From positions 1,176,149 to 1,240,148 of the forward strand of contig NZ_JAULBL010000002.1 in the NCBI RefSeq assembly GCF_030512175.1: 64,000 nucleotides of DNA, written 5' to 3'. This DNA comes from Paeniglutamicibacter sulfureus (GTDB taxonomy: Bacteria > Actinomycetota > Actinomycetes > Actinomycetales > Micrococcaceae). Below the pieces are notes generated by a model. It worked only from the letters and a program-made list of their open reading frames with translations. It did not search any database and was not told where the DNA came from. Both the position numbers and the translations under genes were made by a program. Positions within the stretch are counted from its first letter, which is position 1. Each line of letters starts with the position of its first letter. Positions 1-64,000 of the stretch are shown here, piece after piece.

Positions 1-186
1 TACGTGCAGGCGGTCATGGCCACGCGACTGCTTTCGAAGAACGGCCCGGTGGGCAACGAGGAGATCCTTGCCAAGGCCGGCTTGACGGTGCCCGATGGCC
101 TGGAGCTGCCCGAATGGGTGGCACGCTGGCGCGAAGACACCGCTTTGCCCGGTGCGCGCAGGCCCGCCCCGCACCTGTGGGTCTAG
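1..186 (+). CDS. C-terminal end of an unidentified protein (5' truncated)
   Basis: The frame is open from the window edge to a TAG at 184-186, giving about 61 residues (YVQAVMATRLLSKNG... to ...PAPHLWV). Codon bias is that of the surrounding genes, so this is most likely the end of a real gene. No motif identifies the family: there is no transmembrane segment and no metal-binding or nucleotide-binding signature in this tail. It is convergent with the DUF2384 gene just downstream, leaving about 30 bp between the stops. Function cannot be assigned from this fragment. Confidence 0.5.
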   Translation, partial: YVQAVMATRLLSKNGPVGNEEILAKAGLTVPDGLELPEWVARWREDTALPGARRPAPHLWV

Positions 187-217
187 GGCACGGGGTGGCG
201 GCAACGGCCCGTTGCCC

Positions 218-598
218 TTAGCGCTTCGCGGTATGGGTCACCAGCGCCTCTGCCGCGTTCACCACCTGCTGCGCGTGCATTTTCGCAATGAAGTCCAGCG
301 GCCGGTCGTCGTCCAGCAAGGGGTTGGCGGCTTGCAGCCAAGCGACAGCGGCCTGCGGGTCTTCCATGCTCTGCAAGGTCAGCCACACGCGGTAGCCCAG
401 GCGCAGCCGTTGTTCCGTCACTGCATCCAGCTCGGTGCCCTCTGGATGTGCCCAGCGGTGCGGGGCCGTGCGGTCGGTGGTTCCGGAGATCACCTGCACC
501 TGGGGTGCCCCGATGGCATCGACGAGGGTGCGGACGAGATCGTGGATGTCTGACCGTGTTGCTTCCACATACACGGCGCTGTGGTTCAACGTTTTCAT
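218..598 (-). CDS. DUF2384-like (Xre/MbcA/ParS toxin-binding) antitoxin-type protein
   Basis: A 126-residue protein from the ATG at 598; the longer upstream frame has no better start. The C-terminal half has the layout of the Xre/MbcA/ParS toxin-binding domain (DUF2384): an aromatic-rich helix (LGYRVWLTLQSMEDPQAAVA), then WLQAANPLLDDDRPLDFIA and a final helix. The family signature is a 'W...NP.LdgrsPld' stretch, as seen here. In known systems this domain pairs with a RES or COOH-NRT toxin. No RES-domain neighbour is seen in the bases available; the gene on the 3' side is convergent and truncated. The N-terminal 50 residues show no clear helix-turn-helix. Family assignment is by motif only. 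Confidence 0.55.
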   Translation of the reverse strand: MKTLNHSAVYVEATRSDIHDLVRTLVDAIGAPQVQVISGTTDRTAPHRWAHPEGTELDAVTEQRLRLGYRVWLTLQSMEDPQAAVAWLQAANPLLDDDRPLDFIAKMHAQQVVNAAEALVTHTAKR

Positions 599-754
599 GC
601 TTCCAGCATCACCCCGACGCGCCCGGAAATCCATGCCCGGCGGCACACCAAAACCCGCCACGGAGAGCGGTGGTCCGCGGAAGCCGCGGAAGCCGCGGTC
701 CCGGGCGGATGGGCGTCCTATGCGCGGAGACGGGTTCGGTGGTGGAATGTAACC

Positions 755-1600
755 ATGAACCTCATTCCACCGCCGTTGGCCGTGACCGGGTCCACCGGGG
801 AGCTCGGCGGCAGGGTCGCCGCACTGCTCAGTGCCGCCGGGGTCAAGCAGCGCCTGCTGGCCAGGACGCCGCGCAAGGCGCCGCCGCTTGACGGTGCCAC
901 CGTGCTGCAGGCCGCCTACGAAAACACGTCAGGCACGCGCACGGCACTGGCGGGGGCCGAGACGGTGTTCATGGTCTCCGCGTCCGAAAGCCGTGACCGC
1001 TTGGAGCAACATTGCGACTTCGTCGATGCGGCGGTTGCGGCCGGGGTGCACCACCTCATCTACGTTTCGTTTATCGGCGCCGCCCAGGACGCGGTGTTCA
1101 CCCTGGCCCGCGACCACTACGCCACCGAAGAATACATTCGGGCCTCGGGACTCCAGTACACGTTCCTGCGCGACAACTTCTACGCTGATTTCCTGCCTGA
1201 CCTGGTGGGGGCGGACGGGGTTATCCGCGGGCCGGGCGGCGACGGCAAGGCCGCCGTGGTTGCCCGGGCCGACGTGGCGCGCACGGCAGCGGCGATCCTG
1301 CGCGAACCGGGCAGGCATCTTGGGGCGACCTACGAGCTAACCGGCCCCGAGGCGCTGTCACTGGCTGAAGTCGCGCAGATCCTGAGCAACGTTGGCCCGC
1401 GGCAGGTCTCCTACGTGGACGAGACGGTCCAGGAGGCCTACGCCTCGCGGGCTTCCTACGGGGCTCCGCAGTGGCAACTCGACGCCTGGGTCTCCACTTA
1501 CCAGGCGATCGCCGCCGGCGCACTTGAAAACGTCAGCGGCGACATCGAGCGGATCACCGGGCAGCCGCCGATGTCGCTTGCTCAGTTGCTGCGCTCCTAG
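755..1600 (+). CDS. NmrA/QorB-type NAD(P)-binding SDR protein
   Basis: A 281-residue protein of the atypical extended SDR (NmrA-like / quinone oxidoreductase 2) group. The Rossmann motif appears at residues ~8-16 (AVTGSTGELGGRV, a GxxGxxG variant) and is followed by an arginine-rich strand (LLARTPRK) suited to NADPH. The stretches VHHLIYVSFIGAA and LQYTFLRDNFYADF are typical of the family. Members reduce quinones or act as redox sensors; the substrate here cannot be told. The ATG at 755 was chosen because it immediately precedes the Rossmann strand; upstream codons in the same frame do not look coding. The gene appears monocistronic, divergent from the DUF2384 gene. Confidence 0.75.
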   Translation: MNLIPPPLAVTGSTGELGGRVAALLSAAGVKQRLLARTPRKAPPLDGATVLQAAYENTSGTRTALAGAETVFMVSASESRDRLEQHCDFVDAAVAAGVHHLIYVSFIGAAQDAVFTLARDHYATEEYIRASGLQYTFLRDNFYADFLPDLVGADGVIRGPGGDGKAAVVARADVARTAAAILREPGRHLGATYELTGPEALSLAEVAQILSNVGPRQVSYVDETVQEAYASRASYGAPQWQLDAWVSTYQAIAAGALENVSGDIERITGQPPMSLAQLLRS

Positions 1601-1798
1601 CTGCGCGACTCTGTCAGCTGGCGTGCACCAATGTGAGTGTAAATCGAACGGCACTCGGTCTCCTTTGCTGCCCGGCCTTGGCCTGGGAGGGCTTGTTGTG
1701 GCTGCCATGATGTTGTGTCCGTTGCGGTGATCGAATCTTTTTCCTAGTAATTGAAGCCACGGCTTCAAGCTGTCGGTGGTGTCTTCTATGATTGGGGT

Positions 1799-3235
1799 AT
1801 GGCAGCGACGTCATCGAGCAGCGGTTCCGGCAGCATCCTGGATGTTGTCGATGAGGAACTGTCCTACGGGGCGCTTTTGGGTCGCGGGTTGGACATGGGT
1901 GTCCTGATGGCCGAGTACCTCGTGCGTACCGGGCCCGATGGGGTGCGGGCCATGGCACGGGCGGTGAACCTGGCCACGGCCCAGGACGATGGCTTCGAAT
2001 TGGTGGAAACCCTCGGTGCCTACGAGCACCTGAAGTCGGCGGTCGGCGCCAAGCAATCGGAGTTGGCGTGCACCCTGGGGGACGTTGTCGCCGCCGACCG
2101 GATCGGGCGAGGGGTGCGGGTCAAGAACCCGCAGTGGGGCGTGGGCGCGGAGGTGGGCCTGGCCCTGCACGCGTCCCAGCGTTCGGGGACGAGGTTCCTG
2201 AACCGCGCCCGCATCCTCACCGAGGACCTGCCCTGCACCCGTCAGGGGCTGCGGGAGGGGACCATCAACTCGGAGGAAGCCAAGCTCATCGTGCGGGAGG
2301 TGCGGCGCCTGAAGCCGGTGAACCGCCGGGACATCGACCGGATGCTTTTTTGCGAGACCCACACCTGCTTCGGGCAGGGAGGTGCCAAGCTGCGGGAGAT
2401 GATCCGCCAATGGGCGCTGATCCTTGAGCCGGAAGCCGAGGTGGACCTGGAGGAGCGTGCGATGAGGGAACGGCACGTGGAGGTGTTCCAGGTCGATCCG
2501 TGCCGGGTGAGGATCACCGGGATGTTCCCCTTGGAGTACGGGGCGGCCCTGTGCCAGGTCATGGCGCGTGAAATCGGCCGTGCCCAGGCTGCCGGGGACC
2601 CCCGGACCCAGAGGCAGATTGCCGCCGACTTCTTTTTCGAATCCCTCACCGGGATCGGCGACCACACCAACATCCCCGTGGAGGTGAGCCTGGTGATGAC
2701 CGACAGGACCCTGTACCAGGGCCACCCCGAACCGGCCGTGATCCCCGGCTACGGATACATCAGTGCCGCCAGGGCCCGCGAACTGTTTGCCGGGAACCCG
2801 GATAACCCCCTGGACTCCTGGGTCCGGCGCCTCTACACCGCCCCGGGCACCGGGGACCTGGTGGCCATGGACTCCAAGGCACGGCTGTTCAGCGGCGGAC
2901 TCAAGCGCTTCATCACCCTGCGGGACCGGTACTGCCGCACCCCGTACTGCAACGGGAAAATCGAGCACCTGGACCACGTGGTGCAGGTGTCCCGCGGCGG
3001 ACCAAGCACCGCGGAAAATGCGGGCGGACGATGTCGCCTCTGCAACGCCGCCAAGGAAGCCCCCGACTGGGAAGAACACACCGTCCCCGGCCATCCGCAT
3101 CACCACCTCCAGCGGACACCCCTACACCTCAACCGCACCACCAATGCCCGGCACCCGCCAATACAACGTACGACCGATCAACCCGGCGGACCGGCCACCC
3201 AGGCGCGAGTGAGCGCTTGTACGTCCGGTGAGTGA
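1799..3235 (+). CDS. DUF222/HNH endonuclease, C-terminus frameshifted
   Basis: This is a member of the actinobacterial 13E12/REP-like family: an N-terminal DUF222 region (residues ~15-330) followed by an HNH nuclease domain. The nuclease part shows RYCRTPYCN, HLDHVVQVSRGGPSTAEN and CRLCNAAKEAPDWE, which supply the zinc cysteines and the catalytic His region. The ATG at 1799 starts at the usual distance before DUF222. After residue ~430 (position ~3085) the frame gives an unnatural His/Arg/Thr-rich tail to 3235. The +1 frame instead reads AIRITTSSGHPYTSTAPPMP and stops at 3212, which is the normal family ending. Removing one C from the CCCC at 3085-3088 restores it. The HNH core is upstream of the shift and intact. 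Confidence 0.8.
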   Translation: MAATSSSSGSGSILDVVDEELSYGALLGRGLDMGVLMAEYLVRTGPDGVRAMARAVNLATAQDDGFELVETLGAYEHLKSAVGAKQSELACTLGDVVAADRIGRGVRVKNPQWGVGAEVGLALHASQRSGTRFLNRARILTEDLPCTRQGLREGTINSEEAKLIVREVRRLKPVNRRDIDRMLFCETHTCFGQGGAKLREMIRQWALILEPEAEVDLEERAMRERHVEVFQVDPCRVRITGMFPLEYGAALCQVMAREIGRAQAAGDPRTQRQIAADFFFESLTGIGDHTNIPVEVSLVMTDRTLYQGHPEPAVIPGYGYISAARARELFAGNPDNPLDSWVRRLYTAPGTGDLVAMDSKARLFSGGLKRFITLRDRYCRTPYCNGKIEHLDHVVQVSRGGPSTAENAGGRCRLCNAAKEAPDWEEHTVPGHPHHHLQRTPLHLNRTTNARHPPIQRTTDQPGGPATQARVSACTSGE

Positions 3236-3266
3236 ATCAACGTGCTCAACGGCCGCAACAAGTTGA

Positions 3267-4559
3267 TTAGGGTACGAGGGACGAATCCGCTTCAGCATCC
3301 TGCACGTTTCCGGCAGCGGAAACAAAATCACCGCGCACCACGCGCAGGAGCACCTCGGCCAGCAGGTCCACCCCGGCGAGCATGTCCGCATCTTTCGTCA
3401 GCTCGCGTTCGTTGTGGCTGATGCCCTCGACGCTGGGAATGAAAAGCATGATGGTTGGGACCATGTCCTTCATGTTCGTCGAATCGTGGCCGGCAAGGGT
3501 GCGCACCACACCGTGGCGCAGGCCCAACGAATCTGCCGCCTGGGCCGCAAGCTCCAACCCGGCCCGGTCGTAGGCCTTGGCCCCCCACACATGCTCGGCA
3601 CCACGCTCGATCCGCACGTTGGCCATCTTCTCAATCCTTGCCACGCGGGCGTGCAGGTCCGCATCCGCGGCGGCCAGCACGTCAGGGTCGGTGGAGCGCA
3701 CATCCACCAGCAAGTTCACGCGGCTGGCAACCACCACCGGGGAGTTCGGGAAGACGTTGAACTCGCCGCAAGAGGTGATCACCATGTGCTCCTCGGTGGA
3801 GTGTTCCAGCGCGATCTCGCGTGCGGCAACCACCAGCGCGGAGGCACCCAGCAGTGCGTCCTGGCGGTCGGCGATGACAGTGGCGCCGGTGTGCGCCTGG
3901 TCGCCGTGCACCACGAACTCGTACTTGTTCGCGCCCCAGGTCGATTCGACCAGCCCGATGGTCAGGTCCCTGTCTTCCAATGAGCGTCCCTGCTCGATGT
4001 GGATCTCCACATAGGCGGCCACCGGCAACTCGAAGTCCCCGATGGTCCCGATGGCCTCCAGCGCCTCGCGAACCGTGACGCCGTGAGGGTCGGTGGTTTC
4101 CAGCACCTGCGCGGCCGCAAGCTTGCCGGTGTACACGGAGCTGCCCATCATCGAGGGCTTGAACCGGCAACCCTCTTCGTTGAACCAATTGACCACCACG
4201 ATGTTGAACTTCGCCTCGCCCCCGGCACCGGCCAGGGACTCCTGGACACGCTTGGCCGCATGCGCCCCGGCCAGCACACCGTAGGCGCCGTCGAAGCGGC
4301 CGCCCAGCGGCTGGGAATCAAGGTGCGAGCCCACGGCGATCCAGGGAGCGCCGGGAGCCAGCTCAAGCATCGAGTACTGGTTGCCGACCGCGTCGTAACG
4401 CACGGTGAAGCCGTGCCCCTCCACCAAGCCGCGGAACCAGTTGCGGTTCTGCCCGTCGGCAACGGTGGCCGCTTGGCGGTCAACTCCGCCGCCGGCAGTC
4501 GCACCATGGGTGCTCATCGAGGTGAAATCGGCCAGGAATGCGCTGTTGTTCGACGTCAT
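3267..4559 (-). CDS. M20-family Zn-dependent amidohydrolase (carbamoylase/allantoate amidohydrolase type)
   Basis: A 430-residue M20/M28-fold binuclear zinc hydrolase of the hydantoinase/carbamoylase (amaB/allC) group. Metal-ligand motifs are present in order: GSHLDSQPLGGRFDGAYG (~res 78-95), NWFNEEGCRF (~122-131), EIHIEQG (~185-191) and HDSTNMKD...GISHNERE near the C-terminus. The family hydrolyses N-carbamoyl amino acids, ureidoglycolate/allantoate or related amides; the exact substrate is not evident. It is the last gene of the minus-strand operon that begins with the MHS transporter at 9326, 45 bp after the amidohydrolase. Together with that gene it suggests stepwise hydrolysis of a cyclic or carbamoylated nitrogen compound. 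Confidence 0.85.
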   Translation of the reverse strand: MTSNNSAFLADFTSMSTHGATAGGGVDRQAATVADGQNRNWFRGLVEGHGFTVRYDAVGNQYSMLELAPGAPWIAVGSHLDSQPLGGRFDGAYGVLAGAHAAKRVQESLAGAGGEAKFNIVVVNWFNEEGCRFKPSMMGSSVYTGKLAAAQVLETTDPHGVTVREALEAIGTIGDFELPVAAYVEIHIEQGRSLEDRDLTIGLVESTWGANKYEFVVHGDQAHTGATVIADRQDALLGASALVVAAREIALEHSTEEHMVITSCGEFNVFPNSPVVVASRVNLLVDVRSTDPDVLAAADADLHARVARIEKMANVRIERGAEHVWGAKAYDRAGLELAAQAADSLGLRHGVVRTLAGHDSTNMKDMVPTIMLFIPSVEGISHNERELTKDADMLAGVDLLAEVLLRVVRGDFVSAAGNVQDAEADSSLVP

Positions 4560-4604
4560 GGTGTCTCCTGCAATGTGGTTGTTCGGTGAGGGGGTGATGG
4601 TGGT

Positions 4605-6272
4605 TCAGGCGGTGGCCAGCGCGTCGTTATCGGCACGCGCGTGGCTTTGCCTGCCGCCGAGGAACGTGCCCATCACCTGGAGGTCAGCAATGTTCCGGGC
4701 CAGCAACGGGGACTCGGAGAGCACCACGAAATCGGCGAGCTTGCCCCGGGCCAGGGACCCGCGGTCGGCGAACAGACCGGTGGCCTTGGCGGCATTGACG
4801 GTGTACAGACGCAGCGCCTCGAGCGGGCTCAGGCATTCCGCCGCACCGCCGAGCACCAGGCCCTTTTCGGTCAAGCGGTCCACGGCGGAGGCCATGGCGC
4901 GGCGCACGTTGTTGTCGGCCACCGGCAAGTCCGAGCTGCCTGCCACCAGGACCCCGGCATCCAGCAGCGACTGGCCTCGGTAGAGCCAGCCCTGGCGCTC
5001 GGGACCGACGAGCTTGGCGAACTGGTCGCCGAGCGGGCCGATGAAGGAGGCCTGCGGGGTCACCGCGATGCCGTGCCTGGCCACCGCCTCCACCTGGTCC
5101 GGGCGGGCGATGCCGAAGTGCTCGATGCGGTTGGGCAGCGCGTTGGGGCCGTGCTTTTCCTGCAGCCCGGAGATGATCTCGATGGCCAGGTCGATGGCCG
5201 CGTCGCCGATGGCATGCAGCGCCACGGGCCAGCCGGAGCGGTAGGCAGCCGCCACACGTTCCCGGTAAGCCTGGGGGTCATCGAGCAGGTAGCCGGTGTT
5301 GTGCTGGTGCCCGCAATAGTCCTCCGTCACCGCGGCGGTGGCGCCCAGGAGCGATCCGTCCATGAACACCTTGACCGGGCCCAGCGAAAGGTGCTCGTTG
5401 CCGAACCCCGCCGTGATGCCCAGGTCCAGCCCCAACCCGGTGCCGGTGCCGTGGGCGTCGGCGGCGTGCGATTCCTGGCCGCGCAGGGCGTCGAGCGCCG
5501 GCATCAGCTGGGCACGGGCATGGAGCTTCCCGGCAGCCAGCGCCCGCTGGTAGGCGGTGACTTCCACGGGGGAGTGGCCGATCCAGCCCCCGCCGATGCC
5601 TGCCTCGGTGAAGGAAGTGATGCCCTCGGCGGCGTAGCGGGCGGTCGCGGCGTCCAGTGCGCCGACGATCTGGTCCGCCGAGTAGGGCAGCAGCATCTTC
5701 TGGATGATCCCCTGGGCCGATTCCTCGACCAGCCCGGTGGGGGAGCCTTGCGCATCGCGCACCACGGCGCCGCCCACGGGATCGGCGAAGCCCGGCTCCA
5801 GCGCCCCGGCCAGTTTCAGTGTGGCGGTGTTGGTGATCGAGGCGTGCCCGGAGACGTGGCGCAGGTACAGCGGCCGGTCCCCGGTGATCGCGTCGAGCCG
5901 CTTGATGTCGGGGAACTGCCCGTCGTGGTTCTTGTGGTTGAAGCCGGTGCCGTTGAGCCACACGCCCGGGGTGGCGGCAAGCCGGTGCACCTCGGATTCG
6001 AGCAGGGCATAGAGTTCCTCCAGCCCGCGTGCCGGCGACAGGTCAAGGGCGGCGAGCCCCAGCCCCCACCAGGTGGTGTGGCAGTGTGCGTCGATGAATC
6101 CGGGGGTGATGGCCGCTTCGCCAAAGTCCTCGGTGCGATCCGCGGTGCATCCGGCCAGCTCCTCGTCGAAGCCCACGATGCGCCCGCCGATGATCCCCAT
6201 TTCGCGTGCCGTCGGGCGGTCCTCGTCCATGGTCAGGATGGTGTCGGCGCGCACCAGCAGATCGAGTCTCAT
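4605..6272 (-). CDS. YtcJ-like amidohydrolase
   Basis: A 555-residue amidohydrolase-superfamily protein of the YtcJ/imidazolonepropionase-like (Amidohydro_3) type. It begins MRLDLLVRADTILTMDEDRP, the small N-terminal beta-sandwich. The metal-binding motif DAHCHTTWWG follows at ~res 65-74. Later motifs include YLRHVSGHAS, LHAIGDAAID and IEHFG, and the late aspartate motif GSSDLPVADNN. The ATG at 6272 overlaps the stop of the upstream ThDP enzyme by 4 bp (TCAT on the plus strand), so the two are translationally coupled. Substrates in this family are diverse and mostly unknown; the context suggests an amide or imide hydrolysed before or after the M20 enzyme acts. Confidence 0.85.
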   Translation of the reverse strand: MRLDLLVRADTILTMDEDRPTAREMGIIGGRIVGFDEELAGCTADRTEDFGEAAITPGFIDAHCHTTWWGLGLAALDLSPARGLEELYALLESEVHRLAATPGVWLNGTGFNHKNHDGQFPDIKRLDAITGDRPLYLRHVSGHASITNTATLKLAGALEPGFADPVGGAVVRDAQGSPTGLVEESAQGIIQKMLLPYSADQIVGALDAATARYAAEGITSFTEAGIGGGWIGHSPVEVTAYQRALAAGKLHARAQLMPALDALRGQESHAADAHGTGTGLGLDLGITAGFGNEHLSLGPVKVFMDGSLLGATAAVTEDYCGHQHNTGYLLDDPQAYRERVAAAYRSGWPVALHAIGDAAIDLAIEIISGLQEKHGPNALPNRIEHFGIARPDQVEAVARHGIAVTPQASFIGPLGDQFAKLVGPERQGWLYRGQSLLDAGVLVAGSSDLPVADNNVRRAMASAVDRLTEKGLVLGGAAECLSPLEALRLYTVNAAKATGLFADRGSLARGKLADFVVLSESPLLARNIADLQVMGTFLGGRQSHARADNDALATA

Positions 6273-7909
6273 GCGTTGGCCTCCGCGCGGTGCGCCACGG
6301 TGCCCGGGCCCATGGTGGAGGGGTCGGTCTTGAGGTGCAGCACCGCCGGCAGCCCGCTGGCCAGGGCCCGCTCGAGGGCCGGGGCGAAGTCGGCGGTGCT
6401 TTCCACAAACTCCCCGTGCCCGCCGAAGGATTGAATCCACTGGGCGAAGTTCGGGTTCTCCATCGCGGTGCCCGAGGGACGCTGCGGGTAGTGCTGCTGC
6501 TGGTGGGCCACGATGGTGCCGAAGATGCCGTTGTCCACCACGACAATGAGCGGGGCACCGCCATGGGCGAAGGAAACAGCCAGTTCCTGGGCGTTCATGA
6601 AGAAGTCCCCGTCCCCGCAGATTGCCACGACGTGGCGCCCCGGGTGCATGATGCTTGCCGCCACGGCCGCCGGGACCGAAAGCCCCATCGCGCCGTTGCG
6701 CGGACCCACCAGGGACCTCGGTCCGTGGTGGGAGAGGTAGCGGTGGCCCCACAGGGTGGCGTTGCCGGCGCCGTAGGTGATGATCCGGTCGGCATCCAGT
6801 GCCGCTTCCAGGGCCTCGAACGCGACGCCGAGGTCAACGCCGGTGCCGCCGTCGGGTCCGGGACGGGTGAAGGCCAGCTGTTCGGTCCGAAGTCCCTCCA
6901 TCCACTGGGCTCCGCGTGTTCCGCTCAGGGAGTCGCCCGCGGGCAGCGCGGCGACGAACTCGGCGGGGGACACTCCCAAGTGGGCGTCGATCCGTCCGGC
7001 GTGGCCGATGAGCTCCGCGTCGTTGGAGACCACGATGGTCGGGGTGTCCAGAGCCGACTTGTAGCCCTCGGAGAGCACATCGGAGCGGGTGCAGCCGATG
7101 AAGACCAGCAGGTCGGCATCGTTCAGCGCGGCGACGGTGCGCTCGGCCCGGCCGTAGCCCAGCCAGCCGGCGTAGGCGGGGGAGTCGTGGTCGATGGCGT
7201 CGTAGGCGCGCCAGTCGGCAAGCACCGGGACGTGGGCGGCTACGGCGAAGTCGGCCAATGCGCCCGAGGTGTCGGCGTCCCAGCCGTCCCCGCCAACGAT
7301 GATGGCGGGGCGCTGCGCGGCAGACAGCAGGGTGGCCAGCGTCCGCAGGCCGGCGGCGCCCGGGGCGGCCTCCGGCAGCGGGTGGACGGCGGGAACGGGG
7401 GAGTCTGTCATGCGGACCAGCACGTCCTCGGGCAGTCCCACCACCACGGGTCCCGGGCGGCCGGTGGTGGCCAGGCGCAGCGCGCGGGCCACAAGATCCC
7501 CGGCCTGGTGCTCGTCATCGAGTACAAAAACTCCCTTGGCGGTGGTGGAGAACCAGCCCTCCAGGCTGAACTCCTGGAAAGAGTCGCGGCCGCGGTCGGC
7601 CAGCGGGATCAGCCCGACGAAGAGCACCATGGCAGTGGCATCCTGCCAGGCGGTGTGGATGGCGATCATGGCGTTGGCGGCCCCGGGGCCGCGGGTGACC
7701 ATGGCAATGCCCGGCACCGACCCGAGGCGACCTTCGGCCAGGGCCATGAATCCTGCACCGCCCTCGTGGCGGGTCACCACGGTGTGGATCCCGGCGTCGT
7801 GCAGGCCGTCGAGGACATCGAGGTAGCTTTCCCCCGGTACTGCATAGACGCGGGAGACACCGTGTGCCTCGAGGGTCTTGACGATGAGGTGTCCGGCTGA
7901 GGTGCTCAT
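6269..7909 (-). CDS. ThDP-dependent enzyme (acetolactate synthase-like)
   Basis: A 546-residue thiamin-diphosphate enzyme with the three-domain POX/ALS layout. The catalytic glutamate lies in TRHEGGAGFMA (~res 47-57). The central domain is at ~190-330. The ThDP/Mg site is GDGDFFMNAQEL...VVVDNGIFGT near residues 425-465, a canonical GDG-(x)n-N motif. Members decarboxylate 2-oxo acids or join or cleave carbon units (ALS, benzoylformate decarboxylase, glyoxylate carboligase, IolD). The precise reaction is not visible. It sits between the MHS transporter and the amidohydrolase in one operon, so it probably handles a carbon skeleton released by the hydrolases. Confidence 0.8.
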   Translation of the reverse strand: MSTSAGHLIVKTLEAHGVSRVYAVPGESYLDVLDGLHDAGIHTVVTRHEGGAGFMALAEGRLGSVPGIAMVTRGPGAANAMIAIHTAWQDATAMVLFVGLIPLADRGRDSFQEFSLEGWFSTTAKGVFVLDDEHQAGDLVARALRLATTGRPGPVVVGLPEDVLVRMTDSPVPAVHPLPEAAPGAAGLRTLATLLSAAQRPAIIVGGDGWDADTSGALADFAVAAHVPVLADWRAYDAIDHDSPAYAGWLGYGRAERTVAALNDADLLVFIGCTRSDVLSEGYKSALDTPTIVVSNDAELIGHAGRIDAHLGVSPAEFVAALPAGDSLSGTRGAQWMEGLRTEQLAFTRPGPDGGTGVDLGVAFEALEAALDADRIITYGAGNATLWGHRYLSHHGPRSLVGPRNGAMGLSVPAAVAASIMHPGRHVVAICGDGDFFMNAQELAVSFAHGGAPLIVVVDNGIFGTIVAHQQQHYPQRPSGTAMENPNFAQWIQSFGGHGEFVESTADFAPALERALASGLPAVLHLKTDPSTMGPGTVAHRAEANA

Positions 7910-8003
7910 GGGCTGTGGTGGTCCTTTGTGGTGGAGCGTGGTGAAGATGGAGGATGCTTCCGTGGTCCCCGCACAAGGTGCGGGGACCACGGAAGGGGGG
8001 GTG

Positions 8004-9326
8004 CTAGTGCTTGAAGCCGGGCAGGTCGACGCTGAGGCGGGGCGCGATGACCCCGGCCACTGCGGTGAACAGGGAGAGGAAGATGAGCATGGCTGCGGCC
8101 GGCCACCAGTGGTTTGACGCGGCTGCGACCAAGGCGGTGGCGGCCAGCGGGATGAACCCGGAGATCATGCCGGCGGTATTCTGCGCGAAGCCGACGCCGG
8201 TGTAGCGGGTCTTGGCCGGGAACAGGCCGGTGAGCACCGTGCCGGAGGCGGCGTACGGCAGCGACAGGGCCGCGACCGCGAGGGTCATGCCGGCAATCAC
8301 CAGCACGTCGCTGCCCGATTCGATGAGCAGGAAAGCGGGCCATGCGATGATGGCAGAGAAGATGCCGCCGTAGGTGATGACCTTGGAGGAGCCGAAGCGC
8401 TCGCCGAGGCGGCCGCCGATGATCAGCACCGGGATTTCAACGACCGCGGCAATGATGCCGCCGGCCAGCATCAGCGAGGGCTTGTAGTCCAGCACGTTCA
8501 CGCCGTACCAGACCACGAACGCGGTGACCAGGTAGAAGCCGCCGATGCCGAGCATGCCGGCGGCCATGCCGATGATGATTTGCTTCCAGGATTCCCTCAG
8601 CGTGGTGCGGATCGGGGCCTTTTCGGTCTCGCCCTTCTCCATGAGTTCCTTGAAGACCGGGGACTCGTCGAGGCGGCTGCGGATGTACAGGGCAACCAGC
8701 AGCATCGGGATCGCTGCAAGGAACGGCACGCGCCAGCCCCAGGCGTCAAAGCTTTCCTGCGAGAAGAACACAGTCATCAGGAAGAAGCCGCCGGAGGAGA
8801 GGATGGTGCCGATCGGGGAGCCGATCTGCGGCAATGCGGCATAGCGGGCACGTCGGTGCAGCGGCGCGTTTTCCACCACGATGGTCATGGCGCCGGACCA
8901 CTCGCCGCCGACGAACAGGCCCTGCATGATGCGCAGGAGCACCAGGAGGATCGGGGCGGCGATGCCGATGGCGGCGTAGGTCGGCAGCAGGCCGATCAGG
9001 CCGGTGATCACGCCAATGCCGACGATGGTGACCATGAGCGTCTTGCGGCGCCCGATCTTGTCTCCCATCACGCCGAAAATCATGCCGCCGATGGGCCGGG
9101 CCACGAGCCCGACGCCGAAGGTGGCGAAGGCTGCCATGGCGGCCGCGGTGGCGTTCTGGCTGGCGAAGAACTGGACGTTGAAGACCAGCGCCGCTGCGGC
9201 GCTGAAGAGGAAGAAGTCGTACCACTCCATGGCCGTGCCAATGAGGGCGCCGATGGCAACCTTGGTGGCCTCCTTGTCGGAGATCTGCCGTGTTGCACCG
9301 GCTTCGAGTGTTCCAGTGTGGGTCAT
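8004..9326 (-). CDS. MHS-family MFS transporter
   Basis: A 440-residue, 12-TM major facilitator of the metabolite:H+ symporter (MHS; ShiA/ProP/KgtP-like) family. It has the family opening (AIGALIGTAMEWYDFFLFSA), the loop 2-3 motif GVMGDKIGRRKTLM and the central RSRLDESPVFKEL segment. It is the first gene of the minus-strand catabolic operon, about 95 bp ahead of the ThDP enzyme, and is divergent from the PucR regulator at 9488. The likely role is uptake of the organic acid or amide that the three downstream enzymes degrade. The ATG at 9326 was chosen because the family-typical cytoplasmic N-terminus starts here. Confidence 0.85.
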   Translation of the reverse strand: MTHTGTLEAGATRQISDKEATKVAIGALIGTAMEWYDFFLFSAAAALVFNVQFFASQNATAAAMAAFATFGVGLVARPIGGMIFGVMGDKIGRRKTLMVTIVGIGVITGLIGLLPTYAAIGIAAPILLVLLRIMQGLFVGGEWSGAMTIVVENAPLHRRARYAALPQIGSPIGTILSSGGFFLMTVFFSQESFDAWGWRVPFLAAIPMLLVALYIRSRLDESPVFKELMEKGETEKAPIRTTLRESWKQIIIGMAAGMLGIGGFYLVTAFVVWYGVNVLDYKPSLMLAGGIIAAVVEIPVLIIGGRLGERFGSSKVITYGGIFSAIIAWPAFLLIESGSDVLVIAGMTLAVAALSLPYAASGTVLTGLFPAKTRYTGVGFAQNTAGMISGFIPLAATALVAAASNHWWPAAAMLIFLSLFTAVAGVIAPRLSVDLPGFKH

Positions 9327-9446
9327 GGGATTATCTGCCTGAATCTCAAGGGGAGGGCCGCTGCGTCGCTGCTCGCCATCCGATGGTGGGGACCCCACCA
9401 ATCTTGCCAAGGATCGGCGGTGACGTGGCGCACGTTTCACAACGAG

Positions 9447-9468
9447 TTGCACACCACAAACGGTGCAA
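9447..9468. promoter_or_regulatory. Inverted repeat in the MHS operon / pucR-like divergent promoter
   Basis: TTGCAC (9447-9452) and GTGCAA (9463-9468) form a perfect 6-bp inverted repeat with a 10-bp spacer. A CATAATAT -10-like stretch follows immediately on the plus side, 20 bp before the regulator's start codon. Its place between the divergent transporter operon and the PucR gene suits an autoregulatory operator. This is inferred from position and symmetry only. Confidence 0.4.
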
Positions 9469-9487
9469 ATGCACATAATATGGGGGA

Positions 9488-10672
9488 ATGTTAACGCCGG
9501 ATTTCGCAGGAATCACGCCAAACGACCAATCGGATGATGCCGCGCGCTGGACAGCGCTGCTGGAGCGGCTGGACGTCGCGGAACTGACGGAGGAATTCAT
9601 TGAACGCCTCGGTGCCGTTCCCAGCTATGCCGTTTCCCCGCTGCCCGTCAGTGAAATCAGGCGTACGGGAAGCGCTTCCTTCGAGGCACTGCTCCTGGCG
9701 ATGAAGACGGTGGATGATCATCCTGACTACCTTCGCGAACGCGATGCCATCGCCCTGGACGTGGGAGTCTCGCGGGCACGGGCCGGCGTCCCGATCGAGG
9801 CGCTGATGACGGCGATCCGCCTGGACTTCTCGGTGATCTGGGAGGCCATCACTGGCATTGCCGAGCCGGAGGACGCACTGTTGCTGGTCGGGCACACCAC
9901 CCGGGTCTGGGAAGTGGTCGACGGCTACGCCGGGGAGACCCAGCGGGCTTATGTCGCAGAGCTCGCGAGGATCCAGGCGGAGGCAGACAGCGTGCGGCAG
10001 GGATACCTCGCGACGCTGTTCAGCGAGAAGAACCTGACCCCGACCGAACTGGAACGGATAGCAGAGGACCTCGGCCAGGACCTGGCGACGGAATATGTGG
10101 TGGCGGTTGCGTCGTGGGACCACATACCGGCTCTGCGCCTTGCCCTGGCAAATGCGCGGGCCGGCAACCAGGTGTTTACCTATTCAAGGGCGGATGCGCT
10201 GGTGGTGTTCTTCCCGCTGGGGCTACGGGCCGGATCCCGGGCCCAGCGGCTGTCTGCGAGTCTTGAGCGGCTGACCTGCGGGTTGATTGTGGAAGGCTGC
10301 ACCCTGGAACGGGTTCCACATGCGGCGGCGGTCGCCGCATCGTTGGCCAAGCTGCTCGAGCCGGCGGAGCAGGGAGCCATGACTTGGACGCGGGGCTGGG
10401 CGCGCATGGCCAGGCGCGAGCTCGACAGGGCGGGAGCGCCGGGACTCGGCGAGGTGGAGCGGGCCCTGGAAAATTGCGGGACCACCGAACGCCGCCGGCT
10501 GGGAGAAGCAGTGGCCGCCTACCTGGAAACCGGCAGCATCTCGCAGGCCGCGGAACGCTTGTATTGCCACCGCAACACCCTGATGAACCGGCTGAAGCGC
10601 TTTACCGAGCTCACCGGCGTTGACCCGACGATACCGGTCCAGGCGGCGCGGCTGGTGGTGGGTTGGGCCTAG
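9488..10672 (+). CDS. PucR-family transcriptional regulator
   Basis: A 394-residue PucR/CdaR-type regulator. The N-terminal ~150 residues form a RsbRD_N/ligand-sensing-like helical domain (DPDYLRERDAIALDVGVSRARAGVP-like). A GGDEF-related middle part follows. The C-terminal PucR helix-turn-helix lies at ~res 325-390 (EAVAAYLETGSISQAAERL then CHRNTLMNRLKRF). The CHRNT..NRL..F signature is diagnostic of the family. A GGGGGA ribosome-binding site lies just before the ATG at 9488. It is divergent from the MHS-ThDP-amidohydrolase-M20 operon and is its probable controller, since PucR proteins commonly govern purine and other nitrogen-compound catabolism. Confidence 0.85.
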   Translation: MLTPDFAGITPNDQSDDAARWTALLERLDVAELTEEFIERLGAVPSYAVSPLPVSEIRRTGSASFEALLLAMKTVDDHPDYLRERDAIALDVGVSRARAGVPIEALMTAIRLDFSVIWEAITGIAEPEDALLLVGHTTRVWEVVDGYAGETQRAYVAELARIQAEADSVRQGYLATLFSEKNLTPTELERIAEDLGQDLATEYVVAVASWDHIPALRLALANARAGNQVFTYSRADALVVFFPLGLRAGSRAQRLSASLERLTCGLIVEGCTLERVPHAAAVAASLAKLLEPAEQGAMTWTRGWARMARRELDRAGAPGLGEVERALENCGTTERRRLGEAVAAYLETGSISQAAERLYCHRNTLMNRLKRFTELTGVDPTIPVQAARLVVGWA

Positions 10673-10699
10673 ACGGCGGCGGGACGTTAGATTGTGGGC

Positions 10700-11278
10700 A
10701 TGCCACAAGCGACGCCCATCACCGTCTCCATCACCCGGACGGTACTGCCAGAACACCACCGACGCTTCAACGCCTGGGTCCAGGCGGGCCAGGAACTGGC
10801 CCGCGAATGGGACGGCTACCTCGGGTCCGGTTGGATTCGCACCGCGCCGGAATCCAACGAATGGCACGTGCTCTACCGATTCTCCTCCGCCAAGGCCCTG
10901 GCGGCCTGGGATGAGTCCGCGGAGCGGCGCTGGTGGATGGACAGTGCCGCGGAGCTGGTGGAAATCACCAAGGTGGAGCACCGCACGGGGATCGAGGGGT
11001 GGTTCGAGCAGCCCGGGGACACCAAGCTCACCATTCCCGACATCGTGGTGCCCCCGCGGTGGAAACAGGCGGTCAGCATCTTCCTGCCGTTTTTCCCGCT
11101 GAGCCTGCTGTCCAACTTCCTGCTGATGCCGTTGCTGCGGGATTGGCCGCTGATGTTTGCGGTGTTGCTGAACATCTGCATCCTGACCCCGCTGATGACC
11201 TATATCTTCTTGCCGGTGACGACCCGGTTGCTGAGGCCCTGGCTGCACAAGCCTCGCCGTGACAGTCCCCGGAAGTAG
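10700..11278 (+). CDS. ABM-type monooxygenase domain protein with C-terminal membrane helices
   Basis: A 192-residue protein. The first ~105 residues have the antibiotic-biosynthesis-monooxygenase (ABM) fold pattern: ITVSITRTVLPEHHRRFNAW, GYLGSGWIR and EWHVLYRFSSAKALAAW. The C-terminal part has two hydrophobic segments (~res 118-138 and 145-165) with charged ends, so it is membrane-anchored. This arrangement occurs in actinobacterial 'antibiotic biosynthesis monooxygenase' proteins of unknown function. The start is uncertain between GTG at 10694 and ATG at 10700; the ATG was taken. It follows the PucR gene by 27 bp and could be co-transcribed. Confidence 0.65.
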   Translation: MPQATPITVSITRTVLPEHHRRFNAWVQAGQELAREWDGYLGSGWIRTAPESNEWHVLYRFSSAKALAAWDESAERRWWMDSAAELVEITKVEHRTGIEGWFEQPGDTKLTIPDIVVPPRWKQAVSIFLPFFPLSLLSNFLLMPLLRDWPLMFAVLLNICILTPLMTYIFLPVTTRLLRPWLHKPRRDSPRK

Positions 11279-11295
11279 TTCGTAAATAGACGCCA

Positions 11296-11347
11296 GAGGC
11301 CCGTGGGTGCGACCCGGATGGGACAGCATCCACGAGCCCCCGGCCTC
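11296..11347 (-). terminator. Hairpin downstream of ddh
   Basis: GAGGCC plus CGTGGGTGC (11296-11310) pairs with GCATCCACG (11326-11334) and GGCCTC (11342-11347), with a short internal bulge. It lies just after the ddh stop and between convergent genes, so it probably ends transcription from both sides. No U-tract is present. Confidence 0.45.
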
Positions 11348-11359
11348 GGTGATGCGCGG

Positions 11360-12355
11360 TTACAGCAATTCGGCGCGCAACTGCTCCGGCGACTTCGGAG
11401 ACAGCAGGCCCGGCGCCACGTCGAACACTGTCTTCGCACCGGTCTGGCCGGCCTGGTTCATCCTGTGCACGGCGCGGGCGTAGGCCACCAGCACGCTGGA
11501 AGTGAATTCCGGGTTCGACTGCAGGCTCAACGAGTATTCAATGACCTGGGCATGCTCGTCGCTGGTGTTGCCGCTGCGGAAGACGAACCCGCCGTGCGGC
11601 ATCGAGGTGTGCTCGGAGGCCAGTGTGGCGGCATCGATGAAGTTCACCGTGGTGTCGTACTGGTCGAAGTAGTGCTCCATGGTCACGATGGCCGTCCGTA
11701 CGGCCTCGGAGTCGGCGCCGTCTTCGAGCACCACGAAGCACTCGCGCACGTGCTTCTCGCGGGTCTCCAGGCTCGGGCGCTCGCCGGCACGGACCTGGGC
11801 GATCGCCTGGGCGCTGGGAATCGTGTACTGGACGCCGCCGGCGACGCCGGGCACCCGGCGGACGGCATCCGAATGGCCCTGGCTGAGCCCGCGTCCCCAG
11901 AAGGTGTAGGTTTCGCCGTCGGGCAGCAACGCCTCGCCGTAGACCCGGTTGATGGAGAACATGCCCGGATCCCAGCCAGCCGAGATCAGCGCGGTCTTGC
12001 CCGCCGCGGTGGCCGGGGCATCCACCGCGGCGAAGTGTTCGGGGATCTTCGCGTGGGTGTCGAAGCTGTCCACCGTGTTGAACAGGGCGGCCAGCGCAGG
12101 TCCCTGTTCGGGGAGGTCGGACTTGGAACCGCCGCACAGGACCAGCACATCGATGTCCTCGGTGTGCCCTAACAGTTGGTCCATGTGGAAGGCCGGGGCG
12201 CCATCGGGAAGAGAGAGGGCAGCGGGGTCCCGTCGGGTGTAGACGCCCACCAGCTCCATGTCGGGGTTCTTGGCGACCGCCGCCTGCACTCCTCGTCCCA
12301 GGTTTCCATAGCCGGCAATGCCAAGGCGGATTGTTGCTCCCACGAATTTCCTCAC
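11360..12355 (-). CDS. ddh: meso-diaminopimelate D-dehydrogenase
   Basis: A 331-residue protein that closely resembles Corynebacterium-type Ddh, the NADPH-dependent one-step converter of L-tetrahydrodipicolinate, ammonia and NADPH to meso-DAP. Visible features are the N-terminal Rossmann motif (IRLGIAGYGNLGRGV), VLVLCGGSKSDLPEQ, NTVDSFDTHAKIPEH, SAGWDPGMFSINR and WGRGLSQGHSDAVRR, all hallmark stretches of the family. Length matches the usual 320-330 residues. It stands alone between a convergent ABM gene and a long intergenic region. In an organism whose peptidoglycan may contain lysine rather than DAP, it would feed lysine synthesis directly; that chemistry cannot be read here. Confidence 0.9.
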   Translation of the reverse strand: MRKFVGATIRLGIAGYGNLGRGVQAAVAKNPDMELVGVYTRRDPAALSLPDGAPAFHMDQLLGHTEDIDVLVLCGGSKSDLPEQGPALAALFNTVDSFDTHAKIPEHFAAVDAPATAAGKTALISAGWDPGMFSINRVYGEALLPDGETYTFWGRGLSQGHSDAVRRVPGVAGGVQYTIPSAQAIAQVRAGERPSLETREKHVRECFVVLEDGADSEAVRTAIVTMEHYFDQYDTTVNFIDAATLASEHTSMPHGGFVFRSGNTSDEHAQVIEYSLSLQSNPEFTSSVLVAYARAVHRMNQAGQTGAKTVFDVAPGLLSPKSPEQLRAELL

Positions 12356-12483
12356 GTCAAAGTGTTTTTAATATTCCTTCCACGGTAGTGCCTGCGACGC
12401 CGGAACACCTAGACGGTTGCGGTCCGGGCCAGGACGGCGACGCCCGGCGGCCTCGTGCCGCCGATATGGCCTGAAACGGGACA

Positions 12484-12529
12484 GGGCGCGGCCGGTGCGC
12501 CCGCCCCGGGGGATGCGCCGGCCGCGCCC
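12484..12529 (-). terminator. Perfect 12-bp GC-rich hairpin after the heptad-repeat gene
   Basis: GGGCGCGGCCGG (12484-12495) and CCGGCCGCGCCC (12518-12529) are exact inverted repeats with a 22-nt loop. They start 37 nt beyond the minus-strand stop at 12567. The following bases contain only a weak CCCGTTT stretch, so termination without a U-tract is assumed. Confidence 0.55.
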
Positions 12530-12566
12530 GTGGTATTCGCGGCCCGGGGACCACGAAGGGCGGAAA

Positions 12567-14975
12567 CTAGCCGCGCAGGTGCCGGCGGTTCCGCATCATG
12601 ATGAGCGCCGGGATCAGCAGCAAGGCCACCGGGATCAGGAGCAGCAGCGCGCTGGGGCCGCTGCCGATCTTGGATGCCGAAACGGCCCGCGTGCTGGCCT
12701 CCAAGCGCGAGGTGCCGCCGGCCAGCTGGGTCGAACCCTCGGAGAGGGTGGACAGTCCGGCGGCCAGTTGCGAATTGCCGTCGGCGAGCCGGTTGGCACC
12801 GTCATCGAGCTTGGTGGCGCCCGTGGACAAATCACCGGAACCCTTGCGCAACGCCTCCAGGCCCATGCCCAGGGTTTCGCTGCCGCCGGCGAGCTTGGCC
12901 GCCCCGGCGTCAAGCTCCTCGGCGCCGCGGGCGATCTTCGCGTTGCCGGCAGCCAGTTTCGTGGCACCGGCCTCGAGCTTGTCGGCACCGGCTGCCGCGG
13001 AGTCGGCTCCCTGTGCCAGCGCGGGGGTCTTTGACGCCAACTCGGAGGTTCCGGCCTTGAGCGACCCGGTGCCCGCTGCCAACTTGTCGGTGCCGGCAGC
13101 AAGCTTCTTGCCGCCGGCCGCAAGTTCATGGGCGCCAGCGTTGAGCTTGCCGGCTCCGGCATCCAGGGCCGAGGTGCCGTCCGCGAGCTTGCTGCCGCCC
13201 GCAGCCAGGGCGTCCGCCCCGGTCGTGAGCCTGCCGGCTCCGTCCTGGAGGGTGGCGGTGCCCTGGGCCAGCGTGCCGGCCCCGGTGCTGAGTTGGGTGC
13301 TACCGGCGGCCAGAGCGTCGGTGCCCTCGGCCAGCCGGGAGGCCCCGTTGCCCAGGGCGCCGAGTCCGGCCAACAGGCCCTTGGAGGAGTCGTTGAAGCC
13401 GGCGTCCAGCTGTCCGAGCCCCGAGTTCAGGTCCTGCGCCCCGGCATTGAGCGCGGTGGCTCCGGTCTTCAGTGCGCCGATGCCCGCACCCAGGGCCTTG
13501 GACCCCTCACTGAGTTGGCCCAGCCCGCCGTCCAGCCTGGCGGCTCCGGTCTTGACAGCCTGTGCCCCGTCGTTCAGGGCGTCCGTTTGGCCAACGAGGT
13601 CCTTGGTCCCCAGCTTCAGGGAATCCATGCCGTCGGCCAGTTGGCCGCTTCCGGTGGCCAGCTTCTTGGCACCGGCAGAAAGATTGGCGGTACCGTCGTG
13701 CAGCTTCTCCATGCCGGCATTCAGGTCCTGGGAACCGTCATGGAGTGCGTTGATCTGCTCCAGCAACAGGCCCGACGGCACCGCGGGATTCGCCTTCACG
13801 AACGCGGCAAGGTCGCCCAGGCCCTTCGACAGGCGTCCGGAACCGTCCGTCAGTTCGCCCGTTTTTCCGTCGGCGGTGGCCAGCCCCTCGGCCAGGCCCT
13901 TGGCGCCCGTTTCGACACCCACGGAACCCTCCTGGGCGGCCACGATGCCTCCGCGCAGTTTGGGTGCGGCGTCGGCCAGCTTCCGGGTGCCCGCGGCCAG
14001 CTTGGTGCTGCCGTCCGCCAGCTGTCCGGAGCCGTCCTTGAGTGCCGCCACGCCTTCAAGCAGGGCCGGGGCCTTGCTGGCCAGCTCCTCGACACCGCCG
14101 AGCAACTTGTTGCTGCCGGCCGCCAGGGCATCGGACCCCGCGGCAGCACTTGTGGTGCCCGCGGCAAGCTTCTGCGCACCGGCATTTGCCGCCTGCGTAC
14201 CGGCGGCAAGCTTCTGCGCACCGTCGTTGGCCGCGCCGGCTCCCTCCGAGAGATGCTGCGCGCCCACCGAGAGGTCGTGGGCTCCGGTGTTGACCTTGCC
14301 CGTGCCGATGCCGAGCTGGGACATGCCGGCCGAGAGCTGCTGGGAACCATCCCTGAGCGACTGAGCCCCGGTGTCCAGTGCGCCGGTGCCCGCTGCGAGC
14401 GAACCGGCACCGGTGGCCAGCTTGGATGAACCTTCACTGAGTGCGTCTGCACCCACTGTGGCGTCCTTCGCACCCGCGGCCAACTTGCCCGCACCGGCGT
14501 TGAGTTTGCCCGCGGCGGCATCGACCGCATCGGTGCCGGCGGCGATCTTCTTCGCGCCGGCGGACAGTTCAGCTGCCCCGTTGCCGAGCCTGGCCGCGCC
14601 GGCCTCGGCGTCCCCGGCGCCGATCGAAAGCTTGGTCGTCCCTGCGTGCAGGGTGCCCGCACCGTCCGTCAACTTGACTGCGCCGGTGGCTGCCTTTTCC
14701 GCACCCTTGGCAAGTTTCTGTGCGCCCTCGGACAGTGCACCGGTGCCGGCGGCCAGTTCGGCGGCGCCGGCGGCGGCGCCGGAGGACCCGTCGGCCAGCT
14801 TGGCGACTCCGTCGTTGGCCTTGCCCATGCCGTTGTTGAGGTCCGAGGCGCCGCTGGCCACCTGGGATGAGAACATCGCGTAGAACGCCACGAAGGCGAT
14901 CAGGAACAGGCCGAGCAAAACCGTGATGATTGCATGCAGCAGCGTGTGCCGCTTGGCCGCAATATGTGCATTCAA
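12567..14975 (-). CDS. Membrane-anchored YhgE-like heptad-repeat protein
   Basis: An 802-residue, very low-complexity protein. A transmembrane helix lies at ~11-36. It is followed by roughly 100 nearly uninterrupted heptads of the form L-x-x-G-[AST]-x-x (for example LAAGTGA, LSEGAQK, LATGAGS) over residues ~55-755. A second hydrophobic helix (ALLLLIPVALLLIPALIMM) and a basic tail RNRRHLRG close it. Around residue ~385 one non-repeat island (LAAFVKANPAVPSGLLLEQI) breaks the array. The repeat is the 'X-X-X-G' heptad found in YhgE/Pip-type and phage-infection-like proteins, but the large N-terminal Pip domain is absent. The start is TTG at 14975: an AGGAG lies 5 nt upstream and no in-frame ATG precedes the first helix. 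It probably forms a long extracytoplasmic rod; function is unknown. Confidence 0.8.
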   Translation of the reverse strand: MNAHIAAKRHTLLHAIITVLLGLFLIAFVAFYAMFSSQVASGASDLNNGMGKANDGVAKLADGSSGAAAGAAELAAGTGALSEGAQKLAKGAEKAATGAVKLTDGAGTLHAGTTKLSIGAGDAEAGAARLGNGAAELSAGAKKIAAGTDAVDAAAGKLNAGAGKLAAGAKDATVGADALSEGSSKLATGAGSLAAGTGALDTGAQSLRDGSQQLSAGMSQLGIGTGKVNTGAHDLSVGAQHLSEGAGAANDGAQKLAAGTQAANAGAQKLAAGTTSAAAGSDALAAGSNKLLGGVEELASKAPALLEGVAALKDGSGQLADGSTKLAAGTRKLADAAPKLRGGIVAAQEGSVGVETGAKGLAEGLATADGKTGELTDGSGRLSKGLGDLAAFVKANPAVPSGLLLEQINALHDGSQDLNAGMEKLHDGTANLSAGAKKLATGSGQLADGMDSLKLGTKDLVGQTDALNDGAQAVKTGAARLDGGLGQLSEGSKALGAGIGALKTGATALNAGAQDLNSGLGQLDAGFNDSSKGLLAGLGALGNGASRLAEGTDALAAGSTQLSTGAGTLAQGTATLQDGAGRLTTGADALAAGGSKLADGTSALDAGAGKLNAGAHELAAGGKKLAAGTDKLAAGTGSLKAGTSELASKTPALAQGADSAAAGADKLEAGATKLAAGNAKIARGAEELDAGAAKLAGGSETLGMGLEALRKGSGDLSTGATKLDDGANRLADGNSQLAAGLSTLSEGSTQLAGGTSRLEASTRAVSASKIGSGPSALLLLIPVALLLIPALIMMRNRRHLRG

Positions 14976-15149
14976 CTGGACTCCTGGGGGATCGGTGGGG
15001 GTTGGCGGGGAAATGGTGCCGCGGGGATTTCGGGCGCAGAAAGGTACGCCACGATCCGTGGCCCGGTGGAGCAGGAGGGTGCTGCGGCCGATATCCGGCC
15101 GAACCCAAGGTCTATCTGTGATGTGTATTACAAGGGGCTAGGACCATTG

Positions 15150-15209
15150 AACTTACTGATGGGTAGCTTTGCAAGTGTTTTGGGAAAATAACTTACCCGT
15201 GGGTAGGTT
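15150..15209. promoter_or_regulatory. Tandem pair of 20-bp operator-like dyads
   Basis: AACTTACTGATGGGTAGCTT (15150-15169) and AACTTACCCGTGGGTAGGTT (15190-15209) are two copies of one degenerate palindrome (AACTTAC-NNN-TGGGTAGNTT), exactly 40 bp apart. They lie ~175-235 bp upstream of the heptad-repeat gene and ~120-175 bp upstream of the divergent glutamate-synthase-like gene. The copy at 15190 is almost a perfect palindrome (TTACCC-G-TGGGTAG). Symmetry and helical phasing suggest a TetR- or MarR-type dimer bound twice. No such regulator gene is adjacent. Confidence 0.5.
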
Positions 15210-15326
15210 GTGACGTCTTCTGCGCGCCTAGGCTGAGGGGGCGCGAGGCCCGAACCGCTGGTCCCGCAGGCACTTGGCGCCCGGCCATGGGCCCAAAGCC
15301 CGCCGGGAAGTTGTAGGCTCGCACAC

Positions 15327-17084
15327 ATGGTGAGATTTCTGATATTGGCTCTTTTGTCCGTCCTAGGGTTCATCGCCATCGTCGCCGCAACGCTTGGCCC
15401 CGCCGGTTGGTGGATCGTTGCGGGGGTGGTGGTCCTCTTGTTGGCACTGGGGATCCACGACGTCCTGCAAACCCGGCACGCCATCCTGCGCAACTTCCCG
15501 GTGCTGGGACGCATGCGATTCCTGCTCGAGTCGATCCGCCCCGAGATCCAGCAGTACTTCATCGAGCGCAACACCGACGGGAGGCCCTTCGACCGAGACA
15601 CCCGTTCGCTGATCTACGCGCGGGCCAAGGGCGCCGACAGCCACAAGGCCTTCGGCACCGAACGCGACGTCAACGAGGTCGGCTACGAATACCTGCTGCA
15701 TTCCACCGCCCCGGTCGAGGTCGCGAAGGACCAGCACCGAGTGCGCATTGGCGGACCGGATTGCACGCAGCCCTACGACATGTCCCTGATGAACATCTCC
15801 TCCATGAGCTTCGGATCGCTGTCCAAGAACGCTGTTCTGGCCATGAACAAGGGCGCTGCCATGGGTGGCTTCGTCCACGAGACCGGCGAGGGCGGGCTGG
15901 CCTCGTACCACCTGGAACACGGCGCCGACCTGTTCTGGGAAATTGGATCCGGCTACTTCGGTTGCCGCGATGCCGAGGGAAACTTCGATCCAGAGGTCTT
16001 TGCAGCCAAGGCGTCCAACGAACATGTCAAGGGCATCACGATCAAGCTGTCCCAGGGGGCCAAGCCCGGGCTCGGCGGCGTGTTGCCGGCGGCCAAGATC
16101 ACCACGGAGATCGCAGCCACTCGCGGGGTGCCCATGGGCGTTGACTGCATTTCCCCGGCCTCGCACTCGACCTTTTCCACGCCACGGGAGCTGATGCAAT
16201 TCGTGGCCCGGCTGCGCAAGCTGGCCGGTGGCAAGCCGGTCGGCTACAAGTTCTGCGTCGGTTCCCGCACCGACGTGCTGGCCATGTGCAAGGCCATGTT
16301 GGAAACCGGAATCACCCCCGATTTCATCACCATCGACGGATCCGAGGGAGGCACCGGCGCAGCGCCGCTGGAATACGAGGACCACGTGGGCACCCCGCTG
16401 ACCGAGGGACTGATGCTGGTGCACAACGCGCTGGTCGGGTGCGGGCTGCGCAGCAAGATCAGGCTCGGGGCCGCTGGCAAGGTCGCCACCGGTTCCGACG
16501 TTCTCAAGCGGCTGATCCAGGGCGCCGACTTCACCTTCAGTGCCCGGTCCATGATGATGGCCACCGGCTGCATCCAGGCGCAGAAATGCCACACCAATGA
16601 ATGCCCCGTCGGGGTTGCCACCCAGGACCCGCGTCTCGTCCGCGCGCTGGACGTGGAAGACAAGGGCAACCGGGTCTACAACTACCACAAGCTCACGGTG
16701 CAGGAAGCTGCACAGTTGATGGCCTCGATGGGCGTCACCAACCCGGCGCAGCTGAATACCAGGATGTTGCGCCGCCGCGTCGACCACCTGACCACTCGCA
16801 GTTACGCAGGACTGCACCATTGGCTGGAACCCGGCGAGCTATTGCGCCAGCCGCCCCGTGGGTGGGCACCGGACTGGCTGGAGGCCGACGCCGACAACTT
16901 CGGCGAGCACGCCCCGATGCCGTGGCCGACCCAGCGCGAACCTGCGCCGCCGGTGGAGAAGACCGTCGCGCCCAAGCGCGTGGAACCCAAGGACTCCACC
17001 CACCGCACCGTGGAACCGGTTCACCCGAACCCCCAGCGGCCGGAGGGCAGGCCCGCACCCAAGACCGCGCCACATCGGGGTTGA
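15327..17084 (+). CDS. Membrane-anchored FMN-binding glutamate synthase-like protein
   Basis: A 585-residue protein with two N-terminal hydrophobic helices (~res 4-45) followed by the FMN-binding/central domain of ferredoxin-type glutamate synthase (Glu_synthase, ~120-500). Seen are MNISSMSFGSLSKNAV, GEGGLASYHLEHGADLFWEIG, ITIKLSQGAKPGLGG, ITIDGSEGGTGAAPLEY, and the iron-sulfur cysteine stretch CIQAQKCHTNECPVGVATQ. The glutaminase domain is missing, as in the stand-alone YerD/GltB2 family, so ammonia-producing activity must come from elsewhere or the reaction differs. The C-terminal 90 residues are Pro-rich and disordered. The TAC..ACATGG context gives ATG at 15327. Confidence 0.8.
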   Translation: MVRFLILALLSVLGFIAIVAATLGPAGWWIVAGVVVLLLALGIHDVLQTRHAILRNFPVLGRMRFLLESIRPEIQQYFIERNTDGRPFDRDTRSLIYARAKGADSHKAFGTERDVNEVGYEYLLHSTAPVEVAKDQHRVRIGGPDCTQPYDMSLMNISSMSFGSLSKNAVLAMNKGAAMGGFVHETGEGGLASYHLEHGADLFWEIGSGYFGCRDAEGNFDPEVFAAKASNEHVKGITIKLSQGAKPGLGGVLPAAKITTEIAATRGVPMGVDCISPASHSTFSTPRELMQFVARLRKLAGGKPVGYKFCVGSRTDVLAMCKAMLETGITPDFITIDGSEGGTGAAPLEYEDHVGTPLTEGLMLVHNALVGCGLRSKIRLGAAGKVATGSDVLKRLIQGADFTFSARSMMMATGCIQAQKCHTNECPVGVATQDPRLVRALDVEDKGNRVYNYHKLTVQEAAQLMASMGVTNPAQLNTRMLRRRVDHLTTRSYAGLHHWLEPGELLRQPPRGWAPDWLEADADNFGEHAPMPWPTQREPAPPVEKTVAPKRVEPKDSTHRTVEPVHPNPQRPEGRPAPKTAPHRG

Positions 17085-17127
17085 TGGCCCGTCATCAATG
17101 CCGGGCGGCGATTCGCGACTCGGAATA

Positions 17128-18333
17128 ATGTCCCCCATGACCTCCTCGAATACCGCGCCGGGCATCGGGTTCCCCTCGCTGCTCGCCCACGCCTTCTTCC
17201 TGCAGGCAGCGGTGTACCTGGTGCGTCCGGCAACCTCCTACAAGGCGTTGGAACTCGGCGTTGACCCCGGGCTGCTGGGCCTGGTGGTGGCGAGCTTCTC
17301 GATCCTGCCGGTCTTCCTGGCCGTGTTCATTGGCCGGGCCGCGGACCGCGGCAAGGAGCGTCACATCCTGCTGGTGGGTGCTGCCCTGCTGATCATCTCC
17401 GGGGCCGGCCTGCTTTTCGCCGCGCCCTCCCTGCCGGCACTGCTGGGTTGGAACCTGCTCCTGGGCGTGGGGCACCTGATGAGCATTCTGGGTGAGCAAA
17501 GCCGTTTGGCATCGGCCACGAACCGCAACATGGATAGGGTTTTCGGCTTCTACACCATGGTCACCGCGGTGGCCCAGACCGTTGCGCCGCTGTTGCTCGG
17601 TGTGCTGGGCGGGGCTGCGGTCGCTCCGGACACCTCGGTGCTGCTGCTGGCCTACCTGGTGGGAGCCGCCGGCGTGCTGGCCACCGGCGTTCTCATGGCC
17701 CGGCACGGCGGCACACGGAGCAAGTCCGGCATCCCGAAGGCTCCGGTGAAGCTGCGCACCGCACTGCGGGTCCAGCCCGCTGCCCGCAACACGCTGGTCG
17801 CCTCCATCGGGCTGAGCATGATGGTGCTGTGCACCATCGACCTGCTGCAGGTCTACCTGCCGGCTCTGGCCGTGGAACGGGGAATTTCCACGCAGGCGGT
17901 CGGGGTGCTGCTGGCGTTGCGGGCAGCAGCCACGGTGCTCTCGAGGCTGGCGATGGACCGGCTGGTCCGTGCCGTGGGAAGGTCGCGGCTGCTGCTTGGA
18001 TCCACCGGCATCTCCGCGGTGCTGATCGGCCTGCTCGTGCTGCCGCTGCCGACCCCCGCCATGGCAGCGCTGCTGGTGCTTGCAGGCCTCGCCCTGGGCC
18101 TCGGGCAGCCGCTGAGCATGAGCGTGGTCTCGATGACCGCCACCGAAGGCACCCGCGGCACCTGGATGTCGATCCGCCTGCTGGGCAACCGCCTGGGGCA
18201 GACAGTGATCCCGGTGGGCGTCGGCGTCTTCGCCACCGCCCTGGGGGCCGGAGGAGTGTTCCTCGCCCTGGGGGTGACCACTGCCGCGGCGACGCTGGGT
18301 GCCATCGCCCCGCTGCGTTCCATGGACGATTGA
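17128..18333 (+). CDS. MFS transporter (12 TM)
   Basis: A 401-residue major facilitator. It has twelve hydrophobic segments; the loop 2-3 region reads FIGRAADRGKERHILL, a degenerate form of the GxLaDrxGrr motif. The end ...TWMSIRLLGNRLGQTVIPV resembles actinobacterial multidrug or metabolite exporters. Substrate is unknown. ATG at 17128 follows 43 bp after the glutamate-synthase-like gene; a second ATG at 17137 is possible. It is convergent with the CoA hydrolase gene, with only 22 bp between the stops. Confidence 0.75.
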   Translation: MSPMTSSNTAPGIGFPSLLAHAFFLQAAVYLVRPATSYKALELGVDPGLLGLVVASFSILPVFLAVFIGRAADRGKERHILLVGAALLIISGAGLLFAAPSLPALLGWNLLLGVGHLMSILGEQSRLASATNRNMDRVFGFYTMVTAVAQTVAPLLLGVLGGAAVAPDTSVLLLAYLVGAAGVLATGVLMARHGGTRSKSGIPKAPVKLRTALRVQPAARNTLVASIGLSMMVLCTIDLLQVYLPALAVERGISTQAVGVLLALRAAATVLSRLAMDRLVRAVGRSRLLLGSTGISAVLIGLLVLPLPTPAMAALLVLAGLALGLGQPLSMSVVSMTATEGTRGTWMSIRLLGNRLGQTVIPVGVGVFATALGAGGVFLALGVTTAAATLGAIAPLRSMDD

Positions 18334-18355
18334 GACGGTGCCGGCGTGGCCGTGC

Positions 18356-19489
18356 CTATTGCGGGTCGGCGATCACCGCGGCAATGGCCTGGCGGTCCAC
18401 CTGGGCCAACTCGGCGGGGTTCCATGCCGGGCTGCGGTCCTTGTCGATGACCTGGGCGCGGATCCCCTCGGCCAGGTCATCGCGGTGCATGAGGTAGTCG
18501 GCCACGCGCAGCTCCCGTGCCAGGGCCGAGGGCAGGTGGTCCGCCTCCCGGGCAGCGCGCACCGCCAACAGCGCGCACTGCAGTGAGGTGGGGCAATTGG
18601 CGCGCATCCGGGCTGCCGCCGCCCGGGCCGCGGGATGGACCATGGCATCGAGGCGCTCGAGGATCTGCTCGGGCGTTGGCGCACCGAAGGCCGCATCGAT
18701 CCACGGTTGCGCACTGGCCAACGGGGAAACGGCAAAAGACCCGAAGAACACCTCCAGCCCGGCGGCGATGTCGGGTGCCGGCATTGCCTCGAAGTCGGGC
18801 AGGGCCTCGATGACCTCCTCGAAACGATCCCCATCGACCAGCATGTCGGCAAAGCCGAGTTCCACCGCATCCGCACCGGTGAAGGTGTCGCCGGTCAACA
18901 CCAGGTATTCGCCGAGGTGTCCCGGTGCCCTTGCCATCAGGTGCGTGGCACCCACGTCCGGGCTGTAGCCAATGCGCGCCTCCGGCATGGCGTAATGCGC
19001 TTCGGGGGTGGCGATGCGGATGGCGGCATGCGAGGCCAGGCCGATCCCGCCGCCCATGCACAGCCCGTGCACCAGGGTGAGTACCGGTTTGGGGTAGCTC
19101 GCGATCATCTGATCGAGCCTGAATTCCAGGGAAAGAAGGTCAAGGAACCCGGAGTGTCCGCCGTTGGTCACCGCTTCGTGGAAGTCCTTGATGTCCCCGC
19201 CGGCACAGAAGCCGCGCACGCCCTCTCCGCGCAGCACCAACATTGACACGGCCGGGTCGGTCCTCCAGTTTTCCAACACATCGGTCAATTCCCGGAGCAT
19301 CGGGCCAGTGAGTGCATTGATGCTTATGGGCCTCCGCAGCTCGATGAGGCCCAGGGGCCCGCTGCGGGTGGAGCGGATATGGCTGGTGATCGTGATGGTC
19401 CTGGTTCCTTGCCGTGCCGATATGTGGTTGATGCCAAGATATCGCCGAACCGGCTCCGATGCGAAACCCGGGTGCGGCAACAACGCCAT
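18356..19489 (-). CDS. Enoyl-CoA hydratase/isomerase family, 3-hydroxyisobutyryl-CoA hydrolase type
   Basis: A crotonase-fold protein of the HIBCH branch (valine catabolism: 3-hydroxyisobutyryl-CoA to the free acid). Motifs: LRGEGVRGFCAGGDIKDFH (oxyanion strand), LVHGLCMGGGIGLASHAAIR, MPEARIGYSPDVGATHLMA (contains the catalytic Glu/Asp region) and FGFADMLVD-like text, then the ECH_2 C-terminal region (~200-340). The start is unclear. The first in-frame ATG is 19489, used here, but it adds ~31 residues unlike the family and has only a weak ribosome-binding site. A good AAGGAA (19405-19410) lies 8 nt before an ATC codon at 19394-19396, where similarity to the family begins (346 residues). Confidence 0.75.
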   Translation of the reverse strand: MALLPHPGFASEPVRRYLGINHISARQGTRTITITSHIRSTRSGPLGLIELRRPISINALTGPMLRELTDVLENWRTDPAVSMLVLRGEGVRGFCAGGDIKDFHEAVTNGGHSGFLDLLSLEFRLDQMIASYPKPVLTLVHGLCMGGGIGLASHAAIRIATPEAHYAMPEARIGYSPDVGATHLMARAPGHLGEYLVLTGDTFTGADAVELGFADMLVDGDRFEEVIEALPDFEAMPAPDIAAGLEVFFGSFAVSPLASAQPWIDAAFGAPTPEQILERLDAMVHPAARAAAARMRANCPTSLQCALLAVRAAREADHLPSALARELRVADYLMHRDDLAEGIRAQVIDKDRSPAWNPAELAQVDRQAIAAVIADPQ

Positions 19490-19662
19490 GCCCGCCCACA
19501 GCAATCCGGGGATGTGGTTTCGTTGACCCAGGCAGCCGGGCCATGGCCCCGAAGTCGTCCCCGGGAAGGGGGTGCCTACCGCGTCGGCTTGACGTAGGAT
19601 CGTCCCCAAAGGCAGCCGGCACCACCCGGACTTCCGCTCGCAATGTTGTTTGGGGAAACACC

Positions 19663-21528
19663 GTGAGAAAAACCGCCATGTCCGCCGCTGTCCTGCTCTT
19701 AGCCGTCCTGTTGGTTCCGGGGGACCCGGCCACTGCCGCGTCTCCCGTGCACGTGGCCGAGGGCGTGAACCTGACACCGATCGCCACCGAGGCCCACCCG
19801 GACCAGGAATCGCAGAGGCCCGAGGAAGCCGACGCGAAGGCTGGCGAGTTCAAGGACGGGATGTTGTGGCGCTCGCACCCGGAAGGGATCGAGGTGTATG
19901 CCGCCACGTCCCCGGCGGTGCTCGTGCCCCATGACCTGGTCCGGGCCTGGGCCGACACCGGTTGGGAAAACGGCCCCTTCGGCTATCCGAGCGGTGGGCA
20001 CTACAGTGCCGGCAGCGATACCCGACAGCCCTTCACCGGCGGCATTCTCGGGGTGCGCCCCGACGGGACCTCCTACTGGCTGCCCGCGACCACCGAACTT
20101 CCCGACTTCACGGTGAGCGGTGCCGGCTGGGGACACGGCGTGGGCATGAGCCAGTACGGGGCCCGGGCCATGGCGGCCGGGGGAAGCAGCGCCACTGACA
20201 TCCTGGAGTACTACTACAACCCCGCCGAGGTCACCGACAGCAGCACCGCCGCTGCCAGCGACATCCGGGTACAGGTGCTGACATCGAAGACCAGCGAAGT
20301 GGTGGTTTCAGGCGGAAAAATGCAGGTCATCGACCCAACGGCGAATCAGGCCTACACGGCACCGGCGGGCTCAAAACTCGTCCTTGGACGCGCGGGTTCG
20401 CAGTTGGCCTACGAGTTGAGGACGCCGGATGGATTCGACAGGGTTCCGCGGGACAACAACGAAGACGGCGTTCCCGACGTGGATCCGGCGCCCGAAGCCA
20501 ACAAGGTCACCGGCAAGCTGATCATTCTGTGGGAAGGCACACGCGACTGGCCAGCGAAAAACCGTGCGACGATCTCGGTGCCCGGCGCCAACGAAGAATC
20601 CTCGGCGCCCGGGGTCTACAGGCACGGCTACCTGGAAGCGGGGCTGCTGGATGACCGGGTGAACCTGGTGGCGGCGCTGCGGCTCAACGACGAATACCTC
20701 TACGGCCTGGCCGAGGTCCCCTCGTCGTGGCCTCGCGCCGTGCTGCAGGCCCAGGCGATTGCCGGCCGGACGTACGCCATGCGCAAGCTGAACACGGTCA
20801 GGGATTCCTGCGACTGCAACGTCACGGACGAGGTGCAGGACCAGAAATTCACCGGCTGGAAGAAGGAGAACGAGAAATCCGGTTACGGGGCCAGGTGGAA
20901 GGCCGCAGTGGAGGCGACGATAAAGCGCAATGACGCGGGCGTTCCGCGCAGCGGCAAGGTCGTGGTGTACGACGGGAGGCTGGCCGAAACCCTGTATTCC
21001 TCCTCGACCGGAGGTGCCACCCGCGACAGCGAGGACGTCTGGGGCGGTGCCGCGCGACCCTATCTGCGTTCGCGTCCCGATCCCTGGTCGCTGGAGGCCA
21101 GCGCCAAGAACCCCTACGACGCCTGGGAACAAGGCACCAGCCAGGAAGAGATGGCCGAGGTCTTTGGGCTCGAGAATGTGATGAGCGTGGAGTTCGAGCG
21201 TGGCAAGGACCTGAGCATCGTCTCCGCCACGGCCACATCCATGTCCGGACGATCCAAGACCCTGCCTGGGAAGGAGTTCCGTGGAAAGGATTCCGGCGTC
21301 GGTGCGCGTTCGGCCTGGATCACGGGTATCGAGCCAAGCGTGGGGCCTCCGGTGGAAACCACCATCAAGCCGGGGAACTTTTGCACCACCACGGTGAAGG
21401 CCGGTGCGGGCATTGCCCGGGCAGTGTCAGCTGCCAGCGACGGCGAGGTGATTTGCCTGCAGCCCGGAACCCCAAAGCCAAGCAGTGTGGTGCTCAAGCC
21501 GCGGCAGACCTTGGTCGGCGGCAAATAA
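19663..21528 (+). CDS. Secreted SpoIID/LytB-domain protein
   Basis: A 621-residue secreted protein. The GTG at 19663 is preceded by TTGGGGAAC and opens a signal peptide (RKTAMSAAVLLLAVLLVPGDPATAA). Residues ~65-145 resemble an LGFP repeat (GWENGPFGYPSGG, FTGGILGVRPDGTSYWLP). Next come the SpoIID signature GAGWGHGVGMSQYGARAMA at ~150-168, then WPRAVLQAQAIAGRTYAM and LYSSSTGGATRDSEDVW at ~360-455. SpoIID/LytB proteins act on peptidoglycan as glycan-strand lytic enzymes or amidase enhancers. The GWGHG motif precedes, rather than follows, the AQAIA/SSTGG part, the actinobacterial order. The tail (VICLQPGTPKPSSVVLKPRQ) looks like the beginning of a beta-helix that ends early. Confidence 0.8.
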   Translation: MRKTAMSAAVLLLAVLLVPGDPATAASPVHVAEGVNLTPIATEAHPDQESQRPEEADAKAGEFKDGMLWRSHPEGIEVYAATSPAVLVPHDLVRAWADTGWENGPFGYPSGGHYSAGSDTRQPFTGGILGVRPDGTSYWLPATTELPDFTVSGAGWGHGVGMSQYGARAMAAGGSSATDILEYYYNPAEVTDSSTAAASDIRVQVLTSKTSEVVVSGGKMQVIDPTANQAYTAPAGSKLVLGRAGSQLAYELRTPDGFDRVPRDNNEDGVPDVDPAPEANKVTGKLIILWEGTRDWPAKNRATISVPGANEESSAPGVYRHGYLEAGLLDDRVNLVAALRLNDEYLYGLAEVPSSWPRAVLQAQAIAGRTYAMRKLNTVRDSCDCNVTDEVQDQKFTGWKKENEKSGYGARWKAAVEATIKRNDAGVPRSGKVVVYDGRLAETLYSSSTGGATRDSEDVWGGAARPYLRSRPDPWSLEASAKNPYDAWEQGTSQEEMAEVFGLENVMSVEFERGKDLSIVSATATSMSGRSKTLPGKEFRGKDSGVGARSAWITGIEPSVGPPVETTIKPGNFCTTTVKAGAGIARAVSAASDGEVICLQPGTPKPSSVVLKPRQTLVGGK

Positions 21529-21656
21529 TCCAACACCCGGCTCGATGGAACGGGTGGTTGGCCCGCATCATCGACTGCCCGGTATCCTGAAAAGGATTTC
21601 CGGCGGGGGACACTGCCGGGTCGTGGAGACACAAAAACAAGGGAGCACGCCGGCTG

Positions 21657-22046
21657 ATGGCATCGACCGACCAGAACGACGAACGCGGGAGACTTGCCAA
21701 ACTCGTCCTGCCCGGGGGACAAGAACCGGATCCGCGCTTCACCCTCGCCAACGAACGCACCTTCCTGGCCTGGATCCGCACCGCCCTCGCCTTCCTGGCT
21801 GGCGGCATCGCCCTGGAGGCATTCGCCGCAGCCGCCTTCCCCGGCCCGCTGCGCACCGGCATCTCGGTGCTGCTCATTGTCATCGGCATGCTCATCAGCG
21901 CCGGTTCCGCCTTGCGCTGGCGCAGCATCGAGATGTCCATGCGCCAAGCGAAGCCGCTGCCGCTTCCGCTGATCATCCCGATCCTGGGCCTGGGCAGCGC
22001 CCTGGCCGCAGCTGTGGTCGCGGTACTGATCTCCCTGGACCAATGA
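21657..22046 (+). CDS. DUF202 (YidH-like) membrane protein
   Basis: A 129-residue protein with the DUF202 signature DPRFTLANERTFLAWIRTALAF at residues ~25-46 (seen as separate stretches RFTLANERTFLAWIR and TALAFLAGGIALEA). Three transmembrane helices follow (~38-60, 68-88, 100-125). DUF202/YidH proteins are inner-membrane proteins of unknown function. Its stop overlaps the start of the next DUF202 gene by 4 bp, making a tandem pair. Confidence 0.8.
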   Translation: MASTDQNDERGRLAKLVLPGGQEPDPRFTLANERTFLAWIRTALAFLAGGIALEAFAAAAFPGPLRTGISVLLIVIGMLISAGSALRWRSIEMSMRQAKPLPLPLIIPILGLGSALAAAVVAVLISLDQ

Positions 22047-22378
22047 GCACCGCGCCGCGGCCGCCCCTGCACCTGGACCCCGGGCTGCAGCCCGAACGCA
22101 CCGTCATGTCCTGGGGACGGACCACGCTCTCGCTCTGCGTAGCCGCGCTGGTCTTCCTGCGCTGGCTGCCGCATTACGGGGTGGGGATCCTGGCAATGAT
22201 CGTGCTGGCACTGCTGGCGGCCGGAAGCATCTATGCCACGCAGCGCCACCGGTATACCGTGGCTTCCCACGGGATCAAATCCGAGCGGCTGCGGGCCGAC
22301 GTCGTGGCGATCCTCGCGATGAGCATCGCGGTGCTTAGCCTCGGCGTTGTCGGCATCCTGGTGGTAGTGGATTTCTAG
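22043..22378 (+). CDS. Second DUF202-type membrane protein
   Basis: A 111-residue protein with the shorter DUF202 pattern LDPGLQPERTVMSWGRTTL at ~9-27 (the ERT..W.RT core is conserved). Three predicted helices follow (~27-43, 48-66, 88-110). ATG at 22043 overlaps the TGA of the previous gene. Tandem DUF202 pairs are common in Actinomycetota and presumably form a heteromeric membrane complex; no function is established. Confidence 0.75.
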   Translation: MSTAPRPPLHLDPGLQPERTVMSWGRTTLSLCVAALVFLRWLPHYGVGILAMIVLALLAAGSIYATQRHRYTVASHGIKSERLRADVVAILAMSIAVLSLGVVGILVVVDF

Positions 22379-22865
22379 GTGAACGTCATTCCGCTCACCT
22401 CGCCAATTTCCGGCCGTGTGGTCTACCGCGTGGCCGATCAGGCATTCGATTTCACCCCGAATGATCCAGGCGAAGTGGCGGCACGCAGGGGTTCACCTGC
22501 CTCGTTGGCCGTGGATTCGGTTCTTGTGGACGTCGGGATGCCCAACGGCATTCTTCTCTACGTTTGGGGATACTCACCCCAGTCGTCCTGGCTTGCCGTC
22601 CCGGGAATGCCCTCAGGTGCCGTTGACGGGGTTGTCATGGTTGATGAGCCGGAATTGGATTCACAAGCAAGTGTCAGCATTCGCCGCGACGGCAGTGATC
22701 CCGCGGAGGTGTGGTGGACCCAATTCGATGCGGATACGGGGGTGGTGCCGCATCACGAGCGGAGGACCCGATGAGAGCTTGACTCGCATCGCCGCGGACA
22801 CGGTCATCGGAGCCGATAGCTCCGGTATTACCTCGTTGTGGTTGAAGCCAACCTTCGTGGACTGA
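22379..22865 (+). pseudogene. Hypothetical protein gene with +1 frameshift
   Basis: The GTG at 22379 follows the DUF202 stop directly and opens a protein-like frame (RVVYRVADQAFDFTPNDPGE, LLYVWGYSPQSSWLAVPGM, EVWWTQFDADTG) that then degenerates to VVPHHERRTR and stops at 22774. From the GGGGG at 22738-22742, the next frame reads WCRITSGGPDESLTRIAADT, then VIGADSSGITSLWLKPTFVD, and stops at 22865. Removing one G joins the two into a sensible ~161-residue acidic protein. It is either a recent +1 mutation or a homopolymer error. The family is not recognised; no signal peptide or membrane segment is seen. Confidence 0.55.
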
Positions 22866-22982
22866 GTTCAACGCACCGAAGGTGCGAGGCGCGTTGCAAC
22901 GATGCTTCCCGTCCGGGATCCTGTCCAGCAAGGTGCCAGGACCCATAGGGTGTGACCGCCCTGATGCGCCCCCGCTCCTTGG

Positions 22983-23918
22983 TTAGCGCCGCTTGGGCCC
23001 GATGCTCAGCTCTGCCAGGACGTTGGTGAGCCGGTCCATGAACACCCCGACCTTGGGGTTGTCCCGACCTTCCGGACGCAGCGCGAAGATGCTGCGGGCC
23101 AGACGGATCTCGGGCGCGTCGATTACCTGGATGCCTGCAGGTGCCCGCAGCATGGCAAGCTCCGGAACCAGCGCGGCGCCCAACCCGGCGGCGGCCATGT
23201 GCAGCGAGGCATTGAAGTCGTCCGAATGGGCGACCACCCGGGGATGGATGTTGAATGCGGCAAAGAGCCGGGAGATCACCGTGGCATCGCTGGTGCCCGG
23301 ATGGTGCATGATCCAGGGCATGTCCGCCAGCTGGGCGGCGCTGAAGACGGAGGTGCCGTCGAGTTTCCAGGATGCCGGAACCACTACGCGGAACGGGTCA
23401 TCGCCCAGCCACTGGCGTTCCATCTGCGCCGGCCATGCGAGACCTCCCTGGCCCACTTGGAAGATCAGCGCGAGGTCCAGCTCCCCGTCCTGGCGCAGGC
23501 CTGTAATGGTCTGGTGGGGTTCTCCCACGTTCACGCGCAGGGCGATGCCGAGCTGGTCCCAGTCCCGGGATCCCAGCAGCTTGGGCAGGGCATAGGTGGC
23601 CAGGGAGGGAAAAATGCCGATGCGCAGTTCCTGCAACGGCTTGCCGCTCGGGTCAAGGTCCGGGGTGGAGGTCGCTGCCATGAGCGCGTCGATGTCCGTG
23701 AGCACGCGCTTGGCATGGCGCACCATGGTCAGGGCCGCGGGCGTGGGCTCGATGCTCTTGGCACCGCGGGTGAAAAGGGTGGTCCCGGTGTCGCGTTCCA
23801 GCGCCGACATTTGCTGCGAGACCGCCGAGGGCGTGTAGCCCAGGCGCAGGGCGGAGGCGGCGAAGGACTTCTGCGTCACCACTTCCAGCAGCGTGCGCAA
23901 ATGAACCGGGTTGACCAC
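22983..23918 (-). CDS. LysR-family transcriptional regulator
   Basis: A 311-residue LysR-type regulator. The N-terminal winged helix-turn-helix (VNPVHLRTLLEVVTQKSFAA, LGYTPSAVSQQMSALERDTG) covers residues 1-60, and a substrate-binding domain follows (~90-300; RIGIFPSLATYALPKLL). The start is GTG at 23918, with AGGAG five bases upstream. The neighbours give no clear target: there is no divergent gene directly upstream, where a small acidic protein lies head to tail. Confidence 0.85.
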   Translation of the reverse strand: MVNPVHLRTLLEVVTQKSFAASALRLGYTPSAVSQQMSALERDTGTTLFTRGAKSIEPTPAALTMVRHAKRVLTDIDALMAATSTPDLDPSGKPLQELRIGIFPSLATYALPKLLGSRDWDQLGIALRVNVGEPHQTITGLRQDGELDLALIFQVGQGGLAWPAQMERQWLGDDPFRVVVPASWKLDGTSVFSAAQLADMPWIMHHPGTSDATVISRLFAAFNIHPRVVAHSDDFNASLHMAAAGLGAALVPELAMLRAPAGIQVIDAPEIRLARSIFALRPEGRDNPKVGVFMDRLTNVLAELSIGPKRR

Positions 23919-23999
23919 TGAAACTCCTGTGCCTCGGGCGGGGTGAGAGCGCGGACCACTGATGGACCGCGCCCGTCCCATCCTAGACGGGCGACGAAG

Positions 24000-24254
24000 C
24001 TAGTGGCTTTCTTCCTCGAGGACTTCGTCCTCGGTCCACTCTTCCTCGACGGTTTCCTCGTCGTCGGCATCGTCCTCGGCGGTCAGGTCGTCATCGAGGA
24101 GATAAAGGTGCTTGCGCAGTGGATCGAGGGCGGTCATGGACTCGGGACTGTCGGACGAACCTTCGTAGGGCTGGCCGTCCCGTCCGTCGCCGGGTTCGTA
24201 CATGTCGTCGTCGATCGGCTCATCGAAGACGGTGTCATCAAAGCTATTGCTCAT
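24000..24254 (-). CDS. Small highly acidic protein
   Basis: An 84-residue protein, very rich in Asp and Glu (for example DEPIDDDMYEPGDGRDG, LLDDDLTAEDDADDEETVEE, EWTEDEVLEEE), with no cysteine and no hydrophobic core. It is likely disordered. Codon bias fits coding, and the ATG at 24254 is preceded by AAAGAGGGGCAC. Similar short acidic proteins are annotated as hypothetical in Micrococcaceae. No function is proposed. Confidence 0.6.
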   Translation of the reverse strand: MSNSFDDTVFDEPIDDDMYEPGDGRDGQPYEGSSDSPESMTALDPLRKHLYLLDDDLTAEDDADDEETVEEEWTEDEVLEEESH

Positions 24255-24391
24255 CGTGCCCCTCTTTTCTCCATAGGCCGGGAACTGCGACTGATCCCCG
24301 ATTGATTACAGCCTATGTTGCATCCGACCGTATGGGAATGGGCACTTTTTCGCGCACCGAAGCAGGCCCTCAGGCGGAGTAAGGTCGATAT

Positions 24392-24886
24392 ATGGACAGC
24401 GACATTTCCCCCCGATTCTTCACACCGGCCATCAACCGCCCGGCATTGCTTGCCGCCGCCGGAAGGATCCTGGCACCTGCATTGTGGCTGGGTTTGCTGA
24501 TCGGGATTTCGTTCATCGAGACGCCGCTGAAGTTCATGGCCCCGGGGATGACCCTGGCGCTGGGCCTGGGAATCGGTCAGCTGGTTTTCGCCGCGATGAA
24601 CATCGTGGAAGTGGTCTTCTTCATTGTGCTTGCCGCTTCCTGCATCAAGCGAGGCATGGATCGGGCATACCTGTGGGTGGTCGCCGGGTTGGGTGCCGTG
24701 TTGCTGGCCAAGATCGCGCTGATCAGGCCGTTCCTGGCCAAGCGCACCGAGGCGGTGCTGGCCGGGGCCGAGGCCGGCGGTTCAAGCTGGCACTACTTCT
24801 ACATCGCCGCGGACGGCCTGCTTTTGGTCCTGCTTGTCACGGTGCTGGTCATGGGCGTGCGCCGCTGGGTGCTGCCGGGCCGGTAG
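24392..24886 (+). CDS. Four-helix integral membrane protein
   Basis: A 164-residue protein with four hydrophobic helices (about 25-45, 52-82, 94-112 and 134-155). The opening FFTPAINRPALLAAAGRILA is followed by GISFIETPLKFMAPGMT and ALIRPFLAKRTEAVLAG. The conserved-looking ETPLKF motif is shared with actinobacterial DUF4149-like membrane proteins, but the match is only by eye. It is followed by a large bidirectional hairpin and is convergent with the LLM oxidoreductase gene. Confidence 0.6.
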   Translation: MDSDISPRFFTPAINRPALLAAAGRILAPALWLGLLIGISFIETPLKFMAPGMTLALGLGIGQLVFAAMNIVEVVFFIVLAASCIKRGMDRAYLWVVAGLGAVLLAKIALIRPFLAKRTEAVLAGAEAGGSSWHYFYIAADGLLLVLLVTVLVMGVRRWVLPGR

Positions 24887-24898
24887 GGTCCGCCGAAA

Positions 24899-24948
24899 GC
24901 ATATGCAAGACGGCCACCGGGAAATCCCGGTGGCCATCTTGCATATGC
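24899..24948. terminator. 50-nt near-perfect bidirectional hairpin
   Basis: GCATATGCAAGA (24899-24910) pairs with TCTTGCATATGC (24937-24948), and GGCCACCGGGA (24912-24922) pairs with TCCCGGTGGCC (24925-24935). The result is a 24-position stem with a single C/A mismatch and a 2-nt loop. It lies 13 nt past one stop and 15 nt before the convergent stop. No U-tract is present, but the position supports a shared terminator. Confidence 0.7.
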
Positions 24949-24962
24949 CGATTATGGTGTGG

Positions 24963-25961
24963 CTAGTTCGCCGGTGCCATGGACATGGCCTTGGCGGTGA
25001 TCTTCACCGACTCCAGGCGCTGGGCGGAGTTGCTGGAGTTGTGTACCGTGATCAGTTCATCGGCCCCTGCCGTGCGCGCGAACTCGTGCAGGTATTCGGC
25101 CACTGCCGATCCGTCGCCCACCGCGGTGTACTGGAGCATCTTCATGATCGAATCCCCGTGCGGTGAATCCAACAGCATTTCCACCTCGGCATCGGTGAAC
25201 TCGGTTTCGCGGTTGCGTCCCAGCATCATCCGGATTCGATCGCGGCGAACCTGTTCCATGATGGCTTGCGCCTCGGCGTTGGTCCCGGCGGCAACCACGC
25301 CGACACCGGCAATGACGTATGGCTCGGCCAGGAACTCGGAGGGGCGGAACTCGTTGCGGTACGCGGTCGTCGCCTGCACCAGGGCATCGGGGGCAAAATG
25401 CGAGGCGAAGGAGTACGGCAGGCCCAGTTGGGCAGCCAGCCGGGCGCCAAAGAGGCTTGAACCCAGGATGTAGAGCGGAACGTTGGTTCCGCGCCCGGGG
25501 TAGGCATGGATTCCCTCGATGCGCGAGGTGTCCCCGAGAAACGCCTGCAGCTCGAGCACATCGTGCGGGAACGCATCGGAGGCCGCGGGATCGCGGCGCA
25601 TGGCCCGGAACGTGGCCTGGTCGGTGCCCGGCGCACGCCCGAGGCCCAGGTCGATGCGGCCCGGGAAAAGTGTCTCGAGGGTGCCGAATTGCTCGGCAAT
25701 CACCAGCGGCGAGTGGTTGGGCAGCATGACGCCGCCGGAGCCCAAACGAATGGTGCTGGTGTGGTGGGCGACGTGGCCGATGAGCACCGAGGTCGCTGAC
25801 GAAGCGATCGAGTTCATGTTGTGGTGTTCGGCGTACCAGACGCGCTTGTAGCCGGTCGCCTCGGCGGTTTGGGCCAATTCGACGCTCTGGGCGAAGGTCT
25901 CGGCGGCGGAACCGCCACGGCGGATGGGGGCAAGATCAAGGATCGACAAAGGAATGCTCAC
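24963..25961 (-). CDS. LLM-class flavin-dependent oxidoreductase
   Basis: A 332-residue luciferase-like monooxygenase (MsnO8/alkanal monooxygenase-like). It shows the typical N-terminus [59 protein letters not shown] and [16 protein letters not shown]. The start is GTG at 25961; the ATG two bases upstream is out of frame and meets a stop at once. It probably uses FMNH2/F420-type chemistry; the substrate is unknown. It is divergent from the lipoprotein gene, whose start lies 90 bp away. Confidence 0.85.
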
Positions 25962-26050
25962 ATTAGCGGCAACTAGGGCCCGTCCGGTTTCATTCCCGCG
26001 GTGTCCGGACACACACGCATCCTGTCCACCCGGGCGTAGGATTTTGAGGC

Positions 26051-26716
26051 ATGAAGCGGATTGCGTGGCTGTTGGCCGGCGGCCTGCTGGCAAGCACCCT
26101 GGGTGCATGCACCGTGCTGGTTCCGGATCCGCCCGAACCTGCGCCGTCCACCCTGCCGACTCCCGATCTGCTGGCCGAGCTACCGCCCGATTGCCCGCGG
26201 TCCGGCGGCGTGGCGGAGCCAGTGGGGATATCCCCGGGGACCGAAGCACAGATCGCCGCGGACCTCTTGGCTGCCGCGGGTGACTGGGTGAATGCCGGAA
26301 CAGCCATGATCACCAACGAGCCGGAGTGGGCGGATCCCGGGTTGCCCGGGCACTGCCTCGGGGACCTGGCCGAGGCGCTCGGGCGGATCCACGGTTCGGC
26401 ACTCCTGACCGGGAACGGGGATGAGACGTTGGGCGGCTTTCAGGCGGAAATGGTGGAGGAGAACCTGGCGAACCTGCAGGCCGCGCATGGCCAGGGAAGT
26501 GCCACGAATGCCAGGCGGGAACTGGCACTCGTGCAGCAATCCTCGCAATCGGACAGCGGAACCTTCCTGGACCTCATCGTGCGCAAGCTGGACAATCGGT
26601 CGATCCAGCCCAGCGGCATGGAGGAGTGGATGGTCATCGTGGTGCCGCAAGGGCCCCAAAACCTGGTGTTCCACCTGGAAACCAAGGAAGCGGCGCACGG
26701 CTTTTTCAGCTGGTGA
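26051..26716 (+). CDS. Lipoprotein of unknown function
   Basis: A 221-residue protein with a lipoprotein signal peptide: [20 protein letters not shown], with lipobox LGAC (Cys 20). A Pro-rich linker ([15 protein letters not shown]) and a ~165-residue extracytoplasmic domain follow. The mature part has two further cysteines (PPDC, GHC), possibly one disulfide. No catalytic motif was recognised. It is anchored on the outer face of the cytoplasmic membrane. Confidence 0.7.
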
Positions 26717-26762
26717 CCCGGAACCATCAGTCAAGGAAAGGGCCTCGGAAGTTAAAACAGTA

Positions 26763-26796
26763 GTGGGCGGCACCCCCCAAGGGGAGTGCCGCCCAC
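26763..26796 (-). terminator. Rho-independent terminator of the cold-shock gene
   Basis: GTGGGCGGCAC...CCCC (26763-26778) pairs with GGGG...GTGCCGCCCAC (26781-26796). Read on the minus strand it is followed by TACTGTTTTAAC, a short U-rich tail, and it begins ~38 nt after the csp stop. It may also stop the convergent lipoprotein transcript. Confidence 0.75.
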
Positions 26797-26834
26797 CACT
26801 AATCAGCTAAATGCCGAAGTTGATGATCCGAAGC

Positions 26835-27038
26835 TTAGACAGCGCGGATATCGGTGGCCTGAAGGCCCTTCTGGCCCTGAGTAACTTCAAACTCAACGCG
26901 CTGGCCCTCTTCGAGCGAACGGAAGCCGTTCGACTGGATGGCGGAGTAGTGTGCGAAAACATCATCCGAGTTGTCGTCCGGAGCGATGAAGCCGAAGCCC
27001 TTTTCGGCGTTGAACCACTTAACGGTACCTGTTGCCAT
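26835..27038 (-). CDS. cspA: Cold-shock protein (CspA family)
   Basis: A 67-residue OB-fold RNA chaperone. The RNP1 motif is in [10 protein letters not shown] (residues 14-23) and RNP2 in DVFAHYSAI (~27-35). It begins [17 protein letters not shown]. Length and sequence match CspA-type proteins. The ATG at 27038 is preceded by AAAGGACACACCCATC. The ~240-nt region up to the next gene contains its promoter and leader, as expected for a cold-shock mRNA. Confidence 0.95.
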
Positions 27039-27284
27039 GATGGGTGTGTCCTTTCGAGACTGTCCTGAAATGGGACGTAGGGGAGTCAATTCCACTGTGG
27101 AATCCACTTGCAGCTACGTGATTCAACGCGGTTCAGAAAGGTACTCGCCCCGGCAACGGGGTGTTTGCACTGAAATTACTGCGAGAAAAACTAGAACTAC
27201 AAGCTCTACGGTACGCTACTTGGCGGCCAGTTGCTAGCACGGGGGTCTGTTTGGGTGATTGTTTTCCCAAATGACCCCTATCGT

Positions 27285-28076
27285 TTACCTGTCCACGCAC
27301 CGCCGGTAACGCTCGATGACGGTGTCAACGAGTTCCCGCGGCGGCGTCTGGCTGGGGTCCAGCAACGGGGCACCAAGCACATCCGGGCGGCAGCGTGCCA
27401 CCAAATCAGCGAAGTATCCGGGTGCCAGCAGATAGCTGGAAACCACCGTGCGTCGGCCGGGGTTGAGAGTGCGGGCAGCGTCCAGGACATCGGGCAGGCG
27501 CGGCTCGGCTGCCGAGATGAAGGCGGGGGTCACGGGCACCTGCAACCGGCCGGCCAGCAGCTGTGCCATGGTCTGGCAATCGGCAATCCCCCGCGGATCC
27601 GTGGACCCTGCGCAGGCAAGGACCACTGCCTCGCCAGGGATCCAGCCGGCCTCCACCAGCCGGCGATGCAGCACTGCGGCCAGGGACGCATCGGGGCCAA
27701 GAGGGGCAGCCACCTTGGTTCCCGGGCGTCCGCCCGCGGCGGCGGCAAGATCGCCCGAGGCGTGGGTTCCGGCCGATAGCAGCAACGGGACGAGCGCCGC
27801 CTTCTGGCCCGGGGCAAGGGCACCTGAGTGCAGGTACGGATCAACCCGCGGATCCTGCACATCGACGAACGCTCCGTGCACGGCCGTTTCGGCCAGTGCG
27901 AGATCCACCACATCCACCAGCGCCCGGACGGCCGTCCGTCCGGCGGGATCATCGGTGCCGTGGGAGACCGCCACCAGATCGGGGGAAGGAATGGTTTCCA
28001 TCCAGCCCATCCAGGCCGAGTGTTCAACGGTTCCGGCGCTCCGGTGGACGGTGCGCGTCAAGGTCGTGGTACTCAT
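27285..28076 (-). CDS. Sirohydrochlorin chelatase (CbiX-type)
   Basis: A 263-residue CbiX/SirB-like chelatase made of two repeated domains. AVSHGTDDPAGRTAV carries the first active-site His, and VVLACAGSTDPRG marks the start of the second half. Other features are LVPLLLSAGTHASGD and the equivalent SSYLLAPGYFADLV. The family inserts Fe2+ (or Co2+) into sirohydrochlorin. Its ATG at 28076 overlaps the nirD stop by 4 bp, so it is coupled to nirD, and it would supply siroheme for the nitrite reductase encoded divergently. Confidence 0.85.
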   Translation of the reverse strand: MSTTTLTRTVHRSAGTVEHSAWMGWMETIPSPDLVAVSHGTDDPAGRTAVRALVDVVDLALAETAVHGAFVDVQDPRVDPYLHSGALAPGQKAALVPLLLSAGTHASGDLAAAAGGRPGTKVAAPLGPDASLAAVLHRRLVEAGWIPGEAVVLACAGSTDPRGIADCQTMAQLLAGRLQVPVTPAFISAAEPRLPDVLDAARTLNPGRRTVVSSYLLAPGYFADLVARCRPDVLGAPLLDPSQTPPRELVDTVIERYRRCVDR

Positions 28077-28450
28077 GGGGTCTTCTCCAGCCACAGCATG
28101 CCCTGGTGCAGGTGCACCGGGTGGATCGGCAACGCCGGTGCCGCCCCGCTGAGGCAGTCGCCGGTGTCCAGACGGTAAACCTCCTTGTGCAACGGGCAGG
28201 CAATCGTGGGAACACGGGTGCCGGCAATGGCCTTGTCGCCCAGGATGCCCCTGGCCATGACCTTGGCACCGGTGCCCGGGCAGTGGTGCGAGGCGGCGAA
28301 GAACTCTCCGCCTTCCGTGCGGTACACGGCCACCTGGGTGCCTTCAAGCCACGCGGCCTCGCCCCAGCCGGGCTCGAGGTCCGCCATCCGGCATACGGCA
28401 ACCATCCCATGAACGGTCTCGAGCATGCTTTCTTCGAGCGTTGCACTCAT
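28073..28450 (-). CDS. nirD: Nitrite reductase small subunit (Rieske-like)
   Basis: A 125-residue NirD. It has a Rieske-type fold with the second cluster motif CPLHKEVYRLDTGDCL, but the first box reads SHHCPGTGAKV rather than C-x-H, so iron-sulfur binding is doubtful, as is known for many NirD proteins. It is the partner of NirB in NADH-dependent nitrite reduction to ammonium. Unusually it is transcribed away from nirB, across a 365-bp shared regulatory region, and is coupled to the chelatase downstream. Confidence 0.85.
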   Translation of the reverse strand: MSATLEESMLETVHGMVAVCRMADLEPGWGEAAWLEGTQVAVYRTEGGEFFAASHHCPGTGAKVMARGILGDKAIAGTRVPTIACPLHKEVYRLDTGDCLSGAAPALPIHPVHLHQGMLWLEKTP

Positions 28451-28653
28451 CGCTTCGGTCCTCTCAGTACTTTCTTCTTGGATGCACCGAGCCTAGAAGG
28501 ACCTTGTTACGCAAGGTGCGATGGAACGTTGCGTGCCGGTAAACCCCGGCTCACGGGACCGCGCCCGGCCGGTGATGCCGCGCATGGTCGTCCGGACGCG
28601 AAGCTACGGTCCCTCCGTTTTGCGGATGTTGGCAAGGAGAACCCGCTGCTGTC

Positions 28654-28680
28654 GTTACGGGCGTGTTTCAAATACCTCAC
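28654..28680 (-). promoter_or_regulatory. GlnR-like operator between nirD and nirB
   Basis: On the minus strand the region reads GTGAG-6 nt-GAAAC-6 nt-GTAAC. This matches three successive half-sites of the actinobacterial GlnR consensus gTnAC-n6-GaAAC repeated. The two inner boxes are exact and the first differs in the last base; the 6-nt spacings are exact. GlnR controls nitrite reductase in related genera, so nitrogen control of both divergent units is likely. Confidence 0.6.
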
Positions 28681-28815
28681 GGTTTGCGTTTTATCTGGGA
28701 CGCAGAGTTGTCCTGCCCGAAACATGGAGGAAATTGCGGGGCAAAACCGGTCTCCTAGGGTGGAAAGTGACCACCGACGAGCCAGCGTGCAAGAGTGAAA
28801 GTCGAGTAACAAATC

Positions 28816-31449
28816 ATGAGTACAGCCAATGGATCCCGCCGCATTGTCGTGATTGGCGGCGGCCCGGCCGCCCACCGTTTCACCGAGGCGATGGCGGCCC
28901 GCGAACCGAGCAACCTCAAGATCACGGTACTCACCGAGGAAGCACACCTTCCCTATGACCGGGTTGCCCTCACCAAGGCCCTCACTGACTCCTCTGTCGA
29001 CCTCACGCTGGGAGACGCCGCGCTTTGGGAGCGCGACAACGTGGTCCTGGAGACCTCCGCTGCCGTGAACCGGCTGGACGCGGACAAACACCTGGTCCAC
29101 ACCGCCGACGGACGCAGCTTCGGATACGACGAGCTGGTGCTGGCCACCGGCTCGAACGCAGCAACGCTGCCGATCCCGGGGAATGAACACACCCACGTCT
29201 ACCGCACCCTCGAGGATGTCCGGGCCATTGCCGCCGGCATCGAGGTGCTGGCCGCCGGGCTGGGCCGCCAGCCGGTCGTGGCGACCATCGGTGGCGGGCT
29301 GCTGGGGCTCGAGGCAGCGGCGGGAGCCCAGTCCCTTGGCGCGCAGGCAGTGGTCATCGACGGCGGCAAGTGGCTCATGGGCACCCAGCTCGACGAAGGC
29401 GCCGGCCAGGCCATGGGCAGGCTGATCGCCCAGACTGGATTCACCGTCCACGGCGGGGTCTTCCCCCAGGAAGTCACCCTCGAGGAGGTCGAGGGCACCA
29501 AGAGGGTCACCGGGGTGCTGATGGCCGACGGCAACCACATTGCCGCCGACATGGTCATCGTTTCCATCGGTGTGCGCCCGCGCGACGAGCTGGCCCGCAA
29601 CCACAACGCCGCGCTCGAGGCCGCTGGGCTGGCGGGGCCGGTCTTCGGCATCGGACCCCGCGGCGGCGTCGAGATCGATGGGCACTGTGCCACTGCGGTG
29701 CCCCACGTGTGGGCCATCGGAGAGGTCGCGAACTTCGAGGGCATGTGCGTTGGCCTGGTGGCCCCGGCCAATTCCATGGCCGAGGTGCTCGCGGCTCACC
29801 TGCAGGGCGGTGAAGCGGCCTTCACCGGCTTCGACACCGCCACCAAGCTCAAGCTTTCCGGGGTTGACGTGGCAAGCTTCGGCGACGGGTTCGCCCGCAC
29901 CGAGGGCTCGCTGGAGGTCGTCTACGCCGACGCGGCCCGCGGCCTGTACCAAAAGATCGTCGTCTCCTCCGATGCCAAGGTCCTGCTCGGCGGGATCTTC
30001 GTGGGCGACGCGAGCCCGTACCAGTCGCTGCGCCCGCTGCTGGGCCGCGCGCTTCCCGCGGAGGCCGGCGCCTACCTCAGCGCACTGGGCGGCGAGGTGC
30101 CCGACGGCGAGTTGCCCGACGACGCGGTGCTCTGTTCCTGCAACGGCGTGAGCGTCGGATCCATCAAGGACGCGGTCGGCGGCTGCGGGTCCTGTGAGGG
30201 CAGCGAACCGGTCAACGACCTGGCGTCCTTGAAGACCTGCACCCGCGCCGGAACCCAGTGCGGTTCCTGCGTGCCGATGCTCAAGAAGCTCATGGAATCC
30301 CAGATGGCCAAGAACGGCGTCGTCGTCTCCACCGCCATGTGCGAGCACTTCGAGTTCTCCCGCTCCGAACTTTTCGAGGCGGTGCGCGTGGCCGGGCTGC
30401 ACAGCTACCCGCAGATCATGGAACGCTTCGGCACCGGGTCCGGCTGCGACATCTGCAAGCCGGTCATCGCCTCGGTGCTGGCGTCCCAGACCTCGGGCCA
30501 CCCGATGGAGGCCGGCCTGGCCGGAGCCCAGGACACCAACGACCGCGTCATGGCCAACATGCAGAAGGACGGCACCTACTCGGTGGTCCCGCGCATCCCC
30601 GGCGGGGAGATCACCCCTCAAAAGCTCGGCGTGATCGCCGCGGTCGCGCAGAAGTACAACCTGTACACCAAGCTCACCGGCGGGCTGCGCATCGACTTGT
30701 TCGGCGCCCGGCTGGAGCAGCTGCCGGAGATTTGGAAGGAATTGGTCGATGCCGGATTCGAGTCCGGGCAGGCCTACGGCAAGTCGCTGCGCAACGTGAA
30801 GACCTGTGTCGGTTCCTCCTGGTGCCGCTACGGCATGCTGGACTCGGTGGCCATGGGCATCGAGCTGGAGCTGCGCTACCGCGGGCTGCGCGCCCCGCAC
30901 AAGTTCAAGATGGGCGTCTCTGGCTGCGCGCGTGAATGCGCCGAGGCCCGCGCCAAGGACGTCGGCGTCATCGCCACCGCCGAGGGCTGGAACCTCTACG
31001 TCGGCGGCAACGGCGGGGCGAACCCTGCCCACGGCCAGTTGCTGGCAGGGGGCATCGACGATAAGACGCTGATCCGCTACATCGACAGGTACCTGATGTA
31101 CTACATCCGCACCGCCGACAAGCTCCAGCGCACCGCGCGCTGGATGGAGGACCTGGACGGCGGCATCGAGGCGGTCCAGCGGGTGGTCGTCGAGGACTCG
31201 CTGGGCCTGGGTGCCGAACTTGAGGCGGCCATGGAAACCCACGTGGGCAACTACCAGGACGAATGGGCGGCCACGCTCGCGGACCCCCAGAAGCTGCGCC
31301 GCTTCCGCTCCTTCGTCAACGCCCCGGAACAGGCCGATCCCGACCTGCACTACCTGCCCGAACGCGGACAGCACCGCCCGGCCGAGCCGGTGCGCCTGGG
31401 CGCGACCATTTCCATCGGAGCCCCGACCTCGACCCAGGAGCAATCATGA
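28816..31449 (+). CDS. nirB: Nitrite reductase (NADH) large subunit
   Basis: An 877-residue NirB. It has an FAD domain (RIVVIGGGPAAHRF, ~8-21) and an NAD domain (VATIGGGLLGLEAA, ~155-168). The BFD-type [2Fe-2S] region lies at ~435-490 (LCSCNGVSVGSIKDAVGGCGSC and CTRAGTQCGSC). The siroheme/[4Fe-4S] reductase domain covers ~550-800, with TCVGSSWCRYG and SGCARECAEA as cluster cysteines. It reduces nitrite to ammonium with NADH in the cytoplasm. Its stop overlaps the siroheme-synthase start (ATGA), so cofactor genes are coupled to the apoenzyme. The ATG at 28816 has only a weak ribosome-binding site. Confidence 0.93.
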   Translation: MSTANGSRRIVVIGGGPAAHRFTEAMAAREPSNLKITVLTEEAHLPYDRVALTKALTDSSVDLTLGDAALWERDNVVLETSAAVNRLDADKHLVHTADGRSFGYDELVLATGSNAATLPIPGNEHTHVYRTLEDVRAIAAGIEVLAAGLGRQPVVATIGGGLLGLEAAAGAQSLGAQAVVIDGGKWLMGTQLDEGAGQAMGRLIAQTGFTVHGGVFPQEVTLEEVEGTKRVTGVLMADGNHIAADMVIVSIGVRPRDELARNHNAALEAAGLAGPVFGIGPRGGVEIDGHCATAVPHVWAIGEVANFEGMCVGLVAPANSMAEVLAAHLQGGEAAFTGFDTATKLKLSGVDVASFGDGFARTEGSLEVVYADAARGLYQKIVVSSDAKVLLGGIFVGDASPYQSLRPLLGRALPAEAGAYLSALGGEVPDGELPDDAVLCSCNGVSVGSIKDAVGGCGSCEGSEPVNDLASLKTCTRAGTQCGSCVPMLKKLMESQMAKNGVVVSTAMCEHFEFSRSELFEAVRVAGLHSYPQIMERFGTGSGCDICKPVIASVLASQTSGHPMEAGLAGAQDTNDRVMANMQKDGTYSVVPRIPGGEITPQKLGVIAAVAQKYNLYTKLTGGLRIDLFGARLEQLPEIWKELVDAGFESGQAYGKSLRNVKTCVGSSWCRYGMLDSVAMGIELELRYRGLRAPHKFKMGVSGCARECAEARAKDVGVIATAEGWNLYVGGNGGANPAHGQLLAGGIDDKTLIRYIDRYLMYYIRTADKLQRTARWMEDLDGGIEAVQRVVVEDSLGLGAELEAAMETHVGNYQDEWAATLADPQKLRRFRSFVNAPEQADPDLHYLPERGQHRPAEPVRLGATISIGAPTSTQEQS

Positions 31450-32468
31450 TCGCCAACGGACTGCAATTGCACGGCCAATTCGTGCTGGTCGCCGGCGCCC
31501 GCTGGGCCGCCCGGCACGTGGTGGCACGCTATGTTTCCGCCGGTGCGCTGGTCCTGCGCGCACACCACCCGCACGAGCTGGAGGGCCACCGCGACATGCT
31601 GGGGTCGCTGCGGCTGGTGGTCGCCGTCGAGGACGGCGCCGCGGGCTGGGACGTGCTGGAGGAGATCGCCGCCGGCGAATCGATCCTGCTCTGCCGCGAA
31701 CCGGCGGCCTCCCGCGATGGGGGCATCACCCTGCTGGGCGGGGGACCTGGCAGCAGCGACCTGCTCACGGTTCGCGGTGCCGCGGCGCTGGCCAACGCCG
31801 ACGTGGTCTTCCACGACAGGCTGGGACCGGGCCACGACCTGGCGGTGCTGGCCCCCGGGGCGCAACTCATCGACGTGGGCAAGGCCCCGGGGAACCACAA
31901 GGTGCCCCAGGACCGCATCAATGAGCTGCTCATTGCCGAGGCGCGGGCGGGGCGGGCCGTGGTGCGGCTCAAGGGCGGGGACCCCTTCGTCTTCGGCCGC
32001 GGCTCCGAGGAACGCGACGCAGCGCTGGCCGCCGGGATCAAGGTCCAGGTGGTGCCGGGGATCAGCAGCGCGATCTCGGTGCCCGGGGCCGCGGGGATCC
32101 CGGTGACCGCCCGCGGGGTGTCCAAGGCCTTCACCGTGGTCTCGGGCCACGACCCCTTCAGCGACACCGAGCTGGCGCACCTTGCAGGCATCGGCGGAAC
32201 GCTGGTGGTGCTCATGGGCGTGGCCACCCTGCAGCAAAACACCGCCGGGTTGCTGCGCCACGGGCTGGCCGCCGACACCCCCGCCGCCATCATCGAACGC
32301 GGATTCTGCGACACCCAGCGCAGCACCCGGGCCACACTGGGCACTCTCGCCGAGGCGGCGCGGGCCGCGGGCTGCTCCAACCCCGCGGTCATCGTCATTG
32401 GCGGCGTCGCCGCCCTGGGCGCGGGCGCCGACGAACTGGCCGCCCTGGGCTCGGCGGCCGTGCGATGA
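31446..32468 (+). CDS. cobA: Uroporphyrinogen-III C-methyltransferase with degenerate N-terminal domain
   Basis: A 340-residue protein. Residues ~95-335 are the SUMT domain (ITLLGGGPGSSDLLTVRG, VVFHDRLG, VVRLKGGDPFVFGRGSEE and VVPGISSAISVPGAAGIP), which methylates uroporphyrinogen III twice to precorrin-2. The first ~90 residues resemble the CysG/Met8 dehydrogenase Rossmann domain, but the NAD loop reads AGARWAARHV instead of GGGxVAxR and the domain is short. Whether precorrin-2 oxidation still occurs here is therefore open. It lies in operon with nirB (4-bp overlap) and hemD (4-bp overlap). The symbol is used in the SUMT sense. Confidence 0.85.
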   Translation: MIANGLQLHGQFVLVAGARWAARHVVARYVSAGALVLRAHHPHELEGHRDMLGSLRLVVAVEDGAAGWDVLEEIAAGESILLCREPAASRDGGITLLGGGPGSSDLLTVRGAAALANADVVFHDRLGPGHDLAVLAPGAQLIDVGKAPGNHKVPQDRINELLIAEARAGRAVVRLKGGDPFVFGRGSEERDAALAAGIKVQVVPGISSAISVPGAAGIPVTARGVSKAFTVVSGHDPFSDTELAHLAGIGGTLVVLMGVATLQQNTAGLLRHGLAADTPAAIIERGFCDTQRSTRATLGTLAEAARAAGCSNPAVIVIGGVAALGAGADELAALGSAAVR

Positions 32469-33595
32469 GCGCCACGGCAACGGCCGGCACCGGGACGCGG
32501 ATCGGCGGGGCGCTGGCCGGATTCCGCATCGCGGTGACCTCCCAGCGGCGCTCGGCCGAGCTCATCGAGGCGCTCGAGCGCCGCGGGGCCCAGGTATTGC
32601 ATGCCCCGACGCTGCGCCTGGCCCCGCTGGCAGAGGACGCCGAGCTGCTGGCCGGCACCCGCCGGATGCTTCGGCTGCGTCCCGAATATGTGCTGGTGAG
32701 CACCGCCTATGGCTTCCGCCGCTGGTTTGAGACGGCCGAGGCCGTGGGGCTTGGCGACGAGCTGGCCGAGGTGCTGCGCGCGGCACGGATCCATGTGCGA
32801 GGGCCCAAGGCGCTGGGGGCGGTGCGCGCCCTGGGCTTCGAGGCGGAGGCCAGGGCGGGGGAGGAGCTGACCTCCACCATGGTGGCCGGGCTGGCCCCGC
32901 TGTTGGAAGGCAAGGCCGTGGTGCTGCAGCACCACGGGATCGGGGACGACGAGGCCGCCGCCACGCTGCTGGAGGCGGGCACCCGCGAACTGCTGCGGAT
33001 CAGTCCCTACCGCTGGGTGCCGCCGGAAGACGCCGGAAAGCTGGAGGTGCTGCTGCGGGCGCTGTGTTCGGGGTCCCTTGACGCGCTGACCTTCACCAGT
33101 GCCCCCGCGGTGGTGGCGTTGCTGGAGGCGGCACGGCACAACGGCTGCCACGCACAGCTGCTGGAAGCCCTTCAGTCCACCATCTGCACGGTGGCAGTGG
33201 GGCCAGTGACCGCAGCTCCGCTGCTCGAGGCCGGCATCTCGCCGCTGGTCCCGGCACGGCACCGGATGGGCGCGATGATCCACACCCTGGTCGAGCACCT
33301 GGGCCGGCGCGGGGCACTGGAATGCGCCACCGTGCTGGGCCCCTGCCAATTGCGCGGGGACACCGTCCACCTGGGTGGGAGGGGCCGGGAACTGGGGCCC
33401 GGCCAGCTGCGGATCTTCAAGGCGCTGCTGGAGGCCGGCGGAAACGTCGTCTCCCGCGGCACCCTGGCGGCGCTGCTGCCTGACGGGTCCTCGGACCACG
33501 CGCTGGACATGGCGGTGAGCCGCCTGCGCGGCGCGCTGCCCGATGCCCGGCTGGTTTCCACCGTGGTGAAGCGCGGCTACCGGCTCAACGCCTAG
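32465..33595 (+). CDS. Uroporphyrinogen-III synthase fused to a winged-helix domain
   Basis: A 376-residue protein. The HemD domain (~18-268) includes AVTSQRRSAELIEALERRGA, VSTAYGFRRWFETAEAVG, VVLQHHGIGDDEA and TFTSAPAVVALLEAA. The last ~90 residues are an OmpR/PhoB-type DNA-binding wing: ELGPGQLRIFKALLEAGGNV, then SDHALDMAVSRLRGALPD and STVVKRGYRLNA. Such fusions are known in Actinomycetota and may be transcription factors of the nitrite-assimilation operon, enzymes, or both. The stop overlaps, by 3 nt, that of the convergent DHA2 exporter. Confidence 0.85.
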   Translation: MSATATAGTGTRIGGALAGFRIAVTSQRRSAELIEALERRGAQVLHAPTLRLAPLAEDAELLAGTRRMLRLRPEYVLVSTAYGFRRWFETAEAVGLGDELAEVLRAARIHVRGPKALGAVRALGFEAEARAGEELTSTMVAGLAPLLEGKAVVLQHHGIGDDEAAATLLEAGTRELLRISPYRWVPPEDAGKLEVLLRALCSGSLDALTFTSAPAVVALLEAARHNGCHAQLLEALQSTICTVAVGPVTAAPLLEAGISPLVPARHRMGAMIHTLVEHLGRRGALECATVLGPCQLRGDTVHLGGRGRELGPGQLRIFKALLEAGGNVVSRGTLAALLPDGSSDHALDMAVSRLRGALPDARLVSTVVKRGYRLNA

Positions 33596-35139
33596 GACCG
33601 CGTTTCGGCCGGCACCCGGCGCAGCGCAAACGCCAGGATCGCGGCGGAGGCCAGGGCCAGCACCATGGCGATCGCGGAGGTGTACAGCACGCCCTTGTCG
33701 AAGGCCTCGGCGGCCGATTCCAGCAACCGTTCGGCGGCCGGGGCGCCCAGGCCCTGGGCAACCTCGTGGGCGCCGCCCAGGGTCTGGCGGGCGGTCTCGG
33801 CGTCGTCGGCTCCCAGGAGGGCGGGGATCGAGACGTTGCGGCTGTACGCGGCATTGAGGATCGAGCCCAGCACCGCGGTGCCCAGCACCGAACCGACCTC
33901 GTAGGCGGTTTCGGAGATCGCCGAGGCGGCACCTGCCTGCGCCGGCGGAACGGCGGAGAGCGCCATGTCGTTGGACAGCGTTTCGCTCAGGCCCACGCCG
34001 GCCCCCAGCACGCTGAAGGCCACCATGAGCATCGGGACCGAGCCCGACTGGCCGGTGAGCATCACGATGCCGTAGGCCAGGGCGTTGAGCCCCAGCCCCC
34101 ACACCATCACGTGCTTGACCTCGAAGCGCCGGGTCAGCCGCACGGCCAGCAGGCCGAATCCAACCGTCAGGGCCAGGCCCGGCAGCATCAGCACCCCTGC
34201 CATCATGGGGCTGTACCCGGCGACCAGCTGCAGGTGCTGGGAGATGAAGTAGATGAAGCCGACCAGGGCGAAGATGCTCAGCAGGTTCACCGCCAGGGCG
34301 GCGGAAAAGCTGGGGTTGGCGAAGAGTCGCACGTCCAGCATGGGGTTGGCGCGCCGCAGTTGGCGGCGGGTGAAGGCCGCCCCGGCGGCCAGTCCCACGG
34401 CGATCGCCGCGACAGGCACCAGCGGCGAGCCGCCGTTGGCCAGCTCCTTGATGCCGTAGACGATCGGCAGCAGGGTCGTGATGGCCAGGAGAATGGACAG
34501 CGGGTCGATGGCCCCGGGCCGGGGGTCCTTGGACTCGGGAACCAGGGCGGGGGCCAGTACCAGCAACGGCACCAGCATGGGCACGGCGATCAGGAAGACC
34601 GAACCCCACCAAAAGTGCTCGAGCAGGAAGCCGCCGACGATCGGGCCCAGCGCGGCGCCGCCGGAGAAGCCGGCGGCCCAAATGGCGATGGCCTTGCGGC
34701 GCTCGAGCGGGTCGGTGAAGATGTTGCGGATCAGCGAGAGCGTTGCCGGCATCAGCATGGCGCCGAAGACGCCCAGCAGGGCACGGGCGGCAATGAGATG
34801 CTCGGCGTTGGCGGCAAATGCCCCGGCGGCCGAGACCACGGCGAATCCGGTGGAACCGATCAACAACAGCCGGCGGCGGCCGAACCTGTCGCCGAGGGAA
34901 CCCATGGGCACCAGCAGCCCGGCTAGCACCAGCGGATAGATGTCAATGATCCACAGCAGCTGGTTCCCGCTGGGGGACAGTGCCGCCGACAGCGCCGGGA
35001 CGGCGAAGCTGAGCACCGTGTTGTCCACGGAAATTAACAGCACCGGGAACATGAGGACCACGAGGGCGGCCCAGCGCCGACGGTGGAGCGTGCCGGGGGC
35101 CGGATTCCGGGGAGTGCCTGTGGCGCGGTGGATGCTCAT
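33592..35139 (-). CDS. DHA2-family MFS multidrug exporter (14 TM)
   Basis: A 515-residue drug:H+ antiporter-2 type transporter (EmrB/LfrA/QacA-like). It has fourteen hydrophobic segments. Early motifs are VLMFPVLLISVDNTVLSFAV (TM1, Asp for drug/proton coupling) and GSLGDRFGRRRLLLIGS (motif A). The motif-C region is ALLGVFGAMLMPATLSLIRN. The ATG at 35139 was chosen because a basic N-terminus precedes TM1. It is divergent from a TetR gene with a palindromic operator between the two, the usual arrangement for a substrate-inducible efflux pump. Confidence 0.88.
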   Translation of the reverse strand: MSIHRATGTPRNPAPGTLHRRRWAALVVLMFPVLLISVDNTVLSFAVPALSAALSPSGNQLLWIIDIYPLVLAGLLVPMGSLGDRFGRRRLLLIGSTGFAVVSAAGAFAANAEHLIAARALLGVFGAMLMPATLSLIRNIFTDPLERRKAIAIWAAGFSGGAALGPIVGGFLLEHFWWGSVFLIAVPMLVPLLVLAPALVPESKDPRPGAIDPLSILLAITTLLPIVYGIKELANGGSPLVPVAAIAVGLAAGAAFTRRQLRRANPMLDVRLFANPSFSAALAVNLLSIFALVGFIYFISQHLQLVAGYSPMMAGVLMLPGLALTVGFGLLAVRLTRRFEVKHVMVWGLGLNALAYGIVMLTGQSGSVPMLMVAFSVLGAGVGLSETLSNDMALSAVPPAQAGAASAISETAYEVGSVLGTAVLGSILNAAYSRNVSIPALLGADDAETARQTLGGAHEVAQGLGAPAAERLLESAAEAFDKGVLYTSAIAMVLALASAAILAFALRRVPAETRS

Positions 35140-35182
35140 GGGGATCGTTTTCCTGGGAAGCGACTGGACGGTTGACAACCAT

Positions 35183-35208
35183 AACTGTACCGTCCGGACG
35201 GTATAGTT
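35183..35208. promoter_or_regulatory. TetR-type palindromic operator
   Basis: TACCGTCCGGACGGTA at 35188-35203 is a perfect 16-bp palindrome. It is extended by AACT..AGTT arms to 26 bp with one non-symmetric pair. It lies 44 bp from the exporter start and 43 bp from the tetR start, overlapping TATAGTTACAAT promoter-like bases. Binding there would repress both genes. Confidence 0.75.
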
Positions 35209-35250
35209 ACAATGTGACGATGCCTACGTGAACGGGATAGGGTTCACTAC

Positions 35251-35793
35251 ATGTCTCGACCGCCATTAGCCAAGGAAAAGATCGTCGACGCCTACGCCGC
35301 GTTGCTGTGCGACGAGGGCGAGCGTGCGGCGACCATTGAGGCCACCGCCGCACGCGCAGGGGTTTCCAAGGGCGGCCTGCTGTACCACTTTGCCTCCAAG
35401 GAGGCCCTGGCCCAGGGTGTCATCGAGGGGCTGATGCAGGCCCAGGCCCAGGACCTGGAACGCATGGGTTCGGCCGCGGAAGGCGCATCGCGGTACTTCG
35501 TGCGCACCTCCACCGTCATCGGCAGCGACCTGGACCGTTTCTTCCTGGCCGTGCTTCGCCTGGCCCAGGCCGGCCACGAAACCTCCATCGAGGCCTTGGA
35601 CGCGGTGCACTCCGGGTGGCTCGACCTGATCCGCGCCGAGGTGCAGGACAAGTACGTGGCCGAAACCATCATGTTGATCGGTGAAGGACTCTATTACCAG
35701 ACCTCCATGCCCGGCCCCTGGTCCCAGGGAACCTTCGCCAAGGACCTCGAGCACCTGCTTGACCAGGTCGAACGACTCAAGAACGGCAGTTGA
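35251..35793 (+). CDS. TetR-family repressor
   Basis: A 180-residue TetR regulator. The helix-turn-helix is at ~10-55 (AKEKIVDAYAALLCDEGERA, ARAGVSKGGLLYHFASKEAL); VSKGGLLYHFASKEAL is the classic recognition-helix stretch. The C-terminal ligand domain is alpha-helical. The gene neighbours the divergent DHA2 exporter, which it probably represses through the palindrome at 35188-35203, and it precedes the CynX-type carrier by 10 bp, so it may be co-transcribed with it. Confidence 0.9.
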   Translation: MSRPPLAKEKIVDAYAALLCDEGERAATIEATAARAGVSKGGLLYHFASKEALAQGVIEGLMQAQAQDLERMGSAAEGASRYFVRTSTVIGSDLDRFFLAVLRLAQAGHETSIEALDAVHSGWLDLIRAEVQDKYVAETIMLIGEGLYYQTSMPGPWSQGTFAKDLEHLLDQVERLKNGS

Positions 35794-35803
35794 AAACCCC
35801 GCC

Positions 35804-37063
35804 ATGTCACTGACGCCACCGCGACAAAAGATGGCCGGCCGGATCGGTGCACTGCTGGGCATCATCCTGATGGCCCTGTCCCTGCGCGCCGCGGTTGTCT
35901 CCGTGCCGCCGCTGCTGGGAAGCATCGGACCGGAACTGGGCTTTGATTCTTTTTCCACCGGCCTGCTGGCCATGCTCGCCCCTGTCGTCTTCGCCGGGTT
36001 CGGGCTGCTCACCCCGCGCCTGATCCGGTGGTGGGGGCTGGAAAAGGTGCTGGTCGCCGCGGTCCTGCTGGCCGTGGCCGGCCAGCTGCTGCGCGCCGTC
36101 GTGGGGGACGTGACCAGTTTCCTGCTGCTCTCGGCCATTACTCTGGCCGGATACGGCATGGGAAATGTGGTGTTGCCGCCGCTGGTGAAGAAATACTTCC
36201 CCGACCGCCTGGCGGTCGTGACCTCGGGCTACGTCACGATGTTGGCGGTGGGCACCTGGATGGCCCCGCAATTCTCCGTACCGCTGGCCAACCTGACCGA
36301 GAACTGGCGCGCATCCATCGCCGCCTGGGCGCTGCTCTCGGCCGTGGTCCTGGTGCCCTGGGGCATCCAGCTGGTCAGGGACCGCAGGCGCCCGCGCCCC
36401 GACACCCCGCTGGTCAACGGCCTGGTGCCCGCGCCACCGGTCCGGATCAACCCGTGGAAATCCCCCGTCGCCTGGGGCCTGGCCATCTTCCTGGCCGGAA
36501 ACTCGGCGCAAACCTATGTTTACTTCACCTGGCTGCCGCCGTACCTCTCCGAACAGGGATTGGATACCCAAACCGCCGGATCGATGCTGGCGCTCTTCGC
36601 CATTCTCGGCCTGCCGGTGAGCCTGTTGGTCCCGCTGTGGGTTCCGCGTTTGCGCCACCCGATCGTGGCCGTGCTGGTCTTCACCGCCTTCTGGATCGCC
36701 GGCCACCTGGGCATGTACCTTTCGCCGACCGAGCACACCGCCCTGTGGGTGGTGTTTGCCGGCCTGGGCCAGGGCACCTTCGCCATTGCCTTGCTGATGA
36801 TGAACCTGCGTTCGCGCAGCACCTACGGATCCGGAGTCCTGGCCGGCTTCAGCCAGGGCCTGGGATATGCCGGGGCGGCGGTTGCGCCCTTGCTCTTTGG
36901 CATTGTCAAGGACGCCACGGGAGGCTGGAGTGCCTCCTTTGCCATGCTGGGGATCTGCCTGGTCGTGATGCTCACCGGCGCGGCGATGATCAACGGGCCG
37001 CGGAAGATCGAGGACGGCCAGGGAGAAGCCAAGAGGCTCGGCGAACTCGAGCAGGTCAACTAG
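35804..37063 (+). CDS. CynX/NimT-type MFS transporter
   Basis: A 419-residue, 12-TM carrier. The pattern MALSLRAAVVSVPPLLGSIG at ~20-40, together with LTPRLIRWWGLEKVL and VLPPLVKKYFPDRLAVVTSG, is typical of the cyanate/nitroimidazole (CynX/NimT) group. The substrate is unknown. The ATG at 35804 lies 10 bp after the tetR stop; a second ATG (MAGRIGAL) is 27 bp further. Proximity suggests it shares the TetR-controlled transcript. Convergent with the TRIC gene. Confidence 0.8.
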   Translation: MSLTPPRQKMAGRIGALLGIILMALSLRAAVVSVPPLLGSIGPELGFDSFSTGLLAMLAPVVFAGFGLLTPRLIRWWGLEKVLVAAVLLAVAGQLLRAVVGDVTSFLLLSAITLAGYGMGNVVLPPLVKKYFPDRLAVVTSGYVTMLAVGTWMAPQFSVPLANLTENWRASIAAWALLSAVVLVPWGIQLVRDRRRPRPDTPLVNGLVPAPPVRINPWKSPVAWGLAIFLAGNSAQTYVYFTWLPPYLSEQGLDTQTAGSMLALFAILGLPVSLLVPLWVPRLRHPIVAVLVFTAFWIAGHLGMYLSPTEHTALWVVFAGLGQGTFAIALLMMNLRSRSTYGSGVLAGFSQGLGYAGAAVAPLLFGIVKDATGGWSASFAMLGICLVVMLTGAAMINGPRKIEDGQGEAKRLGELEQVN

Positions 37064-37079
37064 CCCCGCCCCTTTTGTC

Positions 37080-37712
37080 CTAGTTGAGTTCGGCCTCTCG
37101 GTGCCAGGGACCGACTGCCTTGGGGACGTGCCAGCGCAACTTCAGCGAGAGCACGCGGAGCGTAAAGACGATTGCCGCCACGCCAAGCTCCCACACCCAC
37201 CCCGAGAAGCCCGCCACCCAGAGAGCTGCGATGAGGCCGGCACCCATCATGGCCGGAACCGCATACATGTCGCGCGGGTCGAAGATCGCCGGGGTCTGGT
37301 TGGCCACCACGTCACGCAGCAGGCCGCCGCCCACTGCGGTCGTGACTCCCAGCAGGGCGGCGGCAAAGGGGTTCATCCCGAGCTCGAGTGCCTTGACCGT
37401 GCCTGAAGTGCAGAACAGCGCCAGGCCCGCGGCGTCAAAGACCAGCAGCGGCCGCTTCAGCCGCTGCACGCCGGGGGCCACGAAATAGACCAGCAAGGCG
37501 GCAAGTGTCGGCGGGACGAAGTAATAGGGATTGGCGAACGCGGTGGGGACCTCGCCCAGGATCACGTCGCGAACGATGCCGCCGCCGATTCCCGTCAGGC
37601 CCGCCAGCAGCAACGACCCGACGATGTCGAAGCCGCGCCGGGCAGCCAACAAGGATCCGGAGACGCCAAAGAAGAAGACGCCCAAAAGATCGAACATCAA
37701 GGGCATTGTCAC
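37080..37712 (-). CDS. TRIC-type channel / UPF0126 membrane protein
   Basis: A 210-residue protein made of two homologous halves, each with three helices and a G-x-R-D motif: GLTGIGGGIVRDVILGEVP (~38-56) and TTAVGGGLLRDVVANQTPAI (~124-143). This duplicated 'GGGxxRD' signature marks the UPF0126/YadS family related to trimeric intracellular cation channels; some members transport glycine. The start could be GTG 37712 or ATG 37706; the GTG was taken since GGGA lies four bases upstream. Confidence 0.85.
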   Translation of the reverse strand: MTMPLMFDLLGVFFFGVSGSLLAARRGFDIVGSLLLAGLTGIGGGIVRDVILGEVPTAFANPYYFVPPTLAALLVYFVAPGVQRLKRPLLVFDAAGLALFCTSGTVKALELGMNPFAAALLGVTTAVGGGLLRDVVANQTPAIFDPRDMYAVPAMMGAGLIAALWVAGFSGWVWELGVAAIVFTLRVLSLKLRWHVPKAVGPWHREAELN

Positions 37713-37789
37713 CGGTTCCCATCCTCTGTCTTCGGGGCTCGGTTGCGGCCGGGCGCTCAGGATTCATTACAACACGGAGCGGGAACGGA

Positions 37790-38341
37790 TCACGGTTTCG
37801 GTGACTTCATCGCCAGGTGGATCTTCCGGATGGTGTTCATATTCCGGGTCGTCACCAGTGTCCCGGAGGCGACCTTGGCGAAGTGCTTTGCCAGCGGTGT
37901 CTTCAGGCTTTCGCCACGCGGCACTTCCCAGCAGATGGCGTGGCCCAGCCTCGCGACACGCTCGGCGGACGAGGTTTCCGGGGCGCCGGCCAGAATCGCG
38001 GCAGCATCCTTTTGGCTGCCCGTGAGCACCAGGTATTCGTGGCGCTGGATCCCGTCGTCGGGCGATTCAAAGGGAAACCCGGTCACGATCCGCTCAAGCT
38101 GTTCCACGTCCTGGACGATCACCGGGATGTCCCGGCCATAGCGCTCCCGCACGGCTTGTTCAACGCCTGCCTTGATGCGCGCCGGATCGGTCTCCTTGCT
38201 GGCCAGCACCACGTTGCCGCTGGCCAGCAACGTGCGGACCTGCGTATACCCGGCATCCTGCAGCAATGCGACGAGGTCCTTCATGAGGACCTTCACGCCG
38301 CCGACGTTCACCCCGCGCAGGAAGATCGCATAGAAATCCAT
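37790..38341 (-). CDS. DUF1697 family protein
   Basis: A 183-residue DUF1697 protein with the standard opening MDFYAIFLRGVNVGGVKVLM (residues 1-20), TQVRTLLASGNVVLASKE and the C-terminal TTRNMNTIRKIHLAM. The family is of unknown function, with a fold made of two ferredoxin-like halves. The start at 38341 fits the family's usual N-terminus. It stands between the TRIC gene and the Nramp terminator, probably monocistronic. Confidence 0.88.
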   Translation of the reverse strand: MDFYAIFLRGVNVGGVKVLMKDLVALLQDAGYTQVRTLLASGNVVLASKETDPARIKAGVEQAVRERYGRDIPVIVQDVEQLERIVTGFPFESPDDGIQRHEYLVLTGSQKDAAAILAGAPETSSAERVARLGHAICWEVPRGESLKTPLAKHFAKVASGTLVTTRNMNTIRKIHLAMKSPKP

Positions 38342-38398
38342 GTGGCCAAGTCTGCTCCGTGCGCACCTGCGGTGTCCATTCGATCCCCTGCGCACAGC

Positions 38399-38430
38399 GG
38401 GGCCCTACCCGCAACAGCGGATAGGGCCCC
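38399..38430 (-). terminator. Hairpin after the Nramp-like gene
   Basis: GGGGCCCTACCCGC (38399-38412) pairs with GCGGATAGGGCCCC (38417-38430) with one C/A mismatch and an AACA loop. It begins 23 nt after the minus-strand stop at 38454. No U-tract is present. Confidence 0.65.
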
Positions 38431-38453
38431 GTGGGGATTGGTGCGTTGCTGTG

Positions 38454-39761
38454 CTAGCCGCCCATCAGCGGCGAGAGTGCCTTGAAGAGCTGCTGGACAC
38501 CCAGGGAAATGAAGAGCAGGGCGGTCAGGCCCAGCATGATGTTGGTGTGCAGCTTGTTGGCCCAGGCCTTGGGGATCCGCTTGCCGTTGAGCAGGCCCAG
38601 CAGCGTCACGGCCAGGAACGGCATGAACAGCGAGCCAAGCACGCCGTAGGCCAGGATCAGGCCGATCGGCTGGTCCAGCAGGAACAAGACCATCGGCGGG
38701 AAGGTGAGCCACAGGACGTAGAACTTGAAGTACTTGCCGCCCACGCGGGTATCCGGGTGTCCGGATTCCTTGCCGCGCATGTTTCCCCAGAAGTCGGCGA
38801 ACATCAGCGAAACGCCGTTCCACACACCGATGATCGAGGAGAAGGATGCTGCCCAGAAGCCCACCAGGAACCCGGTGCCCACCACGTTTCCGTATTTCTC
38901 GTTCAGCACGGTGGTCAGGTCCAGCAGGCCGGCGTCGCCGGCGGACAGCGAAACACCTGCAGCGCGCACGACCTCGGCGCCGACGATCAGCATGGCAATG
39001 ACGAAGATGCCGGTGATCACGTACGCCATGGAGTTGTCGATGCGCATGACCTTCATCCACTTGGGCGTGTACCAGCCCTTTTCACGCAGCCAGTAGCCGT
39101 AGGCCGCCAGGGTGATGGTGCCGCCGACGCCGCCGGCGAGCGCCAGGGTGTAGACCAGGCCGCCCTCGGGAATCATCGGCACCAGCCCGGCGAACATCTC
39201 GGGGATGTTCGGCACGGCGATGATCGCCAGGCCGACGACGGTGACGAACATGATGCCCACCAGCACCGCGGTGATCTTTTCGAAGATCTCGTAGCGGCCG
39301 AACCAGACCATGGCGAAACCGGCCAGGCCCATCAGGACCGCCCAGATCTTCAGGTCGATGGCGGGGAAGAGCGCTGCCAGCGGCATGGCCGCGGAGCTCA
39401 TCGCCGTGGCGCCGTAGACGAAGCCCCAGATGATGATGTACGGGCCGAAGTACCAGGTGGTCCACTTGCCCAGGGACTTCCAGCCCTCGAAAATGGTCTT
39501 GCCGGTGGCCAGGGTGAAGCGCCCGGCGCCCTCGACCAGGATGATCTTCAGGATGACGCCGACGATCACCGCCCAGAGCAGCGCGTATCCATATCGGGAA
39601 CCGGCGACCAGGGTGGCAACCATGTCGGCTGCACCGACACCGGTGGCGGCAACGACCAGGCCGGGCCCGACGATCTTCCATTTGGCCGGCTTGCCGCCGT
39701 CATCGTCGATGCGGTCGGCGTGCGCCCCCTTGATAAGGGGCAGGTTTTCTTCTGTTGGCAT
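38454..39761 (-). CDS. Nramp-related transporter lacking the canonical metal motifs
   Basis: A 435-residue, ~11-TM protein of the Nramp (SLC11) superfamily. TM1 reads KIVGPGLVVAATGVGAADMV in place of the DPGN motif. The TM6 position reads GGVGGTITLAAYGYWLREKG in place of MPH. Both canonical Mn/Fe ligand motifs are therefore replaced, as in Nramp-related subfamilies whose substrates are not classic Mn2+. Other landmarks are GRFTLATGKTIFEGW and WGNMRGKESGHPDTRV. The ATG at 39761 was selected as the first start before TM1; the upstream 240 bases are non-coding leader. Confidence 0.8.
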   Translation of the reverse strand: MPTEENLPLIKGAHADRIDDDGGKPAKWKIVGPGLVVAATGVGAADMVATLVAGSRYGYALLWAVIVGVILKIILVEGAGRFTLATGKTIFEGWKSLGKWTTWYFGPYIIIWGFVYGATAMSSAAMPLAALFPAIDLKIWAVLMGLAGFAMVWFGRYEIFEKITAVLVGIMFVTVVGLAIIAVPNIPEMFAGLVPMIPEGGLVYTLALAGGVGGTITLAAYGYWLREKGWYTPKWMKVMRIDNSMAYVITGIFVIAMLIVGAEVVRAAGVSLSAGDAGLLDLTTVLNEKYGNVVGTGFLVGFWAASFSSIIGVWNGVSLMFADFWGNMRGKESGHPDTRVGGKYFKFYVLWLTFPPMVLFLLDQPIGLILAYGVLGSLFMPFLAVTLLGLLNGKRIPKAWANKLHTNIMLGLTALLFISLGVQQLFKALSPLMGG

Positions 39762-40164
39762 GAGCCCGTGATTCCTAATCCTTGTGATTGCCGTCTGTGC
39801 CTGCAGCGCAGCCAGCGAGGCGGCACATCCGGCACGAACCTTCGCGTCCTTGCGGGCCGGCACACTACCCGCAAGACTCCCTGCGGCGGAAGGTGCCCGC
39901 CGGAGGCACGGGGTGTGGCCCCGTACATGGGGGTGCATCCTTGCCGGACCATGTGGGCCAAGTCCCGTGCGAGTGTCTTGTCACACACCAAGGTATAGGT
40001 GATCGCCCGCACATCCGTACTTATTTGCCCAGTCCTAACACTTTCTTAGGGAACCACCCGGTGTGCCGTATTGGCATTCCCCGCTCCGGGCTGCAGCATG
40101 TGCGCGTCGGCGGGCCGGGGCGGCGGGTGTTCATCCGGAAGTTCCGGACGGCTAGGATCGCCTC
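39762..40164. other. 403-bp intergenic region with long leader of the Nramp-like gene
   Basis: This is a divergent region between the Nramp-like gene and the S9 peptidase. It holds no credible reading frame. On the minus strand the ~240 nt before the Nramp start can form GC-rich hairpins, for example ACGGGG/CCCCGT around 39918-39936. No known riboswitch consensus was recognised. On the S9 side CCTAA-7 nt-TTAGG (near 40034-40050) is a small dyad. Confidence 0.4.
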
Positions 40165-42126
40165 ATGGATACGCATTTGCCCTATGGCTCCTGGCCCTCG
40201 CCCATCACCGCCGAACATGTCGCCGCCGGGACCACCCCGGTGGGCGGCGGGGCATTTGTGGGCCAGGAGCTTTGGTGGCTCGAGGCCCGCCCGGCCGAGG
40301 ACGGGCGGCTGACGGTGCTGGCCCGCCACTCCGATTCCGCCGGGGCGACGCGCGAACTACTCGCCGCCCCCTTCAGCGTCCGCAGCCGCGTCAACGAGTA
40401 CGGCGGAGCGGCCTGGGCCGCCATCGAGGCGGGAGCGGGACACCGACTGGTGTTCGTGAACTTCGCCGACCAGCGCCTGTACGCGGTGGACGCCGGCGGC
40501 GGAACGCCGGTGCCATTGACCCCCGCCAGCGCCGGGGAGGACGGGGATCCGCAATTGCGCTTCGCCGAGATCATTCCCGGCCCGACCCCGGGGCAGGTGC
40601 TGGCCATCTGCGAGGACCACCGCACCGAACTTCGCCGCTACATTGCCTCGATCCCGCTGGACGGATCGGCTGCGGAGGATCCCGGCGCGCTGGGGGAAGT
40701 CACCCCCTCCTCGCGCTTCGTGGCCGCTCCGCGGCTGAACCCCTCGGCAACCCGGATCACCTGGATCTCCTGGGAACACCCGCAGATGCCGTGGGACGGC
40801 ACCGAGCTGCACGTGGCCGACCTGGAATCCCTGGCCGCGGTCAACGACACCGTGCTGGCGGGGTCCACCACGGAATCGGTGCTGCAGCCCGAATGGCTCG
40901 GCGAGGACAAGCTGGTCTTCGTCTCGGACCGCAGCGGCTGGTGGAACCCCTACCTGCACGACCTGGCCAGCGGAACCCAGCGGGCCCTGTGCGAGCGCCC
41001 CGAGGAATTCGCCGGACCCCTGTGGGCCGTGGGACAGACCTGGTACAAGGTCATCGACGCGGACACGCTGCTGGTTACCCACGGGACCCACGGCACCTCC
41101 TTGGCCACGCTGGATGTGTCCAGCGGGGAGCTTAGCCAACTGGTGCTTCCCTTCACCCGCATCTCGCCATCGGCGCTGAGCGGACAACGGTTGCTGGCCA
41201 CCGCCACCTCGCTGGTGGAAGGGGACGGGCTGCGGCTCATCGACCTCGACACCCTGGCCACCGAAAACATCTCGCTGGCACTGAAGGCGCTGCCCGATCC
41301 CGAGGTGCTCCCGGGCGCCGAGGCCATGGAGTTCCGCACGGCCGACGGCTCGCGCGTCTACGCCCATGTGTATGAGCCGAAGCTGGGCAACCTCGCCGGA
41401 CCCGAGGGGGATCTGCCGCCCTATGTGGCCTTCGTCCACGGCGGCCCCACCGCCCAGGCCTTTGCCCAGCTCTCGCTGTCAATCGCCTACTACACCTCCC
41501 GCGGCATCGGGGTGGTTGACGTGAACTACGGCGGCTCCACCGGATTCGGGCGGGCCTACCGCGAGCGCCTGCGCGGGGCCTGGGGCGTGGTCGACGTGCA
41601 GGACACCGTCGCGGTGCTCGAGGGCCTGGTGGCGGCGGGCATGGCAGATCCCAAGCGCCTGGCCATCGAGGGCGGGTCCGCAGGAGGCTGGACAGTGCTC
41701 AGCGCGCTGACCACCACCAAGACCTTCTCCGCCGGGATCTCCCGGTACGGGGTCTCGGACCTGGTGGGCCTGGTGCAAGACACCCACGATTTCGAGTCGC
41801 GCTACATGGACTCCCTGGTCGGGCCGTACCCGGAAGCCGCCGAGCTCTATGCCCAACGCGCGCCGATCAACCACGTGGACGAAATCAGCTGCCCGGTGCT
41901 GCTGCTGCAGGGCGACCAGGACAAGGTGGTGCCGCCGGCCCAGTCGCAGGTGGTGGCCGACGCGCTGGCGGCCAACGGCATCCCGCACGCCTACGTGCTG
42001 TTCAAGGGTGAGCAGCACGGCTTCCGCCGGGCGGAAAACATCGTCACGGCGCTGGAAACCTCGCTGGGCTTCTATGCCGCGGTCTTCGGCTTCGAGGCGG
42101 ATGTCCCGGTGCTCGAACTGAGTTAG
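40165..42126 (+). CDS. S9-family (prolyl oligopeptidase-like) serine peptidase
   Basis: A 653-residue cytoplasmic S9C-type peptidase, with an N-terminal beta-propeller (~1-390) and a C-terminal alpha/beta-hydrolase domain. The catalytic triad is visible: Ser in IEGGSAGGWTVLSAL (~504), Asp in LLQGDQDKVVPP (~582), His in KGEQHGFRRAEN (~617). The oxyanion/substrate stretch VDVNYGGSTGFGRAYRERL precedes the Ser. It resembles actinobacterial acylaminoacyl-peptidase-like proteins. No signal peptide. The DAO-type oxidoreductase follows after 57 bp. Confidence 0.9.
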   Translation: MDTHLPYGSWPSPITAEHVAAGTTPVGGGAFVGQELWWLEARPAEDGRLTVLARHSDSAGATRELLAAPFSVRSRVNEYGGAAWAAIEAGAGHRLVFVNFADQRLYAVDAGGGTPVPLTPASAGEDGDPQLRFAEIIPGPTPGQVLAICEDHRTELRRYIASIPLDGSAAEDPGALGEVTPSSRFVAAPRLNPSATRITWISWEHPQMPWDGTELHVADLESLAAVNDTVLAGSTTESVLQPEWLGEDKLVFVSDRSGWWNPYLHDLASGTQRALCERPEEFAGPLWAVGQTWYKVIDADTLLVTHGTHGTSLATLDVSSGELSQLVLPFTRISPSALSGQRLLATATSLVEGDGLRLIDLDTLATENISLALKALPDPEVLPGAEAMEFRTADGSRVYAHVYEPKLGNLAGPEGDLPPYVAFVHGGPTAQAFAQLSLSIAYYTSRGIGVVDVNYGGSTGFGRAYRERLRGAWGVVDVQDTVAVLEGLVAAGMADPKRLAIEGGSAGGWTVLSALTTTKTFSAGISRYGVSDLVGLVQDTHDFESRYMDSLVGPYPEAAELYAQRAPINHVDEISCPVLLLQGDQDKVVPPAQSQVVADALAANGIPHAYVLFKGEQHGFRRAENIVTALETSLGFYAAVFGFEADVPVLELS

Positions 42127-42183
42127 CCCACGCCAATCACCGCCGCCGGTGCCCCGGTGCGCCGGAAGGAACCAGGAGAGCAG

Positions 42184-43575
42184 ATGACCGCCAACGGAAA
42201 CGTGTCGTTTTGGTATGCCGCCGACGGGCTGCCCTCCCCGCGCCCGGCGCTCGCCGGGGACTTGGACGTCGATGTGGCGATCGTCGGTGCCGGGTACACG
42301 GGGCTGTGGACCGCCTACTACCTGGCCAAGGCCGATCCCTCCCTGCGCATTGCCGTGCTGGAGGCGCGCTTTGCCGGGTTCGGGGCCTCCGGGCGCAACG
42401 GCGGGTGGCTGGCCAGCACGATCACCGGCGGCCGTGCCGGGTACCTCAGGAGCCACGGCCGGGCCCTGGTGGGCGACTTCCAACGGATGCTCAACGACAC
42501 CGTCGACGAGGTCATGTCCGTGGCTGCGGCCGAAGGCATCGAGGCGCACATCGTCAAGGGCGGCGAGCTGCTGGTGGCCCGCAACACCGCCCAGCTGACC
42601 CGGCTCGAGGCCCTGGCTGCCGAACAGGCCACGTGGCCGGAGGACGACGCGGTGCGGCTGTCGGCCGATGAAACCAACGCGCGGGTCCGCGTCGCCGGGG
42701 CGTTGGGCGGCATCCACATCCCGCATTGCGCACGCATCCACCCGGCCAAATTGGTGCAGGGGTTGGCGCAGGCGGTTCAACGCCTCGGCGTGGTGATCCA
42801 TGAAAACACGCTGGTGACCGAGATCCGGGCCGGAGGGCGGGGGACACCGGCAACCGCCGTGACTGAACGCGGGACCGTGCGTGCCGCCCACGTGCTGCGG
42901 GCCACCGAGGGTTTCACCGCGAATCTGGCCTCGGCGCACCGCGACTGGCTGCCAATGAACTCCTCCATGATCGTCACCGAGCCGCTGGATGCGGCAGCGT
43001 GGGCAGGGATCGGTTGGGAGGGCTGCGAGACCCTCGAGGATTTCGCCCATGCCTACGTGTACCTGCAGCGCACGCACGACGGTCGCATCGCCATTGGCGG
43101 TCGCGGGGTGCCCTACCGTTTTGGCTCGCGCACCGACATGGACGGGGCCACGCAACCCAAGACCATCAAGACGTTGACGGGCATCCTGCATTCGATGTTT
43201 CCAGCTGCCGACGGCGCTCGGATCGAGCATGCCTGGTCCGGGGTGCTGGGGGTGCCTCGCGACTGGAAGGCCACGGTCAACTACGATCCGGCCACGGGAC
43301 TCGGCTTCGCCGGGGGATATGTGGGCACCGGCGTGACCGCGACCAACCTCGCCGGAAGCACTCTCGCCGACCTGGTCCTGGGCCGGGACACCAAGGCCAT
43401 TTCCATGCCGTGGGTCAACCGCACGGTGCGGCGCTGGGAACCGGAACCGCTTCGCTGGATCGGGGTCCAGGCGATGTACGCGATGTACCACCGAGCGGAC
43501 CGGCAGGAAGCCGGCGGCCGGGCCACCACTTCGCCGCTGGCGCTGCTGGCGGACAAGGTCTCCGGGCGCCGCTAA
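42184..43575 (+). CDS. DAO-type FAD-dependent oxidoreductase
   Basis: A 463-residue amine/amino-acid oxidase-like flavoprotein of the DAO (PuuB/gamma-glutamylputrescine-oxidase-like) group. Motifs: VDVAIVGAGYTGLWTAYYLA (FAD Rossmann, ~28-47), FGASGRNGGWLAS (~68-80; the GASGRNGG signature) and GLGFAGGYVGTGVTATNLAG near the C-terminus. AGGAGAGC precedes the ATG at 42184. It probably oxidises an amine or N-methyl amino acid. Order and spacing suggest it belongs to the S9 peptidase transcript. Confidence 0.85.
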   Translation: MTANGNVSFWYAADGLPSPRPALAGDLDVDVAIVGAGYTGLWTAYYLAKADPSLRIAVLEARFAGFGASGRNGGWLASTITGGRAGYLRSHGRALVGDFQRMLNDTVDEVMSVAAAEGIEAHIVKGGELLVARNTAQLTRLEALAAEQATWPEDDAVRLSADETNARVRVAGALGGIHIPHCARIHPAKLVQGLAQAVQRLGVVIHENTLVTEIRAGGRGTPATAVTERGTVRAAHVLRATEGFTANLASAHRDWLPMNSSMIVTEPLDAAAWAGIGWEGCETLEDFAHAYVYLQRTHDGRIAIGGRGVPYRFGSRTDMDGATQPKTIKTLTGILHSMFPAADGARIEHAWSGVLGVPRDWKATVNYDPATGLGFAGGYVGTGVTATNLAGSTLADLVLGRDTKAISMPWVNRTVRRWEPEPLRWIGVQAMYAMYHRADRQEAGGRATTSPLALLADKVSGRR

Positions 43576-43600
43576 CCACGCGCGGGTGCGCCACGCAAAA

Positions 43601-43634
43601 AGAGGCGCGGTCCCCTTGGTGGGACCGCGCCTCT
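43601..43634 (-). terminator. Rho-independent terminator
   Basis: AGAGGCGCGGTCCC (43601-43614) and GGGACCGCGCCTCT (43621-43634) form a perfect 14-bp stem with a 6-nt loop. On the minus strand it is followed by TTTTTGCG, so it terminates the AAHS transporter gene. It also lies 25 bp beyond the plus-strand stop at 43575 and may serve both. Confidence 0.88.
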
Positions 43635-43650
43635 GCTCTGGCAGCGATGT

Positions 43651-44994
43651 CTAGTCGAGAACCGCCTCGCGTTCGGCACTGCGCGCCGGGGCGGACGTGT
43701 CGGTGATGCGCGGCGGGATCATTGCCACGGACAGTGCCGCAACCACGCCGACGATGGCGAAGAAGACGAAGTTGAACTGGAAGTTCATGCCGGTGGAGGC
43801 GATCCAGCCGCCGATGATCGGCCCGGAGATGGCGCCGAGCCGGGCGAAGGACAACGCCCAGCCGGTTGCCGTGCCGCGCTGGGCCGCGGGGTAGTAGTCG
43901 GCGATGTAACCGGTGAGCACCAGGGAGGTGGAGATCGAGCCGATGCCCGCGAAGGCAACGAAGCACAGGTTGATGAACATGGTGTTCGGGAACATCAGCA
44001 GCAGGATGCCGCCGGCGCCGAGCAGGAAGAAGATCACCAGGATGGGCTTCTGGCCGAACTTGTCGGCCATGGCGCCAAGGGCCAGGCCGCCGGCGGCCGA
44101 GGCCAGGGAGAAGACCAGCAGGAACGTCAGCGAGGTGCCCAGGTCATAGCCGGCCTTGCGCATGATTTGCGGAAGCCACGTGTTCAGTCCGTAGACCAGC
44201 ACCATGCCGCAGAACAACGAGATCCAGAAGAAGACCGTGGAGCGCAGGTACTTGCCGGAGAACATTGCGCCCATGACCTCGCGCCACGGGACCTTGGCGC
44301 CTGGCCTGGCCGGGGGCACCGGCTTGTAGTCGCGCACGTTGAGCTTGGCGGCCAACGCCTTGGCCTCGGAGATCTTGCCCTTGGAGACCAGGTATTCGAG
44401 GGATTCCGGGAGCATCCAGGCGATCAGCGGCAGGAGGAGGATAGGCAGAGCACCGACTGCGACGACCCAGCGCCAGCCCAGCACGGGAAGCAGGTTCATT
44501 GCCACCAGTGCGGCGGCAACGATGCCCAGCGAGTAGCCGGAGTACATGATTCCGTAGTTCAGCGAGCGCTTCTTGGGAGCCGAGTATTCAATGGTCAGCG
44601 CTGCGGCGACGGGGATGATGCCGCCCATGCCCAGGCCGCCGAGGAATCGGAAGAGGCCGAAGATCTCCGGGGTCGGGGCCATCGCGGCTCCGGCCTGGGT
44701 GATGGTGAATATGACCATGGCGAGCATCAGCATCTTGCGACGTCCAATGATGTCGCTCAGCGTCCCGATGAACAAGGCGCCGAAGAGCATGCCGGCAAGC
44801 GCGTAGGCGCCCAGGCCGCCGAGCTCCATCGGGGAGAGCGACCATGCCTTGTATTCGGCAAGCGCCGGCAACACCGCTCCGAGCACACCGACGTCGTAGC
44901 CTTCGGCCAGGATGGCCAGCCAGCAGGCGAACAGCACAATGCCGGTGGTCCGTTTGGGAATGTTCCAGTCCGAAACCGTGGGTGAAGACGCCAC
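43651..44994 (-). CDS. AAHS-type aromatic acid MFS transporter
   Basis: A 447-residue, 12-TM aromatic acid:H+ symporter (PcaK/BenK-like). Motifs: LFACWLAILAEGYDVGVLGA (TM1; the DYD/EGYD aromatic-acid motif), GTLSDIIGRRKMLMLA (loop 2-3), GGLGMGGIIPVAAALTIEY and ALGAMADKFGQKPILV. The family takes up benzoate-like acids. It is divergent from the thioesterase at 45103, with a copy of the island's dyad operator in between, so it is a likely importer for the aryl-CoA pathway downstream. Confidence 0.88.
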   Translation of the reverse strand: MASSPTVSDWNIPKRTTGIVLFACWLAILAEGYDVGVLGAVLPALAEYKAWSLSPMELGGLGAYALAGMLFGALFIGTLSDIIGRRKMLMLAMVIFTITQAGAAMAPTPEIFGLFRFLGGLGMGGIIPVAAALTIEYSAPKKRSLNYGIMYSGYSLGIVAAALVAMNLLPVLGWRWVVAVGALPILLLPLIAWMLPESLEYLVSKGKISEAKALAAKLNVRDYKPVPPARPGAKVPWREVMGAMFSGKYLRSTVFFWISLFCGMVLVYGLNTWLPQIMRKAGYDLGTSLTFLLVFSLASAAGGLALGAMADKFGQKPILVIFFLLGAGGILLLMFPNTMFINLCFVAFAGIGSISTSLVLTGYIADYYPAAQRGTATGWALSFARLGAISGPIIGGWIASTGMNFQFNFVFFAIVGVVAALSVAMIPPRITDTSAPARSAEREAVLD

Positions 44995-45062
44995 GTTGTT
45001 CTCCTTGGGTGATGGGAAGGCGATTGGGGTGGTGCGGGGATCCCTAGTATTATGTCGTTAAA

Positions 45063-45076
45063 GTGACGCACGTTAC
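45063..45076. promoter_or_regulatory. Dyad operator copy A (GTGACG-CA-CGTTAC)
   Basis: GTGACGCACGTTAC is an imperfect palindrome (GTnACG-NN-CGTnAC). Closely similar 14-mers lie at 55174-55187 and 56735-56748, each in a divergent promoter of the same island. It sits between the AAHS transporter and the thioesterase gene. The PaaX-family protein at 55783 is the likely binder. Confidence 0.6.
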
Positions 45077-45102
45077 AATAGTTGGATGGAGATTGGTTGT
45101 CG

Positions 45103-45582
45103 ATGGTCAAGAATTCGATTCACATGCAACCGTCCGGCGATGCCTCGGTCGACGCGCTGCTGGGCGGGTTCCTCGCTGGCGCCGTGGCCGGAACCTCGCT
45201 GCTCCGCACTATCGAATGGGTCGACACCGACGCTGCGGGGCACCAACACAACTCCGTGATCATGCGGATGGTCGAAGCCGCGGAGGCCAAGCTGTTCCGG
45301 GAACTGGGAGCCGCCTCGTATTTTGCCATTGCACCCCGGGTCCGCCATGAAATCGACTACCGCGCCAAACTCTACTTCGGGCAGGCGGTGAGCACGGCCA
45401 TCGTTATCGAACATGTCGGCACCACATCCATGGGCTTTGCCTTCAAGGTCTGGGGACATCCGCACGAGATGCGTGAAGCCGTGCTGGCCGCGGAGGGTCG
45501 CTTTGTCACGGTCTGCGTGCCCGAAGGTTCCGAGAAGTCCGCGCCCTGGCCCGAGTCGATACGCCTGGCGCTTCACGGGTAG
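45103..45582 (+). CDS. Hot-dog fold acyl-CoA thioesterase
   Basis: A 159-residue 4-hydroxybenzoyl-CoA-thioesterase-like (YbgC/FadM type) protein. The active-site stretch is WVDTDAAGHQHNSVIMRMVE (~residues 36-55), matching D-x-D-x-x-G-H-x-x-N-S followed by a helix with E. The second-half strands are typical of the hot-dog fold. TTG 45082 is an alternative start; the ATG at 45103 with GGAGA ten bases upstream was preferred. It is probably controlled by the dyad just upstream. Likely role: release of an aromatic or ring-cleavage acid from CoA. Confidence 0.75.
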   Translation: MVKNSIHMQPSGDASVDALLGGFLAGAVAGTSLLRTIEWVDTDAAGHQHNSVIMRMVEAAEAKLFRELGAASYFAIAPRVRHEIDYRAKLYFGQAVSTAIVIEHVGTTSMGFAFKVWGHPHEMREAVLAAEGRFVTVCVPEGSEKSAPWPESIRLALHG

Positions 45583-45585
45583 CGC

Positions 45586-45604
45586 GGGGGGGGGGGGGGG
45601 GGGG
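45586..45604. repeat. 19-nt poly-G tract
   Basis: Nineteen consecutive G residues begin 4 bp after the thioesterase stop. Nothing comparable occurs elsewhere in the window. Slippage could alter tract length, but no intact gene reads across it. Confidence 0.85.
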
Positions 45605-45926
45605 TCCATGTGACGGCTGCTTGGAGCCGCCCGGGAGTATGCGGCGATGTCCAAGCGCTTCGCCAACGGTTTCGACCACCCGCCGGATTTTGCCGAACGG
45701 TTCATGGGCGAGCAAGCCACGGCTTCCTGCCTTTTCCTTCGAATCGGTGCGTTGGCGCCATCGCCGCCTCCCTCTCCCGCCGGGGGTTTAGAGAAGTCCC
45801 AGCGCCATCGACGGTGCGGTAAAGCGGTGCCTGGCTGCGCCACCCAGAGTTTGGCCCGCGGGTGATCCGCAATGTGAGAAGGGGTTTTTCCGGGACCGGT
45901 TTGACTGATATGTTGGCCAAGATCTA
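45605..45926. other. Gene-free stretch after the poly-G tract
   Basis: About 320 bp with no convincing gene. Around 45647-45725 one frame is protein-like for about 25 residues (SKRFANGFDHPPDFAERFMG) and then decays, so this may be a gene remnant. A short, poor hairpin and an A/T-richer promoter-like end lead to the palindrome at 45927. Confidence 0.4.
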
Positions 45927-45946
45927 TGTATGACGATCGTCATACA
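45927..45946. promoter_or_regulatory. Perfect 20-bp palindrome upstream of the cyclase/ThDP operon
   Basis: TGTATGACGATCGTCATACA is a perfect 20-bp palindrome, 62 bp before the cyclase ATG. Its length and TNGTATGAC..GTCATAC form are reminiscent of GntR/FadR-type operators. It differs from the GTGACG dyad of the neighbouring genes, suggesting a second regulator, encoded outside this window. Confidence 0.65.
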
Positions 45947-46007
45947 AGCTATATGGCGATCCTTACGGGCGTCAATTCGCCGTCCACCCCTAAGCACTGG
46001 AGTTCCG

Positions 46008-46790
46008 ATGAGTCCTGTTCATGCAGTCCTGGCGTCCTTGGCCGCCGGTGCCATTGAAATCCACGACCTGACCGCGCCGCTGTCGGCCGAAACGCCTACC
46101 CTTGTGTTACCGGAACCATTCTCGAACCTGATTGATTTCAGCATCGAGCAGGTCTCCGCATACAACGAGCCGGGGCCGTTCTGGAAGCACCACAACATCC
46201 ACACCGGCGAACACATCGGCACGCACATCGACGCGCCGATCCACTGGGTCACCGGCAAGGACGGCAAGGATGTTTCCCAACTGGACCCCGCCCGCCTCAT
46301 CGGCCCGGCGGTCGTGCTCGACTTCAGCGCCGAGGCCGCGGCCGACCCCGACTTTCTGGTCGACGTGGAGCACTTGGTTGCCTGGCAGGAGGAACACGGC
46401 GCCTTCCCCGCGAACTCGTGGCTGTTCTTCCGCACCGGATGGGACCAGTACGGACATGACAAGCAGGCGTTCCTGAACGTTGACGACAATGGATCGCACA
46501 CCCCGGGCTTCACCGCCGAGTGCGCCAAATGGATCGCCGGGCAACCGGAGATCTCCGGAGTCGGGGTGGAAACCGTGGGCATCGACGCCGGCAACGCCGG
46601 GGCACTCACCCCTCCGTTCCCGATGCACCATTTCCTGCTGGGCGCAGACAAATACGGGATCACCTCGCTGAAAAACCTGGCCAAGCTGCCCACCTTCGGC
46701 GCGATGGTCGTGGTGGCCCCGCTGCCTATCGTCGGAGGCACCGGATCACCGGCGCGCGTGCTGGCCATGGTGGGAGGTAACCCGGCATGA
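46008..46790 (+). CDS. Cyclase-family metal hydrolase (kynurenine formamidase-like fold)
   Basis: A 260-residue protein of the 'cyclase' (PF04199/KynB) family. The metal-ligand motif HTGEHIGTHIDAPIHW lies at residues ~65-80 (HxGTHxDxPxH). Other matches are AIEIHDLTAPLSAETPTLVL at the N-terminus and GIDAGNAGALTPPFPMHHFL near ~190-210. Family members include kynurenine formamidase and isatin hydrolase. It is coupled by a 4-bp overlap to the ThDP enzyme, so it may prepare the oxo acid or lactone for that enzyme. The ATG at 46008 is the only start in the conserved region. Confidence 0.82.
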   Translation: MSPVHAVLASLAAGAIEIHDLTAPLSAETPTLVLPEPFSNLIDFSIEQVSAYNEPGPFWKHHNIHTGEHIGTHIDAPIHWVTGKDGKDVSQLDPARLIGPAVVLDFSAEAAADPDFLVDVEHLVAWQEEHGAFPANSWLFFRTGWDQYGHDKQAFLNVDDNGSHTPGFTAECAKWIAGQPEISGVGVETVGIDAGNAGALTPPFPMHHFLLGADKYGITSLKNLAKLPTFGAMVVVAPLPIVGGTGSPARVLAMVGGNPA

Positions 46791-48445
46791 ACGTTGCACA
46801 ACTCGTAGGCAAGACCCTGGCCGAGCTGGGCGTTGGCCACTGCTTCGGCGTGGTGGGCTCGGGAAACTTCACCATCACCAACGCCCTCATGGAGCACGGC
46901 GTGCCGTTCACCGCCGCCCGGCACGAGGGCGGGGCCGCCACCATGGCCGATGCCTATTCGCGCACCAGCGGCAAGGTCTCCCTGCTCTCGGTCCACCAGG
47001 GCTGCGGGCTGACCAACGCCGCCACCGGCATCGGCGAGGCGGCCAAGTCCCGCACGCCGATGATCGTGCTGGCCGCCGAGGCAGCACCCTCCGCCGTCTA
47101 CTCGAACTTCGCCATGGACCAGGACGGCTTTGCCGCCTCCGTCCATGCGGTGCCCGAGCGCGTGCATTCGGCAGCCAGCGCCGTGGCCGACACCGTCCGT
47201 GCCTACCGACGCGCGGTCAACGACCGCCGCACCGTGGTACTGAACCTGCCGCTGAACGTGCAGGCGCAGAAAGTCGCCGGGGAGCAGGCCACGGCACCGC
47301 CAGCCGTTGTCCCGGCCGAACCCATCAGGCCCTCACGTGCTTCGGTTCAGGCACTGGCCGGCCTGCTGGCCGGCGCGCAGCGCCCGGTGTTTGTTGCGGG
47401 CCGTGGCGGGCGCGGAGCCAGGGACGAGATCCTGGCCCTGGCGAAGCACACGGGCGCGCTGGTGGCCACCTCCGCGGTGGCCAAGGGCCTGTTCAACCAG
47501 GACGACTTCAACCTCGGCATCTCCGGTGGCTTCTCTTCCCCGCTGGCAGCCGAACTGATCACCGGCGCCGATCTCATCGTTGGGTTCGGCTGTGCCTTGA
47601 ACATGTGGACGATGCGCCACGGGCACCTGATCGGCACGGAAACCAAGGTCGTCCAGGTCGATCTTGAGGAACAGGCCCTAGGCGCCAATCGCCCCATCGA
47701 TTTAGGTGTGGTGGGGGACTCGGCGCAGTGTGCAGCCGATGTGCTCGACGCACTTGTCGCCGGGAACGTCCAAGCGCGCGAGGGCTATCGGAGCGGGTCC
47801 GTGAAAGCGCGGATCGACGAATCCATCCACTGGCAGCAGGTCTACTTCGAGGACCTCTCCGACGGGCAATACATCGACCCGCGCACCCTGACCACGGCAC
47901 TCGATCGGATACTGCCGACCGAACGCATCGTGAGCGTCGATTCAGGGAACTTCATGGGCTACCCCAGCCAGTTCCTCTCGGTGCCCGACGAGTTCGGCTT
48001 CTGCTTCACCCAAGCCTTCCAGTCCATCGGCCTGGGCCTGTACACGGCCATCGGCGCCGGGCTGGCGCAGCCGGGACGGATCCCGGTGCTGGGAACAGGG
48101 GACGGCGGCTTCCACATGGCCATCGCGGAGCTGGATACCGCGGTGCGGCTGAACATGCCGTTGGTATGCACAGTCTACAACGACGCCGCCTACGGGGCCG
48201 AGGTCCATCACTTCGCGCTCGAGGACCCGGAAGCCGACATGAGCTCGGTGCAATTCCCCGACACGGACTTTGCGGCGATTGGGCGTGGTTTCGGGGCCGA
48301 TGGGATCACCGTGCGGACGCTCGCCGACCTGGATGCGGTGCAAACATGGCTGGATTCGAACCCGAGCCGGCCGCTGGTCATCGATGCGAAGATCGCCTCG
48401 GACTCAGGTTCCTGGTGGCTAGCCGAGGCCTTCAAGGGGCACTGA
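46787..48445 (+). CDS. ThDP-dependent enzyme (benzoylformate decarboxylase/ALS-like)
   Basis: A 552-residue thiamin-diphosphate enzyme. Catalytic Glu lies in FTAARHEGGAATMADAYSR (~46-56). The middle domain spans ~190-330. The cofactor motif GDGGFHMAIAELDTAVRLNM...VYNDAAYGAEV at ~440-475 has YND where NN is more usual. It may be a 2-oxo-acid decarboxylase or carboligase. ATG at 46787 overlaps the cyclase stop. The pair lies inside the aromatic catabolic island but has its own palindrome upstream, so a separate inducer is likely. Confidence 0.82.
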   Translation: MNVAQLVGKTLAELGVGHCFGVVGSGNFTITNALMEHGVPFTAARHEGGAATMADAYSRTSGKVSLLSVHQGCGLTNAATGIGEAAKSRTPMIVLAAEAAPSAVYSNFAMDQDGFAASVHAVPERVHSAASAVADTVRAYRRAVNDRRTVVLNLPLNVQAQKVAGEQATAPPAVVPAEPIRPSRASVQALAGLLAGAQRPVFVAGRGGRGARDEILALAKHTGALVATSAVAKGLFNQDDFNLGISGGFSSPLAAELITGADLIVGFGCALNMWTMRHGHLIGTETKVVQVDLEEQALGANRPIDLGVVGDSAQCAADVLDALVAGNVQAREGYRSGSVKARIDESIHWQQVYFEDLSDGQYIDPRTLTTALDRILPTERIVSVDSGNFMGYPSQFLSVPDEFGFCFTQAFQSIGLGLYTAIGAGLAQPGRIPVLGTGDGGFHMAIAELDTAVRLNMPLVCTVYNDAAYGAEVHHFALEDPEADMSSVQFPDTDFAAIGRGFGADGITVRTLADLDAVQTWLDSNPSRPLVIDAKIASDSGSWWLAEAFKGH

Positions 48446-48471
48446 CCCCGGGACCTCGGACGGCACTGGCG

Positions 48472-48508
48472 AAGTCCCGGCGGGGGATAAGGCTCCCCAC
48501 CGGGACTT
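48472..48508 (+). terminator. Terminator after the ThDP gene
   Basis: AAGTCCCGG (48472-48480) pairs with CCGGGACTT (48500-48508), with an inner GGGG/CCCC stem, and is followed by TCTTG. It begins 27 nt past the plus-strand stop at 48445. Confidence 0.65.
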
Positions 48509-48623
48509 TCTTGCCTTCGAGCGGCCCCGCCCGGGTCCATCCACGACGACCCAAGCTCCACATCGGATCCCGCGGTGCACGGACGACAACTCGGCATGCC
48601 CTCCAAGGGGACAACGCAGAGAA

Positions 48624-48662
48624 GGAGCGGCCCGACCCGCTTGTCGCGAATCGAACCGCTCC
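48624..48662 (-). terminator. Hairpin after the aryl-CoA operon
   Basis: GGAGCGG (48624-48630) pairs with CCGCTCC (48656-48662) across a 25-nt loop that can itself fold. It begins 17 nt past the stop of the bifunctional monooxygenase and is followed on the minus strand by TTCTCTG. Moderate evidence only. Confidence 0.45.
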
Positions 48663-48678
48663 CGCTCTGATTCCGAAG

Positions 48679-51078
48679 CTAGGCGCTGGGCACCAGGTTC
48701 TCCGTTGCCTTGTTGTTGGCCGGGGTCCAGCGCAGGTGCACCGTGCCCTCATCCTGAACGTCCTCGCGCAGCAGTGACAGGCGCGGACGGACAGCGTCGG
48801 TGCGTGCACTGGGCGGCTTGCGGCGCCCGGCCTTGAACGGCAGTGGCCAGGTGGCACCGTCGCCAACGTACTCCTGCTCGGCGGCGGCCTGCAGCGTCCA
48901 GGCCGGGTTGTACAGGTGCGTGCGACCCAGTGCCACCAGGTCGGCGCGTCCCGCCAGCAGGATGGAGTTCACGTCGTCGTAGGAGGAGATCGCCCCGACC
49001 GCGATGACGGCAACGCCGGCTGCGGCTGCCACTTGGTTGCGGATCTTGTCGGCAAACGGCGTCTGGTAGCTGCGCCCGAAGGCCGGCTTTTCCGCCTTGA
49101 TGATCTGCCCGGAGGACACATCGATCGACTTGACCCCGTGGTCGATGAACGCCTGGGCGATGGCCAACGCGTCGTCCTCGGTGTTCCCGCCCTCGGTCCA
49201 GTCGGTGGCGGAGATGCGCACGCCGATCGGCTTGTGCGTAGGCCACGCCTCGCGCACCGCGTCGAGCACCTCGAGCGGGTAGCGCAGGCGGTTTTCCAGC
49301 GATCCGCCGTATTCGTCGGTGCGCTTGTTGGACAGCGGGGACAGGAAGGAGGAGAGCAGGTAGCCGTGGGCTGCGTGCAGTTCCAGCAGGTCGAAGCCTG
49401 CTTCATCCGCGCGGCGGGCAGCGGCCACGAACTGCTCGCGGACCTCGTCCATCATGCTCCGGTCCATTTCCCCCGGGACGTGGCAGCCCTCGCCGTAGGG
49501 GATGGCGCTGGGGGCCAGCACCTCCCAGTTGCCGGTTTCCAGCGGCTCGTCGATGCCTTCCCACATGAGCCTGGTGGAGCCCTTGCGGCCGGAGTGGCCG
49601 ATCTGGGCGCCGATCTTGGCGTTGGAATTGCCGTGCACGTAGTCGGTGACGCGCTTCCACGCGGCGCCCTGTTCGTCGTTGTACAGCCCGGTGCAACCGG
49701 GAGTGATGCGCCCGATGTCCGAGACGCAGACCATTTCGGTCATGACCAGCCCGGCCCCGCCCATGGCCTTGGAACCCAGGTGCACCAAGTGGAAGTCGCC
49801 CGGCACGCCGTCGGTGGCCGAGTACATGTCCATGGGGGAGACCACGACGCGGTTCACCAGCTCCAGCTCGCCGATCTTGTAGGGCTGGAACATCGCCGGG
49901 GCGACTTCCTTCGAACCGGCCAGGCGGGCGAAGTCCTCATCGACGCGGGCGGCGAACTCGGTGTCGCGCAGCTTCAGGTTGTCATAGGTGATGCGGCGGG
50001 AGCGGGTGAGCAGGTTGAAGCAGAACTGCACCGGATCCTGGTCCTTGTACTGCCCGATGTTCTCAAACCACTCCAGCGAGGCCTGGGCGGCACGCTGGGT
50101 GGAAGCCACCACCGGGCGGCGCTCGGTCTCATAGGCAGCGAGGGCATCCTCCACGGAGGAATGTTCGTGCAGGCAGGCGGCCAGGGCAAGGGAATCCTCC
50201 ATGGCGAGCTTGGTGCCCGAGCCGATGGAGAAGTGCGCGGTGTGGGCGGCATCGCCCAGCAGCACGATGTTCTCGTGGCGCCAGTTTTCGTTGCGCACCG
50301 TGGTGAAGTTGATCCACTTCGAGTTGTTGGTCAGCACGTCGTAGCCGGCCAGTTCCTCGGCGAAGATCTCCTTGACCTTGGCCACTGCCTTTTCGTCGCT
50401 GACGCCGGGGGCGAAGACCTCGTCCTGGGTCTCGTCGAAGCCGGCCGCCCGCCAGACATCCTCGTGCATTTCCACGATGAAGGTGGAGCCCTCGTCCGAG
50501 TACGGGTAACCGTGGATCTGCATGGTTCCCGCGTCGGTTTCCTTGACGAAGAACTTGAAGGCCTCGAAGACCTGGTTGGTGCCCAGCCACATGTACTTGG
50601 AGGTGCGTGGATCCAGTGACGGCTTGAAGGAATCTGCGAAGCGGGTGCGGATCGCCGAGTTCAGGCCGTCGGCCGCCAACACCAGGTCGTAGTTTGCCGA
50701 AAGCTCTTCGACGTCCGGGGCCATCGTGGAGAAGCGCACGTCGACGCCGAGTTCGATGCAGCGGCGCTGCAGCAGCTCGAGCAGTTCCTTGCGGCTCATG
50801 GCCGCGAAGCCCTGTCCGCCGACGGTGTGCATCTCGCCGCGGAAGTGGATGTCGATGTCGGACCAGCGGGCGAAGCGGCGGGACATGTAGTCGGCAATGA
50901 CGGTGTCCGCATTGCCAATGCCGCCGAGCGTCTCATCCGAGAACACCACGCCGAAGCCGAAGGTGTCCGAGGCGGCGTTGCGCTCCCAGAGCGTTACCTC
51001 GTGCGCGGGGTCCAGCTGCTTCATCAGGGCCGCAAAGTACAGGCCGCCTGGGCCGCCGCCAACAACTGCGATTTTCAT
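48679..51078 (-). CDS. Bifunctional aryl-CoA 5-monooxygenase / OYE-type oxidoreductase
   Basis: A 799-residue fusion. The N-terminal half (1-395) is a group-A flavin monooxygenase: MKIAVVGGGPGGLYFAALMK (FAD), LAADGLNSAIRTRF (DG motif) and NIVLLGDAAHTAHFSIGSGT (GD motif). The C-terminal half (~400-745) is an Old-Yellow-Enzyme domain: RVVVSPMDMYSATDGVPGDF, AQIGHSGRKG, LLELHAAHGYLLSSFLSPLS and GVRISATDW. This exact architecture is that of 2-aminobenzoyl-CoA monooxygenase/reductase and the salicylyl-CoA 5-hydroxylase/oxidoreductase proteins. It hydroxylates C5 of an aryl-CoA and may also reduce the ring. It is the last gene of the FAH-cupin-TesB-ligase operon. Substrate (salicylyl- or anthraniloyl-CoA) is inferred. 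Confidence 0.88.
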   Translation of the reverse strand: MKIAVVGGGPGGLYFAALMKQLDPAHEVTLWERNAASDTFGFGVVFSDETLGGIGNADTVIADYMSRRFARWSDIDIHFRGEMHTVGGQGFAAMSRKELLELLQRRCIELGVDVRFSTMAPDVEELSANYDLVLAADGLNSAIRTRFADSFKPSLDPRTSKYMWLGTNQVFEAFKFFVKETDAGTMQIHGYPYSDEGSTFIVEMHEDVWRAAGFDETQDEVFAPGVSDEKAVAKVKEIFAEELAGYDVLTNNSKWINFTTVRNENWRHENIVLLGDAAHTAHFSIGSGTKLAMEDSLALAACLHEHSSVEDALAAYETERRPVVASTQRAAQASLEWFENIGQYKDQDPVQFCFNLLTRSRRITYDNLKLRDTEFAARVDEDFARLAGSKEVAPAMFQPYKIGELELVNRVVVSPMDMYSATDGVPGDFHLVHLGSKAMGGAGLVMTEMVCVSDIGRITPGCTGLYNDEQGAAWKRVTDYVHGNSNAKIGAQIGHSGRKGSTRLMWEGIDEPLETGNWEVLAPSAIPYGEGCHVPGEMDRSMMDEVREQFVAAARRADEAGFDLLELHAAHGYLLSSFLSPLSNKRTDEYGGSLENRLRYPLEVLDAVREAWPTHKPIGVRISATDWTEGGNTEDDALAIAQAFIDHGVKSIDVSSGQIIKAEKPAFGRSYQTPFADKIRNQVAAAAGVAVIAVGAISSYDDVNSILLAGRADLVALGRTHLYNPAWTLQAAAEQEYVGDGATWPLPFKAGRRKPPSARTDAVRPRLSLLREDVQDEGTVHLRWTPANNKATENLVPSA

Positions 51079-51156
51079 GGTGGATCCTTTTCTGTGACAC
51101 GGTGCGGCCGGTGGGGGCCGAGCGTTGCTGCCTAAGTTGGGTGGGAGGGGGGAAAG

Positions 51157-52788
51157 CTAGGATGCGTGGGACTCGGATAGGGCTTCGCGCAGCTTGAAAT
51201 GCTGGAGCTTGCCGCTGGGGTTCCGCGGAAGCTCATCGACAAACCGGATGTCGCGCGGGTACTTGTAGGGGGAGATGACTGACTTGACGAAGTCCTGGAT
51301 CTCCTTGGCCTTCGCCTCGGAACCGGCGACGCCCTCGACGAGGACCACGAAGGCGCACACCACCGAGCCGCGTTGCTCGTCGGGCCGGGCCACTACCGCC
51401 GTTTCCAGCACATCGTCGTGCTGCATGATGGCTTCCTCGACCTCGGGGCCGCCGATGTTGTAGCCGGAGGAAATGATCATGTTGTCGCTGCGCGCCTGGT
51501 ACGTAAAGTAGCCGTCGGCGTCCCTCACGAAGGTGTCTCCCGTGACGTTCCAGCCGTTGGAGACATAGGCGTGCTGGCGCTCGTCGTCGAGGTACCGGCA
51601 GCCGGTGGGGCCGATCACTGCCAGCCGTCCGGACTCGTCGGGTCCCAGTTCGTTACCTTCCGGATCAAGGATGGTGGCGCGGTAGCCGGGCACCGGGATT
51701 CCCGTGGCGCCCGGGCGGATGTCGTCGCCGGCTGCGGAGATGAAGACGTGCAGCAATTCGGTGGAGCCTATTCCGTCAATCAGCGACAGGCCCGTGGCAT
51801 CGTGGACCTGCTGCCAGGTTGCCGCCGGAAGGTGTTCACCGGCGGAGATGGCCAGGCGCAGGGGTCGCAGCAGGTCCGCCTTGCCCTCCTTGAGGATGGC
51901 GCGGTAGGCGGTGGGTGCGGTGAAGAGGATCGTGGCACCGGCGTCGTGGGAATACTGCGCCAACTCCACCGGGGTGGTGCGCTCGGTGAGGAGGGTGCTG
52001 GCGCCAAAGCGCAGCGGGAACACCACCAATCCGCCCAGGCCGAAGGTGAAGGCCAGCGGAGGGGATCCGGCGAAGACGTCGTCCGGGGTTGGTGCCAGGA
52101 TGTGCCGGGCGAAGGTGTCCGCGTTGGCCAGGATGTCCCGGTGGAAGTGCATGGTGATCTTCGGGACGCCGGTGGTCCCGGAGGTGGGTCCAAGCAGTGC
52201 CACGTCGTCGGCAGCGGTTTCGACGTTGGTGAATTCACCGGACTTGGAACCGGTGCGGGCTACCAGGTCCAGGGCATCGGCGGAGCCGACCGCGACGACC
52301 GGGTAGGCCGAGCCGGCGGCCTCACGGGCGTGGTCCAGGAATCGGTGGTCGCAGAGCATCAGCGAGGGCCTGGTCAGGGTCGCGAGCTTGCCGATTTCCG
52401 GGGCGCGCAGGGCGGGCATGGTGGTGACCACCACGGCGCCGGCCTTCAACACGCCGAGCCAGCAGGCCACGAGCCACGCGTTGTTCGGTGCCCGAAGCAT
52501 GACCCGGTTTCCCGGGATGATCCCGAAGTCCTCGGTGAGGACCTGGGCGACCTGGTTGGCCCGGGTCAGCAGCTCGCCGTAGCTCTGCCGCGACCCGTCC
52601 GGTGCCAGCAGCGCCGGACGGTCGGGCCCGAAGGCCGCGACGGCGTCATCGATCAGGACCGTGGCTGCGTTGAGCCGATCGGGGTATTGCAGCTCTGGCA
52701 ATGTGAATTCCAGGGTGGGCCACAATTCCTGCGGCGGCAGGTGGTCACGCGTGAACGTGTCGTGGTGGGCCGAAAGCGATAATTCCAT
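51157..52788 (-). CDS. Aryl-CoA ligase (2-aminobenzoate/salicylate-type AMP-binding)
   Basis: A 543-residue adenylate-forming ligase. Core motifs: ALLGPTSGTTGVPKITMHFH (A3 P-loop region), IDGIGSTELLHVFISA (A5), YVSNGWNVTGDTFVRDADGY (A7/A8), QARSDNMIISSGYNIGG (A8 hinge) and PRNPSGKLQHFKLRE (A10 with catalytic Lys). The TSGTTGVPK/EFLH-type features and STELLHVF are those of benzoate/2-aminobenzoate-CoA ligases. It activates the aromatic acid with ATP and CoA, making the substrate of the monooxygenase encoded next (78 bp downstream). Confidence 0.88.
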   Translation of the reverse strand: MELSLSAHHDTFTRDHLPPQELWPTLEFTLPELQYPDRLNAATVLIDDAVAAFGPDRPALLAPDGSRQSYGELLTRANQVAQVLTEDFGIIPGNRVMLRAPNNAWLVACWLGVLKAGAVVVTTMPALRAPEIGKLATLTRPSLMLCDHRFLDHAREAAGSAYPVVAVGSADALDLVARTGSKSGEFTNVETAADDVALLGPTSGTTGVPKITMHFHRDILANADTFARHILAPTPDDVFAGSPPLAFTFGLGGLVVFPLRFGASTLLTERTTPVELAQYSHDAGATILFTAPTAYRAILKEGKADLLRPLRLAISAGEHLPAATWQQVHDATGLSLIDGIGSTELLHVFISAAGDDIRPGATGIPVPGYRATILDPEGNELGPDESGRLAVIGPTGCRYLDDERQHAYVSNGWNVTGDTFVRDADGYFTYQARSDNMIISSGYNIGGPEVEEAIMQHDDVLETAVVARPDEQRGSVVCAFVVLVEGVAGSEAKAKEIQDFVKSVISPYKYPRDIRFVDELPRNPSGKLQHFKLREALSESHAS

Positions 52789-52849
52789 GAACTTGCCGTC
52801 TCTTTCCAGGAGTCGATTTTCAAGGGTGGGGCGTTGGTGCGGTGGTGCC

Positions 52850-53719
52850 TTAGCCGCGGGGTCCGCGGATCATGCCCTCCTGGGCAACGGTGGCCAGAAG
52901 CTGGCCGTCACGGGTGTAAAAGCGGCCCAGCGCCAGGCCGCGGTTGTTTTGGCTGGAGATGGCTTCCTGGACGTAAAGCACCCAGTCGTCCACGCGCCCG
53001 GGGCGGTGGAACCACATGGAGTGGTCAAGGCTCGCGGTTACCAGTCCCTCGGTGCTCCAGGACAGGTTTTGGGTCCGCAGCAGCGGCTCCAGGATGGTGT
53101 AGTCGCAAACATAGGCCAGTGCCGCACGCTGGGTGATGGCATCGTCGGGGAGCTCGGTGAAGGCCTTTACCCAGACAGCCTGGTGGGCGGCCGATGCCCC
53201 GTCCACCTCGAGGTACAGGGCTCCCGGGACATGGCGCATGTCGAAGGACCGGCCGGCCGACCAGTATTCCGCGACCGGGCCCTCGGCCTCGGCGAGCACC
53301 GTCGCGGCGCTGGCCAGGGTTTCGGGATCCAGGTCAAGGTATTCCGCGGGGGCCGTGGAAGACTGCTCGGGTCCGGTCTCCGGGACGTGGAAGGAGCCGA
53401 GTGCGGTGTAGACCGCCTTGCCGTTCTGGAATCCACGCACCTGTCGGGTGGAGTAGCCGCGGCCGTCACGCATGAGCTCGACTTCGTAGCGGACGGGCAC
53501 GTGCATGTCCACGGGACGCAGGAAGTAGGAGTGCATTGAATGCAGTTCCCTGTCCTGGCCCACCGACCGCATCATGGCCGTGGCCGCTTGGGCCACCATG
53601 TCCCCGCCGTAGGCCTTGGGCCACGGAACATATTGGGGGATGGCGGTGTAGGCCTGGTCAAAGAACTCGGCCTCGCAGGAGGTCATGTCGATGGCATCGA
53701 GGAAGATTTGTGAGCTCAT
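52850..53719 (-). CDS. TesB-type acyl-CoA thioesterase II
   Basis: A 289-residue double hot-dog thioesterase (TesB family). Features: YVPWPKAYGGDMVAQAATAM (~31-50), LHSMHSYFLRPVDMHVPVRY, STRQVRGFQNGKAVYTALGS and ASLDHSMWFHRP (~226-237), which holds the conserved Asp-His-x-x-x-x-H. It overlaps the upstream cupin gene by 4 bp. In this operon the natural job is to remove CoA from the hydroxylated aryl-CoA, giving a free gentisate-like or 5-hydroxyanthranilate-like acid; this is inference from order. Confidence 0.88.
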   Translation of the reverse strand: MSSQIFLDAIDMTSCEAEFFDQAYTAIPQYVPWPKAYGGDMVAQAATAMMRSVGQDRELHSMHSYFLRPVDMHVPVRYEVELMRDGRGYSTRQVRGFQNGKAVYTALGSFHVPETGPEQSSTAPAEYLDLDPETLASAATVLAEAEGPVAEYWSAGRSFDMRHVPGALYLEVDGASAAHQAVWVKAFTELPDDAITQRAALAYVCDYTILEPLLRTQNLSWSTEGLVTASLDHSMWFHRPGRVDDWVLYVQEAISSQNNRGLALGRFYTRDGQLLATVAQEGMIRGPRG

Positions 53720-54201
53720 GCCCGGCGGTATCCTTCCAGGCTTTCGTCGGCGACATCCTCGAGGTTCACGACGATGTTTTCCGGGGTGCGCGCGGTCAGC
53801 CAGACCAGGTCCTCGGTGATCGACATGTTCGCTTCGACGTGAGGCATGAACGGCGGGACAAAGACCCAGTCCCCGGCGGTCATGTCCAGGAACTGCTCGT
53901 AGTTCTCGCCAAAGTAGATCCGCCCATGACCCCTGAGCACGTATCCACCGGTCTCGGCCTCGCCGTGGTGGTGGGGCAGGGAGCGGTAGCCGGGTGTGTT
54001 GGAGACCTGGCCGAACCAGATCTTGGTGGCCGGTGTGTGCTGGATGCTGACCCCGGAAACGCGGATGCAGTCGCCGGATTGCGCCGTGTTGGTGTCTTCC
54101 TCGCCCTTGCGGGTGACCACGGGGACCACGACGCCATCGGCGTTGGCGTAGATGGCGTTGTCGCCTTCGGTGCGGTAGATCGTGGGGGTGGTGTTGCTCA
54201 T
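53716..54201 (-). CDS. Small cupin protein, candidate ring-cleavage dioxygenase
   Basis: A 161-residue single-domain cupin. Motif 1 is YRSLPHHHGEAETGGYVLRG (~69-88; G-x5-H-x-H-x3,4-E-x6-G) and motif 2 is GDWVFVPPFMPHVEAN (~110-125; G-x5-P..-H-x3-N). All metal ligands (H, H, E, H) appear present. It is much shorter than gentisate 1,2-dioxygenase (~350 residues, bicupin). It may be a short mononuclear-iron dioxygenase acting on the free acid or on a CoA-linked intermediate, or an isomerase. It stands between the thioesterase and FAH hydrolase genes, which is where a ring-cleavage step is needed. Confidence 0.8.
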   Translation of the reverse strand: MSNTTPTIYRTEGDNAIYANADGVVVPVVTRKGEEDTNTAQSGDCIRVSGVSIQHTPATKIWFGQVSNTPGYRSLPHHHGEAETGGYVLRGHGRIYFGENYEQFLDMTAGDWVFVPPFMPHVEANMSITEDLVWLTARTPENIVVNLEDVADESLEGYRRA

Positions 54202-54252
54202 GAGCTGTTCTCCTTGGCTTTCCTGGATGGTGGGATTGTTGGTGCGCGCTGT

Positions 54253-55104
54253 CTAGAGGTCGGCAGTGACGCGGGTCCGGACGATGTTCCTCAGGGTCCC
54301 GATGCCGGGGATCTCGGTGATCAGTTCATCCCCGTCCTTCAGGAAGAGCGGCGGGTTCATGCCCATGCCGACACCGCCGGGGGTACCGGTGAGGACGACA
54401 TCTCCGGGCCGCAGGATGGTGAAGGTGGAGATGTAGGACAGGAGCTTGGCAGCGGAGAAAACCAGCGTCTTGGTATTGCCGCGTTGGACTTCGGTGCCGT
54501 TGAGCGTGCAAATGACCTCGAGCCCGGCCTCTGGATTGATCTCATCGGCTGTGACCATGACCGGACCCAGCGGAGTGGTGCGGTCGAAGGCCTTGCCCTG
54601 GAGCCACTGGAGGGTCCGGCGCTGCCAATCACGCATGGAGATGTCGTTGGCCACGGTGTAGCCGGCGATGGCTGCGGCCGCCTCGTCCTCGCCGGCGTTT
54701 TGCAGGGTGGTTCCAACCACTACCGCAAGCTCGGCTTCCCAATCGAGGTCCACGGATTCGTCGGCAACGATCTGTGCATCGGGGTCGGTCAGCGTATCAG
54801 CGAATTTGGCGAAGAGCGTGGGATATGCCGGAAGGTCGCGACCCATCTCAAGGATGTGATCCGAGTAATTCAAGCCGCAGCAGATGACCTTGGCGGGTGT
54901 TGGCACGGGGTTGAGGATCTCGACGTCGGATGCCGGGACGGCGGCGAGACCGGGATGTTCCGAAGCGGCCTCACTGACAATTTGCTTCCACGCGGGCATG
55001 CCCAAGAGATCGCTGAGATTGCCTGCGGGCAGTGGCTGAAAAGCGTCGCCCACCACCAAGGCAGCGGTGGTGCTTCCAGCGTGTCGAATTGTTGCGAGTT
55101 TCAT
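54253..55104 (-). CDS. Fumarylacetoacetate hydrolase family protein
   Basis: A 283-residue FAH-fold protein. Signature stretches: PAKVICCGLNYSDHILEMGR (~71-90), VDLDWEAELAVVVG (~118-131; metal acids E/E/D), GYTVANDISMRDWQRR (~148-163), GKAFDRTTPLGPVMVT and YISTFTILRPGDVVLTGTPG near the end. Such proteins hydrolyse fumarylpyruvate, maleylpyruvate or acylpyruvates. It is the first gene of the minus-strand operon and lies behind operator B. It is expected to split the acylpyruvate made by ring cleavage. Confidence 0.88.
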   Translation of the reverse strand: MKLATIRHAGSTTAALVVGDAFQPLPAGNLSDLLGMPAWKQIVSEAASEHPGLAAVPASDVEILNPVPTPAKVICCGLNYSDHILEMGRDLPAYPTLFAKFADTLTDPDAQIVADESVDLDWEAELAVVVGTTLQNAGEDEAAAAIAGYTVANDISMRDWQRRTLQWLQGKAFDRTTPLGPVMVTADEINPEAGLEVICTLNGTEVQRGNTKTLVFSAAKLLSYISTFTILRPGDVVLTGTPGGVGMGMNPPLFLKDGDELITEIPGIGTLRNIVRTRVTADL

Positions 55105-55173
55105 TCCTCGGTCCCTTGCTAATCATCAAATCCATGTGTGTCGACTTTTTGACCGCCGTCACGTATCCTCAAT

Positions 55174-55187
55174 GTAACACGCGTCAC
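55174..55187. promoter_or_regulatory. Dyad operator copy B (GTAACA-CG-CGTCAC)
   Basis: GTAACACGCGTCAC matches the reverse complement of copy A (GTAACGTGCGTCAC) at 12 of 14 positions. It is centred in the 141-bp region between the FAH gene (minus) and RidA gene (plus), 70 bp and 59 bp from their starts. It probably controls both units. Confidence 0.6.
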
Positions 55188-55245
55188 CAGTCCGGCGCCA
55201 GAGCGGAACAGCCGCAATCGCCAAGAGAATACTTAGGAGAGCACG

Positions 55246-55665
55246 ATGACCGAAACCACCCTCTTCCAGAACCTCACCATCAATCCGGATTCCCTAGGCA
55301 AGCCTTCTGGATTCGCGCATGGCGTGCTCGCGGGCACGACCGTTTATCTGGGCGGGCAGACAGCCCTGGACAAGGACATGAAGATCGTTCCGGGCAACAT
55401 CGTCGATCAGTTCAAGCAAGCGTTCTCGAATGTCCTGGCGACCCTGGCCGAGGCCGGCGGCCATCCCGAGGACTTGGTCTCCGTGACCATTTACCTCACC
55501 GACGTAGATGACTACATGGCCAATGGCAGGGAGATCGGCCGGCTTTGGCGCGAAATGGCGGGCAGCAAATATCCGGCCATGGCCGGCATTGGCGTCAGCC
55601 GCCTTTGGCAGAAGGAAGCCCTCATTGAAATCCAGGGCGTGGCAGTGATCCAGGATCGCGCCTAG
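55246..55665 (+). CDS. RidA family enamine/imine deaminase
   Basis: A 139-residue YjgF/YER057c/UK114 protein. Motifs: PSGFAHGVLAGTTVYLGGQT (~20-39), DQFKQAFSNVLATLAEAGGH, LVSVTIYLTDVDDYMANGR and YPAMAGIGVSRLWQKEALIE. The catalytic Arg is present in GVSRLW and the acid in ALIEIQGVA. RidA-type proteins hydrolyse enamines and imines to oxo products with ammonia. A RidA gene in an aryl-CoA cluster suggests an amino-substituted substrate such as 2-aminobenzoate. GGAGAGC precedes the ATG at 55246; a strong terminator follows. Confidence 0.88.
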   Translation: MTETTLFQNLTINPDSLGKPSGFAHGVLAGTTVYLGGQTALDKDMKIVPGNIVDQFKQAFSNVLATLAEAGGHPEDLVSVTIYLTDVDDYMANGREIGRLWREMAGSKYPAMAGIGVSRLWQKEALIEIQGVAVIQDRA

Positions 55666-55706
55666 TTTCCCCCAGGACGTGACTACCCTCTGAATTAAAT
55701 AAGAAT

Positions 55707-55763
55707 GCCGTGCCGTGCAACCGAATCCCTGGGAAAGGGGAAGGTTGCGCGGCACGGCTTTTT
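55707..55763 (+). terminator. Strong rho-independent terminator after RidA
   Basis: GCCGTGCCGTGCAACC (55707-55722) pairs with GGTTGCGCGGCACGGC (55743-55758) over 16 bp with a single G-U pair, followed by TTTTT (55759-55763). It lies between the convergent RidA and PaaX genes. Confidence 0.9.
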
Positions 55764-55782
55764 CTTGAGCCGGGATCGTCCG

Positions 55783-56664
55783 TCAGCGGGCCGCCGCGTT
55801 GTTGTCAATGGCGCGGTCGGCATGGCGCTGGGCGCAGGGCGACAAAAGTGCGTGGAGTTCCTGGAAGAGATGCTCGGCCTCCAGCGCATTCCAGTTCTCC
55901 GGCAGGAATTTGATGGGCAGCCCGGGATCGAGGTAGGGCAGACGCCGCCATTGGGTGATCAGCACGAGGTAGTCCGCAAAGGCGAGGGCGTCGGATTCCG
56001 GATTGCTGCCCGACTTGCTTCGCCGGGCCCAGGCGCTCAATAGCCCACGATTGCGATCCAGAAAATCGGAATACAGGGCGTCAAGCGCCGGCAAGTCCCA
56101 CCACGTCCCGATGTTCTTACGCAGGTCGGCGTCGCCAATATGATCAGCCATGAAGAATTCGAGGTATTCGTTCAATCCACGGGTATCAAAGTAGGCGAGC
56201 ACCGAGTCGCGTAGATGCCCCGGGGCAATCCATAGACCTGGAGTGACCGAACCAAAGCCCATCCGCACCAGGGATGAACGGATCTTGTGCCGGATGTTGC
56301 GTTGGGATTCGGGCACGGTGAACGTAGCCAGAAGCCATTGGTCATCTGCCTTGGCCCGACGCGGGTGGAAAATTCGTTCATCGCCCTCAACAAACGTTTC
56401 GATGACCGACGGCGCCAATGCATATCCGTTGCGGCCGTTGACCTGAATACTGTCAATGACGCCGCGCTTCTTCAGACGGGATATCGACGACCTGGTCCCC
56501 GTGGATTCGACGCCGATGTCTTGCATCAGGGAAATGATGGTGGCCACGGCCAGGGCGCCGCCGTGTTGGCGTGCATACAGGCCGAAGAGCGAGACGATTA
56601 ATTGGTGGTGCCGAGGAACAGGGGCCTCGCCGGACCCCTTTTGATCGCCCACGTGTGTAGTCAT
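55783..56664 (-). CDS. PaaX-family transcriptional regulator
   Basis: A 293-residue protein. The N-terminal winged helix (~20-90) shows LFGLYARQHGGALAVATIIS, STGTRSSISRLKKRGVIDSI and NGRNGYALAPSVIETF. The PaaX C-terminal domain includes QWLLATFTVPESQRNIRHKI, VTPGLWIAPGHLRDSV and TQWRRLPYLDPGLPIKFLPE; the YLDPGLP-like stretch is diagnostic. PaaX represses aryl-CoA (phenylacetate) catabolism and is relieved by the aryl-CoA. By analogy this protein should sense the cluster's aryl-CoA and bind the shared dyad operator, one copy of which lies ~71 bp upstream of its own start. Confidence 0.87.
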   Translation of the reverse strand: MTTHVGDQKGSGEAPVPRHHQLIVSLFGLYARQHGGALAVATIISLMQDIGVESTGTRSSISRLKKRGVIDSIQVNGRNGYALAPSVIETFVEGDERIFHPRRAKADDQWLLATFTVPESQRNIRHKIRSSLVRMGFGSVTPGLWIAPGHLRDSVLAYFDTRGLNEYLEFFMADHIGDADLRKNIGTWWDLPALDALYSDFLDRNRGLLSAWARRSKSGSNPESDALAFADYLVLITQWRRLPYLDPGLPIKFLPENWNALEAEHLFQELHALLSPCAQRHADRAIDNNAAAR

Positions 56665-56734
56665 GCGCTCACTTTATCCAATGGGCACCGATAGCCTGTT
56701 CGAATGGGCAGGGAGTCACGGGCGTGTCGTTTTG

Positions 56735-56754
56735 GTGACGCCAGTTACGGTAAC
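56735..56754. promoter_or_regulatory. Dyad operator copy C (GTGACG-CC-AGTTAC) with overlapping GTTACGGTAAC
   Basis: GTGACGCCAGTTAC (56735-56748) matches copy A at 12 of 14 positions. GTTACGGTAAC (56744-56754) is a second, perfect 11-bp palindrome sharing its right arm. They lie between the divergent paaX-type gene and the D-2-hydroxyacid dehydrogenase gene. Confidence 0.6.
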
Positions 56755-56812
56755 GCCTACTAATGGAGTTCGAATCCCGGTTGTCACCCGTTGAAAGAGG
56801 TCTAGGAATTTC

Positions 56813-57829
56813 ATGCGTCCACAGGTATTGATCTGCTCGTATCTCCAGAAGGAATTGGTCGACAAGCTGATCGCCGATCTGCCCGAGATCGACGTCGTCT
56901 ACCGAGCCGAACTGCTGCCGGTCCCACAGTTCGGCGCCGACCACCGGGGAAGGCAACGCGATCTGCGCGAGAGCCAAATCGCCGAATGGCGAACTCACTT
57001 GGCGGACGCCACCATCATGTTTGACTTTGACTGGTGGCAGCCAAAGGCCTGGCGGGAGCACAGCCCGAACCTCGAGTGGATCCAGGCCACGCAGGCAGGT
57101 GTTGGAGTGCGGGCCGAGGCACTGGGGCACACCGAGAACCAGGTTCGGATTACCACTGCAGCGGGTGTCCACGCCAAGCCACTGGCTGAATTCGCACTGG
57201 CCGGGTTGCTGTACTTCGTTCGAGAACTACCGCGCTTGGGATCCCAAAAAGATCAGCAACGGTGGGCGACCGGGGCGTCGAACACACTCTATGGCCAAAA
57301 AGCCTTGATCGTTGGCGCGGGCAGCATCGGTAGCGAAGTGGCAAGGACCCTGAGCTTCATGGGAGTCAGGTGCGATGGAACGATTCGCGGCACCAGAGTC
57401 CTTGGCCAGCCTTTCGAAAGGTCCGTCGCCTTGCAGGATTGCGACCTGGGGGAGTACGACATCGTGGTCTTGGCGTGCCCGCTGACCGAGGAAACCAGAG
57501 GCCTCTTCAACCGGCAGCGAATTTCCTCCATGAAGGTGGGTGCCCTGCTCGTGAACCTGGCACGAGGTCCGGTACTCGACCAGGAATCTGTAGTCGAGTC
57601 CTTGAACGCAGGTCGTCTTGGTGGAGCCGTACTTGACGTGACGGATCCTGAACCCCTGCCGGCAGGCCATCCCTTGTGGGATGCGCCGAATCTCATACTG
57701 TCGCCACATACGGCCGCAAATGTGGACGCCGAGAACGCACGCCTGATGGAACTCTTCACCAAAAATCTGCGCCTTTATCTGAGCGGTGGGAAGCTGATCA
57801 ATTCCTATGATCCCTTCCTGGGCTACTGA
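56813..57829 (+). CDS. D-2-hydroxyacid dehydrogenase family protein
   Basis: A 338-residue NAD-dependent 2-hydroxyacid dehydrogenase. The dinucleotide motif ALIVGAGSIGSEVARTL is at ~162-178. The catalytic Arg lies in LVNLARGPVLDQESV (~245-259), Glu in LDVTDPEPLPAGHPLWD (~275-290) and His in SPHTAANVDAENARL (~298-312). The N-terminal lid starts MRPQVLICSYLQKELVDKLI. It likely reduces a 2-oxo acid produced in the pathway. It is divergent from the PaaX gene with operator copy C between; AGGAATTTC precedes the ATG at 56813. Confidence 0.87.
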   Translation: MRPQVLICSYLQKELVDKLIADLPEIDVVYRAELLPVPQFGADHRGRQRDLRESQIAEWRTHLADATIMFDFDWWQPKAWREHSPNLEWIQATQAGVGVRAEALGHTENQVRITTAAGVHAKPLAEFALAGLLYFVRELPRLGSQKDQQRWATGASNTLYGQKALIVGAGSIGSEVARTLSFMGVRCDGTIRGTRVLGQPFERSVALQDCDLGEYDIVVLACPLTEETRGLFNRQRISSMKVGALLVNLARGPVLDQESVVESLNAGRLGGAVLDVTDPEPLPAGHPLWDAPNLILSPHTAANVDAENARLMELFTKNLRLYLSGGKLINSYDPFLGY

Positions 57830-57844
57830 CAGCGGACCCGGGAA

Positions 57845-58555
57845 TCAAGCTCTGGGTGTTGCATAGCGCAAGGGGCCGGCACTGAGGGGTGCGGTCGGCC
57901 GGACGTCATCGAGAAGTCCGGCCTGGACGACAAGCACCGCGAGTTGAACACGGTTGCTGATGTCGAGCGGTTCCATGATTTTCGCAAGTTGGGCCTTCAC
58001 GGTCCCTTCACTGACGTGAAGAAGTGAGGCTATCTGGGCATTTGTGTAGCCTTGCGTCAGGGAATGCAGCAAGCGTCGATCCCGCGGGCTCGCTTGACGC
58101 AGGAGCTGCGACTTGAAGTCGTACTTGCTTGTGGAATGAGGTGGGAACTGATCTGCATCGGCTGGCTTGGAAAAGATCATGTTTCCCGAGTGGATCATCC
58201 GAAGCGCTACTCCGAGATCAGTCGAAACGGCATTCTTGGCCAGATAGCTGCAGGCACCCGCTGAATGCGCTCGGGTCATGGTTTCTATGTCGTGAGCCGC
58301 CGAAAGCATGACAACCCTGGTCGCCGGGGCACCCGCCAATATCCGCTTGGTGGCCTCCGGGCTGGAGACATCTCTAATGGTGGTTTCCATGAGAACTAGA
58401 TCGGGTCGCTTGTCCAGGGCGGCTTCGATGGCTTCGTCGCCAGTTCCTGTGACTGCCTCGAGCTCAACATCGGGGCTTGATGCCAAGAGACTTTCGAGTC
58501 CAAGCCGAAGAAAGTAATCACCGTCTGCTAAATGGACTCGTATGCGAGGCTGCAT
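57845..58555 (-). CDS. LuxR/NarL-type response regulator with atypical receiver
   Basis: A 236-residue protein with an N-terminal receiver fold (~3-125) and a C-terminal LuxR helix-turn-helix (~155-215; RQASPRDRRLLHSLTQGYTN, then LLHVSEGTVKAQLAKIMEPL). The usual acidic pair reads ADGD (second Asp replaced by Gly). The phospho-acceptor position reads LVLMETTIRD, with Glu where Asp is expected. Lys in SYLAKNAV and Ser in VVMLSAAHD remain. It may therefore act without phosphorylation. No histidine kinase gene is adjacent. ATG 58555 follows TTAGGAGCCCTCCA. Confidence 0.82.
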   Translation of the reverse strand: MQPRIRVHLADGDYFLRLGLESLLASSPDVELEAVTGTGDEAIEAALDKRPDLVLMETTIRDVSSPEATKRILAGAPATRVVMLSAAHDIETMTRAHSAGACSYLAKNAVSTDLGVALRMIHSGNMIFSKPADADQFPPHSTSKYDFKSQLLRQASPRDRRLLHSLTQGYTNAQIASLLHVSEGTVKAQLAKIMEPLDISNRVQLAVLVVQAGLLDDVRPTAPLSAGPLRYATPRA

Positions 58556-59081
58556 TGGAGGGCTCCTAAAGGAATCTGAAAATATAGCACTAGCGCACAA
58601 TAAATCAAACGCAGAACCAACGACCAGTGCCCAAAAACTATATTTTTCGCTGTATTTCATTCCCATATTAGCCATGTTGAATAGCCGGTTGGCGAATGAA
58701 GCGCACAAAAGAGTACAAGTTACGGAAAACAGAGTGAATTATGGCCGAGTGTCCGACTTGGATGACCCATCGAGGGGAGTTTCAGGACGCTGGATCCCCG
58801 GGCGACGTGCCTGTTCGTGATAACCATACGGTGAATGGATTATGACTCGTGCGGCCCAGTCTAGGACCCGGCCCCTTACATGGCGTCAAGCGTGGAGGCG
58901 CGAACGGGATGTTCCTCTGAACACTTTCCATCGCCTGGAAGATGCACTGGCAGTAGACGCTTCGCCCCAAAAGGTGGGAAGCGTCGCCCACCATCGGCCA
59001 GCAAAATCTTGGCCGACGCGCCCGCGCCCAGCCATCCGATGGTGTCGACCTACAGCATTCTCAAATAAAGAATGAGCGGGG
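58556..59081. other. AT-rich gene-free region
   Basis: About 525 bp without a convincing gene. Roughly 58560-58750 is conspicuously A/T-rich for this genome (runs such as AAAAACTATATTTTTC). It holds the promoter of the response regulator. A hairpin GACGCTT (58956-58962) / AAGCGTC (58979-58985) with an inner CCC/GGG stem follows. Short open frames here lack the genome's codon bias. It may mark an old insertion or a regulatory DNA island. Confidence 0.5.
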
Positions 59082-59306
59082 CTACTTTTTCTTTGCGCGT
59101 CCGAAGGCAAGATATGCAAGGGGCCCAAGGAAGTTAATGAACGTCGCTGCGGCCCAGGCGCTCTTTGGACCGTTGACTTCCAACGCAGGGCGTTTGACCA
59201 GGTCGCGCAGGGCCACGAATTGGAGAGCCAGCTGGGCAATTCCCATAACGGTGATTCGCCATCGTGCCACGACTGATAGTTCGTTCCAGCTTGTGTTCCG
59301 GGCCAT
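59082..59306 (-). CDS. PLDc_N-domain small membrane protein
   Basis: A 74-residue protein with two hydrophobic segments (about 17-34 and 48-67). The ending KSAWAAATFINFLGPLAYLAFGR is that of the phospholipase-D nuclease N-terminal (PLDc_N) domain found at the start of cardiolipin synthases, but here it stands alone. It is a small integral membrane protein of unknown function. The ATG at 59306 is preceded by AGGAGAAGC. Confidence 0.75.
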   Translation of the reverse strand: MARNTSWNELSVVARWRITVMGIAQLALQFVALRDLVKRPALEVNGPKSAWAAATFINFLGPLAYLAFGRAKKK

Positions 59307-59376
59307 GCTTCTCCTCGTGAGTCATTGCGGATGCGTCTGGTGCAACCGGCTACCATCTGCCATCGTATCCCTGGCG

Positions 59377-59754
59377 CTAATGGAAGTGGTCTCGAAGCCG
59401 TTCCATCTCGCGTCGGTCCTTTTTCGTCGGCCGGCCGGCGCCCCTGTCCCTGACGGGAACCTGCGGGATGACTTCCTTGGGCCGGACCGGGGTGTGGTCG
59501 AGATAGCAGCGGGCGGCGATGTCGGCACCCACCCTCTTGGATATTACGGCGGTCACTTCGAGGATCCTGTCGAATCCGGATTGCCTGACCCGGATGGTGT
59601 CTCCCGGAACGACAATCTGTGCGGCCTTGGCGGGTTTGTCGTTTAGGCGCACGTGGCCGGCGCGGCAGGCTGTCGTTGCCGCCGAGCGGGTCTTATAGAT
59701 TCGAATCGACCATAACCAGGCATCGATTCTGACGGCCTTGGATTCCTGCTTCAC
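59377..59754 (-). CDS. S4-domain RNA-binding protein (Hsp15-like)
   Basis: A 125-residue protein. The S4 fold spans residues 8-70: RIDAWLWSIRIYKTRSAATT, GHVRLNDKPAKAAQIVVPGD and TIRVRQSGFDRILEVTAVIS. The basic tail GRPTKKDRREMERLRDHF is typical of Hsp15/RqcP-type proteins that bind ribosomal RNA and stalled 50S subunits. The start is GTG at 59754, with GACGGG directly upstream. Confidence 0.88.
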   Translation of the reverse strand: MKQESKAVRIDAWLWSIRIYKTRSAATTACRAGHVRLNDKPAKAAQIVVPGDTIRVRQSGFDRILEVTAVISKRVGADIAARCYLDHTPVRPKEVIPQVPVRDRGAGRPTKKDRREMERLRDHFH

Positions 59755-59872
59755 CCCGTCAGTCTATCCATCGCAGGACATCGGGCACGGTTATTGAGCA
59801 GAGAGCGAGCCGACTGGAGCTGTTCCCGGCCATGCCGGGTTGCTTCGACTGCCAACGAGGGCGTGAGCTCGT

Positions 59873-60412
59873 TCAGCCGCAACCGTTGGCAGGATCAAAC
59901 ATCCCCGCCTCGATCTGTTGGGCCTGCCGTTGTGCATCGCGCAGTTGCTCGTAGAATCTCACGTTGGGCTCGACCTTCATTGCCGTCGCGTGTCCGGATG
60001 CCACGAGGGCTCCGTTGATGAATTCTCCCCCGTGGCTCAGTGCGGCGAGGGTCCGCCCATATTGGTCCAGGCGTTCGGCATCGAATTGCAGCTCGACCTC
60101 CGCACCCTTGGGCAGTTTCTTGGCCAGGAATTCGGCCGCCTGCCGGCCGAAGCATTCCCCGGGTTGGTCCGGGCGGGGAATCTCCGGTGCGTCGACGTTT
60201 AGCAGCCGGACCTTGGTTCGTTCGCCGTCCAGCATGAGGTAGAGGGTGTCACCGTCGACCACATGCTGAACCGTTGCGCTTGCGTCCGGGTCACCCGTTC
60301 GGTCCCCGTAACCGCCGTTGACCTTGGGAAGCAACAACCACGTTCCGGCGACGACCGCTACGCACAAGACAAGCACCGGGACGGCACTGCCTCGACGACG
60401 GGACCTACTCAT
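59873..60412 (-). CDS. Membrane-anchored/secreted thermonuclease-family nuclease
   Basis: A 179-residue Staphylococcal-nuclease-fold protein. A hydrophobic N-terminal segment (VPVLVLCVAVVAGTWLLLP, ~11-29) is followed by the SNase domain (~45-170) with VVDGDTLYLMLDGERTKVRL, LNVDAPEIPRPDQPGECFGR and LDQYGRTLAALS. The Asp-Thr calcium site and both catalytic Arg positions (RLLNVDAPE, YGRTLA) are retained. It probably degrades extracellular nucleic acids. It lies 17 bp downstream of the lipoprotein gene on the same strand. Confidence 0.85.
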   Translation of the reverse strand: MSRSRRRGSAVPVLVLCVAVVAGTWLLLPKVNGGYGDRTGDPDASATVQHVVDGDTLYLMLDGERTKVRLLNVDAPEIPRPDQPGECFGRQAAEFLAKKLPKGAEVELQFDAERLDQYGRTLAALSHGGEFINGALVASGHATAMKVEPNVRFYEQLRDAQRQAQQIEAGMFDPANGCG

Positions 60413-60429
60413 GGCTGTCGCTCATTTTC

Positions 60430-60795
60430 CTAGACCAGGGCGTTGTCGCAGGCGGTAACGAGCCGGGCCTGTACATCGGCCGGGACCTGGTCGCCGGAGG
60501 CAGCCACATCGTCAAGTGCGCTGACGATCTCCGGGGGCAGCCCGCCCTCGCGGACGGCGTCGACCATGGAGGCAACGACCTTGAGGTCGGCTGCGTTGAT
60601 GGTGCCGTCCTGGATGGGGGCACAAGCTTGCTTGATGAGTTCCTTCTTGGCGCCGTCGGCCAGTTGCGTGGCGGCGGAGGAAGCTGCGGAAGAGGCCGTG
60701 TCGGCAATGGTTGCGCAACCGGTCGCCGAGAGCAGGAGGACTGCGCCGGAAATCAGCAGTGCACTTTTGGAGCGTGAAAATGTCATGGGTTCCAT
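60430..60795 (-). CDS. Small lipoprotein
   Basis: A 121-residue protein with a signal peptide ending in lipobox SATGC (signal LLISGAVLLLSATGC). The mature ~95 residues are Ala/Asp-rich with two further cysteines (QACAPIQDG and VTACDNALV), possibly a disulfide. No enzymatic motif. The start was placed at ATG 60795, since GGGGAA lies 9-10 nt upstream; ATG 60786 is an alternative. Confidence 0.68.
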   Translation of the reverse strand: MEPMTFSRSKSALLISGAVLLLSATGCATIADTASSAASSAATQLADGAKKELIKQACAPIQDGTINAADLKVVASMVDAVREGGLPPEIVSALDDVAASGDQVPADVQARLVTACDNALV

Positions 60796-60861
60796 CTTAG
60801 TTGTTCCCCGGTGGGAGAACTCTGGGTAACCCATGAGTGCTCCCACCCTGGAGATGAACTG

Positions 60862-62196
60862 CTATCCGCGTGCCGACACGGTTTCCAGGCGCGCAGGCCT
60901 GGCCAGGCCCAGTGTTTCGCGCAGCGTGGTTCCCGGGTAGGCGGAGCGGAACAGGCCGCGCTCTTGGAGGATCGGTACGACCAATCCCACAAAATCATCC
61001 AATCCCGCCGGATAACTTGGGCACATGAGGTTGAAGCCCTCACAGGCGCCCGACATGAACCATTCCTCGATCTCGTCCGCGATCTCGGCGGGGGTGCCGA
61101 TCATGGTTGCATGGCCCCCGCCCGCGGCCAGGAACCCCAGCAGTTCGCGAAGCGTGGGGTGCTGGGTTTCGATGATGCGCTGAACGGTCAGGTAGCGGCC
61201 TTGTGGGCCGGTGAAGTCCTCGGCCGGGGGCAGCGGATCCACCCTGTCGTCCAGCGGATGGGTGTTGTAGTCCTGGCCGGTGAACATATTGAGTTGGGCG
61301 ATGGCCGACCCGGTGTCAATGAAGGAATCCAGCACGCGCTTCTTTTCCCATGCCTCTTCCCGCGTGGCACCGATGTACGTGACCAGCCCGGGAAGCACGG
61401 GAACCGGGTCCTTGGAGCGTCCGGCAAGATCCAGTAGTCGCCGGATGTCGGCGGCATACTCGGCTGCCGATTCCCTGTCCCAGGAAACGGAGTAAATGGC
61501 TTCGGCATGGCGGGCCGCAAAGGAGCGGCCGGCTTCCGAGGATCCCGCCTGGAACAGCACCGGCCGCCCTTGCGGGCACCGGGGGACTGTCAGCGGGCCG
61601 GCGACAGAGAAATGGTTGCCGCGGTGGTTGATCGGCCGGACCTGCGCCGGATCAAGGTAACGTCCGGCTTCCCGGTCAACCAGCAGTGCAGAATCTGACC
61701 AGGAATCCCACAACTCCTGCAACGCGACAACAAACTCTTCGGCGCGCTCGTAGCGCTGGGCATGAGGCGGCAGGGAATCCATGGAATGATTGCGGGCCTC
61801 GGCGTCAAACATGGAGGTCACCACGTTGATGCCCGCCCGCCCGCCGCTGATGTGGTCCAGCGAGGCCAGCAGCCTGGCGGCGTGGAAGGGCGTGTAGAAA
61901 CTCGCCGAGATCGTGGTGACCAACCCGATGCGGCTGGTGGCACGGGCCATGGCACTGAGAGCAGTCACCGGTTCCAGGAACCACGGGATACCTGCCGCGT
62001 ATTCATGGTTCACGCTCTGCCCGTCGGCAAAAAAGACAGCATCCAGGCAACCGCGCTCGGCAATCCGGGCAAGTTCCTCGTAGTAGGAAATGTCGCCGAC
62101 GCGGTCGGCGCTGGAGTCGGGGTGGCGCCATCCCATGGTGTGGTGGCCCGCCCCGTAGATGAAGGCGTTCAGGTGCAATTGGCGTGTGGCGTCCAC
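60862..62196 (-). CDS. NtaA/DszA-type FMN-dependent monooxygenase
   Basis: A 444-residue luciferase-like monooxygenase of the NtaA/SnaA/DszA branch. Features: LHLNAFIYGAGHHTMGWRHP (~7-26), YEELARIAERGCLDAVFFAD, PVTALSAMARATSRIGLVTT, HAARLLASLDHISGGRAGIN and GRPVLFQAGSSEAGRSFAAR. The family uses FMNH2 from a partner reductase to cleave C-N or C-S bonds. Start codon GTG at 62196, 17 bp after the SDR gene, so both share the mRNA led by the TPP riboswitch. Substrate unknown. Confidence 0.85.
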   Translation of the reverse strand: MDATRQLHLNAFIYGAGHHTMGWRHPDSSADRVGDISYYEELARIAERGCLDAVFFADGQSVNHEYAAGIPWFLEPVTALSAMARATSRIGLVTTISASFYTPFHAARLLASLDHISGGRAGINVVTSMFDAEARNHSMDSLPPHAQRYERAEEFVVALQELWDSWSDSALLVDREAGRYLDPAQVRPINHRGNHFSVAGPLTVPRCPQGRPVLFQAGSSEAGRSFAARHAEAIYSVSWDRESAAEYAADIRRLLDLAGRSKDPVPVLPGLVTYIGATREEAWEKKRVLDSFIDTGSAIAQLNMFTGQDYNTHPLDDRVDPLPPAEDFTGPQGRYLTVQRIIETQHPTLRELLGFLAAGGGHATMIGTPAEIADEIEEWFMSGACEGFNLMCPSYPAGLDDFVGLVVPILQERGLFRSAYPGTTLRETLGLARPARLETVSARG

Positions 62197-62213
62197 GATG
62201 CTTTACCGGACCC

Positions 62214-62978
62214 CTAGTTCATCACCAGGCCGCCGTCGACAACCAGGTTCTGCCCGGTCACCGCCCGGGACCACGGTGAAGCGAACAGCAGTGCGGCGTC
62301 GGCGAACTCCGCCGGGGAAGTGACCCTGCGCAGTGGCGTGGAGCCGGCGATCAGGTCGAAGACCGCTTCCGGGGTGGCGGCGGAGGCATCGGTGGTGCGA
62401 AGCAGGCCGCCGGAGATCATGTTCACGCGGATGTTTTCCGGGCCGAGGTCGGCCGCGAACGTGCGGGTCATGGCCAGCAGGGCAGCCTTGGCCGCGGTGT
62501 AGTCGTGGTAGGGGACCACGGGGTTCTGGAAGAGGTTTGTCCCGATGTTGACGATGTTGCCAAAGCCCGCGGTTCTCATGCCGGGCAGGGTTGCCTGGAT
62601 CGTGTTCAGCGCACCGCCAACGATGCCGGTGAACTGCTCCCCGAAAGCCATGTAGCCGATTCCATCGGCCTTGGCACGGGCGTCGCCATTGAACGAAAAA
62701 TCGGGCAGGGCGTTGTTGACGACAGTGGTGATGGGAGCACCAAAATGTTCGTGCGCCCCGGCCACCAATTGGGAGACTTGATCCGTGTTCGCGACATCGG
62801 CTTGGACCGCGATCGCGCGATCGGCCCCGAACTCGGCTGCCAGTTCCCGGGCGGCGGTTTCGCTGGAGCGGTAGTTCAATACGAGCCGTGCGCCCTCGCG
62901 CGCAAAGGCCCGGGCCAGGTCTGCCCCGAGTCCGCGTCCGGCCCCGGTGATCAACACGATTTGGTCCTTGATAAGCAT
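62214..62978 (-). CDS. SDR oxidoreductase under TPP-riboswitch control
   Basis: A 254-residue classical SDR (FabG-like). Cofactor motif VLITGAGRGLGADLARAFAR (~8-27), NNALPDF in place of NNAG, active-site PYHDYTAAKAALLAMTRTFA (Tyr-x-x-x-Lys, ~155-160) and the C-terminal SRAVTGQNLVVDGGLVMN. It reduces or oxidises a carbonyl/alcohol with NAD(P). ATG 62978 follows AAGGGTGC and is preceded by a TPP riboswitch with its expression platform. It is the first gene of a two-gene operon with the FMN monooxygenase. Confidence 0.87.
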   Translation of the reverse strand: MLIKDQIVLITGAGRGLGADLARAFAREGARLVLNYRSSETAARELAAEFGADRAIAVQADVANTDQVSQLVAGAHEHFGAPITTVVNNALPDFSFNGDARAKADGIGYMAFGEQFTGIVGGALNTIQATLPGMRTAGFGNIVNIGTNLFQNPVVPYHDYTAAKAALLAMTRTFAADLGPENIRVNMISGGLLRTTDASAATPEAVFDLIAGSTPLRRVTSPAEFADAALLFASPWSRAVTGQNLVVDGGLVMN

Positions 62979-62983
62979 TTCTT

Positions 62984-63011
62984 GCACCCTTCTGTTGGGC
63001 GAAGGGATGCC
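62984..63011 (-). promoter_or_regulatory. Riboswitch expression platform (alternative pairing with the SD)
   Basis: On the minus strand GGCATCCCTTCGC (63011-62999) is the exact complement of the aptamer 3' segment GCGAAGGGATGCC (63083-63071). Its GCATCCCTT part can instead pair, with one bulged base, to AAGGGTGC (62991-62984), the Shine-Dalgarno region of the SDR gene. The two pairings exclude each other, so TPP binding should free the strand to hide the SD. Confidence 0.75.
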
Positions 63012-63067
63012 ATGGAACCAGCCGACGGGCGTCCAGGAATTTGGGGTACGAGGGCAGTTCAAGCCGG

Positions 63068-63148
63068 ACCGGCATCCCTTCGCTCGGATTATCGAGATCA
63101 GGTTCAACGGGTCTATCTCTCAGCCGCCAGGCGGCACCCCGTGTCGAG
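63068..63148 (-). promoter_or_regulatory. TPP riboswitch (THI element)
   Basis: The minus strand reads CGGGGTGCC, then GGCTGAGAGATAGACCCG, TTGAACCTGATCTCGATAAT and CCGAGCGAAGGGATGCC. These are the conserved GGGGTGC, CTGAGA, ACCC..TTGAACCTGATC and GCGnAGGGA boxes of the TPP aptamer, in the right order. P1 ends are complementary (CGGGGTGCC / GGGATGCCG). It lies about 90 nt upstream of the SDR start on the same strand. Confidence 0.93.
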
Positions 63149-63284
63149 TCCTGTGGCCAACGTAGCACCGGTACGGGGCAATCCCCGAATCAAGGGCAAG
63201 GACGGAGGCGACACACGCCAGGCGTCGCCGGTCGGTGTCCGCGGGCAGTGCTACGGATGCGGCAAACTAGTGTGGGTGAGCCAG

Positions 63285-64000
63285 ATGCGAATAATCCAGA
63301 CCATTGCCGCCGAGTTAACTTCCGGGGGTGCTTCGGTTGCCGACTGGCAGGTGAAGGCCGCCGTCGAATTGCTCGATGCCGGATCGACCGTCCCCTTCAT
63401 TGCCCGATACCGCAAGGAAGCCACCGGAACCCTGGACGACACCCAGCTGCGCCTGCTTGAGGAGCGGCTGCGCTACCTGCGTGAATTGGAGGACCGCCGG
63501 GAAGCGATCCTGAAGGCCATCGAGGAGCAGGGGAAACTCACCGACGAGCTGCGGGCCGCCATCATGGCCGCCGGCACCAAGGCCGAATTGGAGGACCTGT
63601 ATCTGCCTTACAAGTCCAAGCGCCGCACCCGCGCCCAGATCGCCCGCGAGGCCGGACTCGAGCCGCTGGCCGACTCGCTGATCCGCGATCCCGCCCAGGA
63701 TCCCGAAGCGTTGGCAGCCACCTTCCTAAACCCCGAGCACGAGGTCAATGCGGCATCCGATGCCCTGGCCGGTGCCCGGGCCATTCTCACCGAACGTGCC
63801 TCGCAGGACGCGGTGCTTGTGTCCGAATTGCGCGAACGGCTGTGGACACGAGGGAAGATCTCGTCCAAGATCGCATCCGGCGCCCCTGCCGCGGATGCCT
63901 CGAAGTTCTCCGACTACGAAGACTTCGTGCAGCCCGTTGCCACCCAGCCCTCGCACCGCATCCTCGCGCTGCTGCGCGGGGAACGCGAGGGTGCGCTGAG
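63285..64000 (+). CDS. tex: Tex-family transcription accessory protein (3' truncated)
   Basis: About 238 residues of an expected ~800 are present; the frame runs off the window. The N-terminal Tex region is clear: LLDAGSTVPFIARYRKEATG (~26-45), LRLLEERLRYLRELEDRREA and KAELEDLYLPYKSKRRTRAQ, all highly conserved. Tex is a cytoplasmic nucleic-acid-binding protein with YqgF-like and S1 domains located further downstream. The start was taken at ATG 63285; GTG 63276, in frame, is possible. Confidence 0.9.
   Translation, partial: MRIIQTIAAELTSGGASVADWQVKAAVELLDAGSTVPFIARYRKEATGTLDDTQLRLLEERLRYLRELEDRREAILKAIEEQGKLTDELRAAIMAAGTKAELEDLYLPYKSKRRTRAQIAREAGLEPLADSLIRDPAQDPEALAATFLNPEHEVNAASDALAGARAILTERASQDAVLVSELRERLWTRGKISSKIASGAPAADASKFSDYEDFVQPVATQPSHRILALLRGEREGAL

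Follow-up and report, generated by a model that had tools for sequence, protein, structure and literature searches.

The closest described counterpart of the locus studied here is MeqR2 of Arthrobacter sp. Rue61a, reportedly a PaaX-type repressor of quinaldine/anthranilate catabolism, for which binding to TGACGNNCGTCA and release from DNA by anthraniloyl-CoA are reported (Niewerth et al., J Bacteriol 2013). An operator is reported in the regulator's own promoter as well. On the plasmid pAL1 of this strain, TGACGNNCGTCA is found upstream of both upper operons and of the second paaX gene, and the element termed site B below lies at RidA/FAH. The pAL1 ligase is a proven anthranilate-CoA ligase and both PaaX-like regulators of the plasmid take part in the control of quinaldine degradation (PMC3534580). 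For E. coli PaaX, the phenylacetate repressor, steric repression with an aryl-CoA as inducer is described, together with the operator TGATTC(N27)GAATCA (PMC9493321), which is unlike the core of the present island.

In the window, i.e., the whole stretch of 64,000 nucleotides from Paeniglutamicibacter sulfureus that was analysed, a PaaX-type gene likewise adjoins RidA, FAH, cupin, thioesterase, ligase and oxygenase genes. The aryl-CoA ligase (51157..52788, minus strand) shares 74% identity with the proven pAL1 ligase and is probably an anthranilate-CoA ligase, and the FAD/FMN fusion aryl-CoA hydroxylase/reductase (48679..51078, minus strand; NF006101 above cut-off) reaches 77% to pAL1 and probably acts on anthraniloyl-CoA. 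These two proteins link the island to the anthranilate-CoA lower pathway. The first gene of their operon encodes an FAA hydrolase family protein (FAH; 54253..55104), followed by a cupin protein (53716..54201) and an acyl-CoA thioesterase (52850..53719), all on the minus strand; a RidA family gene (55246..55665, plus strand) diverges from it. In contrast to pAL1, the pathway is joined here not to quinaldine genes but to those of an isatin-hydrolase-like enzyme (46008..46790, plus strand; best E 1.1e-72 to isatin hydrolases of the PDB), an MFS transporter of the aromatic-acid/H+ symport (AAHS)-like kind (43651..44994, minus strand; TIGR00895 is the best match, yet below its cut-off) and a D-2-hydroxyacid dehydrogenase (56813..57829, plus strand). 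Furthermore, a small hotdog thioesterase (45103..45582, plus strand; PF13279) and a benzaldehyde-lyase-like TPP enzyme (46787..48445, plus strand), possibly an isatinate decarboxylase, are encoded in the island.

The regulator gene (55783..56664, minus strand) encodes the proposed binder of the four sites A to D described below. The N-terminal wHTH, the Cas2-like middle and the C-terminal part of its product all score above the cut-offs of Pfam PaaX, PaaX_M and PaaX_C (PF07848, PF20803 and PF08223), a domain set shared with E. coli PaaX, and a chain of PDB 8a39 is matched at E 1.7e-18. The phenylacetate equivalog TIGR02277 is not reached (146.3 bits vs. a cut-off of 264.55). The protein is only 50–51% identical to the pAL1 proteins; in the HTH segment it is almost the same as these. 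A PaaX gene is present in 72 of the 78 island loci fetched, and five of the six genomes lacking it in the locus have a PaaX relative elsewhere. In rearranged islands, cores are again found upstream of the transporter, thioesterase, isatin-hydrolase, TPP and paaX genes. A PaaX tree had weak inner support and was excluded from the evidence.

The original prediction described one dyad in the three divergent promoters of the island, agreeing at about 12 of 14 positions. All three 14-mers (at 45063, 55174 and 56735) are present, one in each divergent intergenic region, and any pair differs at two of the 14 positions; the repeated dyad itself is genuine. The form given for it, GTnACG-NN-CGTnAC, is exact at 45063 only, the other two copies being one base off. 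In the genome (4.55 Mb), the narrow form common to the three 14-mers, GTGACGCNNGTTAC, a pattern defined post hoc, occurs at three places, all within the island, vs. none in the control. Looser forms, on the contrary, occur at control frequency: the broad dyad GTRACNNNNGTYAC was found at 16 places in the genome vs. 14 for the reversed control, and a search of the window allowing three mismatches yielded 5 vs. 4.73 expected, neither being an enrichment. A genome scan with TAT-N10-TGACGNNCGTNA at up to two mismatches (55 and 45 vs. 52 and 61) was uninformative. Perfect TGACGNNCGTCA occurs at four places in the genome vs. one in the control, and the three outside the island lie inside long open frames and are without TAT flanks.

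Comparison with relatives revealed an element with a palindromic core, TGACG-NN-CGTCA, that is imperfect in most cases; an outer half-element resembling TATGTCG stands 11 bp from the inner half-site. One collection of sites drew on the window, on 34 of the 38 stretches fetched, on 78 named loci and on pAL1. Since the site matrix was trained on the same sites it scores, only new matches carry weight. The pattern TGTCG-N6-TGAC-N4-GTNAC has three exact genome places, one in each divergent promoter of the island. The MeqR2 core TGACGNNCGTCA is perfect at site D, and sites A, B and C depart from it at one to three positions; unlike the MeqR2 sites, two of the island sites combine an imperfect core with an outer TGTCG.

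Site A (45051..45076, plus strand; TATGTCGTTAAAGTGACGCACGTTAC) lies between the transporter and thioesterase genes, has its core at 45064-45075 and contains the 14-mer at 45063; TGTCG-N6-TGACG is present in five of seven homologous regions. Site D, a predicted operator upstream of the isatin-hydrolase/TPP genes, is an addition to the three sites of the original prediction. It displays the perfect core TGACGATCGTCA (45931..45942, plus strand) with a second near-core, TTACGGGCGTCA, at 45963-45974, and in relatives the counterparts of the isatin-hydrolase-like gene are also preceded by similar cores.

Site C (56723..56748, plus strand; CGTGTCGTTTTGGTGACGCCAGTTAC; core 56736-56747) separates the paaX and dehydrogenase genes and contains the 14-mer at 56735. 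All 12 genus regions retain its left part, TGTCG-N6-TGACG, whereas the right half is variable, GTTAC being found only in the window and one genome of the same species, so that half of the palindrome is lost in most of the genus. Because GTTAC is missing from 10 of these 12 regions and TGTCG-N6-TGACG is kept in all, the inverted repeat alone is ruled out as the whole element. Site C is also the nearest to paaX, beginning about 60 bp upstream of its start with one half degenerate. Here, the claim that the regulator controls its own gene along with the pathway has its weakest part.

For the FAH/RidA region, the operator had been placed at the minus-strand dyad GTGACGCGTGTTAC (55174..55187). The conserved core lies instead at 55150-55161, within site B (55137..55162, plus strand; TGTGTCGACTTTTTGACCGCCGTCAC), a putative operator conserved family-wide. 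Each of the 34 FAH or CUP/RidA regions examined, the window being one of them, has its element, although in one comparison the CUP/RidA set was limited by choice to four named loci. Under a strict pattern, which fixes several columns by construction, it is found upstream of RidA in 70 of 77 regions from named genomes, and most of the seven failing regions (L131, L175, L177, L183, L187, L190 and L191) have degenerate versions. Of the 12 other genus regions, on the contrary, 6 have the 55174 14-mer intact, and only its TARCACG half is constant across the 34, outside the genus as the sole part kept, which rules it out as the main operator. This conservation lets the stretch be read, in FAH direction, as a probable extended -10 (TGTTACATT); the dyad is at most a secondary site. 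The predicted -10 of the FAH operon (TACATT, 55171..55176, minus strand) follows the form TGnTAnnTT in 34 of 34 regions, with a start predicted near 55164, placed by analogy with the reported pAL1 start site. A predicted RidA promoter (TCGACT-N17-TATCCT, 55141..55169, plus strand; -10 at 55164-55169) encloses the core of site B.

The core match, the pAL1 palindromes and the co-occurrence with PaaX are best explained by the repeats being putative operators of the island-encoded PaaX-type repressor, very probably working like MeqR2; to this extent the original assignment is retained, with the site set and self-control corrected. From the sites, their positions, their conservation and the accompanying PaaX gene, all read from sequence, we infer binding, repression, an effector and a role of the outer half-elements as follows. 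Without substrate, PaaX would sit on TGACG-NN-CGTCA-type sites overlapping or abutting promoters and block RNA polymerase, so that the transporter, thioesterase, isatin-hydrolase, RidA and FAH/ligase/oxygenase units would be repressed. The CoA ligase of the island would activate anthranilate to an aryl-CoA, most likely anthraniloyl-CoA, which would release PaaX and allow expression. The outer TATGTCG-like half-element probably aids binding at sites with one weak inner half-site. Given the 50–51% identity to the pAL1 proteins and the NCBIfam name of the island oxygenase, salicylyl-CoA hydroxylase, the effector could differ.

Two further PaaX relatives (41% and 36%) are encoded in the genome, one just downstream of a tryptophan 2,3-dioxygenase gene. 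That such a paralog binds sites A to D, alone or with the island PaaX, is unlikely. In its favor, an operator-like TTGACGNNCGTCG, or a sequence close to it, is present in the promoter region of this dioxygenase in all 15 genus genomes, also in G074 and G126, both without a close island PaaX. However, the island PaaX is carried along with the island, and most of the dioxygenase sites have CGTCG instead of CGTCA at their end, suggesting that specificities may differ slightly.

It is less probable still that the conserved blocks are mainly promoter, with TTGACG as -35 and CATA or TANNNT as -10, and the apparent operator partly or wholly sigma-factor sequence, above all in the outer TAT/ATA. TTGACG-N16-CATANN does fit several sites, and the FAH -10 and RidA -35 overlap site B. 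Against this, the core is palindromic, its position relative to promoters varies, and no placeable promoter fits the CGTGTCG of site C. By a rough custom ORF caller, which assigned no gene to 13 of 47 sites, T at -11 is present in 17 of 17 gene-facing arms vs. 12 of 17 back arms; even the latter exceed an intragenic control, in which 7 of 22 arms have this T. For the outer TAT, both roles appear to fit, the gene-facing arms being stronger, which suggests partly promoter sequence. An unlinked regulator of another family, whose operators can resemble ACG-NN-CGT, is highly improbable given the exact match to the reported MeqR2 operator and Pfam scans of the island genes, which revealed no other regulator between transporter and dehydrogenase.

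A PaaX-type switch of anthranilate/isatin breakdown genes is thus the favored reading, and this kind of switch is already known from the related Arthrobacter plasmid pAL1. New are the re-placed FAH/RidA site, the outer half-elements, in part promoter sequence, and the conserved operator-like dioxygenase site. This provides a corrected operator map for anthranilate-CoA islands, both those of Micrococcaceae and those on some Rhodococcus plasmids. The 12-bp palindrome reported for MeqR2 may accordingly be no more than the middle of a longer operator, and tryptophan 2,3-dioxygenase is indicated to share an operator code with the anthranilate pathway. Tentatively, actinobacterial PaaX-type regulators might read a 38-bp operator, TATGTCG-N6-TGACG-NN-CGTCA-N6-CGACATA, with four half-elements, outer and inner one helical turn apart and the outer compensating for a lost inner; this code, if used by both the island PaaX and the dioxygenase-linked paralog, might join tryptophan, isatin and anthranilate breakdown in one aryl-CoA-controlled regulon. 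The Rhodococcus plasmids pN9T4-1 and pRLCBG43 harbor anthranilate islands with the same gene set and a PaaX gene, where RidA/FAH is accompanied by TATGTCG-N6-TGACGATCGTCA (pRLCBG43) or TATGTCG-N6-TTACG (pN9T4-1). Their gene order differs from that of the island, and pN9T4-1 has additional genes for tryptophan 2,3-dioxygenase and a class V aminotransferase.

The three dyad 14-mers at 45063, 55174 and 56735, originally predicted to be operators of a PaaX-family regulator, are indeed present in the window. Their exact common form GTGACGCNNGTTAC, which was defined post hoc, occurs at three places genome-wide, all inside the island, and any match to it is found in 89 of 395 family genomes. Broad versions of the dyad were not enriched in window and genome scans. 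The weight of the repeat evidence lies in the post hoc exact form together with its placement. Furthermore, the extended form TGTCG-N6-TGAC-N4-GTNAC has three exact places in the genome, one at each divergent promoter, and six matches with at most one mismatch, versus one for the reversed control.

For footprinting, the genes of 38 fetched stretches (36 from relatives and two own-genome stretches with paralogs) were ordered, and the intergenic regions were then compared and recounted. The FAH or CUP/RidA region was found in 34 of 39 sequences, the window included. All 34 contain TRTRTCG-N6-TNAC-N3-CGTCA-NN-TA and TARCACG, 32 contain CTCAA-NN-TARCACG and five the perfect palindromic core TGACG-NN-CGTCA. 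Conservation places the FAH/RidA element at 55137-55162 with its core TGACCGCCGTCA at 55150-55161, whereas the site predicted here (55174-55187) falls within the CTCAA..TARCACG part. Read in FAH direction, the latter corresponds in 34/34 regions to an extended -10 of the type TGNTANNTT. If the start site reported for the lower pathway of plasmid pAL1 from Arthrobacter sp. Rue61a is transferred to the FAH operon, the core lies at +4 to +15, and the operator of MeqR2, the PaaX-type repressor of pAL1, reportedly has the same position. In addition, TCGACT-N17-TATCCT encloses this core and is a plausible RidA promoter.

TGTCG-N6-TGACG is present in five of seven transporter/thioesterase regions; those of loci L088 and L089 keep TGACGTGCGTTA and lack TGTCG. 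All 12 PaaX/dehydrogenase regions contain CGTGTCG-N6-TGACG, which together with the paaX start region forms the main invariant blocks in an alignment of seven of them. This start region, TGCGCT..C.TTATC.AAT (56664-56700), is near-invariant within the genus, and the scant room for a leader suggests a leaderless paaX transcript. A perfect core, TGACGATCGTCA, was added at 45931-45942 before the isatin-hydrolase-like gene, with a near-core at 45963-45974, and a number of rearranged islands have cores before the isatin-hydrolase-like, transporter, thioesterase, TPP and paaX genes.

The TATGTCG-like outer half-elements were analyzed in 47 non-redundant sites out of 160, picked on the core only (at least 9/10 letters), outside tblastn-located island genes but near one, plus pAL1. 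T at -11 occurs in 82/94 arms versus 7/22 in a small intragenic control (11 sites); for TAT at -13 to -11, the counts are 46/94 and 1/22. Part of this signal is promoter, since several sites are compatible with TTGACG-N16-CATANN and the signal is stronger in arms that face a gene (T at -11 in 17/17, back arms 12/17). Nevertheless, an operator role of the outer half-element is likely, because CGTGTCG is kept at paaX/dehydrogenase, where no promoter could be placed.

The island, in a genome of 4.55 Mb, is bounded by an MFS transporter gene (43651-44994, minus strand) and a D-2-hydroxyacid dehydrogenase gene (56813-57829, plus strand). Behind the latter, a response-regulator/LuxR-type gene lies on the opposite strand (57845-58708), an adjacency kept in several loci of the genus. 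In the FAH operon, genes for an FAA hydrolase, a cupin, a thioesterase and an aryl-CoA ligase are joined by one for an FAD/FMN fusion enzyme, which NCBIfam names salicylyl-CoA 5-hydroxylase/oxidoreductase. Of the studied systems found, the anthranilate lower pathway on pAL1 comes closest in context, with identities of 77% (oxygenase), 74% (ligase), 83% (cupin), 80% (RidA), 70% (thioesterase), 59% (FAH), and 51% and 50% (PaaX, two pAL1 proteins). The pAL1 enzyme is reported to be active as an anthranilate-CoA ligase, and anthraniloyl-CoA to be present in cells grown on anthranilate (PMC3534580). The gene at 46008 encodes a protein similar to isatin hydrolases of the PDB (E 1.1e-72), and the benzaldehyde-lyase-like TPP enzyme encoded next is perhaps an isatinate decarboxylase.

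Among 78 island loci from named genomes, located via the cupin, 72 contain PaaX. In five of the six other genomes, a relative of PaaX lies elsewhere (best identity 40-52%); in the sixth, which is behind a short MAG contig, the search gave none at the limit applied. The Sinomonas-type loci L104, L105 and L107 have clusters of two or three PaaX paralogs beside the island genes. The window protein carries all three PaaX domains and is not the phenylacetate equivalog in the NCBIfam test. It has the HTH segment RSS(I/V)SRLKKRG in common with both pAL1 PaaX proteins, and a few positions of it differ in the own-genome paralogs. On pAL1, TGACGNNCGTCA is located before both upper operons (record 9727 and 10133) and before the second of two paaX genes (30318), which is meqR2; RidA/FAH has TATGTCG-N6-TTACGATCGTCA. 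MeqR2 is said to bind TGACGNNCGTCA cooperatively at the upper-operon and second-paaX promoters, and anthraniloyl-CoA reportedly releases it from DNA. Both PaaX-like regulators are reported to be involved in the control of quinaldine degradation (PMC3534580). Judged from these sequences, the reading of the repeats as operators, here of a MeqR2-like system, appears mostly right, with one site re-placed and one added; self-control of paaX is uncertain. The island would be a further case of the MeqR2 type, a kind of switch already known, to which the outer half-elements and a link to tryptophan add a little interest.

In this genome, a tryptophan 2,3-dioxygenase gene is directly followed by a PaaX paralog (C9:96137). 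This arrangement lies at L113:12120-13866 (about 96119-97865 of G000:C9), with counterparts in L240-L254. The operator-like TTGACGNNCGTCG stands unchanged before the dioxygenase gene in 10 of 15 genus genomes, and the other five have a close variant of it; its TGACG is found in 14 (CGACG in L251), and its spacing is compatible with TTGACG-N16-TANNNT. A full-length paralog adjoins the gene in 14/15 genomes, L254 having a partial one only, and genomes G074 and G126, which lack a PaaX match at E 1e-80, keep the site. In Rhodococcus pN9T4-1, the dioxygenase gene lies inside the island and is preceded by TGATGAGCGTCA. Due to these sites, the adjoining paralog and the pN9T4-1 arrangement, the operator code seems to be common to PaaX paralogs along the route tryptophan - kynurenine - anthranilate. 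On pRLCBG43 of Rhodococcus erythropolis BG43 (L230), an anthranilate island with a perfect TGACGATCGTCA is separated by a few kb from aqd genes, with AqdR annotated; the aqd genes serve to degrade the Pseudomonas quinolone signal, which yields anthranilate.
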